Source of the DNA: Pleomorphomonas carboxyditropha
Lineage (GTDB): Bacteria > Pseudomonadota > Alphaproteobacteria > Rhizobiales > Pleomorphomonadaceae
NCBI RefSeq assembly: GCF_002770725.1
Contig: NZ_NQVN01000010.1
Coordinates: 1 to 64,000 of the forward strand
Direction: 5' to 3'
DNA length: 64,000 nt
Of the stretch, positions 1 through 64,000 are shown one piece after another (the stretch's first letter is position 1; the number at the start of each line of letters is the position of its first letter). A program made the translations under genes and the position numbers. The notes beneath the pieces were generated by a model. It ran no database searches, was not told where the DNA came from, and was given only the letters and a program-made list of their open reading frames with translations.

Positions 1-120
1 CGGCCTGGTGGTCATGGCGGGGAGAAATGCACCCGATCCCATCCCGAACTCGGCCGTGAAACTCCCCAGCGCCAATGGTACTCCGTCTCAAGACGCGGGA
101 GAGTAGGTCGCCGCCAGGCC
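1..120 (+). rRNA. rrf: 5S ribosomal RNA
   Basis: The stretch has the normal 5S length and the typical core beginning GGTGGTCATGGCGGGGAGAA, with later CCCGATCCCATCCCGAACTC. Its two ends pair to form helix I: GGCCTGGTGG near base 2 with CCGCCAGGCC ending at base 120. The 16S and 23S genes of the operon would lie upstream, outside the window, so this is the last gene of an rRNA operon. The exact 5' end may be a base or two away. Confidence 0.95.
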
Positions 121-207
121 TGCAAAGGACAAGACACTAAACACAAAGATCAAACCAAACCACATCACACGACAAACCTCTTCGCAAAACACACAACACA
201 ACACACA

Positions 208-239
208 AAAGCCCTCCGAGAGTAATCTCAGAGGGCTTT
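208..239. terminator. rRNA operon terminator hairpin
   Basis: AAAGCCCTC (208-216) pairs with GAGGGCTTT (231-239). After one C-A mismatch, GAGA (218-221) pairs with TCTC (226-229), closing on a GTAA loop, which is a GNRA tetraloop. A-rich sequence on the left and TTT on the right allow the hairpin to act in both directions. It sits about 90 bases after the 5S gene. Confidence 0.85.
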
Positions 240-444
240 GTCGTATCCGCACCACAAACAAAACACAGAAAACGAGCAAATGCCTCCCTTGCCGAACGCC
301 GTGGCTCGGGGACACACCCACCCATAACCGCCACGCGCCAAGTCCGCAGGAGCGCCGCCGCCGAACGTGGAGGACCCCAAGGGACGAATATAAAACGCCC
401 CGGACCGCGAAACGCGTCGTGGGCGGGCCATTAAGCGTTTTCAC

Positions 445-469
445 GGAACCAGCCGGCATATCCGGCGTT
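445..469 (+). promoter_or_regulatory. EcfG (general stress sigma factor) promoter match
   Basis: GGAAC at 445-449, a 16-base spacer, then CGTT at 466-469 fits the GGAAC-N16/17-CGTT pattern known for EcfG/RpoE2-type sigma factors in alphaproteobacteria. The predicted start would be near 476, leaving a leader of about 48 bases before the csbD start codon at 524. The link to CsbD, a typical stress-regulon protein, supports the call. Confidence 0.7.
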
Positions 470-523
470 TCATTATCGGTTCCCCGAACCGAGACTTCTC
501 ATGAGACGTGAAGGGAGACTGCT

Positions 524-715
524 ATGGGTTCCACCACCGACAAGATCAAGGGCTACACCAACGAAGCCGTTGGCAAGGTCAAGCGGGCCGCCGGCAAGGC
601 GCTCGACGATCCGGATCTGGAGGTCGAGGGCGACATCCAGGAAGCCAAGGGCGACGCCCAGAAAGCCGTTGGCAAGGGCAAGGAAGCCCTGAAGGACACC
701 ATCGACAAGCTGTGA
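524..715 (+). CDS. CsbD family stress-response protein
   Basis: A 63-residue hydrophilic protein of the CsbD family. It shows the family's opening (GSTTDKIKGYTNEAVGKVK) and alanine/lysine-rich helical repeats containing GKVK and AVGKGKEAL. Family members are small, abundant proteins induced in general stress; their molecular job is not established. There is no signal peptide or membrane segment. A GGGAG ribosome-binding site lies a few bases before the ATG. The EcfG-type promoter just upstream suggests control by the general stress sigma factor. The gene appears to be a single transcription unit between the rRNA operon and the amylase gene. Confidence 0.9.
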   Translation: MGSTTDKIKGYTNEAVGKVKRAAGKALDDPDLEVEGDIQEAKGDAQKAVGKGKEALKDTIDKL

Positions 716-832
716 GCGGCAACGCTCCGACGTCCGATAACGCTGTCGGTCCCCCGCGGACCGGCGGCGTCTTTTGTTGACTTCAGGCTGCGCGCGGCGC
801 AGCGGCTGCTCTCCCCTTGCTCAGAGGAACAA

Positions 833-2314
833 ATGGCCCAGAGAACGTTGCTGCAGGCATTCCACTGGTACTATCCCGGCGAAGGGCGTCTCTGGCCGGA
901 CATCGAGGAAAAGGCGGCCTCCCTGGCCGAAATGGGCATCACCGACGTCTGGCTGCCGCCGGCCTACAAGGGCAGCGCGGGCGGCCACTCGGTCGGCTAC
1001 GATGTCTACGACCTGTTCGATCTCGGCGAATTCGATCAGAAGGGCAGCGTTCCCACCAAATACGGCGACCGGGCCGCGCTGGAGCGTGCCGTTCACGCCC
1101 TGGAAGCCAAGGGAATCGGCGTCATCTACGATGTCGTGTTCAACCACAAGATGGGCGCCGACGAGACGGAGCGGGTGCGCGTGCACCGGGTCGACCCGGA
1201 CAATCGCGAGAATATCGATCCCGAGACCTTCGAAGCCACCGCCCATACGCGCTTCACCTTTCCCGGCCGGCAGGGGCGATACTCGGAGTTCATCTGGGAC
1301 GCGAAATGCTTTTCCGGCGTCGATCACATCGAGGATCCCAACGAGGAGGGCGTCTTCAAGCTGGTCAACGACTATGATGACGGCTGGAGCGTCGAAGTCG
1401 ATGCGGAATTCGGCAACTTCGATTACCTGATGGGTTCGGACATCGAATTCCGCAACAAGGCCGTCTACGAGGAGCTGAAGCACTGGGGGCGCTGGCTGAT
1501 GGGCGAACTGCCCTGCGCCGGCTTCCGTCTCGATGCCGTCAAGCACATTCCCGCCTGGTTCTTTCGCGACTGGATCGGGCATATGCGGGAGAATGCCGGC
1601 AAGGACCTGTTCGTCGTTGCCGAATACTGGCATCCGGAGCTCGACGCGCTTCGAAACTATCTCGACCTCGTCGATCGCCAGCTGATGCTGTTCGACGTGG
1701 CGCTGCACTACAATTTCCACGACGCCTCGAAAGGCGGCGCCGGCTACGACCTCCGCAAGCTGTTCGACGGCACGCTGGTCGGCGCCATGCCGGAGCACGC
1801 GGTGACGCTGGTCGCCAATCACGATACCCAGCCGCTGCAGTCGCTGGAGGCGCCCGTCGAGCCGTGGTTCAAGCCGCTGGCCTACGCGCTTATTCTGCTC
1901 AGGGAGCAGGGCGTTCCTTGCGTCTTCCATCCCGACCTCTATGGGGCGAGCTATACCGACAAGGGCGGCGACGGCGAGGATCATCATATCGACATGCCGG
2001 CGATCGACAGCCTGCCGCGGCTGATCGAAGCGCGGCAGCGGTTTGCCAACGGCCCGCAGACCGACATTTTCGACGAGCCGACCTGCATCGCCTTTGTCCG
2101 TCACGGCACGTCCGAGGCGCCGGGCTGCGTGGTGGTGATGACCAACGCCGACGAGACCGCCAAGATCGTCGACCTGGGTCCCGAGGTGGGAGGCATTGCC
2201 TTCCGCGATTTTCTCGGCCACCGGGACGACAAGGTCGTCACCGACGAGGCGGGACGCGCCAGCTTCCCCGTGAACGGCGGCAGCGTCAGCGTCTGGGTCC
2301 GCGCGGACGCCTAG
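833..2314 (+). CDS. Alpha-amylase, GH13 family (cytoplasmic type)
   Basis: A 493-residue glycoside hydrolase predicted to cut internal alpha-1,4 bonds of starch, glycogen or maltodextrin. It resembles the liquefying/cytoplasmic amylases of subfamily GH13_5. The conserved regions are in order: DVVFNH at 100-105, GFRLDAVKH with the nucleophile D234, the acid/base glutamate E264 in VVAEYW, and the transition-state aspartate D331 in VANHDTQ. No signal peptide is visible, so action on intracellular glycogen or imported dextrins is likely. The gene stands alone, with an AGAGGAA ribosome-binding site before the ATG. A strong hairpin begins inside its stop codon. Confidence 0.92.
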
Positions 2315-2350
2315 GGTATTTCCGGCGAAACAGGTTCGCCGGAAATACCC
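2314..2350 (+). terminator. Perfect 16-bp hairpin at the amylase stop codon
   Basis: GGGTATTTCCGGCGAA (2314-2329) pairs perfectly with TTCGCCGGAAATACCC (2335-2350) around the loop ACAGG. The stem starts at the last base of the TAG stop. There is no T-run, so it may end transcription or protect the mRNA 3' end. It directly adjoins a second palindromic element and may belong to the same repeat class. Confidence 0.6.
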
Positions 2351-2367
2351 TATCTCTTTGATTAGAC

Positions 2368-2410
2368 GCAATTTCGGACGCAAACCGGTTCCCGTTTTTG
2401 CGGAAATTGC
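2368..2410. repeat. Rhizobial-type intergenic palindromic repeat
   Basis: Nested inverted repeats: GCAATTTC (2368-2375) with GAAATTGC (2403-2410), and inside it CGCAAA (2379-2384) with TTTGCG (2397-2402). From memory, near-identical elements are common between genes in rhizobial genomes. Related elements occur at five further places in this window. Confidence 0.65.
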
Positions 2411-2500
2411 CCTGGAGCGGCGGGCGCTTGGATACATCTGCGCTCGTCTTTGGATCGTCTCGGTCCGATGTGCCCACAGGCGTGATCGGAGGAATGCCAG

Positions 2501-3001
2501 TTGACCGTTCAGCCGCTTTCACTACGTCCCGCCATGGGGAAGATCGCCGCGGCGCTCGCCGCTGTGGCGCCGGTGGTCGCCGCCGCCGCCGTCGGCAACT
2601 TCGCCACGCTGCCCAACATAACGCCATGGTATGAAAGCCTGGCCAAGCCGCCGTTCAATCCGCCCAACGCCGTGTTCGGACCGGTCTGGACACTGCTCTA
2701 CATCCTGATGGCGGGGGCGTTCTTTCGAATTTTGCGAAGTCCCGAGGGCGCGGCGCGCCGATGGGCCATTATGCTGTTTCTGGTGCAGATCACGCTCAAC
2801 GCCGCCTGGTCCGTGGCCTTCTTCGGCTCCCATTCGCCGGCGGCCGGCCTGGTTGTCATCCTGCTGCTCGATACGGCGATCGCCGCGACGATCCATGCCT
2901 TCCTGGCGGTCGACCGTATCGCCGGCGGCGCTCTGGTGCCCTATCTCGGCTGGGTCGCCTTCGCCACGCTGCTCAACGGATCGATCTGGTGGCTGAACTG
3001 A
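2501..3001 (+). CDS. tspO: TspO/MBR family tryptophan-rich sensory protein
   Basis: A 166-residue membrane protein of the TspO/MBR (translocator/benzodiazepine receptor) family. These proteins bind porphyrins and in alphaproteobacteria influence tetrapyrrole and stress responses. The family signature WYESLAKPPFNPPNAVFGPVW is present after the first membrane segment, followed by four more hydrophobic stretches and ending in the typical NGSIWWLN. The start is TTG at 2501, chosen because GGAGGA lies seven bases upstream and there is no better in-frame ATG before residue 12. The heme genes are far away (16-21 kb), so there is no direct operon link. Confidence 0.9.
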   Translation: MTVQPLSLRPAMGKIAAALAAVAPVVAAAAVGNFATLPNITPWYESLAKPPFNPPNAVFGPVWTLLYILMAGAFFRILRSPEGAARRWAIMLFLVQITLNAAWSVAFFGSHSPAAGLVVILLLDTAIAATIHAFLAVDRIAGGALVPYLGWVAFATLLNGSIWWLN

Positions 3002-3118
3002 TATCGTCCCGCCGGGGCGGCATGTCCCGGCACGAAAGCCGTCGTCCCCTGCCGCCCGAAAACAAAAAGGCCGCACGAAGGCGGCCGCTTTGCAAGTCCT
3101 TGACTTCTTTTCCGAAAA

Positions 3119-3193
3119 TGGAGCGGGCGATGGGATTCGAACCCACGACCCTAACCTTGGCAAGGTTATGCTCTACCCCTGAGCTACACCCGC
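3119..3193 (-). tRNA. tRNA-Gly (GCC)
   Basis: Read on the minus strand, the 75-base gene begins GCGGGTGTAGCTCAGGGGTA, has the anticodon loop TTGCCAA with anticodon GCC, a T-loop GGGTTCGAATCCC and an encoded CCA end. The acceptor stem pairs fully, with one T-G pair. Confidence 0.97.
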
Positions 3194-3428
3194 GCTCCGC
3201 TTTTCAGCGCGCTCCGTCGCCGGAGCGAGGCGGTATATCGCCCAAGTCGGCGGCGAATGCAACAGGCTTTTTCGACTTTTTTCGCGGCCCGCGGCTTTTT
3301 GCCGGGAAAAGGGCGTGCCGCCCTCGCCAAGGCCCGGATTTCTCAATGTTTTCGGCTTGCGCGATCCGGCGGTTCCCTGAAATATCGGCCTGTTCCAGGG
3401 CGCATGCCCGCCGTCCACGAGGTTTGCC

Positions 3429-3932
3429 ATGGCCGCGACGCGCGCCGATCTCTTCGCCTTTCTCGACCGTCTCGCTATCGCCCATCGGACGATCGAGCAC
3501 CCGCCGCTGCCGACCGTCGAGGCGGCAATGGCCGTCTGGGGCGGCATGACCGGCGGCTTTGCCAAGAACCTGTTCGTCAAGGACAAGAAGAGCCGGCTTT
3601 TCCTGATCACGCTGCGCAAGGACGCGGCGCTCGACCTCAAGCACGTGCAGGCGGCGATCGGCGCTTCGGGACGGGTGTCGTTCTGCGCGGCCGATCAACT
3701 GATGGAACATCTCGGCATCCTGCCCGGTTCGGTGACGCCGTTCGGCGTGCTCAACGATACCGCCGGCGCGGTGACCGTGGTGCTGGAGAAGGCGCTGCTG
3801 GAGCTCGATCCGGTCCACGTGCATCCGCTCGAGAATACCGCCACGACGGCGGTGTCGGCCGATGGACTGATCGCCTTCCTGAGGGCGACCGGCCACGAGC
3901 CGCTGGTCGTCGACCTGCCGCTTCTCGCCTGA
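3429..3932 (+). CDS. Prolyl-tRNA trans-editing deacylase (ProXp-ala/PrdX type, YbaK fold)
   Basis: A 167-residue free-standing editing domain of the YbaK/ProX family, expected to hydrolyse alanine wrongly attached to tRNA-Pro. It carries the family elements HPPLPTVEAA near residues 24-33 and GGFAKNLFVKDKK (42-54), whose first lysine (K46) matches the conserved catalytic-site lysine, followed by LFLITL. The C-terminal GSVTPFGVLND motif is also typical. There is no signal peptide. It is a single gene between tRNA-Gly and the thioredoxin operon. Confidence 0.88.
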   Translation: MAATRADLFAFLDRLAIAHRTIEHPPLPTVEAAMAVWGGMTGGFAKNLFVKDKKSRLFLITLRKDAALDLKHVQAAIGASGRVSFCAADQLMEHLGILPGSVTPFGVLNDTAGAVTVVLEKALLELDPVHVHPLENTATTAVSADGLIAFLRATGHEPLVVDLPLLA

Positions 3933-3958
3933 GGGGGCGGCTGTTAAACTTGCTTTCG

Positions 3959-3976
3959 CCGCCCTATATAGGGCGG
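3959..3976. promoter_or_regulatory. 18-bp perfect palindrome upstream of the thioredoxin operon
   Basis: CCGCCCTATATAGGGCGG is a perfect palindrome centred on TATATA, 59 bases before the start codon at 4036. The central TATATA could be a -10 element, which would make the palindrome an operator. No clear -35 box is visible at 16-18 bases. Confidence 0.4.
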
Positions 3977-4035
3977 ACGAATTATCTTGCCGCCTCCTCC
4001 TCCGGGAGACCGGCACCCAGCAGTCGAGTGAGAAG

Positions 4036-4971
4036 ATGAGCAGCCCGACCTTCACCTTTGGCAATGGCTTCGCCCCGCCCGGTGCCGCTCCGGCCCCGGC
4101 GGCCGACGACGTGATCGAGACGACCACCCGCGATTTCGTCCGCGACGTGCTCGACGCCTCGAAGGACAAGCCGGTGCTGGTCGACTTCTGGGCGGAATGG
4201 TGCGGCCCCTGCAAGCAGTTGACGCCGGTCCTCGAAAAGGTGGTGCGCGACGCCAAGGGCAAGGTGCGGCTCGTCAAGATGAACATCGACGAGCATCCCG
4301 AAGTGGCCGGCCAGCTCGGCATCCAGTCGATTCCGGCGGTGATCGCCTTCGTCAAGGGGCGCGCCGCCGACGGCTTCATGGGCGCCCAGCCGGAAAGCCA
4401 GGTGCGGCAGTTCATCGAGCGCGTCGCCGGCCCCATGGGGCCGACCGACCAGGAAAAGCTCCTTGCCGCCGGCCAGGAGGCGCTCGCCGCCGGCGACCCG
4501 CAGGCCGCCGCCGGCGCCTTCCTCGCCGTGCTCGACACGGAGCCCGAATCGCTCGTGGCGACCGCCGGCCTCGTCCGGGCGCTGACGGCGGCCGGCCAGC
4601 TCGAGGACGCGCGCACCGTGCTCGCCCGCGTGCCGGATCTGAAGGCGGGCGATCCGGCGATCGCCGGCGCCCGGGCCGAGCTCGAGCTGGCCGAACGGGC
4701 AGCCAGCGTCGGCGACACCGAGGCGCTCGCCGCCGCCGTTGCCGCCAACCCCGCCGACCATCAGGCCCGGTTCGAGCTGGCCGAGGCGCTGGCCGCCGGG
4801 GGCGACCGGCAGGCGGCCGTCGACCAGCTCGTCGAGATCGTCCGGCGCGAACGCGGCTGGAACGACGGGGCGGCGCGCAAGCAACTGGTCAAGTTCTTCG
4901 AAGCCTGGGGCATGACCGATCCGATGACGCTCTACGGGCGGCGCAAGCTGTCCTCGGTCCTGTTCTCCTGA
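4036..4971 (+). CDS. Thioredoxin domain-TPR protein (CnoX/YbbN-like)
   Basis: A 311-residue cytoplasmic protein with an N-terminal thioredoxin domain (about 30-135) and a C-terminal tetratricopeptide region (about 145-295). The thioredoxin active site is intact: WCGPC with C56 and C59, unlike E. coli YbbN/CnoX, which has SQHC. It may therefore be redox-active as well as a chaperone-like holdase. The rest of the fold shows the usual NIDEHPEVAGQLGIQSIPAV and the cis-proline. It opens a three-gene operon with a Lon-N-domain protein (18-base gap) and a Trm112-like protein, an arrangement commonly seen in rhizobia. A palindrome lies upstream. Confidence 0.92.
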   Translation: MSSPTFTFGNGFAPPGAAPAPAADDVIETTTRDFVRDVLDASKDKPVLVDFWAEWCGPCKQLTPVLEKVVRDAKGKVRLVKMNIDEHPEVAGQLGIQSIPAVIAFVKGRAADGFMGAQPESQVRQFIERVAGPMGPTDQEKLLAAGQEALAAGDPQAAAGAFLAVLDTEPESLVATAGLVRALTAAGQLEDARTVLARVPDLKAGDPAIAGARAELELAERAASVGDTEALAAAVAANPADHQARFELAEALAAGGDRQAAVDQLVEIVRRERGWNDGAARKQLVKFFEAWGMTDPMTLYGRRKLSSVLFS

Positions 4972-4989
4972 TCCCGCGAAAGGCACCCG

Positions 4990-5664
4990 ATGCAAGTCGG
5001 CAACGCAAGCTATGTCGGTCCCGCCGATCTTCCCGGCGAACTGCCGCTCTTCCCGCTGAAGGGCGTGCTCCTGTTGCCGCGCGGCCTGCTGCCGCTCATC
5101 GTCTTCGAGCCGCGCTATCTCGCCATGGTGGACGCGGCCCTCGCCGGTGACCGGCTGATCGGCATCATCCAGCCGCGCTTCGACGTCGAGGACGGCATCG
5201 AGGAGGGGTCGGCGCCGCTCTGCGAGGTGGGCACCGTCGGCCGCATCACGGCGATCGCCGAAACCGGCGACGGCCGCTACCAGATGACGTTGACCGGCGT
5301 CTGCCGCTTCCGCCTGATGGGCGAGGAGCCGGCTGGCCTGCCCTATCGCGTCGGCCGGATCGCCTGCGATTTTCCCGTCGATTTCGAAACGCGGGTCGGC
5401 GAGGACGAGGTGGATCGCGCCGCCTTCCTGGCGGTATTCGAGGCTTATCTCGACGCCAACGAAATGGAGGCCGACTGGGATGCCGTGGAGAAGGCGTCGA
5501 CCGAGGCGCTGATCAACACGCTGTCGATGATGAGCCCCTACGGGGCGGCGGAGAAGCAGGCGCTTTTGGAGGCGCCCGATCTGAAGACGCGGGCCGAGAC
5601 GCTGATCGCCATCACCGAGATTACGCTGGCGCGCGCCGCCGACGCCCCGACCACGTTCAACTGA
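4990..5664 (+). CDS. LON peptidase substrate-binding domain protein
   Basis: A 224-residue protein made of a single Lon N-terminal (LON-SB/PUA-like) domain without ATPase or protease parts. It is recognised by [26 protein letters not shown] near residues 19-45 and the later [14 protein letters not shown]. Such stand-alone proteins are widespread in alphaproteobacteria; a role in protein quality control is assumed but unproven. It lies between the thioredoxin-TPR gene and the Trm112-like gene with short gaps (18 and 10 bases), so the three are probably co-transcribed. An AAAGG ribosome-binding site precedes the ATG. Confidence 0.88.
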
Positions 5665-5674
5665 GGAAGTCGCC

Positions 5675-5881
5675 ATGCAGGAGAGCGATGGTCGGCGCAC
5701 CGGCGAGGTCGATCCCAAGCTCTTGGAAATCCTCGTCTGCCCGCTCACCAAGGCGACGCTGGAGTGGTATCCCGAGCGGCGCGAACTGGTATCGCGGCCG
5801 GCCCGCCTGGCCTATCCGGTGCGCGACGGCGTGCCGATCATGCTGCCCGACGAGGCGCGGGCGCTCGATCCCGACGAGTGA
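5675..5881 (+). CDS. Trm112 family protein (YcaR-like)
   Basis: A 68-residue small protein of the Trm112/UPF0434 family. Core features are [16 protein letters not shown] and [16 protein letters not shown]. Only one cysteine (C22) is present, so it cannot form the zinc finger of eukaryotic Trm112. Eukaryotic members activate methyltransferases; the role of bacterial ones is not settled. It is the last gene of the thioredoxin-TPR/Lon-N operon, 10 bases after the preceding stop, and runs towards the oppositely oriented DUF167 gene. Confidence 0.88.
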
Positions 5882-5902
5882 ACGCGGCGGGAAAGTCCGG
5901 TG

Positions 5903-6226
5903 TCATGAGGGCAGGCCGCAGGCTGCCCTGAGGCGCGTCTCGGCCTCCGCGGAGGCGCCGGTCAGGCGGATGGTCTTGAGGCGCGCCGTCGAGCCGGACA
6001 CCACCGCTGCCGACGATTTCGGCAGGCCGGCGGCGGCGGCCATCAGCGCCGCCACGGCGGCATTGGCCTTGCCGTCCTCCGGCACCGCCTTCACGCGCGC
6101 CGCCACAACCGAACGACCGTCCGACAACGCCTTCATGCCGTCGATGCGGTCGGCGCCGCCGCGCGGCGTCAGGCGCACCTCGACGAGGAGGTCGGCGCCA
6201 TCGCGCCGGATCGGAGCGTCGGCCAT
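5903..6226 (-). CDS. DUF167 (YggU/UPF0235) family protein
   Basis: A 107-residue protein of the YggU/UPF0235 family. It shows VRLTPRGGADRIDG near residues 16-29, AVPEDGKANAAVAALMA and a VSGSTARLKTIRL segment that fit the family's short alpha/beta fold. The function is unknown. It starts three bases after the stop codon of the yggT gene, and a yggT-yggU pairing of this kind is conserved in proteobacteria, so both are likely on one transcript. Confidence 0.88.
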   Translation of the reverse strand: MADAPIRRDGADLLVEVRLTPRGGADRIDGMKALSDGRSVVAARVKAVPEDGKANAAVAALMAAAAGLPKSSAAVVSGSTARLKTIRLTGASAEAETRLRAACGLPS

Positions 6227-6229
6227 CGA

Positions 6230-6520
6230 TCAGAAGACGTAAGGGTAGACGTAGCGGATGATGATCTGCTCCAGCAGAATAATCCCGAACCACAGCACCA
6301 GGAAGGACAGGTCGAGGCCGCCGGTGTTGGGCATGAAGCGCCGGATGGGGCGAAGCAGCGGCTCGGTCATGGTGTAGAGGAAGGAGGCTATGGCCGAAAC
6401 CACCTGGTTGCGCAGGTTGACGACGTTGAAGGCAACGAGCCAGGACATGATCGCCGAGGCGATCAGGATGTACATGTAGAGATTGAGCACCTGGAGGAGA
6501 ACGTAGAGGACGGCCTGCAT
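6230..6520 (-). CDS. YggT family integral membrane protein
   Basis: A 96-residue membrane protein with two hydrophobic segments (about 2-25 and 70-92) on either side of the family motif TEPLLRPIRRFMPNTGGLDLS. The start was set at the ATG ending at 6520, which begins MQAVLYVLLQ as in relatives. An upstream in-frame ATG at 6580 would add 20 polar residues in front of the first membrane span, which is atypical. YggT proteins are linked to cell envelope or osmotic functions in some bacteria; no activity can be assigned here. It is co-directional with the DUF167 gene. Confidence 0.88.
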   Translation of the reverse strand: MQAVLYVLLQVLNLYMYILIASAIMSWLVAFNVVNLRNQVVSAIASFLYTMTEPLLRPIRRFMPNTGGLDLSFLVLWFGIILLEQIIIRYVYPYVF

Positions 6521-6865
6521 GAATGGGTCTTTCGCGTCACGAGTTTTTCGAGATGTAGCCATGGCGTGAAGAGGCCGCAAGGCTGCTGTGTGCTGCCGCG
6601 GCCCGCCAATCGCCGGCCTTGGTAAAGACAGGTGGCTGCCGCGAGCCTGAAAGGGAAGCTGGCGCCGGCGATCGATCGACGGGCGCGGCGTTCGAGGCCG
6701 GCTTGTTCGGCAATCGGACCATGGCCGGTTTCCCGCCTTTCGGCGCCTCTCGTCCCCGGCGTGCTTTCGCGGCGAGGAACCCGCGAAAGGCTTGACAGCC
6801 TCGGTGCCTCCCCCTAAAAGCGGCTCACCCGACGCCGGGTCCGCGGCCGAAAAGCCGTGCCGGAT
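6521..6865. other. Intergenic region between yggT and tRNA-Ala
   Basis: These 345 bases hold no supported gene. The right end contains the probable tRNA promoter (6792-6820). The rest is GC-rich with no other clear signal. Confidence 0.6.
6792..6820 (+). promoter_or_regulatory. Sigma-70-type promoter for tRNA-Ala
   Basis: A perfect -35 box TTGACA (6792-6797) is followed after 17 bases by TAAAAG (6815-6820). Transcription would start near 6827, about 40 bases before the tRNA gene. Confidence 0.7.
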
Positions 6866-6941
6866 GGGGCTGTAGCTCAGATGGGAGAGCGCTGCAATCG
6901 CACTGCAGAGGTCAGGGGTTCGATTCCCCTCAGCTCCACCA
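6866..6941 (+). tRNA. tRNA-Ala (CGC)
   Basis: The 76-base gene begins GGGGCTGTAGCTCAGATGGG, has the anticodon loop ATCGCAC with anticodon CGC in the stem CTGCA/TGCAG, a T-arm GGGGTTCGATTCCCC and an encoded CCA end. The acceptor stem GGGGCTG/CAGCTCC is complete. Confidence 0.97.
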
Positions 6942-7384
6942 ATGCCTTCGGAATCAACGAGTTAACCGAAAATCTCTCCGGTGGGACAAATCGGTGAGAC
7001 AAACCCGTGTTCAATCCGACCTATCTCCAGCGTTCAAGGCATGGCGGTTCCGGTTCGGCCGGACAGCCAGCGGTATGGCCTGTCAGCGTCCGACACAGGA
7101 GACGGAGCCGTGTGACGTACGGCTCCGGAGCGGCGCGGCCGTCTTTCCAATCAACCTGGCGCTGAGAGTGGAGATGCGAGAATAGGTAACATTGTCATTA
7201 GTATTTTATGCTATATACCGTAACATGTACCTAAATCGATTTCTAATCAATTATACTCCACTTTTCTTCCCGCCAGACGGGAGAAAGAAAATTTCAAGCG
7301 ATTACATAGGTATAAGCCGCGATTGCCGGGCTCTCGCTTATCTCTAGTATCTTGTTGTCATATTTTGATTGCGAGGAGAACGTC
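6942..7384. other. Intergenic region with a hairpin and an AT-rich segment
   Basis: No supported gene is present in these 443 bases. At 7103-7127, CGGAGCCGT pairs perfectly with ACGGCTCCG around a 7-base loop, without a T-run. From about 7190 to 7375 the composition becomes strikingly AT-rich compared with the rest of the window, with TTGTCA (7192) and TATACC (7214) as a possible promoter for the alcohol dehydrogenase. No integrase gene or repeat of the tRNA end was found. Confidence 0.5.
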
Positions 7385-8446
7385 ATGCGCGGCTTTGCCA
7401 TGTTGGGGATCGGCCGAACGGGGTGGATCGAGAAGGAGACGCCCAAGTGCGGACCGATGGATGCAATCTGTCGTCCCATTGCGCTGGCGCCTTGCACGTC
7501 GGATACGCATACCGTCTGGGAAGGGGCGCTGGGCGACCGCCACAATCTCATCCTCGGCCATGAAGCCGTCGGCGAGGTCGTCGAGGTCGGCTCGCTCGTC
7601 AAGAGCTTCAAGCCGGGAGACAAGGTGCTGGTTCCGGCGATCACGCCCGACTGGAACTCCCTCGAGGCACAGGCGGGGTATTCGATGCACTCCGGCGGCA
7701 TGCTCGGGGGCTGGAAGTTTTCCAACAGCAAGGACGGCGTGTTCGCCGAGTTCTTCCACGTCAACGATCCCGACGGCAATCTCGCCCATCTTCCCGAAGG
7801 CATCGATCCGGCGGTCGGAACCCTGCTGTCCGACATGATGCCGACAGGCTTCCACGGCGTCGAACTCGCCGACATGAAGTTCGGCGACAGCGTCGCGGTC
7901 ATCGGCATCGGTCCCGTCGGCCTGATGAGCGTCGCGGCGGCGGCCATCGGCGGCGCGTCGCGCATCTTCGCCGTCGGTTCGCGCCAGCGGACCATGGACA
8001 TCGCCAAGGAATACGGCGCCACCGACTTCATCAATTACCATGACGGAGACATCGGCGAGCAGATCCTCGAGAAGACCGCCGGCAAGGGCGTCGACAAGGT
8101 CATTGTCGCCGGCGGCGACGTCGATTCCTTCGTTCCGGCGACCAACATGATGAAGCCGGGCGGCACCATCGGCAACGTCAACTATCTCGGCTCCGGCGAC
8201 TACATCAAGCTGCCGCGCTCCGGCTGCGGTTGCGGCATGGGCCACAAGAACTTCCGTGGCGGACTGATGCCCGGCGGCCGTCTCAGGATGGAGAAGCTGG
8301 CCGCTCTGATCACCTCCGGCCGCATCGATCCCAGCAAGCTGATCACCCACCGCTACGAGGGACTGGAGCACGCCGAAACCGCGTTGATGCTGATGAAGGA
8401 CAAGCCGGCCGACCTGATAAAGCCGGTCGTCACCATCAACTGGTAA
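7385..8446 (+). CDS. NADP-dependent secondary alcohol dehydrogenase (zinc type)
   Basis: A 353-residue zinc-dependent medium-chain dehydrogenase, predicted to interconvert secondary alcohols such as 2-propanol and ketones with NADP(H). It aligns almost without gaps to the well-studied Thermoanaerobacter/Clostridium beijerinckii enzymes as I recall them. The catalytic zinc ligands C37, H59 and D150 are all in place, as are the nucleotide motif GIGPVG and the GSR triplet at 198-200 with Y218 that those enzymes use for NADP. The start at MRGFAML matches that family; an upstream ATG at 7352 would add 11 residues, but GAGGAG lies just before 7385. It is a single gene with its own terminator and an AT-rich leader. 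Confidence 0.92.
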   Translation: MRGFAMLGIGRTGWIEKETPKCGPMDAICRPIALAPCTSDTHTVWEGALGDRHNLILGHEAVGEVVEVGSLVKSFKPGDKVLVPAITPDWNSLEAQAGYSMHSGGMLGGWKFSNSKDGVFAEFFHVNDPDGNLAHLPEGIDPAVGTLLSDMMPTGFHGVELADMKFGDSVAVIGIGPVGLMSVAAAAIGGASRIFAVGSRQRTMDIAKEYGATDFINYHDGDIGEQILEKTAGKGVDKVIVAGGDVDSFVPATNMMKPGGTIGNVNYLGSGDYIKLPRSGCGCGMGHKNFRGGLMPGGRLRMEKLAALITSGRIDPSKLITHRYEGLEHAETALMLMKDKPADLIKPVVTINW

Positions 8447-8494
8447 CGCCAGGCCGACGCATTGTGCGCCGGAACAGCCATGACAAGCTTTCTA

Positions 8495-8524
8495 GCCCCC
8501 GGTCCGGCACCGGGGGCTTTTCTT
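8495..8524 (+). terminator. Intrinsic terminator of the alcohol dehydrogenase gene
   Basis: GCCCCCGGT (8495-8503) pairs perfectly with ACCGGGGGC (8509-8517), followed by TTTTCTT. It is the clearest intrinsic terminator in the window. Confidence 0.92.
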
Positions 8525-8690
8525 GATCCGGAGCACCTGCCGGTCAGGCTGAAGCAGCCCGGATCGAAAGGCATCTGTTAATCAATTGAATCTGGATCAT
8601 TCGCCTGGCGACCGGTCATTTCGATCCGATCGGCGAATGCACCGGGGTATTATCCGGAGCGCCGGTCCATGATCCGCTCTCTCTTATTGG

Positions 8691-8742
8691 AGCAGTGCAT
8701 TTTCTTTACACGAATCGGTGCCCGCTTCGCTTGGAAATGCTC
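8691..8742 (-). repeat. Rhizobial-type intergenic palindromic repeat
   Basis: Read on the minus strand the element begins GAGCATTTCC (8742-8733) and ends in AAAGAAAATGC. Its outer ends GCATTTcc and ggAAATGC are inversely related. It shares GAGCATTTCC with the elements at 38288 and 50114. Confidence 0.6.
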
Positions 8743-8941
8743 CCTGCTGCTTTCCGCGCCCATCCGGCGGCGTCACGGAACCCGGCCGATGTTGTGCCGG
8801 GGAGGGAAAGTAAAAGCTTTCCGGCGGCCGTTCGTACTTGATCCGTCATGGAAATCGTCCATATTATTCCGGGGTCTATCGACCTGGCCTGCCCGAGAGG
8901 TGAGTCATTCCCTGAAAATTCAGCCCTAACGGAGGCCCTTC

Positions 8942-10816
8942 ATGCCGCACGACACGTCCCTCATTTCGACGATTGTCGGCGGCTTGGTTCTAGCCTTCGT
9001 ATTCGGCGCCATCGCCAACCGCTTCCGCCTGCCGCCGCTCGTCGGCTATCTCGTCGCCGGCATGCTGGTCGGGCCGCATACGCCGGGTTTCGTCGCCGAT
9101 CAGGAACTGGCGCCGCAGCTCGCCGAGCTCGGCGTCATCCTGCTGATGTTCGGCGTCGGCCTGCATTTCGCGCTGAAGGACCTCTTGTCGGTCCGATTCA
9201 TCGCCGTACCCGGCGCCATCGGCCAGATCGCCATCGCCACGCTGCTCGGCTGGGGGCTCGGCCACAGCATGGGCTGGTCGACCGGCGGCAGCCTGATATT
9301 CGGCATTGCCCTTTCCGTCGCCTCGACGGTGGTGCTCCTGAAGGCGCTGCAGGAGCGGCGTCTGGTCGACAGCGAGCGCGGCCGGATAGCCATCGGCTGG
9401 CTGATCGTCGAAGACCTGGCCATGGTGCTGGTGCTGGTGCTGATCCCGGCGGCCGCCAGCGTGTCGGAAGGCGGCGTCAGCGCCTATTCCGATCCGCTCG
9501 CCGCCGTGGCCAGCCGACTGGTCGGCATCGATCTCGGCGTCGGCGGCATCGTGGCGGCAACGCTGATCAAGGTGGCGATCTTCGTCGCGTTGATGCTGGT
9601 GGTCGGCCGGCGGCTGATCCCGGCCATCCTGCACCGCATCGCCCATACCGGCTCGCGCGAGCTGTTCCGGCTGGGCGTGCTGGCCATCGCGCTCGGCGTC
9701 GCCTTCGGCGCGGCGGAGCTGTTCGGCGCCTCGCTCGCCCTCGGCGCCTTCTTCGCCGGCATGGTGCTGTCCGAAAGCGAGCTCAGCCACCGGGCCGCCC
9801 AGGAGAGCCTGCCGCTCCGCGATGCCTTCTCGGTGCTGTTCTTCGTTTCGGTCGGCATGCTGTTCGACCCGAACATCCTCCTCAACGAGCCTTTCATTCT
9901 TCTGGCCACGCTGGCCATCATCCTCGTCGGCAAGACGGTGGGCGCCTTCCTGATCGTGGTGGCCTTCCGTCGACCGGTGAAGACGGCGCTGACCATCTCG
10001 GCGAGCCTTGCCCAGATCGGCGAATTCTCGTTCATCCTGGCGGAAATGGGCGTCGGCCTTGGTTTCCTGCCGGAAGAGGGGCGCGATCTCATCCTGGCCG
10101 GCGCGCTGATCTCCATCATCCTCAACCCGCTGATGTTCAACCTTTCCGACCGGTTGCGGCCCTCCCTCGAGGCCTGGCTGCAGCCGCGGCTCGAGCAGCC
10201 GGTGCCGGCCGCCGAGGCGGCGCCTGCGGCGGCGGCCGAGGTCGAAACGCCGCCTCCCGCCGCCGGCGATGACGAGAGCGACGAGGATGCGGAGCCGACC
10301 AAGCTCGCCGGCCATCTCGTGGTGATCGGCTACGGCCGGGTCGGCAGCGTCGTCGCCGACGACCTCGTCGTCCGCGATATACCCCTGCTGGTGATCGAGG
10401 ATGCCGAGGACCGCGTGCGCCGGCTGCGCGACAGGAGCATCGAGACCATCGTCGGCAACGCCGCCGGCGGTCAAGTGCTGGCGCTCGCCGGCCTCGAGCG
10501 GGCTAAGGCGCTGCTGGTGGCCATTCCCAACGGCTTCGAGGCGGGGCAGGCCATCGAGCAGGCGCGCAAGATCAATCCCGACCTGCTCATCGTTGCCCGC
10601 GCCCATTCCGACGAAGAGGTGGAACACCTGTTGCGCCATGGCGCCAGCAAGGTGATCATGGGCGAGCGCGAGATTGCGCTCGGCATGCTGAAGATGCTGG
10701 ACGATCAGGCGGCCGTACCGCCGGATACCGCTGCCGACGCGCCGGCTGCCGACGATGCGCCGTCGTCCGAGGCGACGGCGCTGACCGAGACGGAAGAAGG
10801 AAAGCCCGCCGCGTGA
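8942..10816 (+). CDS. KefB/YbaL-type cation:proton antiporter with RCK domain
   Basis: A 624-residue inner-membrane antiporter of the CPA2 family, probably exporting potassium in exchange for protons. About twelve hydrophobic segments span residues 5-410. They are followed by an alanine/proline-rich acidic linker (about 415-455) and a TrkA-N/RCK nucleotide-binding domain beginning HLVVIGYGRVGS near residue 457. The last 40 residues are acidic and low in complexity. The ATG at 8942 has a clear GGAGG ribosome-binding site nine bases upstream. A small unknown reading frame overlaps its stop codon. Confidence 0.92.
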   Translation: MPHDTSLISTIVGGLVLAFVFGAIANRFRLPPLVGYLVAGMLVGPHTPGFVADQELAPQLAELGVILLMFGVGLHFALKDLLSVRFIAVPGAIGQIAIATLLGWGLGHSMGWSTGGSLIFGIALSVASTVVLLKALQERRLVDSERGRIAIGWLIVEDLAMVLVLVLIPAAASVSEGGVSAYSDPLAAVASRLVGIDLGVGGIVAATLIKVAIFVALMLVVGRRLIPAILHRIAHTGSRELFRLGVLAIALGVAFGAAELFGASLALGAFFAGMVLSESELSHRAAQESLPLRDAFSVLFFVSVGMLFDPNILLNEPFILLATLAIILVGKTVGAFLIVVAFRRPVKTALTISASLAQIGEFSFILAEMGVGLGFLPEEGRDLILAGALISIILNPLMFNLSDRLRPSLEAWLQPRLEQPVPAAEAAPAAAAEVETPPPAAGDDESDEDAEPTKLAGHLVVIGYGRVGSVVADDLVVRDIPLLVIEDAEDRVRRLRDRSIETIVGNAAGGQVLALAGLERAKALLVAIPNGFEAGQAIEQARKINPDLLIVARAHSDEEVEHLLRHGASKVIMGEREIALGMLKMLDDQAAVPPDTAADAPAADDAPSSEATALTETEEGKPAA

Positions 10817-11214
10817 CTTTCGAAGCTGCGCCAGTTGCCTTTTTCAAGCGCCGCATGACGGCGCCGAGGGCGGCTGTCGCGTTTCTGTCGGCGCTTCTGT
10901 TTGTTGTTGCCCTGCATCTCGGGCTTGGCGTCGGCGCCGGCTCGTCGGCGGCAACGACGCTCGGCGCCGCCGATCATGCCGTCCTCAGGCATCCGCTTGT
11001 CGTCCGCGACGGCATCAGGCCGGTGGTCGCCGCCGAACACGGCGACCGGACCTCGGCTCCGCCGCCGCCACAGCCGCCGGCGGCGCTCGCTTCCGTCGCC
11101 GCCGTTGCGGTGCGCGCCTGCGGTTTTTGCCGCCTGCGCCCCGGTACGGAGACCATCTCCGCCTATCGGCGCTCTGCCGGCCATCGGCCGCGCGCGCCGC
11201 CCATCGCCGCCTGA
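10813..11214 (+). CDS. Hypothetical protein with N-terminal membrane segment
   Basis: A possible 133-residue protein that I do not recognise. It would start at GTG 10813, overlapping the antiporter stop codon by four bases, with a GAAGGAAAG ribosome-binding site about nine bases upstream. A hydrophobic stretch (about 20-43) could be a signal anchor or signal peptide. A proline-rich segment and two cysteines in CGFCRLR follow. An internal ATG at 10855 is an alternative start. The remainder is low-complexity and arginine/alanine-rich, so it could also be a chance open frame in GC-rich DNA. Confidence 0.4.
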   Translation: MTFEAAPVAFFKRRMTAPRAAVAFLSALLFVVALHLGLGVGAGSSAATTLGAADHAVLRHPLVVRDGIRPVVAAEHGDRTSAPPPPQPPAALASVAAVAVRACGFCRLRPGTETISAYRRSAGHRPRAPPIAA

Positions 11215-11267
11215 TTCCCGAACCCGAAATCAGATCGCGACCGCCGGCCTCCCGATGAGGCGCGGCG

Positions 11268-13826
11268 ATGTCGCCCGGCATGGACAAACCAATGAAGACT
11301 TCCCGCTGGCTGGTGGCGCTCTATTCGGCCATCATCGCCCTCGGCATCATCGTCACGCTTCCCAACGTGGTGCCGCAATCCGTCCTCGACCATTTTCCGT
11401 CCTGGCTGCCGCGCGACCGGGTGTCGCTCGGCCTCGACCTCAGGGGCGGCTCGCATCTGGTGCTGGAGGTGGACGCCGCCGATCTGGTGAAGGAACGGCT
11501 GCAAACGCTGACCCAGGATGCCCGCCGCGTGATGCGTGAGGCGAAGATCGGCACGACCTCGATCCGCCGGGCCGGCAATGCGGTGACGGTCAGCCTCGGC
11601 GATCCGGCGCTGACGGCGCGCGCCGCCGACGAGCTCGGCAAGCTTGCCTCGTCCGTCGGCAATCCCGGCCTCGGCATAGGCGCCAGCGATCTCGACATCC
11701 GCCAGGGCAGCGGCACGGTGACGCTCGCCCTCACCGAGGCCGGCCTCACCGACCGTACGACGGCGGCCGTCGAGCAGAGCCTCGAAATCATCCGCCAGCG
11801 CATCGACCAGGTGGGCGTCGCCGAGCCGACCATCCAGCGGGTGGGCAGCGACCGCATCCTGGTGCAGCTCCCCGGCGTGCAGGATCCGGCGCGCATCCGC
11901 GAGCTGCTCGGCTCGACGGCCAAGATGAGCTTCCATCTGCTGTCCGACACGGCGACGGCCGATTTCGTGCCGACCGGCGTCAGCATGCTCCGCGACGACG
12001 AGGGCCGGACCTATCCGGTCGAGGACCGGGTCGAACTGTCCGGTGACCGCCTCACCGACGCACGGGTCGGCTTCGACCAGACCACCAACGAGCCGATCGT
12101 CTCCTTCCGCTTCGATTCGGCCGGCGCCGCGCGCTTCGCCGACATCACCCGCGCCAACGTCGGCCGGCCCTTCGCCATTGTGCTCGACGACAAGGTGCTG
12201 AGCGCGCCGGTGATCCGCGAGCCGATCACCGCCGGCTCCGGCCAGATCTCCGGCAGCTTCTCGGTGCAGAGCGCCACCGACCTTGCCGCCATGCTGAGGG
12301 CCGGCGCGCTGCCGGCCAAGCTGACGGTCATCGAGGAACGCACCGTCGGCGCCGATCTCGGCGCCGACGCCATCGAGATGGGCGTGGTCACCGGCTTCAT
12401 CGGCTTTGCGCTGGTGTTCGGCTTCATGCTGCTGCTCTACGGGCCCTGGGGCCTGCTCGCCAACCTGGCGCTGGCGCTCAACGTCATCCTCACCTTCGCC
12501 GGCCTGACGCTGCTCGGCGCCACGCTGACGCTGCCGGGCATCGCCGGCATCGTGCTCGGCATCGGCCTCGCCGTCGACGCCAACGTGCTGATCAACGAGC
12601 GCATCCGCGAGGAGTCGCGCAAGGGCATGAGCGCCATCGCCGCGCTCGATGCCGGCTTCAAGCGCGCCTATTCGACCATCGTCGACGGCAACGTCACGGC
12701 GCTGATCGCCTCGGTGCTGCTGTTCTGGTTCGGCTCCGGGCCGGTGCGCGGCTTTGCCGTCACCATGGGCCTCGGCATCGCCATCTCGATGTTCACCGCC
12801 GTGTCGGTGGTGCGCGTGCTGATGCTGGCGATCGTCCGGCGCAGGAAGCTCAAGAAGATGAACATCCGGCCGCTGCTGCCGATCAAGCTGATCCCCGACG
12901 GCACGGCCATTCCGTTCATGCGGGCGCGCTTCTTCGGCATCGGCTTCTCGGCCTTCCTGTCGCTCGCCTCGATCGGCCTGTTCATCTACCCCGGCCTCAA
13001 CTACGGCGTCGACTTCCGCGGCGGCATCCAGTTGCAGGTGGAAACGGCGGGACCGGCCGACCTCGCGGCCTTCCGTTCCGGCCTCGATGGCCTGGGGCTC
13101 GGCGAGGTGGCGCTGCAGGCCTTCGGCGACGACAACCACCTGCTGGTCCGCGTCGAGCGGCAGGAGGGCGGCGAGGAGGCGCAGACGGCGGCCGTCGAGC
13201 GCCTCAGGCAGGAGGTGACGCAGATCGACGCCTCGGCGAAAGTGCTGGGCACCGAGGTGGTCGGCCCCAAGGTGTCGGGCGAACTCGCCACGGCCGGCGT
13301 GCTCGCGGTGATCTTCGCCAGCCTCGCCATGCTGGTCTACATCTGGGTGCGCTTCGAGTGGCCTTTCGCGGTGGGCGCCATCGCCACGCTGGTGCTCGAC
13401 GTCACCAAGACCGTCGGCTTCTTCGCGCTGACCGGGCTCGACTTCAACCTGACGGCCATCGCCGCCCTGCTCACGCTGGTCGGCTACTCGGTCAACGACA
13501 AGGTGGTGGTCTACGACCGCATGCGCGAGAACATGCGCCTTTACAAGCAGATGCCGCTGCGCGAGCTGATCGACAAGTCGATCAACGAGACGCTGGCGCG
13601 CAGCCTCTACACCTCGGTCACCGCCTTCCTGTCGCTGCTGCCGATGGCGGTCTGGGGCGGCAGCGCGGTGGAAAGCTTCGCCGTGCCGATGATCTTCGGC
13701 ATCGTCATCGCCGCGTCGTCGTCGGTGTTCATCGCCGCGCCGATCCTGCTGTTCCTTGGCGACTGGCGGACACGGCGGCGGCACGACCAGGCAAAACCGA
13801 CCGCCGCCGCGCCCTCCGGGGCCTGA
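11268..13826 (+). CDS. secDF: Protein translocase subunit SecDF (fused SecD-SecF)
   Basis: An 852-residue inner-membrane protein in which SecD and SecF are joined in one chain. The pair uses the proton gradient to help preproteins leave the SecYEG channel. The SecD half has the first membrane span (about 13-32), the signature LGLDLRGG (about 54-61), a large periplasmic domain and five membrane spans after residue 365. The SecF half begins near residue 545 and carries YGVDFRGG near 578, then five more spans. Fusion is common in rhizobia. The start could also be the in-frame ATG at 11280 or 11292 (MKTSRW). Confidence 0.95.
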   Translation: MSPGMDKPMKTSRWLVALYSAIIALGIIVTLPNVVPQSVLDHFPSWLPRDRVSLGLDLRGGSHLVLEVDAADLVKERLQTLTQDARRVMREAKIGTTSIRRAGNAVTVSLGDPALTARAADELGKLASSVGNPGLGIGASDLDIRQGSGTVTLALTEAGLTDRTTAAVEQSLEIIRQRIDQVGVAEPTIQRVGSDRILVQLPGVQDPARIRELLGSTAKMSFHLLSDTATADFVPTGVSMLRDDEGRTYPVEDRVELSGDRLTDARVGFDQTTNEPIVSFRFDSAGAARFADITRANVGRPFAIVLDDKVLSAPVIREPITAGSGQISGSFSVQSATDLAAMLRAGALPAKLTVIEERTVGADLGADAIEMGVVTGFIGFALVFGFMLLLYGPWGLLANLALALNVILTFAGLTLLGATLTLPGIAGIVLGIGLAVDANVLINERIREESRKGMSAIAALDAGFKRAYSTIVDGNVTALIASVLLFWFGSGPVRGFAVTMGLGIAISMFTAVSVVRVLMLAIVRRRKLKKMNIRPLLPIKLIPDGTAIPFMRARFFGIGFSAFLSLASIGLFIYPGLNYGVDFRGGIQLQVETAGPADLAAFRSGLDGLGLGEVALQAFGDDNHLLVRVERQEGGEEAQTAAVERLRQEVTQIDASAKVLGTEVVGPKVSGELATAGVLAVIFASLAMLVYIWVRFEWPFAVGAIATLVLDVTKTVGFFALTGLDFNLTAIAALLTLVGYSVNDKVVVYDRMRENMRLYKQMPLRELIDKSINETLARSLYTSVTAFLSLLPMAVWGGSAVESFAVPMIFGIVIAASSSVFIAAPILLFLGDWRTRRRHDQAKPTAAAPSGA

Positions 13827-13841
13827 CGGAAAGGGGGGGGG

Positions 13842-13875
13842 AGCCGGGCGGTCGGTCCCGGCTTCCTCTCTCCTT
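13842..13875 (+). terminator. Probable terminator after secDF
   Basis: AGCCGGG (13842-13848) pairs with CCCGGCT (13857-13863), followed by the pyrimidine-rich tract TCCTCTCTCCTT. The preceding G-run may extend the stem. The tail is a poor T-run. Confidence 0.5.
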
Positions 13876-14009
13876 AGAAAAAATCTGAAGTTGGTAGGTC
13901 GTTTCACGGGGTTGTCCCGATGCCGGATCCATGGTCGCCGGGCTAGTCTTGGGAGGTTAGGGGACCCGCGACGTCCCCTTCCTCGCTCAATCAAAAAAAG
14001 GCAAGCACC

Positions 14010-14513
14010 ATGCCCACCACCACGGACAACCTCAAGGAAGCCTTCGCCGGCGAAAGCCAGGCCAACCGCAAGTATCTCGCCTATGCCGACGCCGCCGTCC
14101 GGGAAGGCAAGCCGGGCGTCGCCAAGCTGTTCCGCGCCGTCGCCGCCGCCGAGACCATCCATGCCCACGCCCATCTCCGGGCGCTCGGCGCCATCAAGGG
14201 CACGCTCGACAACCTCACCGACGCCATGGACGGCGAGAGCCACGAGTTCACCTCGATGTATCCGCCGATGATCGCAACGGCCAAGGCCGAGGGCCACAAG
14301 CGCGCCATCCGCTCGATGACCGAGGCGATGGAAGTCGAGAAGATCCACTACGGCCTGTTCGGCGAGGCGCTCGAAGCGGTGAAGGCCGGCAGCGATCTCG
14401 GCAACGTGGTCATCCGCATCTGTCCGAACTGCGGCCATACGGTGATCGGCGACGCGCCGGAGGCCTGCCCGGTCTGCGCCTGCGCCGGCGAGCACTACAA
14501 GATCATCGAGTAA
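14010..14513 (+). CDS. Rubrerythrin
   Basis: A 167-residue non-heme iron peroxidase that reduces hydrogen peroxide with electrons from rubredoxin-type donors. The four-helix diiron domain shows E15, the E48-x2-H51 pair, the E76-x2-E79 pair and E110-x2-H113 as probable ligands. The C-terminal rubredoxin-like domain has two CxxC pairs, C138/C141 and C153/C156, for a mononuclear iron. Rubrerythrins are most frequent in anaerobes and microaerobes, suggesting occasional low-oxygen life. A small hairpin (13960-13978) lies before the start codon. It is a single gene, oriented towards the XRE regulator. Confidence 0.94.
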   Translation: MPTTTDNLKEAFAGESQANRKYLAYADAAVREGKPGVAKLFRAVAAAETIHAHAHLRALGAIKGTLDNLTDAMDGESHEFTSMYPPMIATAKAEGHKRAIRSMTEAMEVEKIHYGLFGEALEAVKAGSDLGNVVIRICPNCGHTVIGDAPEACPVCACAGEHYKIIE

Positions 14514-14647
14514 GCACGCGTGACGGTCGCCTCGGAGCCTCCCGACCTACCCGGGATGTTCCGGGGTGCCGGACCGGATTTTCATTGGCGGTCGCGCGAC
14601 CGCCGGCAAGGCGGCGACGGCCGTCGTTGCCCCGTCCCGGCCGACCC

Positions 14648-14974
14648 TTACCCCAGGAAAGCCTTCAGCATCTTGCCGGCGCGTGCCAACTGGTCCTCGT
14701 TCATCCGCGACAGGGTGGCATGGATTTCGTTGAGCAATCGCGCCCGTTCGCCCGTGCCGGGAAGCGCGCCGGCGCCGAACAGGACGGACGCCGGCACGCC
14801 CAGCGCCGCCGCAATCTTCTCGGCCGTCTCGAACAGCGGCGCGGCCTTGCCCCGCTCGATCTTGCCGATGGTTTCCTGAGACACGCCGACCAATTCGGCA
14901 AGTCGCTCAAGCGTCCAGCCTTTTGCCTTGCGGTGATGGCGCACGTTCGCGCCGAAGAGAAGTTGCAGTTCCAT
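14648..14974 (-). CDS. XRE family transcriptional regulator
   Basis: A 108-residue DNA-binding protein with an N-terminal helix-turn-helix (about 8-63; core LAELVGVSQETIGKIERGKA) and a short C-terminal region. It most likely represses its own promoter and perhaps the divergent gene at 15100. Several short palindromes in the 125-base intergenic space are candidate operators. No partner enzyme or phage gene is next to it, so the physiological signal is unknown. Confidence 0.85.
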   Translation of the reverse strand: MELQLLFGANVRHHRKAKGWTLERLAELVGVSQETIGKIERGKAAPLFETAEKIAAALGVPASVLFGAGALPGTGERARLLNEIHATLSRMNEDQLARAGKMLKAFLG

Positions 14975-15017
14975 GCGTCCGCCTTGGACCGGAAGGGGGA
15001 CGGCAAGCAGATTTCCA

Positions 15018-15066
15018 AATCCATAGATGAGAACTATGGATTCTCAAAAATAAGAACTATAAGTTC
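15018..15066. promoter_or_regulatory. Candidate operators of the XRE regulator
   Basis: AATCCATAG (15018-15026) is inversely repeated as CTATGGATT (15034-15042). GAACTATAAGTTC (15054-15066) is a second palindrome. The octamer AGAACTAT occurs twice, at 15030 and 15053, 23 bases apart. All lie in the AT-rich space between the divergent genes. Confidence 0.5.
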
Positions 15067-15099
15067 CTTAATCGAAAATCTGGTCTCTCTAGTTCTGAT

Positions 15100-15414
15100 A
15101 TGTCGAACGCACTGCTGTTGGATGCCGCCTGCTGGGTGCTGCTGATATTTTGCGGCAGCGTGGCGCTCATTTTTGCCGGCCTAATCCTGTGGGCCGTCTG
15201 GATGAATATCATCCGGCCGGCGCTGACCCCTGCCGCCGTGATCGACCGGTTGGCCGACGACATCATCGCCAGCTATCCGGATCCGGAGCAGGAAGCCCAG
15301 GCGCGGCTCGAGCGCGCGCGCTCCGGCAGCGACGGCGCGGAGCAGGTCTATTGGTATCGCGTGCGGAGGGTAGTCAGGCGGCGACTGCACAAGAGCGCCG
15401 GTCGGCGCTGTTGA
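15100..15414 (+). CDS. Hypothetical small membrane protein
   Basis: A 104-residue protein that I do not recognise. One long hydrophobic segment (about 8-36) is followed by a hydrophilic tail containing acidic IASYPDPEQEAQARLERARS and a very basic end (RVRRVVRRRLHKS). It probably sits in the inner membrane with a cytoplasmic tail. It is transcribed divergently from the XRE regulator and shares the operator-rich gap with it, so it may be the target of that regulator. It could be a fast-evolving accessory gene. Confidence 0.55.
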   Translation: MSNALLLDAACWVLLIFCGSVALIFAGLILWAVWMNIIRPALTPAAVIDRLADDIIASYPDPEQEAQARLERARSGSDGAEQVYWYRVRRVVRRRLHKSAGRRC

Positions 15415-15461
15415 AGGGCGCAGCCGGGAAGCTGTTGACCCCACCATGACGAAAAGCTGCC

Positions 15462-15490
15462 TTGAAGGATTATAGCGAATTCGCTATATA
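15462..15490 (+). promoter_or_regulatory. Promoter and operator of the HigBA-type pair
   Basis: TTGAAG (15462-15467) and TATATA (15485-15490) are separated by 17 bases. The perfect 18-bp palindrome TATAGCGAATTCGCTATA (15471-15488) occupies the spacer and overlaps the -10 box, the arrangement expected for autorepression by the antitoxin. The predicted transcription start is near 15497, the first base of the toxin start codon. Confidence 0.75.
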
Positions 15491-15496
15491 GCGGAA

Positions 15497-15820
15497 ATGC
15501 GATGGGTAGTGGAGACGCATCCCGAGGCGGACAACGAGATCGAGGCGCTGCCGCCCAGCCTTCAGGCGCGGCTGATCCGCCTCATGGAGGCCGTCGAGAA
15601 TGTAGGGCTTGAGCACCTGCACGAGCCGCACGTCAAGCAACTCGACGGCAAGCTGTGGGAATTGAGGGCCAAGGCAACCGAGGGCATTGCCCGCGGGATC
15701 TACGTCACGAAGACCGGCCGGCGGGTGATCGTGCTGCATGTCTTCGTGAAGAAGTCGCAGAAGATCCCGCCGGGCGCTTTGGACATAGCCCGCCGAAGGC
15801 TGACGGAGATTGAAGGATGA
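15497..15820 (+). CDS. HigB/RelE-superfamily toxin (Gp49-like)
   Basis: A 107-residue toxin of the phage-derived Gp49-like/HigB family. Related toxins cut mRNA on the ribosome. Typical features are WELRAKATEGIARGIYV near residues 53-69 and the final VLHVFVKKSQKIPPGALDIARRR. The stop codon overlaps the antitoxin start by four bases (ATGA), giving the toxin-first order of HigBA-type systems. A strong promoter with an operator lies immediately upstream and leaves almost no 5' leader. Confidence 0.88.
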   Translation: MRWVVETHPEADNEIEALPPSLQARLIRLMEAVENVGLEHLHEPHVKQLDGKLWELRAKATEGIARGIYVTKTGRRVIVLHVFVKKSQKIPPGALDIARRRLTEIEG

Positions 15821-16098
15821 CGAAGTTGGCAGACCTCAAGAAGCGGCTGATGGCTGCCCCGGAATTTCAGCGCGAATATGCCACGGCCGACGCTGAATTC
15901 ACGGTAATCGAGGCTTTGATTCGCGCCCGGACCATGGCCAACCTGTCACAGGCCGAACTTGCCCGCAGGATCGGCACCACCCAGAGCGCCATCGCCCGGC
16001 TGGAAGGCGGCGGTGTGTCACCCTCGCTCTCGACCCTTCGCAAGTATGCCGAGGCGACCGGCACGAAGCTGGAAATCAATCTGGTGCAGGCCGGCTGA
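15817..16098 (+). CDS. HigA-type antitoxin, XRE family
   Basis: A 93-residue antitoxin with a helix-turn-helix domain (about 32-85). The core LSQAELARRIGTTQSAIARLEGG and LRKYAEATGTKLEINLV are typical of antitoxins paired with Gp49-like toxins. It should neutralise the preceding toxin and, with it, bind the palindrome at 15471-15488. It is translationally coupled to the toxin by the ATGA overlap. Confidence 0.9.
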   Translation: MTKLADLKKRLMAAPEFQREYATADAEFTVIEALIRARTMANLSQAELARRIGTTQSAIARLEGGGVSPSLSTLRKYAEATGTKLEINLVQAG

Positions 16099-16165
16099 AC
16101 GGTCGCGGAAGCTCTCCGGCGCCAAAGCGGGCCGGCACAAGCTGCGACGTTGAGCGAATGATTTA

Positions 16166-16241
16166 TGGTGCCGCACGACGGATTCGAACCGCCGACCCCA
16201 TCATTACGAATGACGTGCTCTACCAACTGAGCTAGTGCGGC
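16166..16241 (-). tRNA. tRNA-Thr (CGT)
   Basis: On the minus strand the 76-base gene begins GCCGCACTAGCTCAGTTGGT. It has the stem CGTCA/TGATG closing the loop TTCGTAA, anticodon CGT, a T-arm GGCGGTTCGAATCCGTC and an encoded CCA. Confidence 0.97.
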
Positions 16242-16342
16242 GCCGGCGCGGGGGCGACCCCGCGGGACGGGGCGTTGATACCGGCATCGCTGGCTAATTT
16301 CAAGCACCGCTTCCGAAGAAAATGAAGCCGGCGGCGATCGTC

Positions 16343-18013
16343 TCAGGAGAACGGCGATTGCGGCTCCAGGCTGCGGGCAAGGCCCTTGCCGTTGGCCGGT
16401 CCCGGATCGTCGGGCGGCGGCGGCAGCACCGCCAGCGGATCGATCGTCGGACCGCTTGCCGCCAGCGGCGGCTCGTCCGCGGCCGCCGGCCTCACCGGCG
16501 CGGCGGCGATGACGGGAGCGGCGGGCGCCGCGGCTTTCGGCGGCGTCTCGATCGCCTCCCGCTCGGGTTCGGCGGCCGGCTCCGGCGGCATGGCCTCCGG
16601 CTCGACTATGGATGGCGGCGGAGCCGACGGTTCTTCCGCCTGCGCGATGGTCAGCGCCTCCGGCGGGGCGGGCGGATGCGGCGTCGCCGCGATGACCGCG
16701 AGATCGTCGCCGTCGATCGCCTCGCCGGTCTCGCGCTCGGCGGGCACGCGCCATTCCACGGCGTCGAGCCGGCCGGACAGCGGCGAGAGCGGCTGCCAGG
16801 CGTCGAGCACCAGGCCGTCGGCGGTCCAGGCGGCATCGCGCGGCGCCCGCACGGCGCGGGCGAGCCACTCGCGGACGCGGCCGACGTCGCCGCTCTCGCT
16901 TTCCTCCAGTTCGGCCATCATCAGGCAGACCCGCTCGGTCGGCGCCTGCCGCAGCGCCTTGGCCAGCGCTTCCCGGGCCAGCGTGAATTCGCGGGCGTCG
17001 AGGGCGGCGCGGGCGACGGTGACGGCGCCTTCCGGATGGACGGGCTTCAGGTTCTCCAGCATGCGGGCCCGCTTCAGGCGGTCGCGCGCCGAATCGCCGG
17101 ATCGCAGGTGAAGGTAGGCGGTGGCGAGGTCGGGATGCGGGGCGAGCTTCCAGGTCGTTTCCAGCACCTTGGCGGCCCGGCGCGTGTCGAGCTGACGGGC
17201 CAGCGTGCGGGCGGCGACGGTGGCGGCCGGCACGAAGTCCGGCGCGATCCTGTGCGCTTCGAGCGCGAAGGCGCGGGCCTTGTCCGGCTCGCCATCCTCG
17301 ATTTCGAGGGCGCGCGCCGTGAGCAGGACCGCGCGCAGGCGGTTGGCGTCGCCCTTGCCGACCAGCCGGCCCGCGACATTCTGATCGAGCACGGAAAGCG
17401 CCTCGCCCCAGTTCCGGTCGGCGGAGAGGTAATCCATCATCGCGGCGCCGGCCCAGGGCAGGGCCGGGTTCTCCTTCTGCGCCTCGGCGGCGAACTGGCG
17501 GGCGGCGGCCGCCTCGCCGGCGCGCGTCGCCTCGATATAGAGGCCGCGCAGGCCGAGAAGCCGCGTCTCCGGCGCCTTCAGCATGCGCGTGAAGGCCTGC
17601 CGGGCGGCGTCGCTGCGGCCTTCGAGCTGGGCGGCCTGGGCGGCGAGCAGCAGCCCCAGCGGTTCGCCCTCGAGAAAACGGTTGGCCTCGGCGGCCTCGC
17701 GCTGGGCGAGACGGTAGTCGCCCGAACCGACGGCGATCATGCCGCGCGACAGCGCGCGGTAGCCGCGATCGCGGCGGCGGCCGGCAAAATAGTTGCGCAG
17801 GCCGCGCGGGGCGCGCCAGAGGCCGGAAACGAGCTTCCAGACGACGAGCAGGACAACGGCGAGGACCAGGAGCGCGACGACCACGACACGCAACGGCGGC
17901 GCCGCGGCGCCGCCCGGCCAACTGACCGACACGGCGACCGGCACGCCCCCCAGCCAATCGAAGGCGAGGACGGCGAGGAACAGCGCGGCGACCGACAGGA
18001 GAATGCGGATCAT
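16343..18013 (-). CDS. hemY: Heme biosynthesis-associated protein HemY
   Basis: A 556-residue inner-membrane TPR protein of the proteobacterial HemY family, not the protoporphyrinogen oxidase that shares the name in Gram-positives. Two membrane segments lie at about 4-21 and 40-60. They are followed by GLWRAPRGLRNYFAGRRRDRGYRALSRGMIA style sequence (about 65-96) that marks the family and by TPR-like helices to about residue 400. The last 120 residues are proline/alanine-rich and poorly conserved. Its role in late heme synthesis is inferred from constant linkage to hemC and hemD, which is seen here too. Confidence 0.92.
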   Translation of the reverse strand: MIRILLSVAALFLAVLAFDWLGGVPVAVSVSWPGGAAAPPLRVVVVALLVLAVVLLVVWKLVSGLWRAPRGLRNYFAGRRRDRGYRALSRGMIAVGSGDYRLAQREAAEANRFLEGEPLGLLLAAQAAQLEGRSDAARQAFTRMLKAPETRLLGLRGLYIEATRAGEAAAARQFAAEAQKENPALPWAGAAMMDYLSADRNWGEALSVLDQNVAGRLVGKGDANRLRAVLLTARALEIEDGEPDKARAFALEAHRIAPDFVPAATVAARTLARQLDTRRAAKVLETTWKLAPHPDLATAYLHLRSGDSARDRLKRARMLENLKPVHPEGAVTVARAALDAREFTLAREALAKALRQAPTERVCLMMAELEESESGDVGRVREWLARAVRAPRDAAWTADGLVLDAWQPLSPLSGRLDAVEWRVPAERETGEAIDGDDLAVIAATPHPPAPPEALTIAQAEEPSAPPPSIVEPEAMPPEPAAEPEREAIETPPKAAAPAAPVIAAAPVRPAAADEPPLAASGPTIDPLAVLPPPPDDPGPANGKGLARSLEPQSPFS

Positions 18014-18043
18014 CTCGGAGCCTTTCCGAAGCGGGCGGCGGGA

Positions 18044-20146
18044 TCAGTCAGCGGCGGGCACCGACAGACGGTCGACGATACGAGCGGAGATGGCCTTCAC
18101 GCCGGCGTCGACGCGGACGCGGGCGTCGAGGTCGGCGAGCCAGCTTTCGGCCGGCGGGCGCGCCCAGGCGGGCAGCGTGTCGGCCGCCGCCTTGGCCGCG
18201 GCGGCGTCGCCGCGCTTCAGCGCCTCACGGATCGCTTCGACGGCGCCCGACGCCGGATCGGTGGTCGCCGGACCGGTCTCGCGATAGTTGACCAGCGACT
18301 TGGCGCTGTCGAAGACGCCGCTCATCCAGCCCTTGCCGGCCTCCACCGGCCGCCGGGCCAGCATGGCGTCGACCGGCAGCGTGGCCAGCAATTGGTCGCG
18401 GGTGGGCACGCCCCGGTCGGCGAAGGACCTGAGGTCGTCGAGGCCGGCAAGGTCGGGCGCGGCGGCGGCGACAACGGCAAGGTCGGTGGCGAACGGCAGG
18501 CCGGCGTCGATCTTGCCGGACAGCGAGGTGAGGGCGAGCGACAGGGCGGCGATCTCGCCACCCTTGGGCGCGTTGGCGAGGCGTTCCTCGATGCTCGCGA
18601 GCCGGGTCGCCGCACCGGCGTTTTCCGCCTTCAGCGCCTCCGCCTCCGCCGCCAGCTCGGCGAGCCGGCCTTCGAGCGCGGTGACCGCGGCGGGATCGAC
18701 GGCCGGCCTGGCGGCGGCGGCCTTCTCGGCCGCCTCCAGGCGGCTGGCGAGGTCGTCGATGCGGGCGCCGAGCGGGGCGAGGTCGACGGCGGGCGCCTGG
18801 CGATCCTCAAGGGCGGCGAGGCGGCCAGCGAGCGTCTCGGTTGCGGTCTGCCCGGCCGCCAGGCGGTCGGCGACTTCACCGAGGCGCGCTTCCAGCGTTG
18901 CCGGATCGATGCCGCCGGGCGCCGGACGCTCGTCCGGGCGCGGCAACAGGGCGAGCAGAAGAACGGCGGCGGCGCAGCCGCCGACGAGGCCGGCGCCCAG
19001 AAAGGGCAGGAACGCCCTGATCCGGCCGGGGCGGTCGGTGCGCGGCGGCGCGGCGGCGTCCGCCGCCTTGTCGGCCTCGGCGCGCGCCGGCTCGATCACC
19101 GGCGCGTCCGGCCCCGGCGGATCGCCGAGAGGCGGCTGTTCATCCGGTGGCTCTATCGGCGGAATATCCGGTCCGGGCGGTTCTATGATCGGCTTTTCCG
19201 GTTCCGGCGGTTCGGGCGCCGGCGGCTCGGGAGCGGGAGGCTCGCGAGGCGGTTCCGGGGGTGGCTTGGGCGGCTGGGCGGACTTTGCCACCTCGGTCGC
19301 CTCAAGGTCTATGACCGGGGCTTTCGGGCGATTGCGCCGGCCGGCGGCGTCCTTGCGGTGGTCGTCGGATACCATAGTCTCAAGTCCCTCCGCTTCATGC
19401 TCGCCACCGGCAGTTTCGCGCAGCCGCGCGGCAAGCGCAACGCTGGCTTCAACGAGAGCCGGGCCGGTCGGTTCCGATGCCACGATCAGTTCGGCGACGC
19501 GACCGCCGAGCGGCGCTGCCGCCGCCTCCGACAATGCCGCGACGCCGAGGCTCGAAAGGCGGGGCGCCCCGCCCATTGCCTCCATCAGATCAGCGAAAGC
19601 TTGCGCGGAGCGGCGCGAGGCGACGATCAGTCCGGTAACGCGTCCTGCGGCGAAGGCCGCGGCGACTTCGGGGGCGAGATTTTGCCGCGGTTCGGCGCGG
19701 TAGAGCTCGGCTTCGGCCACCGTGACGCCGAGCCCGGCGAGCCGGCCGGCGATGTCGCCGGCCTTGTCGCGGCCGCCGGCATGGACGAGGCGATGGAAGC
19801 CGGTCCGGGCGACCAGATCGACGAGATCGTCGGCGTTGCCATCGGCCGAGCGGACGTCGGCAAAACCGGCGGCGCGGGCGTCATGGGCGGTGCCGGCGCC
19901 GACGGCGATCACCGGCAGCCGGGTGAGCGGTTCGAGTCCTTCGACGCCCTTCAGGATCGCCACCGTCTGGCGCGAGGTGAGAATGAGCGCCTCGGCGTCG
20001 GGGTCGGCCGCCCGGATGCGGCCGGCCGGATCGTCCGCCGGCTCGATGGTCAGCATCGGCTCGGCAAGCGCCGGAATATTGCGGGCGGCGAGCGCCGCTA
20101 CCATGTCGCTCGCCTGCGGTTCCGGACGGAGGACGAGAAGGACCAT
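18044..20146 (-). CDS. hemD: Uroporphyrinogen-III synthase fused to mitofilin-like membrane protein
   Basis: A continuous 700-codon frame joining two proteins usually encoded separately. Residues 1-245 form HemD, which cyclises hydroxymethylbilane to uroporphyrinogen III (RPEPQA at the start, LILTSRQTV, VIAVGAGTA, LIVASRRSAQAF). From residue 258 follows a COG4223/mitofilin-like protein: basic start, proline-rich stretch (about 290-370), one membrane span (about 387-412), then a long coiled coil and a C-terminal helical domain. An ATG at 19375 (residue 258), with GGAGG eleven bases upstream, could start the second part independently. A TGA lies out of frame just before it. The gene begins three bases after hemC. 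Confidence 0.85.
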   Translation of the reverse strand: MVLLVLRPEPQASDMVAALAARNIPALAEPMLTIEPADDPAGRIRAADPDAEALILTSRQTVAILKGVEGLEPLTRLPVIAVGAGTAHDARAAGFADVRSADGNADDLVDLVARTGFHRLVHAGGRDKAGDIAGRLAGLGVTVAEAELYRAEPRQNLAPEVAAAFAAGRVTGLIVASRRSAQAFADLMEAMGGAPRLSSLGVAALSEAAAAPLGGRVAELIVASEPTGPALVEASVALAARLRETAGGEHEAEGLETMVSDDHRKDAAGRRNRPKAPVIDLEATEVAKSAQPPKPPPEPPREPPAPEPPAPEPPEPEKPIIEPPGPDIPPIEPPDEQPPLGDPPGPDAPVIEPARAEADKAADAAAPPRTDRPGRIRAFLPFLGAGLVGGCAAAVLLLALLPRPDERPAPGGIDPATLEARLGEVADRLAAGQTATETLAGRLAALEDRQAPAVDLAPLGARIDDLASRLEAAEKAAAARPAVDPAAVTALEGRLAELAAEAEALKAENAGAATRLASIEERLANAPKGGEIAALSLALTSLSGKIDAGLPFATDLAVVAAAAPDLAGLDDLRSFADRGVPTRDQLLATLPVDAMLARRPVEAGKGWMSGVFDSAKSLVNYRETGPATTDPASGAVEAIREALKRGDAAAAKAAADTLPAWARPPAESWLADLDARVRVDAGVKAISARIVDRLSVPAAD

Positions 20147-20149
20147 GGC

Positions 20150-21070
20150 TCAGCTCCCGCCGAAGAAGCCGGGGCCGGCCAGCGCGGCGAGGCGGGCGCC
20201 GAGGCGATCGCCGACAGCTTCCGGGTCGGCGCCGCTGTCGCGCCCCTCGTGGGCGCCGCTGCCGTCCGGCGTCAGGATCAGGCCGTGCAGATCGACGCCA
20301 CCCTCGGTCGCCACGGCGTAGCCGGCGATCGGCGTGCGGCAGGAGCCGTCGAGCCGGGCGAGATAGGCCCGCTCGCAGGCGAGCGCGACGGCGGTCGGCG
20401 CGTGGTGGATCGGCGCCAGCAGTTCGGCGACCCTTGGATCGTCCAACCGGCTCTCGATGCCGATCGCGCCCTGGCCGACGGCCGGCGGGAAAGCATCGAT
20501 GTCGAGGATCTCGCTGGCCACGTCGAGCATGCCGAGCCGCTTCAGGCCGGCGACGGCGAGCAGCGTCGCGTCGGCGGCGCCTTCGCCGAGCTTGCGCAGC
20601 CGCGTCTGGACGTTGCCGCGATAGGGCACGACGACGACATCGGGCCGCAGGCGGCGGACGATCGCCGCCCGTCTCAGCGAGGCGGTGCCGACCACGGCGC
20701 CATCCGGAAGCTCGGCGAGCGAGCGGTATTTCAGCGACACGAAGGCGTCGCGCGCGTCCTCGCGCTCCAGGAAATGGCCGAGCGCCAGGCCGTCGGGCAG
20801 CCGCGTCGGCATGTCCTTGGAGGAATGGACGGCGATATCGAGCGCGCCGCTCAGCAGGCCGGCCTCGATTTCCTCGGTGAACAGGCCCTTGCCGCCCACC
20901 TCGGCCAGCGGCCGGTCCTGGATGCGGTCGCCGGCGGTGGTGATCGGAACGATCTCGACTTCCAGCGCCTCGGCCCCCCAGGCGGCGATCAAACGGTCGC
21001 GTACCTCGTGGGCCTGGGCAAGGGCGAGCGGGCTGCCGCGCGTGCCGAGACGGATGGGTTTTGGTTGCAC
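20150..21070 (-). CDS. hemC: Porphobilinogen deaminase (hydroxymethylbilane synthase)
   Basis: A 306-residue cytoplasmic enzyme that joins four porphobilinogens into hydroxymethylbilane, the substrate of the downstream HemD. The opening [18 protein letters not shown], the [21 protein letters not shown] region with the catalytic aspartate loop, and [11 protein letters not shown] holding the cysteine that binds the dipyrromethane cofactor are intact. The GTG at 21070 was preferred because GGAG lies seven bases upstream and the length fits the family. A GTG at 21136 would add 22 residues. It is the first gene of hemC-hemD-hemY and is divergent from tsaD. Confidence 0.93.
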
Positions 21071-21262
21071 CGGTTCGCTCCCCGTGTGATAGAGCCGTGA
21101 AACGAAGGCGTCGGCCGGCCGACGGTCGGAAACCACGGCGAATCGTCCCTAGCGTCTCGCCTTGCCATGGCAACACTTGGACCATGGAGCGCCGCGAGGC
21201 AACGTGTTCTTGGGTCTCGCCTTTCGCAGGCGGACCACCCCGGCGGAGATGGATTGACCAGG

Positions 21263-22360
21263 ATGGACGGCCTCAGGGATATCGTCGTTCTCGGCCTCGA
21301 AAGCTCCTGCGACGAGACCGCCGCCGCCGTGGTGCGGCGACGCGCCGACGGATCGGGGGAAATTCTTTCCAACGTCGTCTTCTCGCAGATCGAGGAGCAC
21401 GCGGCCTTCGGTGGCGTGGTGCCGGAGATCGCCGCCCGCGCCCATGTCGAGGTGATGGACGGCCTCGTCGAGGCGGCGCTCGCCGAGGCGGGGCTTTCGC
21501 TTGCCGATGTCGACGCCGTGGCGGCGACGGCCGGGCCCGGCCTGATCGGCGGCGTGCTGGTCGGCCTCACCACCGCCAAGGCGCTGGCCTATGCGGCGAA
21601 GAAGCCGCTCGTCGCCGTCAACCATCTGGAGGGGCACGCACTCACCGCCCGCCTCACCCATGGCGTCGCCTTCCCCTATCTGCTGCTCCTGGTCTCCGGC
21701 GGCCATAGCCAGATTCTGAGGGTCGACGGCGTCGGCCACTACAAGCGCATCGGCACCACCATCGACGACGCGCTCGGCGAAGCGTTCGACAAGACGGCCA
21801 AGCTGCTGCAGCTCGGCTATCCCGGCGGCCCGGCGGTGGAGAAGATGGCGGCCGAGGGCGATGCCGGCCGCGTCGCGCTGCCACGGCCGCTGATCGGCCG
21901 CGACGAGCCGAACTTCTCCTTCTCCGGCCTCAAGACGGCGGTGCGCCACGCGGCGGAGGCGCTGGCGCCGCTCTCCCGCCAGGACGTCGCCGACATCTGC
22001 GCTTCCTTCCAGGCGGCGGTGTCGGATGTGGTGGCCGATCGCGTCGGCCTCGCCGTGAGCCGCTTTGCCGGCATGCGCGCCGACGGCCGCCCGCCGGTGC
22101 TGGTGGTGGCCGGCGGCGTCGCCGCCAACAAGGCGATCCGCAGCCGGCTCGAGGCGCTGATGACCGACCTCAACGGCCGTCTCGTCGTGCCGCCCGGCAA
22201 CCTCTGCACCGACAACGGCGCCATGATCGCCTGGGCCGGCGCCGAGCGGCTGGCGCTCGGCCACAGCGACGGCTTCGATGTGGCGGCGCGGCCGCGCTGG
22301 CCGCTCGACGACATCGCCGCGCCGCTGGTCGGCCACGGCCGGCTGGGGGCGAAGGTATGA
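21263..22360 (+). CDS. tsaD: tRNA N6-adenosine threonylcarbamoyltransferase TsaD
   Basis: A 365-residue enzyme that transfers the threonylcarbamoyl group to A37 of tRNAs reading ANN codons, acting with TsaB, TsaC and TsaE. It belongs to the ASKHA/Kae1 family: [14 protein letters not shown] at the start, the metal-binding [22 protein letters not shown] and [11 protein letters not shown]. An in-frame TTG at 21254 with GGAG five bases upstream is a possible alternative start. The stop codon overlaps gpsA by four bases. The tsaD-gpsA pair divergent from hemC is a familiar alphaproteobacterial arrangement. Confidence 0.94.
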
Positions 22361-23340
22361 GCGACGCCATCGGCATCTACGGCGCCGGCGCCTGGGGCTC
22401 GGCGCTGGCCCTGACGGCGGCGCGGGCCGGCGCCGAGGTAATCCTTTGCGGCCGGAATGCCGAGGAGGCGGAAAGCCTCAACGCCACGCGGCGCAGTCCG
22501 CATCTTCGGGACGCCGTCTTCCCGCCGGCGGTGACGGCGCACGCCGACCCCGCCGCGCTGGCCGACGTCGACCTGTTGCTGCTCGCCGTGCCGGCGCAGG
22601 CCTGCCGCTCGGCGGCGGCGGCACTTTCCGGCGTTGCCGGACCGGAAACGGTGATGGTTTCCTGCGCCAAGGGCATCGAACAGGCAACCGGCGCGCGGCC
22701 CTCCGCGGCGATCGCGGCGGCGCTGCCCGGCCGGCGGGTGGCCGTGCTGTCGGGACCCGGGTTCGCCGACGACGTGGCGCGCGGCCTGCCGACGGCGGTG
22801 ACCATCGCCGCCGAAGACGCGACGCTGGCCGACGCCATCGCCCGCCGGCTGGCCGGTCCCACCTTCCGGCCCTATGCCGCCACCGATGTCGCCGGCGTCG
22901 AGCTGGGCGGCGCGCTGAAGAACGTGCTGGCGATCGCCGCCGGCATCGTCGCCGGCCGGGCGCTCGGCGCGTCGGCGCAGGCGGCGGTCATCACCCGCGG
23001 CTTCGTCGAGATGCGGCGGCTCGCCGCCGCCTTCGGGGCGGAGGCGGAAACGCTGATGGGCCTGTCCGGCTTCGGCGATTTGATGCTGACCTGCTCCTCC
23101 GTCCAGTCGCGCAACTATTCCTTCGGCCTCGGCATCGGCCGCGGCGAGCCGCCGGCAAGCTTCGGCAAGCTCGCCGAAGGGGCGGCCACCGTCGGTATCG
23201 CCGTCCAGAAGGCGGCCGAATTCTCCGTCGAGGTGCCGATCATGACGGCGGTCGCCGAGGTGCTGGCCGGCCATCTGTCCGTCGACGACGCCGTCGACCG
23301 GCTGATGGCGCGCCCGCTCAAGCGGGAAAATGTCATCTGA
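22357..23340 (+). CDS. gpsA: Glycerol-3-phosphate dehydrogenase [NAD(P)+]
   Basis: A 327-residue cytoplasmic enzyme that reduces dihydroxyacetone phosphate to sn-glycerol 3-phosphate for phospholipid synthesis. The nucleotide-binding [10 protein letters not shown] lies at residues 9-18. [21 protein letters not shown], the catalytic lysine in [13 protein letters not shown], and [14 protein letters not shown] follow in the normal order. It is coupled to tsaD by an ATGA overlap. A small hairpin follows the stop codon. Confidence 0.95.
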
Positions 23341-23350
23341 AATCGTCCGG

Positions 23351-23369
23351 CCGTTGCATTTTGCAACGG
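23351..23369 (+). terminator. Hairpin after gpsA
   Basis: CCGTTGCA (23351-23358) pairs perfectly with TGCAACGG (23362-23369) around TTT, ten bases after the gpsA stop. There is no T-tract, so termination is only likely, not certain. Confidence 0.45.
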
Positions 23370-23600
23370 GAGCGGGGGGCGTACTGCCGAGGCGATCAAC
23401 ATCTAGATGGGTCGCCGCCTGGTCCGGGCCATATATTGAAGCGGGCAAAATTGCAGGCGGAAACCGAATCGCAACCATGATCGACGAAACTTCCGGGTGT
23501 CGGCATCCAGGTCGCGCGTAGCCGGCCGGTCCGAATGGACACCGGGTCCGTCCTCGTAATGGTCTTGCGTCGAGGGCGGCCCGAGCCTTCATCCCCCTGA

Positions 23601-24812
23601 TTATGCCAGGAGTTCCTTGAGCGGCCTCGTCTCGACGTCGAGCCGGGAGACATGCTTGCCGGCTTCCAGCAGCTTCTTGGCGGTGACGAAGGCGGCGGGG
23701 AAGTTGAGGGCGTCGACGGCGATCATCGCACCCGCCGCGAAATACCAGACGGCGTGGCTGCCGGGGCGCGGGCCGTCGGTCAGCAGCGTGTCGTCGTAAC
23801 CGTGGTGAAGGCCGGCGATCTGCAGCTTGGCGTCATACTGGTCGGACCAGAACCACGGCTGCGGCGCGTAGGCGCCGCCGGCGCCGATCAGCGCGGCGGC
23901 GGCGGCTTCGCCCTGGTCGAAGGCGTTCTGCACCGATTCGAGGCGAATCAGGCGATCGCCGTAGGGAAAGCGGGCGCAGTCGCCGACGGCGAGGATGTCG
24001 GGATCGGAGGTGCGGCCAAAGGCGTCGACCACGATGCCATCGTCGACGGTAAGGCCGGCCGTCTCGGCCAGACCGGCATTCGGCGCCACGCCGATGCCGA
24101 CGACGGCGAGATCGGCGGCGATCGTCCGGCCGTCGCTCAACTCGGCGCCGGCGAGGCGGCCGTCGGCGCCGACAAGGCGAACGATGGCGGCGCTTTCCAG
24201 GATGTCGACGCCGTGGCTCCGGTGGAGATCGCGGACGAGATCGGCGGTTCCGGCGGCGGCGACGCGTTTCAGGATGCGGTCGGCGAGCTCCACGACGCTG
24301 ACCTCGAGGCCGCGCGTCCGCGCCACGGCCGCCGTCTCCAGGCCGATGTAGCCGCCGCCGATCACCACCAGGCGGCGTCCGGGCTGGAAATCGGCCATCA
24401 GCGCGTCGGCGTCGGCCTTGTCGCGCAGCGTGAAAATGCCCTCGAGGTCGCCGCCGATCACCGCCGGCAGGCGGCGCGGCGTGGCGCCGGTGGCGAGAAC
24501 CAGGGTGGCGTAGGCAAGTTGCTCGCCGCCGTCGAGGCCGACGAGCCGCCGCGTCCGGTCGATGGCAAGGGCTTTACGGCCGGTCAGCACGGTCACCGCG
24601 TTGGCCTCGTACCAGGCCGGCGGCTTCAGGAGCAGCCGGTCGAAGGTCGCCTCGCCGACGAGATATTTCTTGGAGAGCGGCGGCCGCTGGTAGGGCAGCA
24701 CCGGCTCGTCGCCGACGATCGTCACCGGCCGGTCGGAACCGAGCGCGCGGAGCTTGCCGGCGAAGGCGGCGGCGGCCTGGCCGGCGCCAATGATGACAAT
24801 GGGATCGCTCAT
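23601..24812 (-). CDS. NAD(P)H:ferredoxin/rubredoxin reductase-like FAD oxidoreductase
   Basis: A 403-residue flavoprotein of the pyridine-nucleotide disulfide reductase superfamily, close to reductases of bacterial P450 and dioxygenase systems. It has the FAD-binding VIIGAGQAAAAFAGKLR at the start, PYQRPPLSKKYL, a second dinucleotide site LVVIGGGYIGLETAA near residue 150, and the FAD-contact segment VGDCARFPYGDRLIRLESVQNA. It lacks the redox CxxC of disulfide reductases. No ferredoxin or oxygenase gene is adjacent, so the electron acceptor is unknown. It is transcribed away from the sugar locus. Confidence 0.88.
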   Translation of the reverse strand: MSDPIVIIGAGQAAAAFAGKLRALGSDRPVTIVGDEPVLPYQRPPLSKKYLVGEATFDRLLLKPPAWYEANAVTVLTGRKALAIDRTRRLVGLDGGEQLAYATLVLATGATPRRLPAVIGGDLEGIFTLRDKADADALMADFQPGRRLVVIGGGYIGLETAAVARTRGLEVSVVELADRILKRVAAAGTADLVRDLHRSHGVDILESAAIVRLVGADGRLAGAELSDGRTIAADLAVVGIGVAPNAGLAETAGLTVDDGIVVDAFGRTSDPDILAVGDCARFPYGDRLIRLESVQNAFDQGEAAAAALIGAGGAYAPQPWFWSDQYDAKLQIAGLHHGYDDTLLTDGPRPGSHAVWYFAAGAMIAVDALNFPAAFVTAKKLLEAGKHVSRLDVETRPLKELLA

Positions 24813-25155
24813 CTTTTTCTCTTGCTTCGACGCAGCCTGCGGGCGGGCTTACGGGCAAGCTATATCGGGATCGGGCGGCGTGCGGAAGCGGTGGCCGCCG
24901 GCGCGGAGCTTCACGCCTTCCGTCTTTGGTCGCATCGGCCGGAAAGCTGGGCGTCCCGGCTATTTTCCAGTCAAATCAGGGCTTGTCACCCGCTTTGAAC
25001 CGTCACAACATGCAAAGCGGGCATGCGGCGGTCTCGCGGCCGCGACCCGAAGACAAGAAAATGGCTGCCTCCCGGCCGCAAGGTGGGACGGCCGGAGGAA
25101 ACGTGGAGCCGCGCGGCCGGGGAGGGCTCGGCAGCGGTCGATTGGGAGTGACCTG
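24813..25155. other. Divergent intergenic region before the sugar locus
   Basis: These 343 bases separate the flavoprotein gene from the aldolase-like gene and should hold both promoters. I see no gene. The one notable structure is a 9-bp perfect inverted repeat at 24989-25021. Confidence 0.55.
24989..25021. promoter_or_regulatory. Inverted repeat upstream of the aldolase-kinase operon
   Basis: CCCGCTTTG (24989-24997) is perfectly repeated in reverse as CAAAGCGGG (25013-25021), 15 bases apart and about 135 bases before the start codon at 25156. It may be an operator or an RNA hairpin. No regulator gene is beside it. Confidence 0.35.
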
Positions 25156-26184
25156 ATGTTCCGTCTTGACGAAAAGCTGGCCCGCATCCGGGCGGGCGCC
25201 TATACGCGCGCCGATTTCATCATCGCCGATGCCAAGGACCCGGATATGGGGCCGTCGATCCCCGGCGCCGGCCCGCTCAGGGCCAAGGACGGAACGCTTG
25301 GCCGTTATCAGACGCGTCCGGAATTCCTGGAGAACGTCCGCGCCATCGTCGAGCAGGACGTCGTCGACATCATGCTGACGTCGGCGTCCAGCTTCGAGCT
25401 GCTCAACGAGCAGGGCGTCTACAAGAATTCGCACGTGAAGCCGGCGATCCGCGCCAACGACACCACCGACATCTGGTTCGTGCGCGGCGGCGTCTACCCG
25501 AAGAAGCCGTCGCGGCCGTTCCGCACCGCGTCGCTGTCGCGGGTGACCACCGGCACCGTCGATCCGGCGCCTGGCGCGCCGCTGGTCGGCACCGACCTCG
25601 GCCTCTATTCGATGACCTTCAACAACGATATCGAGCACGACTATGCCTCGCTGGAGGCGTTCGCCGAGTTCCGCTACGAGGCGTCGCTCAACGGCTTCAA
25701 GTATTTCCTCGAAGTGTTCAATCCCAACGTCGACACCGGCATCGATGCCGATCTGGTGCCGCACTACATCAACGACTGCATCGCCCGCTGCCTCGCCGGC
25801 GTGACCCGGGCCGACCGGCCGGAGTTCCTGAAGATCGCCTACAACGGCCCGAAGGCGATGGAGGAGCTGGCGTCCTACGATCCGACGGTGATCGTCGGCG
25901 TGCTGGGCGGCGGCGCCGGCACGACGCGCGACTGCTACGAGCTGATCTTCCAGTCGGAGAAATACGGCGCCCGCGTCGCGCTGTTCGGCCGCAAGATCAA
26001 CCTCGCCGAGGATCCGCTCAGCATGGTCCGGCACATGCGGGCGGTGGCGAGCAGCGACCTTTCGCCTTCCGAGGCGGTGAAGTCCTATCACGGCGACCTC
26101 GCCAAGGCCGGCATCAAGCCCAGCCGCGAGCTCAACGCCGATCTCGAGGTGACCGAGAAGCCGCTCAAGGCCGGGCTCGCCTGA
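25156..26184 (+). CDS. Class I aldolase-like TIM-barrel protein (DeoC/LacD superfamily)
   Basis: A 342-residue protein resembling class I (Schiff-base) sugar-phosphate aldolases of the DeoC/LacD/LsrF superfamily. The late segment PEFLKIAYNGP would supply the Schiff-base lysine. VIVGVLGGGAGTTRDCYELI followed by ALFGRKINLAEDP resembles the phosphate-binding GG...GR of that superfamily. The exact family is not recognised, so the substrate is open. The ATG has GGGAG seven bases upstream. The PfkB kinase starts two bases after its stop, which suggests that kinase and aldolase act in sequence on one sugar. Confidence 0.6.
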   Translation: MFRLDEKLARIRAGAYTRADFIIADAKDPDMGPSIPGAGPLRAKDGTLGRYQTRPEFLENVRAIVEQDVVDIMLTSASSFELLNEQGVYKNSHVKPAIRANDTTDIWFVRGGVYPKKPSRPFRTASLSRVTTGTVDPAPGAPLVGTDLGLYSMTFNNDIEHDYASLEAFAEFRYEASLNGFKYFLEVFNPNVDTGIDADLVPHYINDCIARCLAGVTRADRPEFLKIAYNGPKAMEELASYDPTVIVGVLGGGAGTTRDCYELIFQSEKYGARVALFGRKINLAEDPLSMVRHMRAVASSDLSPSEAVKSYHGDLAKAGIKPSRELNADLEVTEKPLKAGLA

Positions 26185-26186
26185 TC

Positions 26187-27203
26187 ATGCCGGCGGCAAG
26201 ACGCGGCATCGTCACCGGGGGAACCTGGTGCGTCGACAACAATCGCCTGATCAGCTTCTGGCCGGAGGAGGACGGCATCGCCGAAATCCTTTCCCAGGAG
26301 CTGGCCGGCGGCGGCTCCGGCTGCAACCTCGCGGTCGACATCCGGCATCTCGATCCGGCGATGCCGGTCGAGACCATCGCCATCGTCGGCGACGACGAGG
26401 GCGGACGTTTCCTGAGGAGCATCGCCGAGGAGGCGGGCATCGATCACCGGCAGATGCACGTCGACGGTTCGCTGCCGACGCAGTTCACCGACGCCTATGC
26501 CTCGGCGACGACGCATCGCCGCACCCACCTGTTCGCCAAGGGGGTGGCGGCGTCGCTCACCCCCGACCACTTCGATCTCGCAGCGACGACCGGGCGCATC
26601 CTGCACCTGGGGCTGCCGGGGTTCCACAAGCAGCTCGACGGCGTCTGGGCGGATGGCGACAACGGCTGGGTGACGGTGCTGAAGAAGGCGCGCGCCCTCG
26701 GTCTCAAGACCAATATCGAGCTGGCCAGCCTCGAGGCGCGCGTGCTCGCCGACACGGTGATGCCCTGCCTCGGTCACCTCGACTATGTCGTGGTCAACGA
26801 CGCCGAGATCGGCGCGCTGGCCGGCCTGCCGACGGTCTGCCATGGCGTCACCGACGCCGGCCTTTGCGAGGCGGCGGCGCGGAAGGTGCTGGAAGACGGC
26901 GCCATGGAGCTGGTGGTGGTGCACTGGCCGAAGCTCGCCATCGCGGTCGCCCGCGACGGCACGGTTGCCAGGAAGACCTCGTGCGCCGTTCCGCCCGATC
27001 TGGTGGTCGGCGCCAACGGCGCCGGCGACGCCTTCGCCGCCGGCATGATCTACGGCCTCCACGAGGGCTGGCCGCTCGAAAAGTCGCTGGCGCTGGCCCA
27101 TGCGACGGCGGCCTGCTCGCTCCGTTCGGTCACCACTTCCGGCGCGGTGGTCGGCTGGCAGGAGACGCTGAGGCTGGCGGACGCCTGGGGCTGGAAGGTC
27201 TGA
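26187..27203 (+). CDS. PfkB family sugar kinase
   Basis: A 338-residue carbohydrate kinase of the ribokinase/PfkB family. It shows the N-terminal glycine-rich substrate-binding region (LAGGGSGCNLAVDIRHL, about 47-63) and the C-terminal signature VVGANGAGDAFAAGM near residues 274-288, with the catalytic-base aspartate. The substrate is probably a ketose or ketose phosphate, inferred from the coupled aldolase-like gene two bases upstream. A terminator hairpin follows. The sequence is not close to any single characterised kinase that I can name. Confidence 0.85.
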   Translation: MPAARRGIVTGGTWCVDNNRLISFWPEEDGIAEILSQELAGGGSGCNLAVDIRHLDPAMPVETIAIVGDDEGGRFLRSIAEEAGIDHRQMHVDGSLPTQFTDAYASATTHRRTHLFAKGVAASLTPDHFDLAATTGRILHLGLPGFHKQLDGVWADGDNGWVTVLKKARALGLKTNIELASLEARVLADTVMPCLGHLDYVVVNDAEIGALAGLPTVCHGVTDAGLCEAAARKVLEDGAMELVVVHWPKLAIAVARDGTVARKTSCAVPPDLVVGANGAGDAFAAGMIYGLHEGWPLEKSLALAHATAACSLRSVTTSGAVVGWQETLRLADAWGWKV

Positions 27204-27213
27204 AACAAAACTT

Positions 27214-27244
27214 CCCCGGCAGGGCTACCCGCCGGGGGATTTTC
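27214..27244. terminator. Terminator between the convergent kinase genes
   Basis: CCCCGGC (27214-27220) pairs with GCCGGGG (27231-27237). Beyond a bulged A, GGG (27222-27224) pairs with CCC (27228-27230). The stem is followed by GATTTTC on the plus strand. It ends the aldolase-PfkB operon and may also serve the opposite FGGY kinase. Confidence 0.75.
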
Positions 27245-27249
27245 ATTGA

Positions 27250-28722
27250 TCACCAGGCGGAAAAGGTCGCCCGTGCCGCGTTGAACGGCTTCAGCGCCGC
27301 GTAGAGCGCGCGGTATTCGCCATAGAGAAAATCCATCCGCTCGCGCCGCGACGGATCGGGCTCGAACAGGCGGTCGGTGGCGACCAGGCGGGCCGCTGCC
27401 TCGCCGATCGACGCAAAGCAGCCGGCGCCGACACCAGCGAGGATGGCCGCTCCCAGCACGCCGGCATCGAGCGTCTTGAGCCGGCGGATCGGCCGGCCCA
27501 GCATGTCGGCGCGGATCTGGCACCAGGGATCGGCGGCGGCGCCGCCACCGGCCATCGAGAAGCCCGTCGCCGGCCGGCCGGCCGAGGATTCCAGCGCCTC
27601 CAGGAGCCAGCGCACCGACGCCGCCACGCCCTCGAAGACGGCGCGCGTCAGGTCGGCCGGTCCCATGGAGCCGTCGAGGCCGATGAAGGCGCCGCGGGCG
27701 CCGATGTCCCAGATCGGCGCCCGCTCGCCCTGAAGATGCGGCAGGAACAACGGCGCCGGACGATGGGGATCGCCGGCGGCGGCGAGGGCCGACAGCTCGG
27801 ACGGCGCTCTGCCGGTGAGGTTCGACAGCCAGGCGAGCGAGGCGCCGCCCGCCTGCGTCGGGCCGGCGTGCAGCGTGATGCCCTCGCAGGTCGGAAAGGC
27901 GACGACGCCGGCGGCGGGATGGCGCGTGCTCGACACCAGGCCGACGATCTCGGAGGTGCCGGAGAGATACATGCAGTCGCCGTCGGCCAGGACGCCGGTG
28001 CCGATGAGTCCGGCCCAGGCGTCCATGGCGCCGGCGACCATCGGCGCGCCGGCGAGCGGCAGCCCCGACCGGATGCGGCCGGCCGGCCGGGTGAAGCCTC
28101 GAAGCGGCGGCAGCCGATCGGCGACGCCCGGCACCAGGTCGACGAGGCGGGGCACGTAGGCGAGCGACTGGTCGATCAGGCCGAAGGCGGTCATCGGGTC
28201 GGCGGTGGCCTCGCCGGTCAGACGCAGGATGCAGTAGTCCTTGGGCGCCATCAGCCAGCGCGTCTTCGCCCAGACGTCGGGGCGGTGGCGCTTGACCCAG
28301 AGGGCGCGGGCCAGCGGATGGCTGGCATCGATCGGCAGCGGCGCGCCCCACCAGCCGATGCGCTCCTCGGCGGAGACCTGCGCGTCGAGCTCGGCGGCTT
28401 CCGCGCCGGCGCGGCCGTCCTGCCAGGTGATCGCCGGCATCAGCGGCGCGCCGTCCCCGCGCAGGAAGACGTGGGTGTTGACCTGGCTGGTCAGCCCGAC
28501 GGCCGCGACGGCGCCGTCCGGCAAGCCGTCGGAGAGACGGGCGAGCGCCGCGGTGACGCGGCCCGTCCAGTCGTCCGGGTGCTGCTCGGCAAGCCCCGGA
28601 GCCGGCCGCGCCGTCGGATAGGGTTCGGCGTATGTGCGGAGTGCCGTGCCGCTTTCGTCGAACAGGCTGGCCTTGACCGAGGTGGTGCCGACGTCGATGC
28701 CGACGAGGAGGGGCGTCTTCAT
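27250..28722 (-). CDS. FGGY family carbohydrate kinase
   Basis: A 490-residue sugar kinase of the FGGY (xylulokinase/glycerol kinase-like) family. The ATP-binding domain begins LLVGIDVGTTSVKASLFDESG. GLTSQVNTHVFL, the catalytic aspartate in VAGAMDAWAGLIG and the phosphate-binding MAGGGAAADPWCQIRADMLG follow in order. The start at MKTPLL was chosen because it precedes the ATP-binding strand directly; an in-frame ATG at 28800 would add 26 residues that look non-coding. The substrate is probably a pentulose, hexulose or polyol. It is divergent from the ABC transporter genes and likely shares their regulation. Confidence 0.88.
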   Translation of the reverse strand: MKTPLLVGIDVGTTSVKASLFDESGTALRTYAEPYPTARPAPGLAEQHPDDWTGRVTAALARLSDGLPDGAVAAVGLTSQVNTHVFLRGDGAPLMPAITWQDGRAGAEAAELDAQVSAEERIGWWGAPLPIDASHPLARALWVKRHRPDVWAKTRWLMAPKDYCILRLTGEATADPMTAFGLIDQSLAYVPRLVDLVPGVADRLPPLRGFTRPAGRIRSGLPLAGAPMVAGAMDAWAGLIGTGVLADGDCMYLSGTSEIVGLVSSTRHPAAGVVAFPTCEGITLHAGPTQAGGASLAWLSNLTGRAPSELSALAAAGDPHRPAPLFLPHLQGERAPIWDIGARGAFIGLDGSMGPADLTRAVFEGVAASVRWLLEALESSAGRPATGFSMAGGGAAADPWCQIRADMLGRPIRRLKTLDAGVLGAAILAGVGAGCFASIGEAAARLVATDRLFEPDPSRRERMDFLYGEYRALYAALKPFNAARATFSAW

Positions 28723-28839
28723 GGGAGAATCCGGAGGCAGAACATGCGGCGCCGAGATCATCACGCCGGTTCCTGTCTGTCCATCCCGGAGGCCCCTCAA
28801 TCGACGGTGATTCGCGGCTTCGTGTTGAACGCCATCCCT

Positions 28840-28897
28840 CCGGCTGCTAACTGTTTTTCAGCCGGGGGGTCGACGGAGGACGCGCGCCTCCGACGAC
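28840..28897 (+). promoter_or_regulatory. Tandem hairpins in the leader of the ABC importer operon
   Basis: CCGGCTG (28840-28846) pairs with CAGCCGG (28859-28865). Directly after it GTCGACGGAGG (28869-28879) pairs with CCTCCGACGAC (28887-28897) with one A-A mismatch. Both are on the plus strand, just before the binding-protein gene at 28928. They could stabilise the mRNA or act in attenuation. Confidence 0.45.
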
Positions 28898-28927
28898 CGG
28901 CCCGAAAGAAAAACGGGGAACGCACAC

Positions 28928-29860
28928 ATGACAGCTTCGCTCCGCACGCGGCTTCCGACCGCCGCGCTGTTCCTTTCCGCCGTGCTGGCGGCCGGCGCCG
29001 CCGCGGCGGCCGGCAAGATCGCGGTGATCACGCCCTATCTGGCCCAGCCGGGCACCCAGTTCTACGTCGAGGCCTTCCAGGAGGCCGCCAAGGACAAGGC
29101 GTGGGACGTCAACGTCATCGACACCAAGGGCGACGTCGCGGCCGTCATCTCCCGCCTCGAGGACGCGGCGACGCAGAAGGTCGACGCGGTGGTGATCAAC
29201 GTCGATCCGGCGCAGGTCGAGGCGGGGCTTGCCGCCGTCAAGGACGCCGGCATCCCGGTGGTCGGCATGGATGCCGGCGCCAGCCCCTATCTCGTCACCA
29301 ACGTGACGTCCAACGGCTATGCCATGGCCGCCGACACCGCCGCCTATGTCGCCAACCGGATCGGCGGCAAGGGCAACGTCGTCATGTTCGTGTTCGACGC
29401 CTTCCCGCCGGTGCAGGTGCGCGGCGTGATCGCCGACGCGGTGTTCGGCAACAATCCCGACATCAAGGTGCTCGACCGGGTGACGCCCGACGTTTCGGAC
29501 GGCGGCATCGCCGACAGCCGCGCCAAGATGGAGGCGATCCTCGCCGCCAACCCGGACAAGGGCTCGATCTCGGCCGTCTGGGCGGCCTGGGACCAGCCGG
29601 CGCTCGGCGCGCTGCAGGCGATCGAGGCGGCGGGCCGTCAGGACGAGGGCATCGTCGTCACCGGCATCGACGCCAATCCGCAGGCGCGCGAGGCGATCGC
29701 CGCCGGCGGCAATTTCGAGGCGTCGATGGCGCAGGATTTCCACGGCATCGGCAAGGCCGCCGCCGAGGCGGTGGCCCAGACGCTCTCCGGCAAGCCGCCG
29801 AAGTCGTCGGTCGTCTACGTGCCGACCAAGCTGATCACCGCCGACAACGTCGGGGACTGA
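28928..29860 (+). CDS. Ribose-type ABC transporter substrate-binding protein
   Basis: A 310-residue periplasmic binding protein of the RbsB-like (Peripla_BP_4) type. A signal peptide covers about residues 1-28 (basic start, hydrophobic core, cut after AAAAA). The mature part begins GKIAVITPYLAQPGTQFYVEAF and shows VDAVVINVDPAQVEAGLAAVKDAGIPVVGMDAG, typical for this fold. It should deliver a monosaccharide or related sugar to the permease. It is the first gene of the importer operon, behind two leader hairpins, and is followed by a small hairpin before the ATPase gene. Confidence 0.92.
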   Translation: MTASLRTRLPTAALFLSAVLAAGAAAAAGKIAVITPYLAQPGTQFYVEAFQEAAKDKAWDVNVIDTKGDVAAVISRLEDAATQKVDAVVINVDPAQVEAGLAAVKDAGIPVVGMDAGASPYLVTNVTSNGYAMAADTAAYVANRIGGKGNVVMFVFDAFPPVQVRGVIADAVFGNNPDIKVLDRVTPDVSDGGIADSRAKMEAILAANPDKGSISAVWAAWDQPALGALQAIEAAGRQDEGIVVTGIDANPQAREAIAAGGNFEASMAQDFHGIGKAAAEAVAQTLSGKPPKSSVVYVPTKLITADNVGD

Positions 29861-29882
29861 CGGGTATTTCGCAACACCGGAT

Positions 29883-29900
29883 GGGTGGCAGGTGCCGCCC
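29883..29900 (+). promoter_or_regulatory. Intercistronic hairpin between binding protein and ATPase genes
   Basis: GGGTGGC (29883-29889) pairs with GCCGCCC (29894-29900) with one T-G pair around AGGT. Hairpins at this place in ABC operons often let the binding protein be made in excess over the membrane parts. That role is inferred. Confidence 0.5.
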
Positions 29901-29919
29901 TTCCCAATGGATTTCTCCC

Positions 29920-31449
29920 ATGACGCTGCTTTCGATCCGCGACCTCGACAAGAGCTTCGCCGGCGCCCGGGCGCTCGGCGGCGCCTCGCTCGAGGTGCGG
30001 GCCGGCGAAGTGCATGCCCTGATGGGCGAGAACGGCGCCGGCAAGTCGACCTTGATCAAGGTGCTGGCCGGCGTGGTGAAGCCGGACGCCGGAACGATCG
30101 AGATCGACGGCGCGCCGGTCGCCATCGCGTCGCCGGCCGAGGCGCTCCGCCTCGGTCTGCGCTTCATCCACCAGGAGCTGTCGGTGGTGCCGCATCTGTC
30201 GGTCGCCGAGAATATCTTCCTCGGCCGCGACTATCCGCGCCGCTGGGGCGTCTGGATCGACTGGGACGGTCTCAATCGCCGTGCCGCCGCCGTGCTGGCC
30301 GGCCTCGGCGTCAGCCACATCCAGCCGGCGCGCAAGATGGCGCGTCTTTCGGTCGGCGACCAGATGCTGGTGAAGATCGCCGCCGCCTTTCAGGATGCCA
30401 GTCTGGAGGGCGGCGCCCCGGCCCGCCTCTATGTGATGGACGAGCCGACGGCGGCGCTGTCGGCCGAGGAATCGCAGCGCCTGTTCGCGGTGATCCGCCG
30501 GCTGCGCGCGGCGGGCGCCGGCATCGTCTACGTGTCGCACCGGCTCGACGAGGTGATGGAGCTCGCCGATCGGCTCACCGTGCTGCGCGACGGCTCCACG
30601 GTGGCGACGCGCGACATCGCCGGCCTCCAGAAGCTGGAGGTGATCGAGCTGATGATCGGCCGCCGGTTTGCCGAGGGCTATCCGCCGCGCCTGGCGCCGG
30701 TGTCGGACGAGGTGGCGCTCGGCGTCGAGCATCTTTCCACAGCTTATCTACAGGACGTGTCCTTCGAGGTGCGCAAGGGCGAGATCCTCGGCCTTGCCGG
30801 TCTCGAGGGCGCCGGCCAGAGCGAAGTCATCCGGGCGATCGTCGGCGCCGACGGCGGTCACGACGGCGCCGTCAGCCTCGCCGGCCGGCCGGTCCGGATC
30901 GAAGAGCCGGTGTCGGCCTGGCAGAAGGGCCTCGCCTTCCTGCCGCGCGAGCGGCGCCAGGAAGCGCTGGTGCCCTCGGCGTCGATCGCCGGCAACGTGT
31001 CGCTGCCGCACCTCGACGATCTCGTCCGCTTCGGCCTCGTCCTCGACCGGGCGGCGGAGGCCGAACAGGCGGTGGAACTCGGCCGGCAGGTGAAGCTCAA
31101 GGCCAAGGGACCGCGCCAGAAGGTGCGCGAGCTCTCCGGCGGCAACCAGCAGAAGGTGGTGTTCGCCCGGGCGATCGCCGGCAAGCCCGAGGTGCTGCTG
31201 CTCGACGAGCCGACGCGCGGCGTCGACGTCGGCGCCCGCTACGATATCCACGCCTTGCTCCGCGAGCTGACGGCCGAGGGAAAGGCCGTGGTGCTCGCCT
31301 CTTCCGACCTGCCGGAGCTCGTCTACATGGCCGACCGCGTCATCGTCTTCCGGGACGGCAAGGTGGCGACCACCGTTTCCACCGAGGGCCTCGACCAGGC
31401 CGGGCTCGCCGCCCTCTGCTTCGGCGCGCCGGCCGCGCCCTCCGCCTGA
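29920..31449 (+). CDS. Ribose-type ABC transporter ATP-binding protein (double ATPase)
   Basis: A 509-residue cytoplasmic ATPase with two ABC domains, as in RbsA/MglA/XylG. The first domain has Walker A GENGAGKST at 36-44, LSVGDQMLVKIAAAF in place of a strict signature, and VMDEPTAALS. The second has a degenerate Walker A (GLEGAGQSEV) but a full signature LSGGNQQKVVFARAI and LLLDEPTRGVDVGARYD. That asymmetry is usual for the family. An insertion around residues 155-165 (DASLEGGAPAR) lengthens the first domain slightly. It is followed 11 bases later by the permease gene. Confidence 0.93.
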   Translation: MTLLSIRDLDKSFAGARALGGASLEVRAGEVHALMGENGAGKSTLIKVLAGVVKPDAGTIEIDGAPVAIASPAEALRLGLRFIHQELSVVPHLSVAENIFLGRDYPRRWGVWIDWDGLNRRAAAVLAGLGVSHIQPARKMARLSVGDQMLVKIAAAFQDASLEGGAPARLYVMDEPTAALSAEESQRLFAVIRRLRAAGAGIVYVSHRLDEVMELADRLTVLRDGSTVATRDIAGLQKLEVIELMIGRRFAEGYPPRLAPVSDEVALGVEHLSTAYLQDVSFEVRKGEILGLAGLEGAGQSEVIRAIVGADGGHDGAVSLAGRPVRIEEPVSAWQKGLAFLPRERRQEALVPSASIAGNVSLPHLDDLVRFGLVLDRAAEAEQAVELGRQVKLKAKGPRQKVRELSGGNQQKVVFARAIAGKPEVLLLDEPTRGVDVGARYDIHALLRELTAEGKAVVLASSDLPELVYMADRVIVFRDGKVATTVSTEGLDQAGLAALCFGAPAAPSA

Positions 31450-31460
31450 AGGAACTCTCC

Positions 31461-32411
31461 GTGGCTTCCGCGTTCAAGACCTACGGCACGCTGATCGGCT
31501 TCGTCCTCGTCGTCGTTTTCTTCTGGATCGAGATCCCCGACACCTTCATGACGGCGAAGAACTGGCTGAACATCAGCCAGCAGGTGTCGATGCTGGCGGT
31601 GGTCGCCTTCACGATGACCATCGTCATGGTGATGGGCGACTTCGACCTCTCCGTCGGCTCGATGGCCTCGCTTGCCGGCATCGTGGCGGCGCTTGCCTTC
31701 CGCGACGGCCATGGCGTGTGGGTCGGCGTGGCGCTGGCGCTTATCGTCGGTCTCGCCGGCGGCCTCCTCAACGGCGCGCTCGTCGCCTATGTCGGCATCC
31801 TGCCGTTCGTGGCGACGCTCGGCACGCTGACCGTCTACAGCGGCCTCGCCTTCCTGGTCTCCGGCGGCAAGACCATTTTCGGCCGCGACATTCCCACCAC
31901 CTTCTCGGGCTTTGCCCGCTCCGGCATTCCGCTCGCGGAGACGATAAGCCTGCCGAGCCTGACCATCGTCGCCGCGCTGGTGCTTATGGTCGTCTGGTTC
32001 GTGCTGGAGCAGACCACGTTCGGCCGGCGGCTCTACGCCATCGGCGGCAACAAGGAGGCGGCGCGCCTCGCCGGCATCCGCGTCAGGCGGCTGCGCTTCC
32101 TCGCCTTCGGCCTCAGCGGGCTCGGCGCGGCGACGGCCGGGCTGATGTATGCGAGCCGGGTGGCCTCGGCCAACCCGACGCAGGGCTCGGGCCTGATGCT
32201 CGACGCCATCGCCGCCGTCTTCCTCGGCATGACCATGAGCGAGGAGGGCGAGCCGCACGTGGCGGCGACGCTGGTCGGCGTGCTGATCCTCGGCGTGCTC
32301 GGCAACGGCCTCACCCAGATGAGCATCGACAGCTACGTGCGCGAGGTGCTGATCGGCTCGATCATCGTGCTCGCGGTGGCCACATCGTCGATCGGCAAGG
32401 CGAGGGGATGA
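31461..32411 (+). CDS. Ribose-type ABC transporter permease
   Basis: A 316-residue inner-membrane permease of the RbsC/BPD_transp_2 type with eight to ten hydrophobic segments. Diagnostic sequences are MGDFDLSVGSMASLAG, GILPFVATLGTLTVYSGLAFLVSGGKTI and RRLYAIGGNKEAARLAGIRVRR. The start is GTG at 31461, chosen because AAGGA lies about eight bases upstream and the N-terminus then matches the family. It completes the importer with the two genes before it. Confidence 0.92.
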   Translation: MASAFKTYGTLIGFVLVVVFFWIEIPDTFMTAKNWLNISQQVSMLAVVAFTMTIVMVMGDFDLSVGSMASLAGIVAALAFRDGHGVWVGVALALIVGLAGGLLNGALVAYVGILPFVATLGTLTVYSGLAFLVSGGKTIFGRDIPTTFSGFARSGIPLAETISLPSLTIVAALVLMVVWFVLEQTTFGRRLYAIGGNKEAARLAGIRVRRLRFLAFGLSGLGAATAGLMYASRVASANPTQGSGLMLDAIAAVFLGMTMSEEGEPHVAATLVGVLILGVLGNGLTQMSIDSYVREVLIGSIIVLAVATSSIGKARG

Positions 32412-32469
32412 GACGGCGACGCCGCCGGCCACGGCCGACGGCGTTGCATGCATCCTTGATGTCCGGTCT

Positions 32470-33735
32470 TCAGATCCGGATGCCCTCGGTCATCAGGCCT
32501 TGCACCAGGCTGCCGGAAGTCGGCAGCAGCGGGATCAGGCAGGCCTGCACCGAGTGGTAGATGTCGGGCCGGCCGTAGAAGGGGTTGGTGGCCGGCCGGT
32601 TTTGCGCGTCGAGCTGCGGGATGAAGGCGCCGGTCGCCCGGTCGATCAGGTGATCCGTGGTGAAGTCCCAGATGCGGCGATACCAGTCCTCGTAGAAGGG
32701 GTCGCCGGTGATCGACGCCAGGAAGTGGGCGGCGCCGATACCCTCGCAGCAGGGCCACCAGAAGCGGTCGGGCACCGACGGTTTGCCGTCCCAGCCAACG
32801 GTGTAGTAGAAGCCGCCGCGCTCGCTGTCCCAGCCCTCGCCGACGGCGAGGCGGAACAGGTTCTGCGCCGCGTCCGGCAGCCAGCCGAGCTTGCGCCCGC
32901 CGAGCTCCCAGAGCTGGAGCAGGAGACGCGCCCATTCCAGCCAGTGGCCGGGCGTCGAGCCGTAGGGCTTGAACATCGGGTTGCCGACATAGTCGAGCGT
33001 CAGGTTCCACTTGCCGTCGAAATGCTCGGGCAGCCGCCAGCCGTTGCGCGAGGCGAAACGGTCGACGATCAGCTCGGCGATGCTCTCGGCCTTGCGCAGA
33101 TATTCCGTGTCGTCGGTCACCTCGAAGGCCGCCATCAGCGACTCGGTGAGGTGCATGTTGGAGTTCTGGCCGCGATAGTCGCCGATCGGCTGCCAGTCGG
33201 CGGTGAACTCCTCGGCGACGGCGCCCGGCACCGGCTCCCAGAAGCGGGAAACCAGGATATCGGTGACGTCGGCGATCAGCCTGTCGGCATCGGGATGGCC
33301 GGCCGCCTTGGCGGTGGCGCCGGCGAGAAGAACGTGGGCATGGCCATAGGCCTGCTTGGTGGGATCGGTCAACGTGCCGTAGCCGACGCCCCAGTGATAG
33401 CCGCCGTTCGCCGCGTCGCGGTGGCCGTTCCACAGGAAATCCATGCCCTGGTCGACCACCGTCGCGGCGCCGGGCCGGCCCATCAGCGAGGCGATGCCGA
33501 AGGCGTGCACCAGGCGGGTGGTGATGTGGAGATTGCGCGAGGGTGGCAGGCCGCCGTCGGCGCCCGGCGCCATCGGCCGCCCGGCCTCGTCGAGCTCGAA
33601 ATAGCCGCCCAGCGGGTTGCGGCAGCCGGCCTCGAAGAAGGAAAAGAGCGCGTCGGCGCGGCCGAGCAGCCAGAGGCGATGAGGCGCGCGCTCCACCCAG
33701 CGGCCGTGCGCGGCGGATTTCAATTGCCTGAGCAT
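32470..33735 (-). CDS. AGE-family sugar isomerase, YihS-like
   Basis: A 421-residue alpha/alpha-barrel enzyme of the N-acylglucosamine 2-epimerase (AGE) family. As I recall the sequences, it resembles the YihS (sulfoquinovose/mannose isomerase) branch most: LMGRPGAATVVDQGMDF, GDYRGQNSNMHLTESLMAAFEVTDD, LPEHFDGKWN, YGSTPGHWLEWARLLLQL and the final DIYHSVQACL. Histidines H195, H238 and H394 and arginine R74 fall at positions expected for the active site. It would convert an aldose to a ketose. It lies downstream of the GH36 gene on the same strand and converges on the permease gene. Confidence 0.85.
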   Translation of the reverse strand: MLRQLKSAAHGRWVERAPHRLWLLGRADALFSFFEAGCRNPLGGYFELDEAGRPMAPGADGGLPPSRNLHITTRLVHAFGIASLMGRPGAATVVDQGMDFLWNGHRDAANGGYHWGVGYGTLTDPTKQAYGHAHVLLAGATAKAAGHPDADRLIADVTDILVSRFWEPVPGAVAEEFTADWQPIGDYRGQNSNMHLTESLMAAFEVTDDTEYLRKAESIAELIVDRFASRNGWRLPEHFDGKWNLTLDYVGNPMFKPYGSTPGHWLEWARLLLQLWELGGRKLGWLPDAAQNLFRLAVGEGWDSERGGFYYTVGWDGKPSVPDRFWWPCCEGIGAAHFLASITGDPFYEDWYRRIWDFTTDHLIDRATGAFIPQLDAQNRPATNPFYGRPDIYHSVQACLIPLLPTSGSLVQGLMTEGIRI

Positions 33736-33852
33736 TTCTTTTCCTCCCGGGGCGGCGGTGCGTCTCCAGCCGTCTCTATCTTTTTAGCACCGCCCGCCGT
33801 CGGGACAACTTCAGGAAATCACCGAGCCCAGCCTTTCGCTTGGCATGGTTGA

Positions 33853-35940
33853 TTACCGTACCGACTCCAGTTCGAGGAGCAGGGCGGTTTCCGGCCGCTG
33901 CATCGGCAACGGCAGGCCGGCGCCGGCAAGCGCCGCCGCGCTGAAGGTCAGTTCGCCGGAGAGGAGCCTCCTCTGGCCGTCGCTCATGCGGATGAAGCCG
34001 GAGGGGCAGTCGCCATGCGCGGCGGCGATCCGCCACAGCCTTTCCGGCGCGCCCGGCAGGCCGAGGGTGAGCGGCTCCGGCTGCTCGCCAATCATGGCCG
34101 GTCCCTGCGCCACGAAGACGGCGGCATGGTCGGCCGTCTTGGCGCCCCAGACGTAGCGGCCGTCGCGCGGGTCGAGGTTGAAATTGGCGCCCGGCGCGTG
34201 CAGGAGCGGCCTCAGGCGCTTGTGGAGCGCGATGAAGCCGGCGAGTTCCGTCCGTTCGGCGGCGGTCATGTCGAGCGGATTCAGCTCGACGCCGAGGTGA
34301 TAGGCGAGCGCCACCAGCGCCCGGAAGGTCAGCGACAGCGTCCGGCCGGTCTGGTGGCTGGGGTTGGCCGAAACATGGGCGCCCATTGTCTCCGGCGGCA
34401 GGAACAGGCTGGCGCCGCGCTGGATCTCCAGCCGCTCGAGGGCGTCGGTGCCGTCCGATGTCCAGACGCGCTGGGTACTCGCGAGCGCGCCGTAGTCGGT
34501 GCGGCCGCCGCCCGAGGCGCAGCTTTCGATCTCGACATGCGGGAAGGCGGCGCGGATGCGGGCCATCAGCGCATGGACGGCGCGGGTCTGGGCGGTGGTC
34601 GCCGCCCGCCCGTCGGCGCCGCCGACATGCGTGAGGTCGCGGTTCATGTCCCACTTGACGTAGGAGACGGCGAGCGACCCCAGCACGGCCGACATCCTGT
34701 CGAACAGGTAATCGGCGACGTCCGGCCGCGTCAGGTCGAGCACCAGTTGATGGCGCGAGCGCAGGAGGGGCCGGCCTTCCACCTTCAGCGCCCAGTCGGG
34801 ATGGGCGCGGTAGAGATCGGACTCCTCGTTGACCATTTCCGGCTCGAACCAGAGGCCGAACTGCATGCCGAGCGAGGTGACGTGGTCGACGAGCGGCTTC
34901 AGGCCGTCCGGATACTTGCGGCGATCGACCGTCCAGTCGCCGAGCGACGTGGTGTCGTCGTCGCGGCGGCCGAACCAGCCGTCGTCGAGGACGAAGCGCT
35001 CGATGCCCAGGGCGGCGGCGGCGTCGGCCTGCGCCTTGAGGGAATCGAGGCGGTGGTCGAAATAGTTGCCTTCCCAGGTGTTGAGCGTCACCGGGCGCGG
35101 GCTCATGGCACCACCCGGCCAGGACAGGATTTCCGAGCGCACGAAGGCGTGCAGCGCCGCGGCGTCCTCGGCGGCATAGGCGATCGGGCTCTGGTAGCTT
35201 TGGTTCCTGGCAAGGCGGATCTCGCCCGGCTCGAACAGCGCGCCGAGATGGACGAGGCGGCGGCCGTCGTCGAGCGTGTCGACGGCGACGAGGTGGTTGC
35301 CGCTCCAGCCGAGGTGGAAGGCGAAGCGGGCATTGCCGGCGTCGATACCGAGATAGGGCTGGCGGTCATGGCTGGTGCGGCCGCGCCGGCTTTCCTGCAA
35401 GGCGAGGCCGGGAGCGAGAGGATGGCGGCGGATCTGGAATTCCCGTCCCCACATGCCGGTGAAGCGGGTGGCTGTGGCGGCACCCGCCGGCAGCAGGAAG
35501 CTGCCGGCCATGCAGCGGTCGAGCGTATAGACGCCGTCCTTGACCGAGGTGAGGCGGGTGGAAAGGCCGAACACGCCGGTGTCGCTCGTCCGGACGGCAA
35601 TCTCGATGTCGATGCCGGCAATGGCGTCGCTTGCCGTCAGCACCGTGGTCGCGCCGTCGCGGCGGGCGGTCCAGCCCGAGAAGTCGAGGAGGAAGTCGCG
35701 GCCGTCGCGATGGCCGGCGATGGCCGGCCAGCCGAACGCCCCGAGGCCGGTCACCGGCAGCAGCACCGCCGAGGGGACGTCGATGTCCATGCCGTTGACG
35801 CGGCTCGAACGCGGCACGTCCGGCCAGAAGCCCGGCGCCGCCGCGCCGCGGCCGAAAGCGAGGATTTCCGGCATGCCGCGGTCGGGCAGGCCGAGGGCAA
35901 GCGAAAGCGGACCGGCGGAAAGGGTGAGGGTGGACGGCAT
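33853..35940 (-). CDS. GH36 alpha-galactosidase
   Basis: A 695-residue glycoside hydrolase of family GH36, subgroup I (alpha-galactosidase type), expected to release terminal alpha-galactosyl residues. Domains are an N-terminal beta-sandwich (to about 300), a TIM barrel with NTWEGNYFDHRLD and FVLDDGWFGRRDD, and a C-terminal sheet. The nucleophile is D431 in YVKWDMNRD and the acid/base is D496 in WTSDGTDALERLE. There is no signal peptide, so hydrolysis is in the cytoplasm after uptake. The start at MPSTLTL fits the family; an in-frame ATG at 36129 would add 63 residues of non-family sequence. The isomerase gene lies 117 bases downstream. Confidence 0.93.
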   Translation of the reverse strand: MPSTLTLSAGPLSLALGLPDRGMPEILAFGRGAAAPGFWPDVPRSSRVNGMDIDVPSAVLLPVTGLGAFGWPAIAGHRDGRDFLLDFSGWTARRDGATTVLTASDAIAGIDIEIAVRTSDTGVFGLSTRLTSVKDGVYTLDRCMAGSFLLPAGAATATRFTGMWGREFQIRRHPLAPGLALQESRRGRTSHDRQPYLGIDAGNARFAFHLGWSGNHLVAVDTLDDGRRLVHLGALFEPGEIRLARNQSYQSPIAYAAEDAAALHAFVRSEILSWPGGAMSPRPVTLNTWEGNYFDHRLDSLKAQADAAAALGIERFVLDDGWFGRRDDDTTSLGDWTVDRRKYPDGLKPLVDHVTSLGMQFGLWFEPEMVNEESDLYRAHPDWALKVEGRPLLRSRHQLVLDLTRPDVADYLFDRMSAVLGSLAVSYVKWDMNRDLTHVGGADGRAATTAQTRAVHALMARIRAAFPHVEIESCASGGGRTDYGALASTQRVWTSDGTDALERLEIQRGASLFLPPETMGAHVSANPSHQTGRTLSLTFRALVALAYHLGVELNPLDMTAAERTELAGFIALHKRLRPLLHAPGANFNLDPRDGRYVWGAKTADHAAVFVAQGPAMIGEQPEPLTLGLPGAPERLWRIAAAHGDCPSGFIRMSDGQRRLLSGELTFSAAALAGAGLPLPMQRPETALLLELESVR

Positions 35941-36147
35941 GGACAGGCCCCGGCTCGTTGGTTTGGACGAGGACGACGGAGCGGCACAGGATTCCCCGCA
36001 CCGCTCCGGTCTCATCGTTTTGCCGGTATAATTCGCCCTTAGCCCGCCGTTCCAGGGGCTTTTTCGGGAAATTGACTTTTTGAGCCGAGATTCCCTGTCG
36101 TTAGCATGGATTTCCTTGTCGGCTTGCAATCCGCACGACCGGCGGCT

Positions 36148-37074
36148 TCACGGCTTGGGCGCAAGCGCCTCGGTGAGCGTGCCGATGTTGTGGCGGATCA
36201 TGTCGACATAGGTCGGCGCCGGGCCGTTCTTGGCCGACAGCGCGTCGGTGTAGAGTTCGCCGCCGACCACGGCATCGGTCTCGGCGGCGATCTGGTCGAT
36301 CAGCCGGCGATCCTTGATGTTCTCGACGAAGATGGCGGGAATGGCGTCTTCGCGGATCTGACGGATGATGCGGGCGACATCGGCGGCCGAAGCCTCGGAT
36401 TCGGTGCTGACGCCCTCGGGGGCGAGGAGTTCGAGGCCATAGGCGGCGCCGAAATAGCCGAAGGCGTCGTGGCTGGTGATGATCTTGCGCCGGTCGGCCG
36501 GCAGCGCCGCCATGGCGGTGCGCGCCTCGGCGTCGAGCGCTTCGAGCTCGGCAACGTAGGCGCTGGCATTGGCGTCGTAGGTCGCCTTGCCCTCGGGATC
36601 GGCGGCGTCGAGGCCGGCGGCGATGTTCTTCACGTAGATGACGGCGTTGGCAACGTCCTGCCAGGCGTGCGGGTCGACGCCGTGGTGATCGTGATCGCCA
36701 TCCGCTTCGGCATGGTCGTGGCCGTCTTCCTCCTCGGCCATCTCGCGCGGCGCGACACCGTTTGACGCCACCGTCACCGGGCCCTTGTAGCCCGAGGCCT
36801 CGGCGAGGCGGTCCATCCAGCCTTCGAAGCCGAGGCCGTTGACGACGAGGAGCTTGGCGCCGGCGACGGCTTTGACGTCGTCGGGCGTCGGCTCGTAGAC
36901 GTGGGCATCGCCGTCGGGGCCGACCAGCGTGGTGACGGCGATGCGATCGCCGCCGACGCGGGCCACCATGTCGCCGAGGATGGAGAAGGAGGCGATCACC
37001 GGCAGACGGTCGGCGGCCAAGGCGGGTCCGGCCGCCAGGATGGCAAGAAGGGAGGCAACAAGGAGACGGTTCAT
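36148..37074 (-). CDS. znuA: Zinc ABC transporter substrate-binding protein ZnuA
   Basis: A 308-residue periplasmic metal-binding protein of the cluster A-I (ZnuA/TroA) family. A signal peptide spans about residues 1-21. GPDGDAHVYEPTPDDVKAV supplies the first metal histidine (H58). The acidic/histidine-rich loop at about 112-131 (GHDHAEADGDHDHHG) marks zinc importers, with H136 in DPHAW next. TSHDAFGYFGAAYGLE holds the third histidine. No ATPase or permease gene is adjacent; these must lie elsewhere. A perfect Zur-type palindrome ends 13 bases upstream of the start codon, so it should be expressed when zinc is scarce. Confidence 0.93.
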   Translation of the reverse strand: MNRLLVASLLAILAAGPALAADRLPVIASFSILGDMVARVGGDRIAVTTLVGPDGDAHVYEPTPDDVKAVAGAKLLVVNGLGFEGWMDRLAEASGYKGPVTVASNGVAPREMAEEEDGHDHAEADGDHDHHGVDPHAWQDVANAVIYVKNIAAGLDAADPEGKATYDANASAYVAELEALDAEARTAMAALPADRRKIITSHDAFGYFGAAYGLELLAPEGVSTESEASAADVARIIRQIREDAIPAIFVENIKDRRLIDQIAAETDAVVGGELYTDALSAKNGPAPTYVDMIRHNIGTLTEALAPKP

Positions 37075-37086
37075 CAGACCCTCTGC

Positions 37087-37104
37087 GTTATGTTATAACA
37101 TAAC
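37087..37104 (-). promoter_or_regulatory. Zur-type operator of znuA
   Basis: GTTATGTTATAACATAAC is a perfect 18-bp palindrome that agrees with the GTTATnnnATAAC pattern known for alphaproteobacterial Zur sites. It lies immediately upstream of the AGAGGG ribosome-binding site of znuA, so binding would block expression when zinc is plentiful. Confidence 0.85.
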
Positions 37105-37232
37105 TATGTGTTGGACCGGCCGGAAGCCGCTGTCAAGGGGCGGGTCGCCCCGTTCTGCTTTCGGCCTTGCAATGGATGGCGACCGGGGCGCGTCGAAGCG
37201 ACGCCGGGGACAGGTTTTGGTGGCGGCGTCGG

Positions 37233-37460
37233 TCATCCCCTGGCGATGGTGAAACGCAGGACGGCGCCGTCCTTTTCCTCGCCGACCAGCCGGTGTCCCT
37301 GTTCGCGGCAATAGTGGGGGATGTCGATTGCCGCCAGCGGATCGGTGACCTCGACGATGAGCAGATCGCCGGGCGCGAGCGCGCGCAGCGCCTTGCCGGT
37401 CCGCAGCACCGGCAGCGGGCAGTTGAGTCCCTTGAGGTCGAGACGCGAGGCTTCGGCCAT
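37233..37460 (-). CDS. TusA family sulfurtransferase
   Basis: A 75-residue TusA-like protein. The reactive cysteine is C14 in LKGLNCPLPVLRT, the CPxP motif of the family, followed by two beta-strand/helix units. Members carry persulfide sulfur for tRNA thiolation, molybdenum cofactor or other uses. The start at MAEASRLDL was chosen because it overlaps closely with the previous small gene (TGA-C-ATG) and gives normal length. It is the last gene after SCO and a small membrane protein, probably one operon. Confidence 0.88.
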   Translation of the reverse strand: MAEASRLDLKGLNCPLPVLRTGKALRALAPGDLLIVEVTDPLAAIDIPHYCREQGHRLVGEEKDGAVLRFTIARG

Positions 37461-37461
37461 G

Positions 37462-37626
37462 TCAGGGCAGGGCGGAACGGCAGAGATCGACGAAGGCGCG
37501 AACGTTGTCCGACCCGGCCGATAGCGCCACGCCAAAGGCGATGACGGCAAACGGCAGGGCGAGCGAGGCCAGGTGGTCGGACAGCCTTGCGCCTCTGGCC
37601 TTCCGGTGATCGCGGCGGTCGGTCAT
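37462..37626 (-). CDS. Small single-pass membrane protein (54 residues)
   Basis: A 54-codon frame between the SCO and TusA genes. It starts with ATG at 37626, nine bases after a GGAG site, and ends one base before the TusA start. The product is basic at the N-terminus (TDRRDHRKARGARLSDH), then has one hydrophobic span (LASLALPFAVIAFGVAL) and a short tail with one cysteine. I do not recognise a family. Tight packing on both sides and the ribosome-binding site argue that it is real. A link to cytochrome oxidase or sulfur handling is only suggested by neighbours. Confidence 0.65.
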   Translation of the reverse strand: MTDRRDHRKARGARLSDHLASLALPFAVIAFGVALSAGSDNVRAFVDLCRSALP

Positions 37627-37630
37627 CGGC

Positions 37631-38230
37631 TCAGCTCCCGGCGATCAGCGTCTTCAGTTTCTGGAGCGCCTTGTCCTGGTCTTCCATGTAGGCGATGGTG
37701 CCCTGGAAGCGGCCGTCGGCGCCGAACATGAAGCTCGACGCCGTATGGTCCATGCCGTAGTCGCCGTCGCTGCCCGGCACCTTGCGGGCGTAGACGCGGA
37801 AGGTCTTGACGGCGGCGTCGACCTGTTGCCGGCTGCCGGAGAGGCCGAGCACGCTGTCGCCGAACGACGACAGATAGTCCTTCAGCACTTCAGGCGTGTC
37901 GCGCTCCGGATCGACGGTGACGAACAACAGGTCGACCTTGCCGGCGTCCGGCCCGAGCTGTTCCTTGAGGGCCGCGTATTCGCCGAGCGTGGTGGGGCAG
38001 ACATCGGGGCAGTGGGTGTAGCCGAAGAAGATGACGTGCGGCCGCCCGGCGAAAGTCTTGTCGGTAACGGCACGGCCGTTCATGTCGACCAGGCTGAAGG
38101 GGCCGCCGATATCGCTCGCCGCGACACTGGCGCTTTCCATGAAGGGAAGCCGGCCGCCGAACACCAGCCAGCCGGTGGCGCCGAACAGCACCACCACGAG
38201 CAGCCAGACGACGATGCGCACAGCCTTCAT
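37631..38230 (-). CDS. SCO1/SenC family copper chaperone
   Basis: A 199-residue membrane-anchored thioredoxin-fold protein of the SCO1/SenC family, which delivers copper to the CuA site of cytochrome c oxidase. One membrane anchor covers about residues 5-25. The copper-binding CxxxC is C74/C78 in YTHCPDVCPTT, and the third ligand is the histidine in GMDHTASSF near residue 160. The start MKAVRIV has a GGGGGAAG site just upstream. It is followed by the 54-residue membrane protein and TusA genes with gaps of 4 and 1 bases. Confidence 0.92.
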   Translation of the reverse strand: MKAVRIVVWLLVVVLFGATGWLVFGGRLPFMESASVAASDIGGPFSLVDMNGRAVTDKTFAGRPHVIFFGYTHCPDVCPTTLGEYAALKEQLGPDAGKVDLLFVTVDPERDTPEVLKDYLSSFGDSVLGLSGSRQQVDAAVKTFRVYARKVPGSDGDYGMDHTASSFMFGADGRFQGTIAYMEDQDKALQKLKTLIAGS

Positions 38231-38287
38231 TTCTTCCCCCAAATTCGGCAATCGATCCGGCGAGCGCCGGGATCGACCGGTGCGATC

Positions 38288-38303
38288 CTAGAGCATTTCC
38301 CGG
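38288..38303 (+). repeat. Truncated intergenic repeat
   Basis: CCTAGAGCATTTCCCG here is identical over 16 bases to 50114-50129. Both lie outside genes. This copy seems to be a fragment of a longer palindromic element. Confidence 0.5.
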
Positions 38304-38366
38304 TCATAGCATATCGTTGCGGCGCAAGGACGCGGGCGCTGACGGCGGGCGGCGAAAAGCGCCCCC

Positions 38367-38867
38367 TCAGATCAGCGCGTCGCGACGGGCAAAGATGCCG
38401 CGCCAGCTCATGACGCCGACGAACAGCATCGACAGCGTGTCCCAGCCGGCAAAGGACAGGCCGAACAGGCTGATCGGCGCTTCCGAGCAGGAGACGAGAC
38501 GGGTGCCCTTCACCGCCGCCATCAGGTCGGCGGCGTTGTTGACGACGGTCGGCGCGCCACCGCAGTCGGACGGGCCTTCCCACAGCTTCCATTCGGCGCC
38601 GGTATGATAGCCGGCGAGTATCGTGCCGGCCAGGAAGATGCCGCCGCCGATGAAATAGAGCAGGCGGGCAAGGCGGGGCATGCGGTGCGACAGGAGAAGG
38701 CCAACCAGCAGAACCGGCAGGCCGAAATAATAGAACATTCGCTCCTGCAGGCAGAGCTTGCAGGGCAGATAGCCGCCGATGATCTCGAAACCCCAGGCAG
38801 CGGTGATGGCAAAAAGACCGGCCAGGAACGCGAGACCGGGGGCACGAATAGCGGCGGGAGCGGACAT
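38367..38867 (-). CDS. Disulfide bond formation protein B (DsbB family)
   Basis: A 166-residue inner-membrane quinone reductase of the DsbB family with four hydrophobic segments (about 11-30, 45-61, 66-88 and 137-155). The first redox pair is C36/C39 in YLPCKLC and the second is C102/C127 in the second periplasmic loop, as expected. It would reoxidise a DsbA-like protein; no dsbA gene is adjacent. The start MSAPAAIRAP gives the normal length; an upstream in-frame ATG at 38927 would add 20 residues. Confidence 0.92.
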   Translation of the reverse strand: MSAPAAIRAPGLAFLAGLFAITAAWGFEIIGGYLPCKLCLQERMFYYFGLPVLLVGLLLSHRMPRLARLLYFIGGGIFLAGTILAGYHTGAEWKLWEGPSDCGGAPTVVNNAADLMAAVKGTRLVSCSEAPISLFGLSFAGWDTLSMLFVGVMSWRGIFARRDALI

Positions 38868-39250
38868 GGAACACCTGATCGTCGAATGCGGCGGGTCCGG
38901 CCTAACAGCTTGGGACGAGCCACGCAATCGGCGATTGGGTTGTTCGGTGGCGGTCGCCGGTGGAGGAGCGCCCCCGGCCGCGCCTGAAAGGCGCGACGCT
39001 TGCGAAAACGAATTCCGGGGGGCTGGGGGGCTGGATTGAGCCGGAACCCGTCCGCAGCGTCATTGCCGGGGGACGAAGACATCCTGCTGGCTTCCCTTGG
39101 CATCGCCAAGGCGGGAATGGGGCCAAACTGTGAAAGACGATCAGAGCTTCGTGATAGATGGGCTTTAGATCGTCCTGCCGGACGATCTCGCTTCTTTGTC
39201 GACGCATCGGATGTTCCGAAAAACCGGAGCGCACTTTTCGGTCCGATGCT
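38868..39250. other. Intergenic region between dsbB and the SDHAF4-like gene
   Basis: These 383 bases hold no supported gene. GATCGTC (39168) and GACGATC (39180) form a short hairpin next to the palindromic repeat at 39204-39249. The dsbB promoter should lie near the left end, but I cannot define it. Confidence 0.5.
39204..39249. repeat. Rhizobial-type intergenic palindromic repeat
   Basis: GCATCGG (39204-39210) pairs with CCGATGC (39243-39249), and inside it CCGAAAA (39216-39222) pairs with TTTTCGG (39235-39241). The two-step design is the same as at 45555-45597. Confidence 0.65.
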
Positions 39251-39448
39251 TCAGAAGTCGGCGGCGATGCCTTTCACTTCCCAGTCGCCGTAGCGGGCGG
39301 GCTCGAGGCCGCCGCGGCCGCCGATCTCCTTCGGCCGGCTCACGGTGGCGGCGCGGCGGCGCTCCTCCGCCTCGGCCAGGGCGCGGCGGGCGGCCGGCGA
39401 CAGCGGTTTTTCCGGCGCCGAGCCGGGCTTGTCGGCAGTGTCGGTCAT
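39251..39448 (-). CDS. DUF1674 protein, SDHAF4-like succinate dehydrogenase assembly factor
   Basis: A 65-residue protein whose C-terminus GGRGGLEPARYGDWEVKGIAADF is the conserved core of DUF1674. The mitochondrial relative SDHAF4/Sdh8 binds flavinylated SdhA during complex II assembly, so the same role is inferred. The N-terminal part is charged, alanine-rich and probably disordered. The start MTDTADKPG was preferred; an in-frame ATG at 39484 would add 12 residues. It faces htpX divergently, with about 90 bases between them. Confidence 0.85.
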   Translation of the reverse strand: MTDTADKPGSAPEKPLSPAARRALAEAEERRRAATVSRPKEIGGRGGLEPARYGDWEVKGIAADF

Positions 39449-39536
39449 GGGCGCATCCTTGATGGCGGAGGGGCGGCATACCATCTTGTTTGTCTGAAAT
39501 CCGGTTCAGCATAACAGCCGGAGACCGGAAGGACAG

Positions 39537-40517
39537 ATGAATTTCTTCAAGACCTCCCTCCTCCTCGCCGCCATGACGGCGATCTTCATGGCCGCCGGCT
39601 ACCTGATCGGCGGCCAGGGCGGCATGCTGATCGCGCTGGTGGTCGCCGCCGGCATGAATCTCTTCTCCTACTGGAACGCCGACAAGATGGTGCTCTCCAT
39701 GCACCGCGCCCGTCGCGTCGATCGGGCCAGCGCGCCGGAGTATTATGGAATCGTCGAGCGCCTTGCCGCCAACGCCGGCCTGCCGATGCCGGCCGTCTAC
39801 GTCATCGACAATCCGCAGCCCAACGCCTTCGCCACCGGCCGCGATCCCGAGCATGCCGCCGTCGCCGCCACCACCGGCCTGTTGCAGATGCTCGATCGCG
39901 AGGAGATCGCCGGCGTCATGGCGCATGAGCTCTCCCATGTGCAGAACCGCGATACGCTGACCATGACGGTGACGGCGACGATTGCCGGCGCCATCTCGAT
40001 GCTGGCCAATTTCGGCCTGTTCTTCGGCTCGATGAACCGCGGCAGCGACAACCGCAGCCCGCTCGGCGGCATCGGCGTGATTCTCGCCGCCATCGTGGCG
40101 CCGCTCGCCGCCATGCTGGTGCAGATGGCGATTTCGCGGACGCGTGAATACGCCGCCGACCGGCGCGGCGCCGAAATCTCCGGCAATCCGCTGGCGCTCG
40201 CCTCGGCGCTCGACAAGATCGCCGGCGCGGCCCGTCGCGTGCCGAACATGACAGCGGAGCAAAATCCTGCTACGGCGCATCTGTTCATCATCAATCCGCT
40301 GTCCGGCGCCAGGATGGACAACCTGTTTTCGACCCACCCGGATACCGGCAACCGCATCCGCGCCCTGATGGCGATGGCGGATGGCGGCGGCTTCCGGCGG
40401 CCTGCCTCCGAACCCGTGGCGGATGGTCCCTGGACCAACCCGCGCGGTTCCCGGGGCGGCCCGTGGGGCGGGAGCGGCTCCGCCGGACGGCCGTCGAACC
40501 GTGGACCGTGGGGATGA
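39537..40517 (+). CDS. htpX: Zinc metalloprotease HtpX
   Basis: A 326-residue inner-membrane protease of the M48B family that degrades damaged membrane proteins. Two N-terminal membrane segments (about 7-24 and 28-46) precede the catalytic domain. The zinc site is H130-E131-x2-H134 in [13 protein letters not shown], with a further ligand in [16 protein letters not shown]. Two more hydrophobic segments lie in between. The last 40 residues are glycine/serine/arginine-rich. Its stop codon overlaps the start of the methyltransferase gene by four bases (ATGA). Confidence 0.95.
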
Positions 40518-41953
40518 CCGCAGACAACAGTGGCCGCAAGGGCGGCGGAAAAGCCGGCAAGGGATTCGGGCCGGCACGCCCCCATGACGGCCCGAAGGGC
40601 GCCTTCAAGGGCGGGCGCCCGCCGCAGGGCGGCCGCCGTCCGCCGCGGCCGCAAGGCATCGAGGCGCGCGCCGTCGCCGTGGACCTGGTGGCCGGCGTTC
40701 AGAAGGGCCGGCTGCTCGATGCGCTGCTCGACACCGGCGCGACCGCCGAGCGCTATCAGCGGCTCGATCCGCGCGACCGGGGGCTTGCCCGCGCCATCGT
40801 CGGCTACGCGTTGCGCCGCCACGGCCAGATCGACGACGCGGTGGGCCGCTTCCTGACCCGGCCGCTGCCCGACGACGCCGGCACGCTCAAGGCGGTGATC
40901 GCCGTCTCGGCCGCCCAGATATTGTTCATGGATGTCGCCGACCACGCCGCCGTGGCGCTCGGCGTCGAGCTCGCCGGCGGCGACAAGGCGGCCGCGCCGT
41001 TCAAGGGCGTCGTCAACGCCGTGCTGCGCCGCGTCTCCGAGAACAAGGCGACCATCCTCGCCGAGCAGGACGCAATCGCCCTCAATACGCCCGCCTGGCT
41101 AATGGAGCGCTGGAGCGCCAGCTTTGGCGCCGACGTCGCCCGCGATATCGCCGCCATGAATGCCATCGAGCCGACGCTCGACCTCACCGTCAAATCGGAT
41201 CCCGACGGCTGGGCCGCCCGGCTCGGCGGGATCAGGCTGCCCAACGGCTCGGTGCGGCTTCCCGTCACCGGCGCCGTCGAGAAGATCGACGGCTACGAAG
41301 AGGGCGGCTGGTGGGTGCAGGACGCCGCCGCCACGCTGCCGGTTCATCTCCTGGGCGACGTCAAGGGCAAGAAGGTCGTCGACCTCTGCGCCGCGCCCGG
41401 CGGCAAGACCGCCCAGCTCGCCGCGCTCGGCGCCGACGTCACGGCCCTCGACGTATCCTTCCACCGGCTGCAGCGCCTGGAGCGCAACCTCTATCGGCTC
41501 GGCCTCAAGGCCAACCTCGTCAAGGCCGACGCCACCGAGTGGCTCGGCGGCACCTTCGACATGGTGCTGCTCGACGCGCCGTGCACGGCGACCGGCACGC
41601 TGCGCCGCCATCCCGACGGCGCGGTCGGCAAGAAGCCGGCCGACGTGGCCACGCTCGCCGCCCTGCAACGCCGCCTGATCGATCAGGCGATCCGCATGCT
41701 CAGGCCGGGCGGCCTTCTGGTCTTTTCCACCTGCTCGCTGGAACAGGAAGAAGGGCCGGACCAGATTCGCCGGTTGAGGCTGATCGAAGCGCCGCTCGAC
41801 GTGGTGCCGGTGACGGCCGACGAGCTGTTCGGCATGCAGGAGATCGTCACGCCCGACGGTTTCGTCCGCACCCTGCCGTCGCACCTCAAGCTGGAGGATG
41901 CCCGGCTTTCCGGCCTCGACGGCTTCTTCGCCGCCCGTCTGCGCCGCCAGTGA
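40514..41953 (+). CDS. rsmB: RsmB/NOP family 16S rRNA cytosine-C5 methyltransferase
   Basis: A 479-residue SAM-dependent RNA methyltransferase. A basic, glycine-rich leader (1-50) is followed by a NusB-like domain (about 55-185) and the catalytic domain. [20 protein letters not shown] binds [20 protein letters not shown] holds the motif IV cysteine and [11 protein letters not shown] the motif VI catalytic cysteine. The start overlaps htpX by ATGA, giving coupling, in line with the same order in other rhizobia. A 16S rRNA target such as C967 is inferred from the family. Confidence 0.92.
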
Positions 41954-42102
41954 AAGCCGGACGCGGGTCGATCTCGCTATAAAATTGATCGGTTTCGCAC
42001 ACCAGTTGGTAACCAAGCCGGGCGTCTCATGCCGTGATGAGCGCCTCCGGTTCGTCCGGAGGGCGAGTGATTCTTGCTCCAGCACCGAAAGGGGGCCTGA
42101 CG

Positions 42103-43848
42103 ATGCGCGCACAAGTCGCCGGCACGGCTCGGCTGGTGCTGTTCGCCGGCGAACTGGCCCTGCGCCGCTTTGTGCTGGCGCTCGAGCGCGGCCCCTTCTC
42201 GCGCTGGCGCTGGCCCGGTTCGACGCCCGAGCGACTGGTCATCGCCCCGCAGGATATCCGGACGACCGATCCGACGGTCGCCGCCGACATCTACGCCGGC
42301 CTTTACACCTTCGCCGGCAAGGTGGTGGAGACCGGCGGCCGCTCGCCCTTCGACATGCCGTCGCCGTCGTCGGAATGGACGCGGGCCTTGCACGGCTTCT
42401 CCTGGCTGCGGCACCTCAGGGCGGCCGAGAATGCGCTGGCCCGCCAGAACGCCCGGGCGCTGGTCGCCGACTGGATCGCCCAGGAGGCGCACGCGCCGCC
42501 AGAGGCCTACGAGACCGAGAACATGGCCCGCCGGGTGATCGCCTGGATCACCCAGTCGCCGCTGATCCTCAGGGACGCCGACCGCGCCTTCTATCGCCGC
42601 TTCCTGCGCTCGCTGGTCCGGCAGGTGCGGCGGCTGCGCGGCCGCCAGGCCGATGCCGTCGACGGCTATCCGCGCCTGCTCGCCGCCGTGGCCGTCGGGG
42701 TCTTCGCGCTGTCCGCCGACAACCAGGGCCGGCTCGCCCGCCAGGCCGGCCTCAGGCTCGAGCAGGAGCTGCGTCGCCAGATCCTGCCGGACGGCGGCCA
42801 CATCAGTCGCGACCCGTCGGTGATCGCCGACCTCCTGACCGACCTGCTGCCGCTGCGCCAGGCCTATTCCAACCGGGGCGTCAACCCGCCGCAGGCGCTG
42901 ATCGTCGCCATCGACCGCATGATGCCGATGCTGCGCTTCTTCCGCCATTCGGACGGCAGCCTGCCGCATTTCAACGGCATGAGCGTCAGCCATGCCGGCC
43001 AGCTCGCCACCCTCAACGCCTATGACGACACGCACGGGCGGCCGGTCGAGAACGCCAGCCATTCCGGCTATCAGAGGCTGGAGGCCGGCGGCACGGTGCT
43101 GCTGATGGATGCCGGCCCTGTCCCGCCGGTCGGCGTCAGCCAGAAGGCGCATGCCGGCTGTCTTTCCTTCGAGATGTCGAGCGGTCCCAACCGCTTCATC
43201 GTCAACTGCGGCGCCGCCGACGATCCGCGCTGGCACGCGGCCGCCCGCTCGACGCCGGCCCATTCGACGCTGTCGCTGGAAGACATGTCCTCCGGCGTCT
43301 TCCTCGATACGCCGCGGCTGGTGCGCCGGCTGGGATCGGTGATGATCGACGGTCCGCGCGACGTGCCGGTGGCCCGCGAGGACCGCGACGACGTCATCGC
43401 CCTGGTGGCGAGCCACGACGGCTACGCCGGCCGGTTCGGCGCCATCCACGAGCGGCGGCTGGTCCTGCGCATCGACGGCGGCGAGATCGTCGGCTCCGAC
43501 CGGCTGACCTTCGCCGGCCGCAAGCCGCGCCACGACCGCTTCGCCATCCGCTTCCACCTGCACCCCCTGATCCGGGCCAACCGCACCGCCGGCGGCGACG
43601 TGCTGCTGGTGGCGCCCGATGGCGAGGCCTGGACGTTCACCTGCGGCCTGATCGCGCCGGAGCTCGAGGACAGCGTGTTCCTGTCCGACACCCTTGGCCG
43701 CCGCAAGAGCCTGCAGATCGTGCTGCCGGGGCGGGCGCGGGTGACGCCCGAGGTGGCCTGGGCGCTGACCCGCACCGCCGAAGGGCAGCGCGGCCGGTCG
43801 CGCGGCCGTGACACCCGGCTGGGTCCGGATCTGTTCGCCGGCAACTGA
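42103..43848 (+). CDS. Heparinase II/III family protein
   Basis: A 581-residue protein of the heparinase II/III-like family. An N-terminal alpha-helical toroid domain (to about 320; [27 protein letters not shown]) is followed by a beta-sheet domain containing [22 protein letters not shown] and [12 protein letters not shown]. Members in rhizobia lie, as here, between rsmB and purH; their polysaccharide substrate is unknown. No clear signal peptide is seen. The ATG at 42103 has GGGGG eight bases upstream and fits relatives; an in-frame ATG at 42034 is possible. Confidence 0.88.
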
Positions 43849-43964
43849 TCGCCGGTTTTCGGCGCACAAAGAGGCAATTGCCAGCCCAAATCGATTGGGC
43901 GCGGGTTCCGCGCGGCGGCCTTTCGTGCTATCGCGCCGCCATCCCCACTCCCGGAGACATCCCC

Positions 43965-45554
43965 ATGGCTGGCCATCCCGATCGCGTCGCCCCCAAGCGC
44001 GCGCTGCTTTCCGTTTCCGACAAGACGGGCCTCGTCGAGTTCGCCCGCGCCCTCGCGGACCGCGGCGTCGAGCTGCTGACCACCGGCGGCTCGAAGAAGC
44101 TCCTGAGCGATGCCGGCGTTCCCGTCACGGAAGTGGCCGATTTCACCGGTTTCCCGGAGATCATGGACGGTCGCGTCAAGACGCTGCACCCCAAGGTGCA
44201 CGGTGGCCTTCTCGCCGTCCGCGACGACGCCGGTCATGCCAAGGCGATGGCCGACCACGGCATCCTCCCGATCGATATCCTGGTGGTCAATCTCTACCCC
44301 TTCGAGGAGACGGTGGCGCGCGGCGCCGGCTATGAGGAGACCATCGAGAACATCGACATCGGCGGCCCCGCCATGATCCGCGCCGCCTCGAAGAACCACG
44401 CCTACGTCACGGTGCTGGTCGAGCCGGCCGACTACGACAGCGTGATCGCCGAAATGGATCGGGGCGGCGTCACCTTCGACACCCGCCGGCGGCTCGCCGC
44501 CAAGGCCTATGCCCGCACCGGCGCCTATGACGCGGCGATCTCTGGCTGGTTCGCCGGCGTGCTCGGCGGCAAGACCGGCGATTTCGTCGCGGTCGGCGGC
44601 AAGCTCGCCCAGGACATGCGCTACGGCGAGAACCCGCACCAGTGGGCCCGCTTCTACCGCTCGACCGAGATCCGCCCCGGCGTCTCCACGGCGACGCAGC
44701 TCCAGGGCAAGGTGCTCAGCTACAACAACATCAACGACACCGACGCCGCCTTCGAGCTGGTGGCCGAGTTCGACCCGGCGGTGCCGGCCGTTGCCATCAT
44801 CAAGCACGCCAACCCCTGCGGCGTCGCCACCGGCGCGACGCTGCTCGAGGCCTATACCAAGGCGCATCGCTGCGATCCCGTTTCGGCCTTCGGCGGCATC
44901 GTGGCGCTGAACGGCACGCTCGACGCCGACACGGCCAAGAAGATCGTCGAGATCTTCACCGAGGTGATCATCGCCCCGTCGGCCACCGATGAGGCGATCG
45001 CCATCGTCGGCGCCAAGAAGAACCTGCGCCTGCTGGTCACCGGCGGCCTGCCCGACCCGAAGGCGCCGGGCATCACGGCGAAGACGGTGGCCGGCGGCCT
45101 GCTGGTCCAGTCGCGCGACAACGGCGTCGTCACCGCCGCCGACCTCAAGGTGGTGACCAAGCGGGCGCCGACCGACGCCGAGCTTGCCGACCTGCTGTTC
45201 GCCTTCAAGGTGTGCAAGCACGTCAAGTCCAACGCCATCGTCTACGTGAAGGATGGCGCCACCGCCGGCATCGGCGCCGGCCAGATGAACCGCGTCGATT
45301 CGGCGCGCATCGCCGCCATCCGCGCCGGCGAGGCGGCGGAAGCGGCCGGTCTTGCGGACTCGCTCGCCAAGAGCGGGGTGGTCGCCTCCGACGCCTTCTT
45401 CCCGTTCGCCGACGGCCTCGAATCGGCGATCGCCGCCGGCGCCACCGCCGCCATCCAGCCGGGTGGCTCCATCCACGACGCCGAGGTGATCGCCGCCGCC
45501 GACAAGGCCGGCATCGCCATGGTGTTCACCGGCATGCGTCACTTCCGGCACTGA
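43965..45554 (+). CDS. purH: Bifunctional AICAR formyltransferase/IMP cyclohydrolase PurH
   Basis: A 529-residue enzyme that performs the last two steps of IMP synthesis. The N-terminal IMP cyclohydrolase domain (about 10-160) begins [19 protein letters not shown] and has [19 protein letters not shown]. The larger C-terminal formyltransferase domain includes [24 protein letters not shown] and [11 protein letters not shown]. The start MAGHPDR has GGAG upstream and gives the normal length. A palindromic repeat begins within the stop codon. The family and position after heparinase II/III are the usual rhizobial ones. Confidence 0.97.
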
Positions 45555-45597
45555 GCATGATGCCGAAAAGTTGCGGACTTTTCGGACAATATCATGC
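45555..45597. repeat. Rhizobial-type intergenic palindromic repeat
   Basis: GCATGAT (45555-45561) pairs with ATCATGC (45591-45597), and CCGAAAAGT (45563-45571) pairs with ACTTTTCGG (45577-45585). It follows directly on the purH stop codon and is likely present in its mRNA as a strong hairpin. Confidence 0.7.
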
Positions 45598-45642
45598 GCC
45601 ACTTCAGGCCCTGAGAGAACGGCCGGCCGCCCGGAGCACATC

Positions 45643-46620
45643 ATGTTCAATGCCCTCGGCGGCCGCCGCCGGTTTTCCGACCTCAACGAGCAGGAAATCC
45701 TGGCGCTGGCCATCTCCAGCGAGGAGGACGATGCCCGCATCTACGCGAGCTACGCCGAAAAGCTGCGCAAGGACTATCCGGCGACGGCGGCGATGTTCGA
45801 CGAGATGGTCAAGGACGAGGACGGCCACCGCCGTTTCCTGATCGCCGAGCACCAGCGGCTGTTCGGGCCGGTGATTCCGCTGATCCGCCGCGAGCACGTG
45901 GCCGGCTATTATGCCCGCCAGCCGATATGGCTCGTCGAGAACCTCGGCATCGAGCGCATCCGCGAGGAAGCGGCGCGCATGGAGGCGCAGGCCTACGCTT
46001 TCTACGCGGAGGCGGCCAAGCGGGTGTCGGATGCCGGCGCCCGCCGTCTGCTCGGCGATCTCGCCGAGCAGGAGCGCCACCACATGGAAGGCGCCGAGAT
46101 CGCCCGCGAGGAGAACGTCGGACCGTCGGCCGAGCAGGAAGAGGCGATGGTCGCTCGCCGCCAGTTCATCCTCACCTATGTGCAGCCGGGCCTCGCCGGC
46201 CTGATGGACGGCTCGGTGTCGACGCTGGCGCCGATCTTCGCGACGGCCTTCGCCACGCAGGATTCCTGGACGACCTTCCAGGTGGCGCTCGCCGCCTCGG
46301 TCGGCGCCGGCATTTCCATGGGCTTCACCGAGGCCGCCCACGACGACGGCGTCATCTCCGGCCGCGGCTCGCCGATCAAGCGCGGCCTTGCCTCCGGCAT
46401 CATGACGGCGATCGGCGGCCTCGGCCACGCGCTTCCCTATCTGGTGCCGAATTTCCGGCTGGCGACGGCGATGGCGCTGGTCATCGTCTTCGTCGAGCTG
46501 TGGGCGATCGCCGGCATTCAGAACCGCTACATGGAAACGCCGTTCTTCCGGGCGGTGATCCAGGTGGTGATCGGCGGCGCGCTGGTGCTGGCCGCCGGCA
46601 TCCTGATCGGTGGCGGCTGA
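45643..46620 (+). CDS. mbfA: Membrane-bound ferritin MbfA
   Basis: A 325-residue protein with an N-terminal ferritin-like (rubrerythrin-type) diiron domain (about 10-165) and a C-terminal VIT1-like membrane domain of about five spans. Iron-ligand candidates are in EEDDARIYASYAEKL, KDEDGHRRFL, EAQAYAFYAEAAKR and EQERHHMEG. QPGLAGLMDGSVSTLAPIF opens the membrane part. In Bradyrhizobium and Agrobacterium this protein exports iron and protects against iron-peroxide stress under Irr control. I could not find a clear Irr box upstream. The start MFNALGG follows a GGAG site. Confidence 0.93.
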   Translation: MFNALGGRRRFSDLNEQEILALAISSEEDDARIYASYAEKLRKDYPATAAMFDEMVKDEDGHRRFLIAEHQRLFGPVIPLIRREHVAGYYARQPIWLVENLGIERIREEAARMEAQAYAFYAEAAKRVSDAGARRLLGDLAEQERHHMEGAEIAREENVGPSAEQEEAMVARRQFILTYVQPGLAGLMDGSVSTLAPIFATAFATQDSWTTFQVALAASVGAGISMGFTEAAHDDGVISGRGSPIKRGLASGIMTAIGGLGHALPYLVPNFRLATAMALVIVFVELWAIAGIQNRYMETPFFRAVIQVVIGGALVLAAGILIGGG

Positions 46621-46627
46621 TACCTCC

Positions 46628-48574
<1,947 letters not shown>

Positions 48575-48697
48575 GTGCGGAACCTCCGTCGCGTCGGGCC
48601 CTCCTCGGCCAAACGGCAATCGGCTGCACTATGGTCCGTCAAAACACGTAAATCCATTAGCCGCCCGGCTAATTGGGCCGATGCGGGCCGGGCTTGA

Positions 48698-49351
48698 TCA
48701 GGCGAAGCGCCAGACGCGGGTGGTTCTGACGTCGCGGTCCTCGATGGCGCGCGGCACCGGCACCTCGTAGCTGGCAAGCGGCGCGATGCCGGTAGCCGGC
48801 AGATAGGCGCGGCCGGGGTCGCCGAACAGCACGGCGGCGCCCGCCGCCTGCGCCGCGCGCAGGAAGGGCTCGACGCGGGCGGCCATAGGCCGCTCGTAGA
48901 ACACGTCGCCGGCCAGAACGACGTCGAAGCCGGCGGCGCCGCGATCGAGAAAATCCGTGTCCGGCGCGGTGACGGCCACGCCGTTGTCGCCGGCGTTGAT
49001 CAGGATGGCGGCCCGGGCGTAGGCGTCGATGTCGGCCGCGACGACGTCGCGGGCGCCGGCGAGCTTGGCGGCGATGGCGACGATGCCGGAACCGGCGGCG
49101 AAATCGAGCACGCGGGCGCCGCGGACGATCTCCGGATGGTCGAGCACGTGGCGGGCGAGCGCTTGGCCGCCGGCCCAGGCGAAGGCCCAAAAGGGCGGCG
49201 GCAGGCCGGCCCGGCCGAGGTCCGCCTCGGTGGCCTGCCAGAGGTCCATCGCCTCGTCGGCGAGCCGCAGTCGAATTTCCGGGATCAGCGGCGGCGCTTT
49301 GGAGCGGGTCTCGCGCAGGACGAAGGCGCGCTCGCGGGAAAGATCGCTCAC
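48698..49351 (-). CDS. SAM-dependent methyltransferase (ETFB-lysine/PrmA-like)
   Basis: A 217-residue class I methyltransferase. Motif I is VLDFAAGSGIVAIAA and the acidic loop VVAADIDAYARAAILIN follows; FDVVLAGDVFYERPM is the post-II region. The upstream PPFWAFAWAGGQALARHVLDHPE is typical of the METTL20/ETFB-lysine methyltransferase group, so a protein lysine such as that of ETF beta is a plausible target, but not proven. The start is GTG at 49351, overlapping the TGA of the EVE gene by four bases. This makes it the last gene of a YciI-EVE-methyltransferase set. Confidence 0.85.
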   Translation of the reverse strand: MSDLSRERAFVLRETRSKAPPLIPEIRLRLADEAMDLWQATEADLGRAGLPPPFWAFAWAGGQALARHVLDHPEIVRGARVLDFAAGSGIVAIAAKLAGARDVVAADIDAYARAAILINAGDNGVAVTAPDTDFLDRGAAGFDVVLAGDVFYERPMAARVEPFLRAAQAAGAAVLFGDPGRAYLPATGIAPLASYEVPVPRAIEDRDVRTTRVWRFA

Positions 49352-49761
49352 CGTCCGGCCATGGCGAGGACGGTTTCCCATTCCTCGTCGGTCACCGGCT
49401 GAACCGAAAGGCGCATCGAGGTGACCAGGCTCATCTTGGACAGCGACGGCTCCGCCTTGATTTCGGCGAGCGTGACCGGGCGCTTGAGGTCGCGGACCGC
49501 CCGCACGTCGACGCAGTCCCAGCGCGGATCGGCGCTGGTGCTGTCGGGGTGGGACGGAGCGATCACCTCGCAGATGCCGACGACGGCGAGGCCCTCGTTG
49601 GAATGGTAGAAGAAGCCCTGGTCGCCCACCTGCATGGCCCGCATGTTGTTGCGGGCGAGATAGTTGCGCACGCCGTCCCATTCGGTGCCGGCATCGCCCC
49701 TTGCCTTGAGGTCGGCGAAGGAAAACTTGAAGGGTTCGGACTTGAACAGCCAGTGGGCCAT
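49348..49761 (-). CDS. EVE domain protein
   Basis: A 137-residue EVE-domain (PUA-like) protein, recognised by MAHWLFKSEP at the start, EWDGVRNYLARNNMRAMQVGDQGFFYHS and VVGICEVIAPSHPD. EVE domains bind modified bases in RNA or DNA, and in alphaproteobacteria this short form is nearly universal, with an unknown role. The start at 49761 gives the family length. It lies 31 bases after the YciI gene and overlaps the methyltransferase gene by GTGA. Confidence 0.9.
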   Translation of the reverse strand: MAHWLFKSEPFKFSFADLKARGDAGTEWDGVRNYLARNNMRAMQVGDQGFFYHSNEGLAVVGICEVIAPSHPDSTSADPRWDCVDVRAVRDLKRPVTLAEIKAEPSLSKMSLVTSMRLSVQPVTDEEWETVLAMAGR

Positions 49762-49792
49762 GGGCGCTCCCCGTCGCGGCGTGGCGGCGGCG

Positions 49793-50077
49793 TCAGCCGG
49801 GCGCGCCGATCGCCCATTTCCACGGCTTGATGTCGACGCTCTCGAACAGGCCGGCCCGGGCATAGGGATCCTCGGCCAGCACGGTCTGCAGCGTCTTGAG
49901 ATCGACCGCCTCGGTGATCAGCAGCGAGCCGATCATGTTGCCGGCGTCGTCGAGATAGGGGCCGCCGACCAGGATGGTGTCGGCGTTGGCCTTGACATAT
50001 TCGAGATGGGCGGCGCGGTTGGCCTGCCGGACGGGAAGATGCCCCGCCTTGTCGATGCAACTGACGACATAATGCAT
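49793..50077 (-). CDS. YciI family protein
   Basis: A 94-residue ferredoxin-like-fold protein of the YciI/YCII family (MHYVVSCIDKAGHLPVRQANR, ILVGGPYLDDAGNMIGSLLI, DPYARAGLFESVDIKPW). The conserved histidine in the RAAHLEYVK segment is present. The function is unknown. In several rhizobia, as I recall, YciI and EVE genes sit beside gpsA; here the two are together but about 26 kb away from gpsA. The start MHYVV fits the family. Confidence 0.9.
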   Translation of the reverse strand: MHYVVSCIDKAGHLPVRQANRAAHLEYVKANADTILVGGPYLDDAGNMIGSLLITEAVDLKTLQTVLAEDPYARAGLFESVDIKPWKWAIGAPG

Positions 50078-50113
50078 GGTTCGCCTCGAATGCGACGATG
50101 GAATGAGGCGGAC

Positions 50114-50165
50114 CCTAGAGCATTTCCCGACCGGATGGAACACTCTGATCGCAAAGGCGATGCGC
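50114..50165 (+). repeat. Rhizobial-type intergenic palindromic repeat
   Basis: The element begins CCTAGAGCATTTCCCG, identical to 38288-38303, and continues with CCGGATGGAACACTCTGATC and a CGCAAAGGCGATGCG segment. The terminal arms are only partly complementary. Confidence 0.5.
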
Positions 50166-50302
50166 CGGATCGCCGGAACGCGGGGACAGCAGGTTGGGCC
50201 GGGGGCGGACCCATGCAATTGGCCCCGGCGGGGTCAGCCGCCGGGGCCACATGGAGGGGATCATCCTTTTCGGCCGCCCGCGTTCCAGCGGCCGGACCGG
50301 AT

Positions 50303-50623
50303 TCAGATGGCGACGACTTCCGGTATGGCCGAGGTGGCCGGCGCGCCGAGGGCGCGGTGATAGGCGGCGCCGATGCCGCTGATGATGCCGGGGGCGAACA
50401 CGTCGATCACCTCGGCGCGGACGCGGGCGGCATAATCGCCGGCCACCGACAGGAAGGTCAGCGGCGGAAAGACGAAGGTCCGCTCGGCGGAGCTGACGGT
50501 CGGCGCCGTCATGGCCGCGACGACCACCGACTTCGGAACGTTCATATTGAAGGCGAAGGCGCCGGTGGAGGAGGCAGCGACGAGGAGGGAAGCGGCTGCC
50601 GCGGCGACGAGAAGGCGTTTCAT
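50303..50623 (-). CDS. Hypothetical secreted protein
   Basis: A 106-residue protein that I do not recognise. A clear signal peptide covers about residues 1-24 (basic MKRLL, hydrophobic alanine-rich core, cut near AFA). The mature part of about 80 residues lacks cysteines and known motifs. It contains VPKSVVVAAMTAPTVSSAE and a mildly hydrophobic end. A GGAGT-like ribosome-binding site is seen before the ATG. It stands alone between the YciI and deformylase-like genes. Confidence 0.6.
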   Translation of the reverse strand: MKRLLVAAAAASLLVAASSTGAFAFNMNVPKSVVVAAMTAPTVSSAERTFVFPPLTFLSVAGDYAARVRAEVIDVFAPGIISGIGAAYHRALGAPATSAIPEVVAI

Positions 50624-50936
50624 CTTGCAGGAACTCCTGAACGCGATTGCCTGCCTTGTAGCAGTGCCGATTGAAGGCCTCGTTCCGAGACGGACGGCAA
50701 TTTTTTCCTTTCGGGCAGGTTTCCGTTAACCGTTGGCGCGTCCTCGTTCACCGGTCGTCAACCATGCCGGCGCCGCATTTACAGTAGCTTGGCGGAAATG
50801 GCGCTTCTTCGGGATTTTCGCGGTGAACGGCCGTTAGGAATTATGAATATTCCGCTGCCATTAAATATTATTACTTATGAAGTTCCCCGAAAGAGCGATG
50901 GTAAGACTTTGTTGATGCTGTTGCGAGATTCCCGCC
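50624..50936. other. Intergenic region upstream of the deformylase-like gene
   Basis: These 313 bases separate two divergent genes. The right half (about 50838-50880) is AT-rich and probably holds the promoter of the deformylase-like gene, though no exact boxes can be named. No gene is supported. Confidence 0.5.
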
Positions 50937-51461
50937 ATGACGCTGCCGAACCTGCTGGCATATCCTGATCCGCGGCTTCGGGCCGTCGCCGCGCCGGTCG
51001 TTGCCTTCGACGGCGGGCTCGGCGAACTGGCGGCCGACCTCGTCGCCGCCGTCGAGGCGGCGCCGGCCGTCGGCCTTGCCGCCTCGCATATCGGCGTGCT
51101 GCGGCGGGTGATCGCGGCCCGGCCGCCGGGCGGGGCGGCGGTCCGCGTCTACGTCAACCCGGTGATCGAATGGGCTTCCGCCGAGACCATGGTCAACGAG
51201 GAAGGGTCGGTCTCCATGCCCGGCGTGAGTGCTGAAATCGAACGGCCGCGGGCGGTGCGCGTCGTCTATTCCGATCTCGACGGCGCCGGCCGCGTCGAGG
51301 AGGCGGAAGGCTTCCACGCCGCCGTGCTGCAGCACGAGATCGACCAGCTCGACGGCCTGTTCTGGATCGAACGGCTGTCGCGCCTCAAAAGGGAGCGATT
51401 GATCAAGAGATACCAGAAGCTCGGCGGCCGATCGGCCCCGCTCGCCATTTTGCCGCCGTAA
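50937..51461 (+). CDS. Peptide deformylase-like protein lacking metal ligands
   Basis: A 174-residue member of the peptide deformylase fold family. The three family motifs are recognisable but altered: GLAASHIG (47-53) for GxGLAAxQ, EGSVS (89-93) where the metal-binding cysteine of EGCLS is serine S91, and HEIDQ (133-137) where the second histidine of HExxH is Q137. With two of three metal ligands changed, normal deformylase activity is unlikely. Such deformylase-like proteins are known as paralogues in rhizobia; the true def should be elsewhere. It is the first gene in a run with the GlpR-type regulator. Confidence 0.88.
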   Translation: MTLPNLLAYPDPRLRAVAAPVVAFDGGLGELAADLVAAVEAAPAVGLAASHIGVLRRVIAARPPGGAAVRVYVNPVIEWASAETMVNEEGSVSMPGVSAEIERPRAVRVVYSDLDGAGRVEEAEGFHAAVLQHEIDQLDGLFWIERLSRLKRERLIKRYQKLGGRSAPLAILPP

Positions 51462-51514
51462 GATTTTCCCATACGTCGCTAAACCCGCCCGCCAACCGCT
51501 GTCCCTGGAAAGCC

Positions 51515-52306
51515 ATGCTGATCGGCCGCCAACACGCCATCCTGGAGCTTGCCCGCGAGGTCGGTCGCGTGCTGGTCGACGATCTCGCCGCGCGCTTCGA
51601 GGTGTCGCCGCAGACCATCCGCAAGGATCTCAACGAGCTCTGCGACCGCCGACTGCTCGCCCGCGTGCACGGCGGCGCCGTGCTGGCCTCGACGGTGAAG
51701 AACGTCGGCTATGAGGCGCGGCGGCAGATCGCCGCTTCCGAGAAACGGGCGATCGGCGAAGCCGCCGCCGCCCTCGTTCCCAACGACGCGTCGCTGTTCA
51801 TCAATATCGGCACCACCACCGAGGCGGTGGCGCAGGCGCTGCTGCAGCATTCCGGATTGATGGTGATCACCAACAACATCAATGTCGCCAACCTGATGCG
51901 CGCCTATTCGGGCATCGACGTGGTGATCGCCGGCGGCCAGGTGCGCCATGCCGACGGCGGCATCATCGGCGAGGCGGCGGTCGACTTCATCCGCCAGTTC
52001 AAGGTGGATTTCGCCATCGTCGGCGCATCGGCGATCGACGAGGACGGCGCGCTCTACGACTACGATTTTCGCGAGGTGAAAGTGGCGCAGGCGATCATCG
52101 CCAATGCTCGCCGGGTGATCCTGGTGGCCGACGAGACCAAGTTCGAACGCACCGCGCCGGTCAGGATCGGCTCGGTTGCCCAGGTGGACGTCTTCGTCAC
52201 CGATCGTTGCCCGCGCGAGGGCGTGCGGGGGCTATGCGCCGAGGCCGGGGTGGAGCTCATCGAGACGGCGGCCGATCATGGCGGGCATGCGGGCGAGGCT
52301 GTATAA
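51515..52306 (+). CDS. DeoR/GlpR family transcriptional regulator
   Basis: A 263-residue repressor-type regulator. The N-terminal winged helix (about 1-58) has VLVDDLAARFEVSPQTIRKDLNELCDRRLLARVHGGA, the DeoR signature. The C-terminal sensor domain of the isomerase-like fold contains FINIGTTTEAVAQAL and VVIAGGQVRHADGGIIGEAA for binding a sugar phosphate. The family and the segment LYDYDFREVKVAQ suit a glycerol-3-phosphate repressor (GlpR), but no glp genes are adjacent. It lies 53 bases after the deformylase-like gene. Confidence 0.88.
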   Translation: MLIGRQHAILELAREVGRVLVDDLAARFEVSPQTIRKDLNELCDRRLLARVHGGAVLASTVKNVGYEARRQIAASEKRAIGEAAAALVPNDASLFINIGTTTEAVAQALLQHSGLMVITNNINVANLMRAYSGIDVVIAGGQVRHADGGIIGEAAVDFIRQFKVDFAIVGASAIDEDGALYDYDFREVKVAQAIIANARRVILVADETKFERTAPVRIGSVAQVDVFVTDRCPREGVRGLCAEAGVELIETAADHGGHAGEAV

Positions 52307-52483
52307 TTTCGATGGCTGGCAGCGTATGGTTCTATGCACCATCGTGTCGGTCTGGTATCCACATGACATGTTGGAATCCAACGGGGTAAGAGGGCATTTT
52401 AGGGAATTCGGGTAAGCCGGCGCCGCACCGTGGCGGCCTGGAGGGAACTTTATGTTTCGCCCGCTGTTCCCGCGCCCATGTGA

Positions 52484-54082
52484 ATGACGAGTGGAGCCGC
52501 TGTGGACCTTTCTGTCGGGAATCCCATGATTGATCGCCGTGACTTTTTGGCGCGAGCGTTGACGGCGGTCGGCGCCGTCGTGGTTGCGACCGGCGTGCCA
52601 GTCGCAGCGCGGGCGGCGACCCAGCAGCAGTTCGCCGTCACCGGACCGTTCACCCGTTCGACGGTGGCCGAGATCGCCCGCGCCCTTGCCAAGAAGGCCT
52701 ACGAGGCGCCGGACACCAGCCTGCCGCCCATTCTCGAGAACCTTACCTACGATCAGTATCGCGACATCCGCTTCCGTCCCGAGGCGGCCATCTGGGCGGA
52801 CAAGGGATTGCCCTACCAGATGCAGCTCTTCCATCGCGGTTCCTACTTCAAGGAGCCGGTGGAGATGGCGCTGGTCGAGAACGGCCAGGCGACGCACGTC
52901 CCCTACGACCCCAATCTGTTCAACTACGGGCCGCTGGTGCCGCAGCCGATCCCGGCCGAGGACATCGGCTTCTCCGGCTTCCGCCTGCACGCGCCGCTCA
53001 ACAAGCCCGACGTGTTCGACGAGGTGCTGGTGTTCCAGGGGGCGAGCTACTTCCGTTCGCTGGGCAAGGACCAGACCTACGGCCTGTCGGCGCGCGGCCT
53101 GGCTCTCAAGACCGCCGATCCCGAAGGCGAGGAGTTTCCGCTGTTCCGGGCCTTCTGGGTGGAGACGCCGGCCGCCGGCTCGGACACCTGCGTCGTCAAC
53201 GCGCTGCTCGACAGTCCCTCGGTATCCGGCGCCTACCGCTTCACCATTCGGCCGGGACTGCCGACCACCATCGACGTCGAGGCGCAACTGTTCCCGCGCG
53301 CCGACCTTGAGAAGGTCGGCCTGGCGCCGGGCACCTCGATGTTCTACTTCTCGGCCAACGGCCGTACGGAAATCGACGATTTCCGGCCGGAGGTGCACGA
53401 TTCGGACGGCCTTCTGATGGTCACCGGCCGCGGCGACCGCTGGTGGCGGCCGCTGGCCAATCCGAAAGAGCTGCAGATTTCCGCCTTCCAGGACCGCAGC
53501 CCGCGCGGCTTCGGCCTCATCCAGCGCGACCGCAGCTTCCTGTCCTACCAGGATCTCGAAGCCGCTTATCAGCGGCGGCCATCGCTGTGGATCGAGCCGG
53601 TGGGCGACTGGGGCGCCGGCGCGGTGACGCTGGTGGAAATTCCCACCAACTCGGAAATTCACGACAACATCGTCGCCTACTGGGCGCCGCAGGACAAGAT
53701 TCCGGCCGGCACCGAGTTTTTCTTCGCCTACCGCCTGTTCTGGGGCGGCGATCCGACGTTGTCGGCCGGCGCCGCCTATGTCGCGGCCACCCGGTCGGGC
53801 CGGGCCGGTGTCGGCGGACCGACGCCGGTGCGGCTGTTCGTCATCGACTATGGCTTCTACGAGGAAGTCGACCCGGCCAAGCTCGGGACCGCCAAGGCGT
53901 CGGTGCAGGCTTCCAAGGGCACGGTGAAGAACGTCGTCGTCATCGCCAATCCCGAAACCCGCGGCATGCGCCTCACCTTCGAGCTCGATCCGCAAAACGA
54001 GACCCTGATCGAGCTCACGGCGGCCCTTGCCTTCGAATCGGGGCAGACGGCCGAGACCTGGGCCTTCCGATGGACAGCATAA
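52484..54082 (+). CDS. opgD: Periplasmic glucan biosynthesis protein OpgD/MdoD
   Basis: A 532-residue periplasmic protein for osmoregulated glucan synthesis. A twin-arginine signal peptide lies at about 15-45 ([22 protein letters not shown]... ending ARA), which separates OpgD from Sec-exported OpgG. The body has the family's [39 protein letters not shown] and [27 protein letters not shown]. An internal ATG at 52526, which starts directly with the signal peptide, may be the true start. It overlaps the opgH reading frame by 13 bases, so both are one operon. Confidence 0.92.
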
Positions 54083-56259
54083 TTCGCGACGTCGCCGTCA
54101 ACGGGCGGTACGCTCCCGGCATGCCGCCGGAACATCCGGCCGACATGCCGGCGCAGGATCTGAGACGCTTCCGCCGCAAGGGGCGCCGCCGCCTGGTCAA
54201 CCCCCAGAGCCGCTCGTCGTTCCTCAAGCGTTTCGCGGTGATCGGCGGCACGGCGGCGCTGCTCGCCTATGCCGCGAGCGAGATGTACGCGGTGCTGGCG
54301 CTCGGCGACCTGACGCCCATCGAACGCGTCGTGCTCGGCCTGTTCATCATCACCTTCGCCTGGATCGCCCTGTCCTCGGTGGCCTCCGTCTTCGGCTTTC
54401 TGAAGCTGGTCGGCCGGCGGTTCGCCCGGCCGGCGCCCTGGTCGGACGAGCCGCTGCGCAAGCGCACAGCCATGCTGATGCCGACCTACAACGAGGATCC
54501 CTCGCGCATCTTCGCCGCCATCGAGGCGATGGCCCGCGACGTCGAGGCGCTCGGCCAGAGCCACGCCTTCGACTGGTTCGTGCTGGCCGACACCACCGAT
54601 CCCGAGGTGGTGCTGCAGGAGGAGGCGGCCTTGCTCGCCGCCCGCGAGCGCATCGGCGGCTTCACCCGCGTCTACTACCGGCGGCGGCGCAACAACACTG
54701 CCAAGAAGGCCGGCAACGTCGGCGACTTCTGCAAGCGCTGGGCGAGCGCCTACGACCACCTCCTGGTACTCGACGCCGACAGCCTGATGGAAGGGCGCAC
54801 CATCATCGAACTGGCGCGCCGGATGGAGGCCGACCCCGACGCCGGCCTCATCCAGACCATCCCGACGCTGGTCAACGGCACGACGGTGATGGCGCGGCTG
54901 CAGCAATTCGCCGGCCGGGTCTACGGGCCGGTGGTCGGCACCGGCCTGTCCTGGTGGGTGCAGAAGGAAGGCAATTTCTGGGGCCACAACGCCATCATCC
55001 GCACCGAGGCCTTCCTGAATTCGGCCGGGCTGCCGGAGCTCAGCGGCAAGCCGCCGTTCGGCGGCCACATCATGAGCCACGACTTCGTCGAGGCGGCGCT
55101 GATCCGCCGCGCCGGCTGGAACGTCATCATCGCCGACGACCTCTCCGGTTCCTACGAGGAAAGCCCGCCGTCGCTGGTCGATCTCGCCATCCGCGATCGC
55201 CGCTGGTGCCAGGGCAATCTGCAGCACCTGAAGGTGATCGGCGGGCGGGGCCTGCACTGGGTGTCGCGCTCGCACATCCTCACCGGCATCATGAGCTATC
55301 TCGCCTCGCCCTTGTGGCTGCTGCTGATCCTCTCCGGTCTGGCGCTGACGCTGCAGGCCCACTACATCCGGCCGGAATATTTCAAGGACGAGTTCCAGTT
55401 GTTCCCGTCGTGGCCGCGCATCGACGCCGAGCGGGCGCTGGCGCTGTTCGCGCTCACCATGGGCGTGCTGTTCCTGCCCAAGGTGCTGGGCCTTCTCGCC
55501 TTCTTCTTCAACTCGCGCGACCGCAAGGCGGCGGGCGGCTTCCTCGGCCTTATCCTGTCGTTCCTCTTCGAAGTGGTCGTTTCGGCGCTGGTGGCGCCGA
55601 TCATGATGCTGATCCAGACCGGCGCCGTGACCGAAATCGTGCTGCACCGCGACGCCGGCTGGAAGCCGCAGCGGCGCGACGACGGCGGTTTGCCGCTCAG
55701 CGATCTCTTCGTCCGCCACCGCTGGCACATGCTGGCCGGCCTCGCGCTGGCCTGGGCGGCGATCGCCGATAGCTGGGTGCTGTTCGCCTGGCTGTCGCCG
55801 GCGATTCTCGGCATGGTGTTCGCCGTGCCGATCTCCGGTCTCACCGGCTCCAATGCCGTCGGCCGCTTCGTGAAATGGCTGGGCCTTCTGAGGATTCCCG
55901 AGGAACGCCAACGGCCCGGCATCCAGGGACGCATGGACGAGGCCCGGCCGGCCTATGTCGAGGCGGTCGCCGCCACGCCCAGCCTGGTCGACATCGTCGC
56001 CGATTCCGACCTCTTGATGCAGCATCTGGCGCTGGTCGACCGGATGGCGCCGCGGCCGCCCGGCCGCGTCGATCCGGTGTCGGCGCTGGCGCTGGCCAAG
56101 ATCGGCGAGGCCGAGACCGTCGAGGAGGGGGTTTCCTTCCTGGACGCCAAGGAGCGGGCGACGCTGATCGCCACGCCGCGCATTCTCGACGCGCTGGCAC
56201 AGAAGCCGCTCAACCGTCAGGTCCTGGCGGAGCGAACCGTGGCGGCGCGGTCCGCCTGA
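54070..56259 (+). CDS. opgH: Glucan glucosyltransferase OpgH/MdoH
   Basis: A 729-residue inner-membrane GT2-family glucosyltransferase that makes the linear beta-1,2 backbone of periplasmic glucans from UDP-glucose. Two N-terminal membrane spans (about 50-70 and 82-105) precede the cytoplasmic catalytic domain with [10 protein letters not shown], the metal-binding D235-x-D237 in LDADSLME and R378-W379-C380-Q381 in RRWCQG. At least five further spans follow. The start overlaps opgD by 13 bases; an in-frame ATG at 54121 is an alternative. A hairpin follows the operon. Confidence 0.93.
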
Positions 56260-56285
56260 GCGGCGCGCGACGGTTGTCGCGTGTC

Positions 56286-56328
56286 GCCATGCAAGCCGGA
56301 TAAGGCCGGCATGCGCGTTTTGCATGGC
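56286..56328 (+). terminator. Hairpin after the opgDH operon
   Basis: GCCATGCAA (56286-56294) pairs with TTGCATGGC (56320-56328). Inside, GCCGG (56295-56299) pairs with CCGGC (56306-56310), leaving a bulge. There is no T-tract. It lies 27 bases after the stop codon. Confidence 0.5.
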
Positions 56329-56526
56329 CTATTCCGGTTCCGACTGGGAACCTCGATGGCGGTGTGACGTAAGTGACGGCGAGGCCTTATAAATCTAAAT
56401 CGGTTTGATCGTTGTGACGCCTTTCTTCGCATCCGGCCTTCTCCCAAAGGACGAGGGCAAAAAGCGTCGTGGGGATATGACATTAGCGGTCAAGCCTGCT
56501 AGGGAACCACCAACGTAGTTTCCCTT

Positions 56527-59500
56527 ATGGAGCTTGCCGTGCCGATCACCAAGGTGCTTGTCGCCAACCGATCCGAAATCGCCATTCGCGTTTTCCGCGC
56601 CGCCAACGAGCTCGGCCTCAAGACGGTCGCCGTCTTCGCCGAGGAGGACCGGCTGGCGTTGCACCGCTTCAAGGCCGACGAGGCCTATCAGATCGGCGCT
56701 GGCCTCGGACCGATCGAGGCCTATCTCAGCATTCCCGAGATCCTGCGCGTCGCCAAGGAATCCAAGGCCGACGCCATTCACCCCGGCTACGGCCTGTTGT
56801 CGGAGAGTCCGGAATTCGCCGAGGCCTGCCGCGACGCCGGCATCACCTTCATCGGTCCGTCGCCGGAGACCATGCGCCAGCTCGGCAACAAGGTGGCGGC
56901 GCGCAACCTCGCCATCGAGGCGGGCGTGCCGGTAATGCCGGCCACCGACCCGCTGCCCGACGACATGGAGGTGGTGAAGGCGGAGGCCAAGCGCATCGGC
57001 TATCCGGTGATGCTGAAGGCGTCCTGGGGCGGCGGCGGCCGCGGCATGCGCGTCATCCGCGACGAGGCGGCGCTGCTGCGCGAGGTGGTGACGGCCAAGC
57101 GCGAGGCGATGGCCGCCTTCGGCAAGGACGAGGTCTATCTCGAGAAGCTGGTCGAGCGGGCCCGTCACGTCGAGGTGCAGATCCTCGGCGACACCCACGG
57201 CAACATCGTCCACCTGTTCGAGCGCGACTGCTCGGTGCAGCGGCGCCACCAGAAGGTGGTCGAGCGGGCGCCGGCGCCCTATCTCACCGATGCGCAGCGC
57301 GCGGAAATCACCGGCTACGGCGTCACCATCGCCAAGGCGGCCAACTATTATTGCGCCGGCACCGTCGAGTTCCTGATGGATGCCGACAGCGGCGCCTTCT
57401 ACTTCATCGAGGTCAACCCGCGCATTCAGGTCGAGCATACCGTCACCGAGGAGGTGACCGGCATCGACGTGGTGCGCGCCCAGATCCGCATCCTCGAAGG
57501 CGCCCGGATTGGCTCGCCCGACTCGGGCGTGCCCGTCCAGGAGGAGATCCGCCTGCACGGCCATGCGCTGCAGTGTCGCGTCACCACCGAGGATCCCGAG
57601 CAGAATTTCATTCCCGACTACGGCCGGATCACCGCCTATCGCGGCGCCACCGGCTTCGGCATCCGTCTCGACGGCGGCACCGCCTATGCCGGCGCGGTGA
57701 TCACCCGCTTCTACGATCCGCTCCTGGAGAAGGTCACCGCCTGGGCGCCGACGCCGATCGAGGCGATCAACCGCATGATGCGGGCCCTGCGCGAATTCCG
57801 TATCCGCGGCGTCGCCACCAACCTGACCTTCCTCGAGAGCATCATCTCGCATCCGAAGTTCCAGCAGAACCGCTACACCACCCGTTTCATCGACGAGACG
57901 CCGGAGCTGTTCCAACTGGTGAAGCGGCGGGACCGGGCGACCAAGCTCCTGACCTATATCGCCGACGTCACCGTCAACGGCCATCCGGAGACCCGCAGCC
58001 GGCCGAAGCCGGGCGAGGGGGCAAAGCCGGTGGTGCCGGTGTTTTCCGGCGGCGTCACGCCGGGTACCCGCGACCTGCTGACATCTCGCGGACCGGAGGC
58101 GCTCGCCAAGTGGATCCGCGAGCAGAACAACGTGCTGGTGACCGACACCACCATGCGCGACGGCCACCAGTCGCTCCTGGCGACCCGCATGCGCACCCAC
58201 GACATGGCCAACATCGCCGAGGCCTACGCCCGCGGCTTGCCGGGCCTGTTCAGCCTGGAATGCTGGGGCGGCGCCACCTTCGACGTCGCCATGCGCTTCC
58301 TGACCGAGGATCCCTGGGAGCGGCTCGCCAAGATTCGCGACAAGGCGCCCAATATCCTGATGCAGATGCTGCTCAGGGGCTCGAACGGCGTCGGCTACAA
58401 GAACTACGCCGACAACGTCGTTCGCCATTTCGTGCAGCAGGCCGCCGAGGCCGGCGTCGACGTGTTCCGCGTGTTCGACTGCCTCAACTGGATCGACAAC
58501 ATGCGCGTCTCCATGGACGCCGTGCTCGACCAGGGCAAGGTGCTCGAGGCGGCCATCTGCTACACCGGCGACATCCTCGATCCCGACCGCGCCAAGTACG
58601 ATCTCAAGTATTACGTCGGCATGACGCGCGAACTGGAGCATGCCGGGGCCCATATCATCGCCATCAAGGACATGGCGGGCCTGTTGAAGCCGGCGGCGGC
58701 GCGCGTGCTGTTCAAGGCGATGCGCGAGGCCACCGACCTGCCGATCCACTTCCATACCCACGACACCTCGGGCATTTCGGCCGCGTCGGTGCTGGCGGCG
58801 GTGGAGGAGGGCGTCGACATCGTCGACGCCGCCATGGACGCCTTTTCCGGCAACACCTCGCAGCCCTGCCTCGGCTCGATCGTGGCGGCGCTGGAGGGCG
58901 GGCCGCGGCCGACCGGCCTCGATCAGCAGGCCATCCGCCGCATCTCCTTCTACTGGGAGGCGGTGCGCAGCCGCTACGCCGCTTTCGAGAACGACCTGAA
59001 GGGACCGGCCTCGGAGGTCTACCTGCACGAGATGCCCGGCGGCCAGTTCACCAATCTCAAGGAGCAGGCCCGCTCGCTCGGCCTCGAGACGCGCTGGCAC
59101 GAGGTGGCCAGGATGTATGCCGACGTCAACCGCATGTTCGGCGACATCGTCAAGGTGACGCCGTCGTCCAAGGTGGTGGGCGACATGGCGCTGTTGATGG
59201 TCTCCTCGGCCCTGACCCCGGCCGACGTGCTCGACCCGGAGAAGGATGTGGCCTTCCCCGATTCGGTGGTGGAAATGTTCCATGGCGACCTGGGACAGCC
59301 GCCGGGCGGCTGGCCGAAGGACCTCCAGGCCAAGATCCTGAAGGGCGCCGAGCCGATCACCGTGCCGCCGGGCTCCCTGATCCCGCCGGTCGACCTCGAG
59401 GCGACGCGCGCCGAGCTGGCAGACAAGCTGTCCTGGACGCCGACCGACCAGGATCTCGCCAGCTACCTGATGTATCCCAAGGTGTTCCTCGACTTTGCCA

Positions 59501-59979
59501 GGTCGCAGGAGACCTACGGGCCGACCTCGGTGCTGCCGACGCCGGTCTATTTCTACGGCATGCAGGCGGGCGACGAGCTGAACATCGAGCTCGAGCGCGG
59601 CAAGTCGCTGGTGCTGATCTGCCAGGCGATCGGCGAGCCGGACAACGAAGGCATGGTCCGGGTGTTCTTCGAGCTCAACGGCCAGCCGCGCATGGTGCGG
59701 GTGCCCGACCGCTCGAGCGCCGCCTCGGCGCAGACGCAGCGGCGCAAGGCCGATGCCGGTGATCCGAGCCATGTGGCGGCGCCGATGCCGGGCGTCGTGT
59801 CGACGCTGGCGGTCAAGCCGGGCCAGGCGGTCAAGGCGGGCGACGTGCTCCTCTCCATCGAGGCGATGAAGATGGAAACGTCGATCCACGCCGAACGCGA
59901 CGGTACCGTCGCCGAGGTGCTGGTCGCGGCCGGCGCCCAGATCGACGCCAAGGACCTGCTGGTGGTGCTCAAGGACTGA
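56527..59979 (+). CDS. pyc: Pyruvate carboxylase
   Basis: An 1150-residue biotin enzyme that carboxylates pyruvate to oxaloacetate, refilling the citric acid cycle. The biotin carboxylase domain (about 8-460) has KVLVANRSEIAIRVFRAANE, the ATP-binding GGGGRGMR and EVNPRIQVEHTVTEE. The carboxyltransferase domain (about 535-810) begins with TDTTMRDGHQSLLATR near 539 and holds the carboxylated lysine in AIKDMAGLL (near 715). The C-terminal carrier domain has the biotinylated lysine K1115 in EAMKMET. It is a full-length single-chain form. A hairpin covers its stop codon. Confidence 0.97.
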   Translation: MELAVPITKVLVANRSEIAIRVFRAANELGLKTVAVFAEEDRLALHRFKADEAYQIGAGLGPIEAYLSIPEILRVAKESKADAIHPGYGLLSESPEFAEACRDAGITFIGPSPETMRQLGNKVAARNLAIEAGVPVMPATDPLPDDMEVVKAEAKRIGYPVMLKASWGGGGRGMRVIRDEAALLREVVTAKREAMAAFGKDEVYLEKLVERARHVEVQILGDTHGNIVHLFERDCSVQRRHQKVVERAPAPYLTDAQRAEITGYGVTIAKAANYYCAGTVEFLMDADSGAFYFIEVNPRIQVEHTVTEEVTGIDVVRAQIRILEGARIGSPDSGVPVQEEIRLHGHALQCRVTTEDPEQNFIPDYGRITAYRGATGFGIRLDGGTAYAGAVITRFYDPLLEKVTAWAPTPIEAINRMMRALREFRIRGVATNLTFLESIISHPKFQQNRYTTRFIDETPELFQLVKRRDRATKLLTYIADVTVNGHPETRSRPKPGEGAKPVVPVFSGGVTPGTRDLLTSRGPEALAKWIREQNNVLVTDTTMRDGHQSLLATRMRTHDMANIAEAYARGLPGLFSLECWGGATFDVAMRFLTEDPWERLAKIRDKAPNILMQMLLRGSNGVGYKNYADNVVRHFVQQAAEAGVDVFRVFDCLNWIDNMRVSMDAVLDQGKVLEAAICYTGDILDPDRAKYDLKYYVGMTRELEHAGAHIIAIKDMAGLLKPAAARVLFKAMREATDLPIHFHTHDTSGISAASVLAAVEEGVDIVDAAMDAFSGNTSQPCLGSIVAALEGGPRPTGLDQQAIRRISFYWEAVRSRYAAFENDLKGPASEVYLHEMPGGQFTNLKEQARSLGLETRWHEVARMYADVNRMFGDIVKVTPSSKVVGDMALLMVSSALTPADVLDPEKDVAFPDSVVEMFHGDLGQPPGGWPKDLQAKILKGAEPITVPPGSLIPPVDLEATRAELADKLSWTPTDQDLASYLMYPKVFLDFARSQETYGPTSVLPTPVYFYGMQAGDELNIELERGKSLVLICQAIGEPDNEGMVRVFFELNGQPRMVRVPDRSSAASAQTQRRKADAGDPSHVAAPMPGVVSTLAVKPGQAVKAGDVLLSIEAMKMETSIHAERDGTVAEVLVAAGAQIDAKDLLVVLKD

Positions 59980-59994
59980 GGGGAAACCCCTCAG
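59976..59994. terminator. Hairpin overlapping both convergent stop codons
   Basis: CTGAGGGG (59976-59983) pairs perfectly with CCCCTCAG (59987-59994) around AAA. The stem contains the pyc TGA on one strand and the stop codon of the opposite phosphatase gene on the other. It could end both transcripts, although no T-tract follows. Confidence 0.55.
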
Positions 59995-60818
59995 CCCCGG
60001 AGCGCCGTTGCCAGCTCGTTCCAGCTTGCCTCGTCCGGCGTCATCAGCAGGCCGCCGGCCCTGAGATCGGGCCGGTAGGGCGAGCCGTCGAGCAGCGCCG
60101 AATAGCCGCCGGCCTCGCGATGGATCAGCCAGCCGGCGGCGTGATCCCATGGCGACAGCTTGTGGTAGTAGCAAAAGTGGATGCGGCCGTCGACGAGCAG
60201 CCGCATCTCCTGCCCGCCGCAGCGGTAGTTCATGATGCCCCAGGCGCAGCTGAAGCCGGACAGCAGCCGGTCGCGCTCCTCGGGCGAGGCGTAGTACCAG
60301 CCGGCGCAGCCCTGCATGTCGGAAAGCGGCGCGGCCGGCGCCACCCTGAGCGGCCGGTCGGGCCGGCCGTTGCCGACGAGGAAGGCGCCGCCGCCGGCAA
60401 TGGCGCAGGCGGCGTCGCCGCGCACCGGATCGTAGATGATGCCGCCCTTGACTTCGCCGCGCTCGATGACGGAGATGATCACCGCGAAGGCCGGGACGCC
60501 GTTGGCGTAGTTGAAGGTGCCGTCGATCGGATCGACGACGACGGCGCGCGGGGCTTCCATCAGCCGGTCGATCAGCGTCGGCTGCCGCTCCATGATCTCC
60601 TCGCCGAGAAACAGGAAATCGTCGCCCCAGGCGGCGCGGACACGTTTTGCGATCAGCTCCTCGGACGCAGTGTCGGCGATGGTGACGAAGTCCGAGGCAT
60701 GCGCCTTGGTCTTGATGTCGGCGGCGGTCAGGTTCGAGAAGTGCGGCATGATCTCGGTGTCTGCCGCCGCCTTGGCGGTGGCGACGAGAAAATCGATGTC
60801 CTGGCGGGTGATGGTCAT
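59991..60818 (-). CDS. Inositol monophosphatase family protein
   Basis: A 275-residue magnesium-dependent phosphatase of the inositol monophosphatase/fructose-1,6-bisphosphatase/CysQ superfamily. The metal-binding residues are E73 in GEEIMERQ, D96 and D99 in VVDPIDGTFNY, and an aspartate near 213 in LSPWDHAAGWLIHREAGG. The substrate may be an inositol phosphate, histidinol phosphate or another small phosphate ester; the sequence does not decide. GGAG precedes the ATG. It converges on pyc. Confidence 0.9.
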   Translation of the reverse strand: MTITRQDIDFLVATAKAAADTEIMPHFSNLTAADIKTKAHASDFVTIADTASEELIAKRVRAAWGDDFLFLGEEIMERQPTLIDRLMEAPRAVVVDPIDGTFNYANGVPAFAVIISVIERGEVKGGIIYDPVRGDAACAIAGGGAFLVGNGRPDRPLRVAPAAPLSDMQGCAGWYYASPEERDRLLSGFSCAWGIMNYRCGGQEMRLLVDGRIHFCYYHKLSPWDHAAGWLIHREAGGYSALLDGSPYRPDLRAGGLLMTPDEASWNELATALRG

Positions 60819-60948
60819 TGCGAACTCCGGATTATCCGCAGGATGGAATGCACCCAAAGGACGACGGGAGCAAGACGGCAGGCCGTGACGCACCCTTGCA
60901 TTTTGCGGCGTTTCGCCCACCTTCTTCAAGGGATTACGGAGAAACGCC

Positions 60949-61833
60949 GTGCGGGCTATCGGACGCATCATCGGCCCGTTCTGGCGGGCCGCCCTGACCT
61001 TCAACGCCGCCGACGGCTGGGCAATCGCCTCGCACGTGGCGCTGTCGGCCCTGATGGCCATCTTCCCCTTTCTGATCTTCCTGACCGCCATTGCCGCCTT
61101 CTTCGACCTTTCCTCGCTGTCGGCCACGGTGGTGGCGCTGATCTTCGAAAGCGTGCCGGCCAGCATCGCCGCGCCGATCGCCGGCGAGGTGAAGAACGTG
61201 CTGCTGGTGCCGCGCGGCGACCTCTTGACGATCGGCGTGGCGCTGGCGCTCTGGTTCGCGTCCTCCGGCGTCGAGGCGATGCGCGTCGGCCTCAACCGCG
61301 CCTACGGCATGATCGAAGATCGCAATTTCATCCTGCTGAGGCTCCAGAGCATCGGCTTCGTGCTGTTGGGCACGCTGACCTTCCTCACCATCGCCTTTCT
61401 GGTGGTGCTGGCGCCGGTGGCCTGGAAGGGGCTCGTCCATCTGGTGCCGGCGATCGAAGCCTTCGCCTGGTCGCTGACGCTGCTGCGCTTCGGCTTGACG
61501 CTGGTGATCGCCGGCGCCGGGCTCCTGGCGTCGCATCTCTGGTTGCCGGCCGGCCGCCGCCGCATTACCGAAATCCTGCCCGGCGTCGGCCTGACGCTCG
61601 CCGCCTGGATCGCCGGCGCCTACGGCTTTTCGCTCTATCTCGCCGACTTCGCCAACTACGCCTCGACCTATGCGGGCCTCGCCGGCGTGATGACGGCGAT
61701 CATCTTCCTCTACCTGATGGCCCTCATTCTGCTCTACGGCGCGACGCTCAACGCCGCCCTGGTCGAACGGCGGCGGCGCCGTGCCGCCGCGGCCGCTTCG
61801 CCGGAGGAACCATTGACATCCCCATGGCCATGA
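60949..61833 (+). CDS. YihY/BrkB family inner-membrane protein
   Basis: A 294-residue membrane protein with about six hydrophobic segments between residues 25 and 275. Family marks are ASHVALSALMAIFPFLIFLTA, the GVEAMRVGLNRAYGM segment and YASTYAGLAGVMTAIIFLYLMALILLYGATLNA near the end. The family was once called ribonuclease BN, but a transport or envelope role is thought more likely. The start is GTG at 60949, with GGAGAAA eight bases upstream. The C-terminal tail is basic and alanine-rich. Confidence 0.88.
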   Translation: MRAIGRIIGPFWRAALTFNAADGWAIASHVALSALMAIFPFLIFLTAIAAFFDLSSLSATVVALIFESVPASIAAPIAGEVKNVLLVPRGDLLTIGVALALWFASSGVEAMRVGLNRAYGMIEDRNFILLRLQSIGFVLLGTLTFLTIAFLVVLAPVAWKGLVHLVPAIEAFAWSLTLLRFGLTLVIAGAGLLASHLWLPAGRRRITEILPGVGLTLAAWIAGAYGFSLYLADFANYASTYAGLAGVMTAIIFLYLMALILLYGATLNAALVERRRRRAAAAASPEEPLTSPWP

Positions 61834-61945
61834 TGGAAGCCGTAGGCTGCGGTGTTCCTACCGGCCTGCTCCGGTCGGCGGCCGCCGACACGCCAACCCT
61901 CGACCCATCCGTCCGGTCGTCGCGTCCGGACAACAGGAGACAGCC

Positions 61946-62257
61946 ATGTATACGCTCGAAATCGCCGGCATCGCGATCGCTACCACCGACGCCGACGAGG
62001 CGGAAGCGCGCGAGATCTTCGAGAGCGAGGATTTCCTCGACGACATTCGCGGCTTCACGAGCGCCGGCGCCCCGGTTTGGGACGGCGTTTCTGCCTTCGT
62101 CATCCGCCCGGCCACCGAGGACGAGATCGATGCCTTCGGCGAAATCGAAGACTTCGAGGAGGACATCGAGGGCGAGGAAGCCGACGAATTCGACGAGGAG
62201 GGTGCCAACATCATGTTCCTCGTCGACATCGACCAGTTCGACGACGAGGAGGAATGA
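61946..62257 (+). CDS. Hypothetical highly acidic small protein
   Basis: A 103-residue protein that I do not recognise. It has almost no basic residues and ends in clusters such as EIEDFEEDIEGEEADEFDEE and DQFDDEEE. The first part MYTLEIAGIAIATTDADEAEAREIF suggests a small alpha/beta fold. A good AGGAGA site precedes the ATG, and the length and codon use look coding. It has no signal peptide or membrane span. It stands between the BrkB-family gene and NAD-glutamate dehydrogenase. It could bind cations or a basic partner. Confidence 0.7.
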   Translation: MYTLEIAGIAIATTDADEAEAREIFESEDFLDDIRGFTSAGAPVWDGVSAFVIRPATEDEIDAFGEIEDFEEDIEGEEADEFDEEGANIMFLVDIDQFDDEEE

Positions 62258-62352
62258 GGCCGTTTTCTGGAGAAGCGGCCGGCGCCGCGTCCGCAACAGC
62301 GCGAATTGGCATTGCTGCGCGGACCGGCTTGACTGGACACCTCGGACATTCG

Positions 62353-62376
62353 GGCGGCGGCCTTGCCGCCGCCTTT
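62353..62376 (+). terminator. Probable terminator after the acidic protein gene
   Basis: GGCGGCGGC (62353-62361) pairs perfectly with GCCGCCGCC (62365-62373) around CTT, followed by TTT. It separates the acidic protein gene from glutamate dehydrogenase. Confidence 0.6.
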
Positions 62377-62453
62377 CCGGTTGCGCCTCTTTCTGATCGG
62401 CCGGAGCGGCGCAGCGGCCGGCGCCGGCCCATGCGGGGCGGCGGGAGTTGTCG

Positions 62454-64000
62454 ATGAAGCGCGTGATGGAAGTGCTGAAGGAGGCACGCCTCGACGAGGC
62501 GGCCGATTTCGTCGCCCGCGGCGGCAGGCCGGAACTCGCCGGTCTATTGAAAACGCTCTACGGCAAGGGCGCCGCCGAGGATGTCGTCGCTTATACGGCG
62601 AACGAACTGATTGCCTTTGCCGAAGGGGCGATGTCGAGCCTGTCGCTCAGGGTGCCGGGCATCCATTCCATCCGCATCTACAATCCGGTCTGGGATGACG
62701 ACGCCAGCCATCGCAAGGAAGTGACGGTCGTCGACATTCTCAACGACAACATGCCGTTCCTGGTCGATTCGGTGATGCAGGAGCTGACCGACGCCGGCAT
62801 CGAGGTGCGCCTGATGGTGCATCCGATCCTGTCCGTGGTGCGCGGCATGAGCGGCCGCCTGCTGTCGATCGGCGAGGATCCCGACGCCGGCCGCGAGAGC
62901 TTCATCCATATCCACATCGCCCGGCTGCCCGACGCCATCGCCGCCGCCCAACTGGAAACGCGGCTCGACGGCTTGCTGACCGAGGTGCGCGCCGCGGTCG
63001 ACGACTGGCCGCGCATGCAGGCGCTGGTCAAGTCGGTGATCAACGTCTACCGGCACACGCCGCCGCCGCTGCCGCCCGAGGCGGTGGCCGAGGCCGTCGA
63101 ATTCCTGAACTGGCTCAACGACGACAATTTCACCTTCCTGGGCCTCCGGGAATATCTGGTCGGCGGCGATGGCGGCGGCGGCGAATCGCCGGCGCTGCTG
63201 AGCGCCGGCGCCGGTTACGGCCTGTTGCGCGATCCGGCGGTGCGGGTGCTGCGGCGCGGCCGCGAATTGGTGCAGGTGACGCCGGAGATCACCGAGTTCC
63301 TGCGGCAGGCCGAGCCGCTGATCGTCGCCAAGGCCAACGTCAAGGCGCGCGTCCATCGCCACGCCTATCTCGATTACATCGGCATCAAGCGCTACGACAG
63401 CGGCGGCCGCCTGATCGGCGAGATCCGGCTGCTCGGCCTGTTCACCTCGTCGGCCTACACCCGGTCCACCCATTCGATCCCCTATCTGCGCCGCAAGGTG
63501 GGAACGGTCATGGCCCGCGCCGGCTTCGATCCGGAAAGCCATTCCGGGCGGGCGCTGCGCAACATCCTCGAGAGCTATCCGCGCGACGAGCTGTTCCAGA
63601 TCGACCTCGACACGCTCTTGGAATTTTCGCTGGCCATCCTCGAGCTCGGCGAGCGGCCGCGCATCCGCGTGTTGGCCCGCCGCGACAAGTTCGACCGCTT
63701 CGTCTCGCTTCTGGTCTACGTGCCGCGCGACCGCTACACCACCGACACCCGCATCGCCATCGGCGGCTATCTCGCCGATGCCTTCGCCGGCCGCGTTTCC
63801 TCGGTCTATCCGGCCTTCCCGGAAGGGCCGCTCGCCCGCGTCCACTATATCATCGGCCGCGACGAAGGGCCGACGCCGGCGGTCGCCCAGACCGAACTGG
63901 AGGCGGCGGTCGCCCGCATTACCCGCAACTGGGGCGACGGGTTCGCCGACGCCTGCCGGGCGAAGTTCGGTCCGGCGCGTGGCCGCAAGCTGATCGAGCT
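62454..64000 (+). CDS. NAD-specific glutamate dehydrogenase, large type (partial, N-terminal)
   Basis: The first 515 codons of a large (about 1600-residue) NAD-dependent glutamate dehydrogenase of the GDH180 type, which turns glutamate into 2-oxoglutarate and ammonia. The frame is open to the end of the window. Recognisable parts are DILNDNMPFLVDSVMQEL, MVHPILSVVRG, the ACT-like ESFIHIHIARL, NDDNFTFLGLREYLV, LFTSSAYTRSTHSIPYLRRKV and FVSLLVYVPRDRYTTDTR. The catalytic domain lies beyond the window. GGGAG precedes the ATG by about seven bases. Confidence 0.94.
   Translation, partial: MKRVMEVLKEARLDEAADFVARGGRPELAGLLKTLYGKGAAEDVVAYTANELIAFAEGAMSSLSLRVPGIHSIRIYNPVWDDDASHRKEVTVVDILNDNMPFLVDSVMQELTDAGIEVRLMVHPILSVVRGMSGRLLSIGEDPDAGRESFIHIHIARLPDAIAAAQLETRLDGLLTEVRAAVDDWPRMQALVKSVINVYRHTPPPLPPEAVAEAVEFLNWLNDDNFTFLGLREYLVGGDGGGGESPALLSAGAGYGLLRDPAVRVLRRGRELVQVTPEITEFLRQAEPLIVAKANVKARVHRHAYLDYIGIKRYDSGGRLIGEIRLLGLFTSSAYTRSTHSIPYLRRKVGTVMARAGFDPESHSGRALRNILESYPRDELFQIDLDTLLEFSLAILELGERPRIRVLARRDKFDRFVSLLVYVPRDRYTTDTRIAIGGYLADAFAGRVSSVYPAFPEGPLARVHYIIGRDEGPTPAVAQTELEAAVARITRNWGDGFADACRAKFGPARGRKLIE

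Follow-up and report, generated by a model that had tools for sequence, protein, structure and literature searches.

In the sulfo-EMP pathway of Escherichia coli, a PF07221 isomerase, a PfkB C1 kinase and a class I aldolase yield dihydroxyacetone phosphate (DHAP) and an aldehyde, as outlined in PMC9594981. A glycosidase, an isomerase, a kinase and an aldolase also come together in the lactose cassette with LacABCD, which the outline of PMC5816610 sets beside the yih genes, and in passages of PMC4207490 and PMC8217296 on the PVM microcompartment, the class II aldolase is the one aldolase named. The locus described here has the logic of isomerase, PfkB kinase and class I aldolase in common with sulfo-EMP, and contains the same kinds of genes as the tagatose-6-phosphate pathway (LacABCD) but neither a PTS nor LacAB. 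It differs from the PVM (L-fucose/L-rhamnose) system in having no shell genes, none being found among its eight genes with Pfam profiles. Liver-type fructolysis employs ketohexokinase, aldolase B and triokinase, that is, a ketose 1-kinase and then a class I aldolase, which gives DHAP and glyceraldehyde. Its steps would be like those proposed below if our favoured substrate is right, but the aldolase described here is of another aldolase family.

Results

The window, a stretch of 64,000 nt of contig NZ_NQVN01000010.1 from Pleomorphomonas carboxyditropha, holds the locus at positions 25156..35940. A first-pass annotation had placed eight tightly packed sugar-utilisation genes there, and the open frames and Pfam matches agree with it on both coordinates and families. 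The genes form four strand units. On the forward strand, ALD (25156..26184, 342 aa), a class I (Schiff-base) aldolase by predicted fold and invariant residues and a putative ketose-1-phosphate aldolase, is followed after 2 bp by PFKB (26187..27203, 338 aa; PfkB, 114 bits), a ribokinase-family sugar kinase and putative ketose 1-kinase. The reverse strand then carries a xylulokinase-like FGGY kinase (27250..28722; FGGY_N/FGGY_C, 107/119 bits), taken as 490 aa from ATG 28722 with the frame open from TTG 28800 upstream, which reaches 248.6 bits against the XylB model, below its cut-off of 380. A ribose-type (CUT2) importer on the forward strand comprises a periplasmic sugar-binding protein (28928..29860; Peripla_BP_4, 147 bits; closest solved chains 3l49 and 4wt7), an ATPase with two ABC domains (29920..31449, 509 aa; ABC_tran, 176 bits over 2 stretches) and a permease whose start codon is uncertain and which overlaps the ATPase stop (31446..32411; BPD_transp_2, 136 bits). 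Finally, ISO (32470..33735, 421 aa; GlcNAc_2-epim, PF07221, 368 bits), a D-mannose-isomerase-like aldose-ketose isomerase of the AGE/YihS family, and the alpha-galactosidase GH36 (33853..35940, 695 aa from ATG 35940; Melibiase, 398 bits) share the reverse strand 117 bp apart and are probably an operon.

The N-terminal domain of GH36 scores 93 bits and the protein matches the solved AgaB at 356 bits; its motifs KWDMNR at 429 and SCASGGGR at 473 are those that we take to hold the nucleophile and the acid/base, and no signal peptide was seen by eye. Of the named models and solved structures, mannose isomerase and YihS come closest to ISO: its best NCBIfam match is ManIsomPseudo (D-mannose isomerase, NF051846; 338.8 bits, below the cut-off of 600), and it is 33% identical to E. 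coli YihS. What we take to be the catalytic positions of YihS are kept in ISO, and several others in the pocket, YihS positions 51, 238, 362 and 379, among them those that presumably touch the sulfonate, differ.

ALD has no Pfam match at E<=0.001 (and so, unlike LacD, none to PF01791), scores 20.8 bits against the NCBIfam LsrF-type thiolase model (cut-off 297), and is named 'hypothetical protein' in 28/28 plasmid records that annotate it. Its AlphaFold2 model (pLDDT 94.9) is a class I aldolase TIM barrel of the LsrF/archaeal class I aldolase fold, with LsrF as the best Foldseek match (E 9e-10, TMt 0.68). Archaeal FBP aldolases are also close in fold (TMt 0.77-0.79), and Cgl0159 and, more distantly, LacD tagatose-bisphosphate aldolases are matched as well. 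K226, D25, E186 and R279 are invariant in 48/48 aligned sequences, the window's included. K226 sits on strand 225-228 of the model, strand 6 of the barrel, and hhalign pairs it with LsrF K203 (E 4e-5, probability 70%), presumably the Schiff-base lysine of that enzyme; HMMER, unlike hhalign, places K226 one column before K203. Profile comparison with E. coli FbaB gave no usable match. ALD shares fold and lysine position with LsrF, archaeal class I FBP aldolase and ADH synthase (DhnA-type), together with a C-terminal glycine and arginine segment that we take to bind phosphate, but it is set apart from them by an identity of 12-16% in the fold matches, by Glu186 on strand 5, by a RANDTTD motif kept across its family (R99 and N101 invariant) and by lying beyond the reach of Pfam models. 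Judged by modelled fold and by the place of the invariant lysine, ALD is very probably a class I aldolase, with K226 as the presumed Schiff-base lysine; the 'aldolase-like' label of the first-pass annotation was right, given the barrel that the model shows. We propose that the ALD family consists of class I aldolases unrecognised so far and without a Pfam model. Among the titles and abstract openings listed by literature searches, none described such a class I ketose-1-phosphate aldolase native to bacteria; synthetic work on xylulose-1-phosphate is present among them.

PFKB, which belongs to the PfkB family as does the tagatose-phosphate kinase LacC, is likewise modelled well (pLDDT 94.8), with ribokinases at the top of the Foldseek matches and YihV at rank 49. 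Among NCBIfam models, IolC fits it best (66.7 bits, cut-off 300); PFKB scores 20.3 bits against the tagatose-kinase model (cut-off 420) and 19.8 against prokaryotic ketohexokinase (PF25270, cut-off 35). The GAGD motif at 278-281 is invariant in the 26 sequences aligned.

With the window's own genome counted, ALD is present in 13 of the 14 genomes searched of the genus and in 7 of the 289 sampled of the class. The family is seen in Alphaproteobacteria, Vibrio, Thioglobus, Propionivibrio, Verrucomicrobiota, Planctomycetota and Chloroflexota; 47 plasmid records match ALD, and the window genome holds two more paralogs (L096 and L097). Of 152 relatives found, eighty were studied as loci (L-numbers), and their neighbours were counted by tblastn, mostly over 8 kb around ALD, because gene calling took the wrong strand or lost ALD in several GC-rich loci (e.g., L006, L010, L018, L023, L024, L096 and L097). 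All eight genes recur in identical order in 9/80 other loci (L004-L011, L013), eight of them as full sets within 8 kb, because GH36 of L010 lies farther than 8 kb from ALD; the clustering exceeds chance. An AGE isomerase accompanies ALD in 10/80 loci and GH36 does so in 9/80, all Pleomorphomonas-type: L008 and L011, titled 'Proteobacteria' only, group with Pleomorphomonas in the tree, and L012 is titled uncultured Pleomorphomonas. A PfkB kinase, by comparison, lies <=101 bp from ALD in 61/80 loci, from Alphaproteobacteria and one member of Verrucomicrobiota. The core of the locus is the ALD-PFKB pair, not the galactosidase or the isomerase, and there is little doubt that the two serve one pathway. 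The genes do stand together in relatives, but among the 80 loci the full set is confined to Pleomorphomonas-type genomes; it therefore represents an assembly at the level of the genus, built on an ALD-PFKB pair that is more widespread. For the same reason a galactoside-specific route is unproven, and the earlier view that the galactosidase defines entry into the route is not upheld.

Other combinations were met as well. FGGY, importer, ALD and PFKB co-occur in L023, L043, L093-L095, L100 and L115, and in many loci for sugars and polyols, those of rhizobia and agrobacteria among them, ALD has kinases and importers as neighbours. A D-lyxose/D-mannose isomerase of PF07385 is near ALD in 20/80 loci, 19 of which are near relatives that count as one event because they form one clade in the tree; ALD is thus accompanied by isomerases of two unrelated families, AGE and PF07385, that carry D-lyxose/D-mannose names. 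ISO homologs occur in 196 plasmid records; of four inspected (51-56% identical), three are absent from the 47 records that match ALD, and the fourth has ALD ~0.3 Mb away. The 7.4-kb contig of L012 (ALD 79% identical) brings together ALD, a GH13 protein and ISO, with no GH36, importer, PFKB or any other kinase on it. By eye this GH13 protein is amylosucrase-like (Pfam Amylosucrase_C-like, 22.0 bits, below the cut-off of 27), and an amylosucrase would free fructose; no ortholog was found in the window genome (best match 34% over part), and a sucrose-splitting GH13 as the fructose source there was rejected on that ground.

The phosphorylating partners of ALD vary, and loci that lack PFKB often have a different putative supplier close by. 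PfkB-family genes lie 65 bp from ALD in L062, where the protein carries a uridine-kinase-like domain as a second fused part, and ~3.5 kb away in L077. An ADP-dependent-kinase relative stands <=1.3 kb from ALD in L044, L047, L049, the paralog L096 and plasmids L110 and L111 (Pfam ADP_PFK_GK match checked for L111). An FGGY kinase with a GlpD-like dehydrogenase is near ALD in L082 and seven plasmid loci, and a fucose-isomerase-like protein with FGGY adjoins the paralog L097. Overall, an FGGY gene lies <=8 kb from ALD in 35/80 loci, the types ranging from xylulokinase-like to ribulokinase-like, and a uridine-kinase-like FRCK is near ALD in 24/80. By tblastn, L017 has none of the ketose-1-phosphate suppliers proposed below near ALD, and L020 and L051 have none but FGGY. 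Aldehyde-handling genes are also frequent: an aldo-keto reductase lies <=8 kb from ALD in 25/80 loci (19 of the 25 being near copies of each other), and an aldehyde dehydrogenase is directly 3' of ALD in Vibrio and in seven microcompartment loci, the 7/80 in which ALD relatives occur alongside genes for a class II aldolase, a BMC shell and an aldehyde dehydrogenase. In L079, PFKB-ALD adjoin GAPDH and PGK, with a TPI-like protein recognised by eye; enolase, also recognised by eye, lies within several kb in the f31 loci; and in L112 a Gfo/Idh/MocA oxidoreductase, from a family that includes inositol dehydrogenases, lies <=8 kb from ALD, as does an 'inositol monophosphatase'.

Discussion

We interpret the locus as a sugar-catabolic island built around ALD-PFKB and running a ketose-1-phosphate route, an explanation to which, taken whole, we assign a probability of about 0.5. 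The ribose-type importer would take up a monosaccharide, and cytoplasmic GH36 and ISO may convert the aldose freed from an alpha-galactoside into a ketose. PFKB would then put a phosphate on C1, and ALD would cleave the ketose-1-phosphate through a Schiff base to an unphosphorylated aldehyde and DHAP, the latter feeding glycolysis; we infer both the phosphate position and the products, and rate this cleavage, which would resemble that by YihT in sulfoglycolysis, slightly better than an even bet. The favoured course in Pleomorphomonas would lead from D-mannose via D-fructose and fructose-1-phosphate to DHAP and D-glyceraldehyde, mannose/fructose being a tentative choice of sugar that we hold with more doubt than belief. 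FGGY may be a second ketose kinase or the kinase of a side branch. The EMP-like logic suggested at first pass is borne out by the fold and lysine of ALD, by PfkB in most loci and by the two isomerase families.

Seen across phyla, ALD may be the founder of a class I ketose-1-phosphate aldolase family and the hub of a modular pathway, a proposal that we rate a little short of even. Its suppliers would be PfkB, an ADP-dependent kinase, FGGY with a GlpD-like dehydrogenase, or a fucose-isomerase-like protein with FGGY. GlpD oxidises the position next to a CH2-O-P, giving a ketose-1-phosphate, and fuculo- and rhamnulokinase chemistry yields ketose-1-phosphates; the shared intermediate would be ketose-1-phosphate, and the aldehyde would then be reduced, oxidised or encapsulated. 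Counting against the ketose-1-phosphate view are that GH36 releases galactose, not mannose or fructose, that the FGGY types next to ALD are so varied, that ISO falls below the mannose-isomerase cut-off, and that L017, L020, L051 and L012 have no full supplier set.

A different reaction, which we consider rather unlikely, is that PFKB acts as a phosphofructokinase-type enzyme on a ketose-6-phosphate and ALD is a new class I fructose- or tagatose-1,6-bisphosphate aldolase; FGGY, or a FrcK-like kinase elsewhere, would make the 6-phosphate, and all carbon would reach triose phosphates with no free aldehyde. The presence of two kinases in many loci agrees with this, and the L062 fusion suggests two phosphorylations; the GAPDH, PGK and TPI-like setting of L079 and the f31 enolase fit fructose-bisphosphate, as do ADP_PFK_GK-type kinases in place of PfkB, the closeness of ALD in fold to archaeal FBP aldolases, and the absence of a PF00365 phosphofructokinase from the window genome. 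That genome, however, already has two PF01116 class II aldolases, ALD is sporadic in the class, and the settings with an aldo-keto reductase, an aldehyde dehydrogenase or FGGY-GlpD would be superfluous. The two PF01116 proteins also leave ALD as the sole FBP aldolase of its genomes unsupported; in the three f31 genomes PF01116 finds no match, but PF01791 proteins are present. A PF00274 search gave no match in any control and so carries no weight. A transaldolase stand-in role for ALD-PFKB (sedoheptulose-bisphosphate route) was rejected, transaldolase PF00923 being present in 7/7 ALD genomes. About equally improbable is that the island merely juxtaposes GH36 and ISO for one sugar, FGGY and the importer for another and ALD-PFKB for a third. 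The four strand units, the rarity of GH36 and ISO beside ALD and the ISO-homolog plasmids speak for such a patchwork, yet it must contend with one gene order in nine other loci of the genus, with ISO and ALD still paired on the L012 contig, and with the seven loci that combine FGGY, importer, ALD and PFKB.

A non-PTS tagatose route, in which ISO would turn the galactose freed by GH36 into tagatose, FGGY and PFKB would form tagatose-1,6-bisphosphate and ALD would cleave it, would employ every enzyme, including both kinases. AGE enzymes interconvert 2-epimers through the ketose, and LacD is among the fold matches of ALD. We nevertheless find this route improbable, with GH36 unlinked to ALD outside the genus in the 80 loci, PFKB so far below the tagatose-kinase cut-off and ISO nearest to mannose isomerase and YihS. 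Still less credible is a reading borrowed from inositol catabolism, in which the pair would work like IolC and IolJ on the phosphate of a deoxy-keto-sugar acid: IolC as best model of PFKB, the fold match to Cgl0159 (which we take to stem from the C. glutamicum iol region) and the neighbours in L112 point that way, but the scores are far below cut-off and no iolA/B/D/E-type gene is among the annotated neighbours, which are part of all neighbours. A sulfo-EMP variant on sulfoquinovose, suggested by the identity of ISO to YihS and its kept catalytic residues, is least probable, and sulfoglycolysis was rejected once the proteins had been compared directly with those of the E. coli yih genes. ALD has no detectable similarity to YihT (15.8 bits, E 1.5; hhalign probability 0.2%), PFKB shares a superfamily with YihV but scores 21 bits, and GH36 stands in place of the sulfoquinovosidase YihQ (18.9 bits, E 0.78); no YihQ, YihT or YihV ortholog is among the eight genes, and ISO departs from YihS at the four positions given above. 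The first-pass annotation correctly noted that sulfoquinovosidase and sulfolactaldehyde reductase are missing, the window locus having no reductase gene; of its YihS-YihV-YihT parallel, only the logic stands.

Returning to the ketose-1-phosphate route, the recurrence of ALD across phyla beside differing phosphorylating enzymes points to a putative widespread splitting of sugars into three-carbon units; if true, bacteria would have in it a general equivalent of fructolysis and sulfoglycolysis. Naming the reaction of ALD would mend the annotation of its many sugar and polyol loci at once, might provide a further DHAP aldolase for use in synthesis, and would help to show how plant-associated bacteria use sugars and polyols.

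Results

The locus comprises eight genes (25156-35940) in four strand units: those for the aldolase-fold protein ALD (25156-26184) and the ribokinase-family kinase PFKB (26187-27203) on the plus strand, that for a xylulokinase-like FGGY kinase on the minus strand (27250..28722), a binding protein-ATPase-permease set on the plus strand, and, on the minus strand, those for a GH36 alpha-galactosidase (33853..35940) and the AGE/YihS-family isomerase ISO (32470..33735). Neither a regulator nor a reductase is found among the eight. The first-pass annotation had recognized a sugar-utilisation locus here, which we confirm, and curated models bore out the gene families it named, with the exception of the 'aldolase-like' protein: ALD has no Pfam match and a mere trace of similarity to an LsrF-type model. 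The window belongs to a Pleomorphomonas-type genome, its ALD being 96% identical to the ALD of several named Pleomorphomonas genomes. In two Hyphomicrobiales metagenome-assembled genomes (L034 and L037, 10001-18600), ALD also lies near a hemC-tsaD-gpsA block, on the side opposite to that in the window (20150-26184; gene names assigned by eye).

With a profile built from a 48-sequence alignment, the top solved relative of ALD is LsrF (E 0.001). Profile comparison (E 4e-5, probability 70%, 88 columns) places the invariant K226 of ALD exactly on K203, the Schiff-base lysine, of Escherichia coli LsrF; the HMMER alignment of the two proteins is shifted by one column at this position. The same kind of comparison with E. 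coli FbaB and with YihT gave no usable match. An AlphaFold2 model computed from the 48-sequence alignment has a pLDDT of 94.9, and its best 50 Foldseek matches, at 11-18% identity, comprise LsrF, archaeal class I FBP aldolases, a Slackia FBP aldolase, tagatose-bisphosphate aldolases of the LacD type, Cgl0159, and Methanocaldococcus jannaschii ADH synthase. Residues D25, R99, N101, E186, K226, G278, and R279 are invariant in all 48 sequences, the window protein included. The LsrF profile match, the register of K226, the modelled fold, and the invariant residues make it very probable that ALD represents an unnamed family of class I aldolases and is active. Among 47 plasmid records matching ALD, the near-full match is annotated in 28, each time as 'hypothetical protein'; 18 carry no annotation there, and one is a 29% partial match under another name.

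A contig search found 152 ALD relatives, 80 of which were studied, with neighbors counted by tblastn within 8 kb. A PFKB-type kinase accompanies ALD in 61 of the 80 loci, invariably within 101 bp, and is absent by this test from 19, including L056, where the contig ends inside ALD. PfkB-family proteins falling below the test adjoin ALD in L062 (2229-3944), immediately ahead of it and with PfkB and a phosphoribulokinase/uridine-kinase-like domain joined in a single protein, and lie about 3.5 kb away in L077. In Rhizobium sp. RCAM05350 (L103, 9020-10065), the PFKB region is annotated as two shorter genes. Other neighbors are ribose-type importer parts (42/80), FGGY (35/80), aldo-keto reductase (25/80), a uridine-kinase-like protein (24/80; FrcK-like, a name from rhizobia), D-lyxose/D-mannose isomerase (20/80), AGE isomerase (10/80), GH36 (8/80, or 9 counting L010), and BMC shell genes (7/80). 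As 19 of the 20 D-lyxose-isomerase loci fall, together with L098, in one clade of mostly single-cell 'AG-' genomes, taken to be marine, they count as one event. Two loci of this clade (L058, 98-1501; L052, 1559-4804) carry PF02952 isomerase-like, transketolase N-terminal-type, and glycerol-kinase-like FGGY proteins.

The predicted supply step for ALD is exchanged between loci. In Agrobacterium, Martelella, and two Rhizobium plasmid loci, and in Salipiger (L082), ALD is accompanied by a GlpD-like dehydrogenase and an FGGY kinase, together with importer genes and a sugar-binding regulator; GlpD-like and FGGY proteins are also present in Shinella (L109) and in Vibrio nigripulchritudo, where an aldehyde dehydrogenase directly follows ALD. 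A relative of ADP-dependent glucokinase/phosphofructokinase, a kinase type uncommon in proteobacteria to our knowledge, lies within 1.3 kb of ALD in Sinorhizobium americanum (L111, checked with Pfam), Pleomorphomonas pSM30-1, L044, L047, L049, and L096. The last is a second ALD paralog of the window genome (contig 22, 9813-13211), its kinase relative being 1.2 kb away and 41% identical to that of L111. A third paralog, L097 (contig 13, 7584-11663; 49% identical), lies in a run with genes for an FGGY kinase and a fucose-isomerase-like protein (PF02952), and in the tree it groups with ALD proteins of Planctomycetota microcompartment loci. AraD and a ribulokinase-like FGGY precede ALD-PFKB in L093-L095, and DhaK is present at ALD in Lichenicola and L048. 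L012, L017, L020, and L051 contain none of the proposed suppliers in full. On a 103-row tree, neighbor settings are clustered yet recurrent (14 changes versus a minimum of 7 and a shuffled mean of 47.0), and the PFKB pairing turns up on either side of the midpoint root of this tree, which has several long branches and 21 open forks.

Discussion

By the chemistry of these families, a ketose-1-phosphate may be the intermediate common to PfkB, the ADP-dependent kinase, FGGY with a GlpD-like dehydrogenase, and an isomerase with a fuculokinase-type FGGY. Aldehyde-handling genes (aldo-keto reductase, aldehyde dehydrogenase, and microcompartment) are also frequent near ALD, and on these two grounds we infer that PFKB would phosphorylate a ketose at C1 and ALD would cleave the ketose-1-phosphate into DHAP and an aldehyde. 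Against this reading, a ketose-1,6-bisphosphate substrate fits equally well both the two-kinase loci and L079, where GAPDH, PGK, and a TPI-like protein (identified by eye) adjoin PFKB-ALD. The window genome, analysed as 5.88 Mb in 80 contigs, lacks a PF00365 phosphofructokinase, for which a PFKB of phosphofructokinase kind could stand in; however, it already has two PF01116 class II aldolases.

For the window, fructose is the most economical ketose, since two unrelated mannose/lyxose-type isomerases occur near ALD and L012 has a possible sucrose-splitting neighbor. In that locus (ALD 79% identical), a GH13 protein lies between ALD and ISO, accompanied by a ROK protein; the GH13 protein resembles an amylosucrase on visual inspection and in a Pfam match of 22.0 bits, which is under the threshold. 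The best model for ISO is D-mannose isomerase (338.8 bits, below the cut-off of 600); the catalytic residues of YihS are kept, and positions 51, 238, 362, and 379 (YihS numbering) are changed. The predicted role of GH36 is to release galactose from oligosaccharides of the raffinose or galactomannan type, which would need import, as no signal peptide was seen in GH36 by eye. A route from this galactose through tagatose is possible but less likely than one through fructose. ISO homologs occur in 196 plasmid records; of the four looked at, whose homologs are 51-56% identical, three are absent from the set of ALD-matching records, and in Shinella H4-D48 the ISO homolog and ALD lie about 0.3 Mb apart.

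Some ALD relatives lie in loci that also encode BMC shell proteins, an aldehyde dehydrogenase, and a class II aldolase (L060, L061, L063, L076, L078, L080, and L081; acetate kinase was checked in L060). Class II aldolase is the only aldolase mentioned for the PVM microcompartment in the available portions of two accounts (PMC4207490, PMC8217296), whereas in 7 of the 80 loci ALD adjoins that enzyme or is encoded close by, as a predicted second aldolase of PVM-like loci.

The first-pass annotation had likened the locus to sulfoquinovose breakdown by YihS-YihV-YihT. The isomerase, kinase, and aldolase logic, as described in part of PMC9594981, is indeed the same, but E. coli YihT, YihV, and the sulfoquinovosidase YihQ have no orthologs among the window proteins compared directly; thus, the locus shares the scheme of that pathway but does not belong to it. 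Part of PMC5816610 discusses a cassette made up of glycosidase, isomerase, kinase, and aldolase in connection with the yih genes and lactose. The first-pass interpretation is supported in part. The locus would be a variant form within a known kind of pathway, and there is a credible case for placing an unnamed family of aldolases at its hub.
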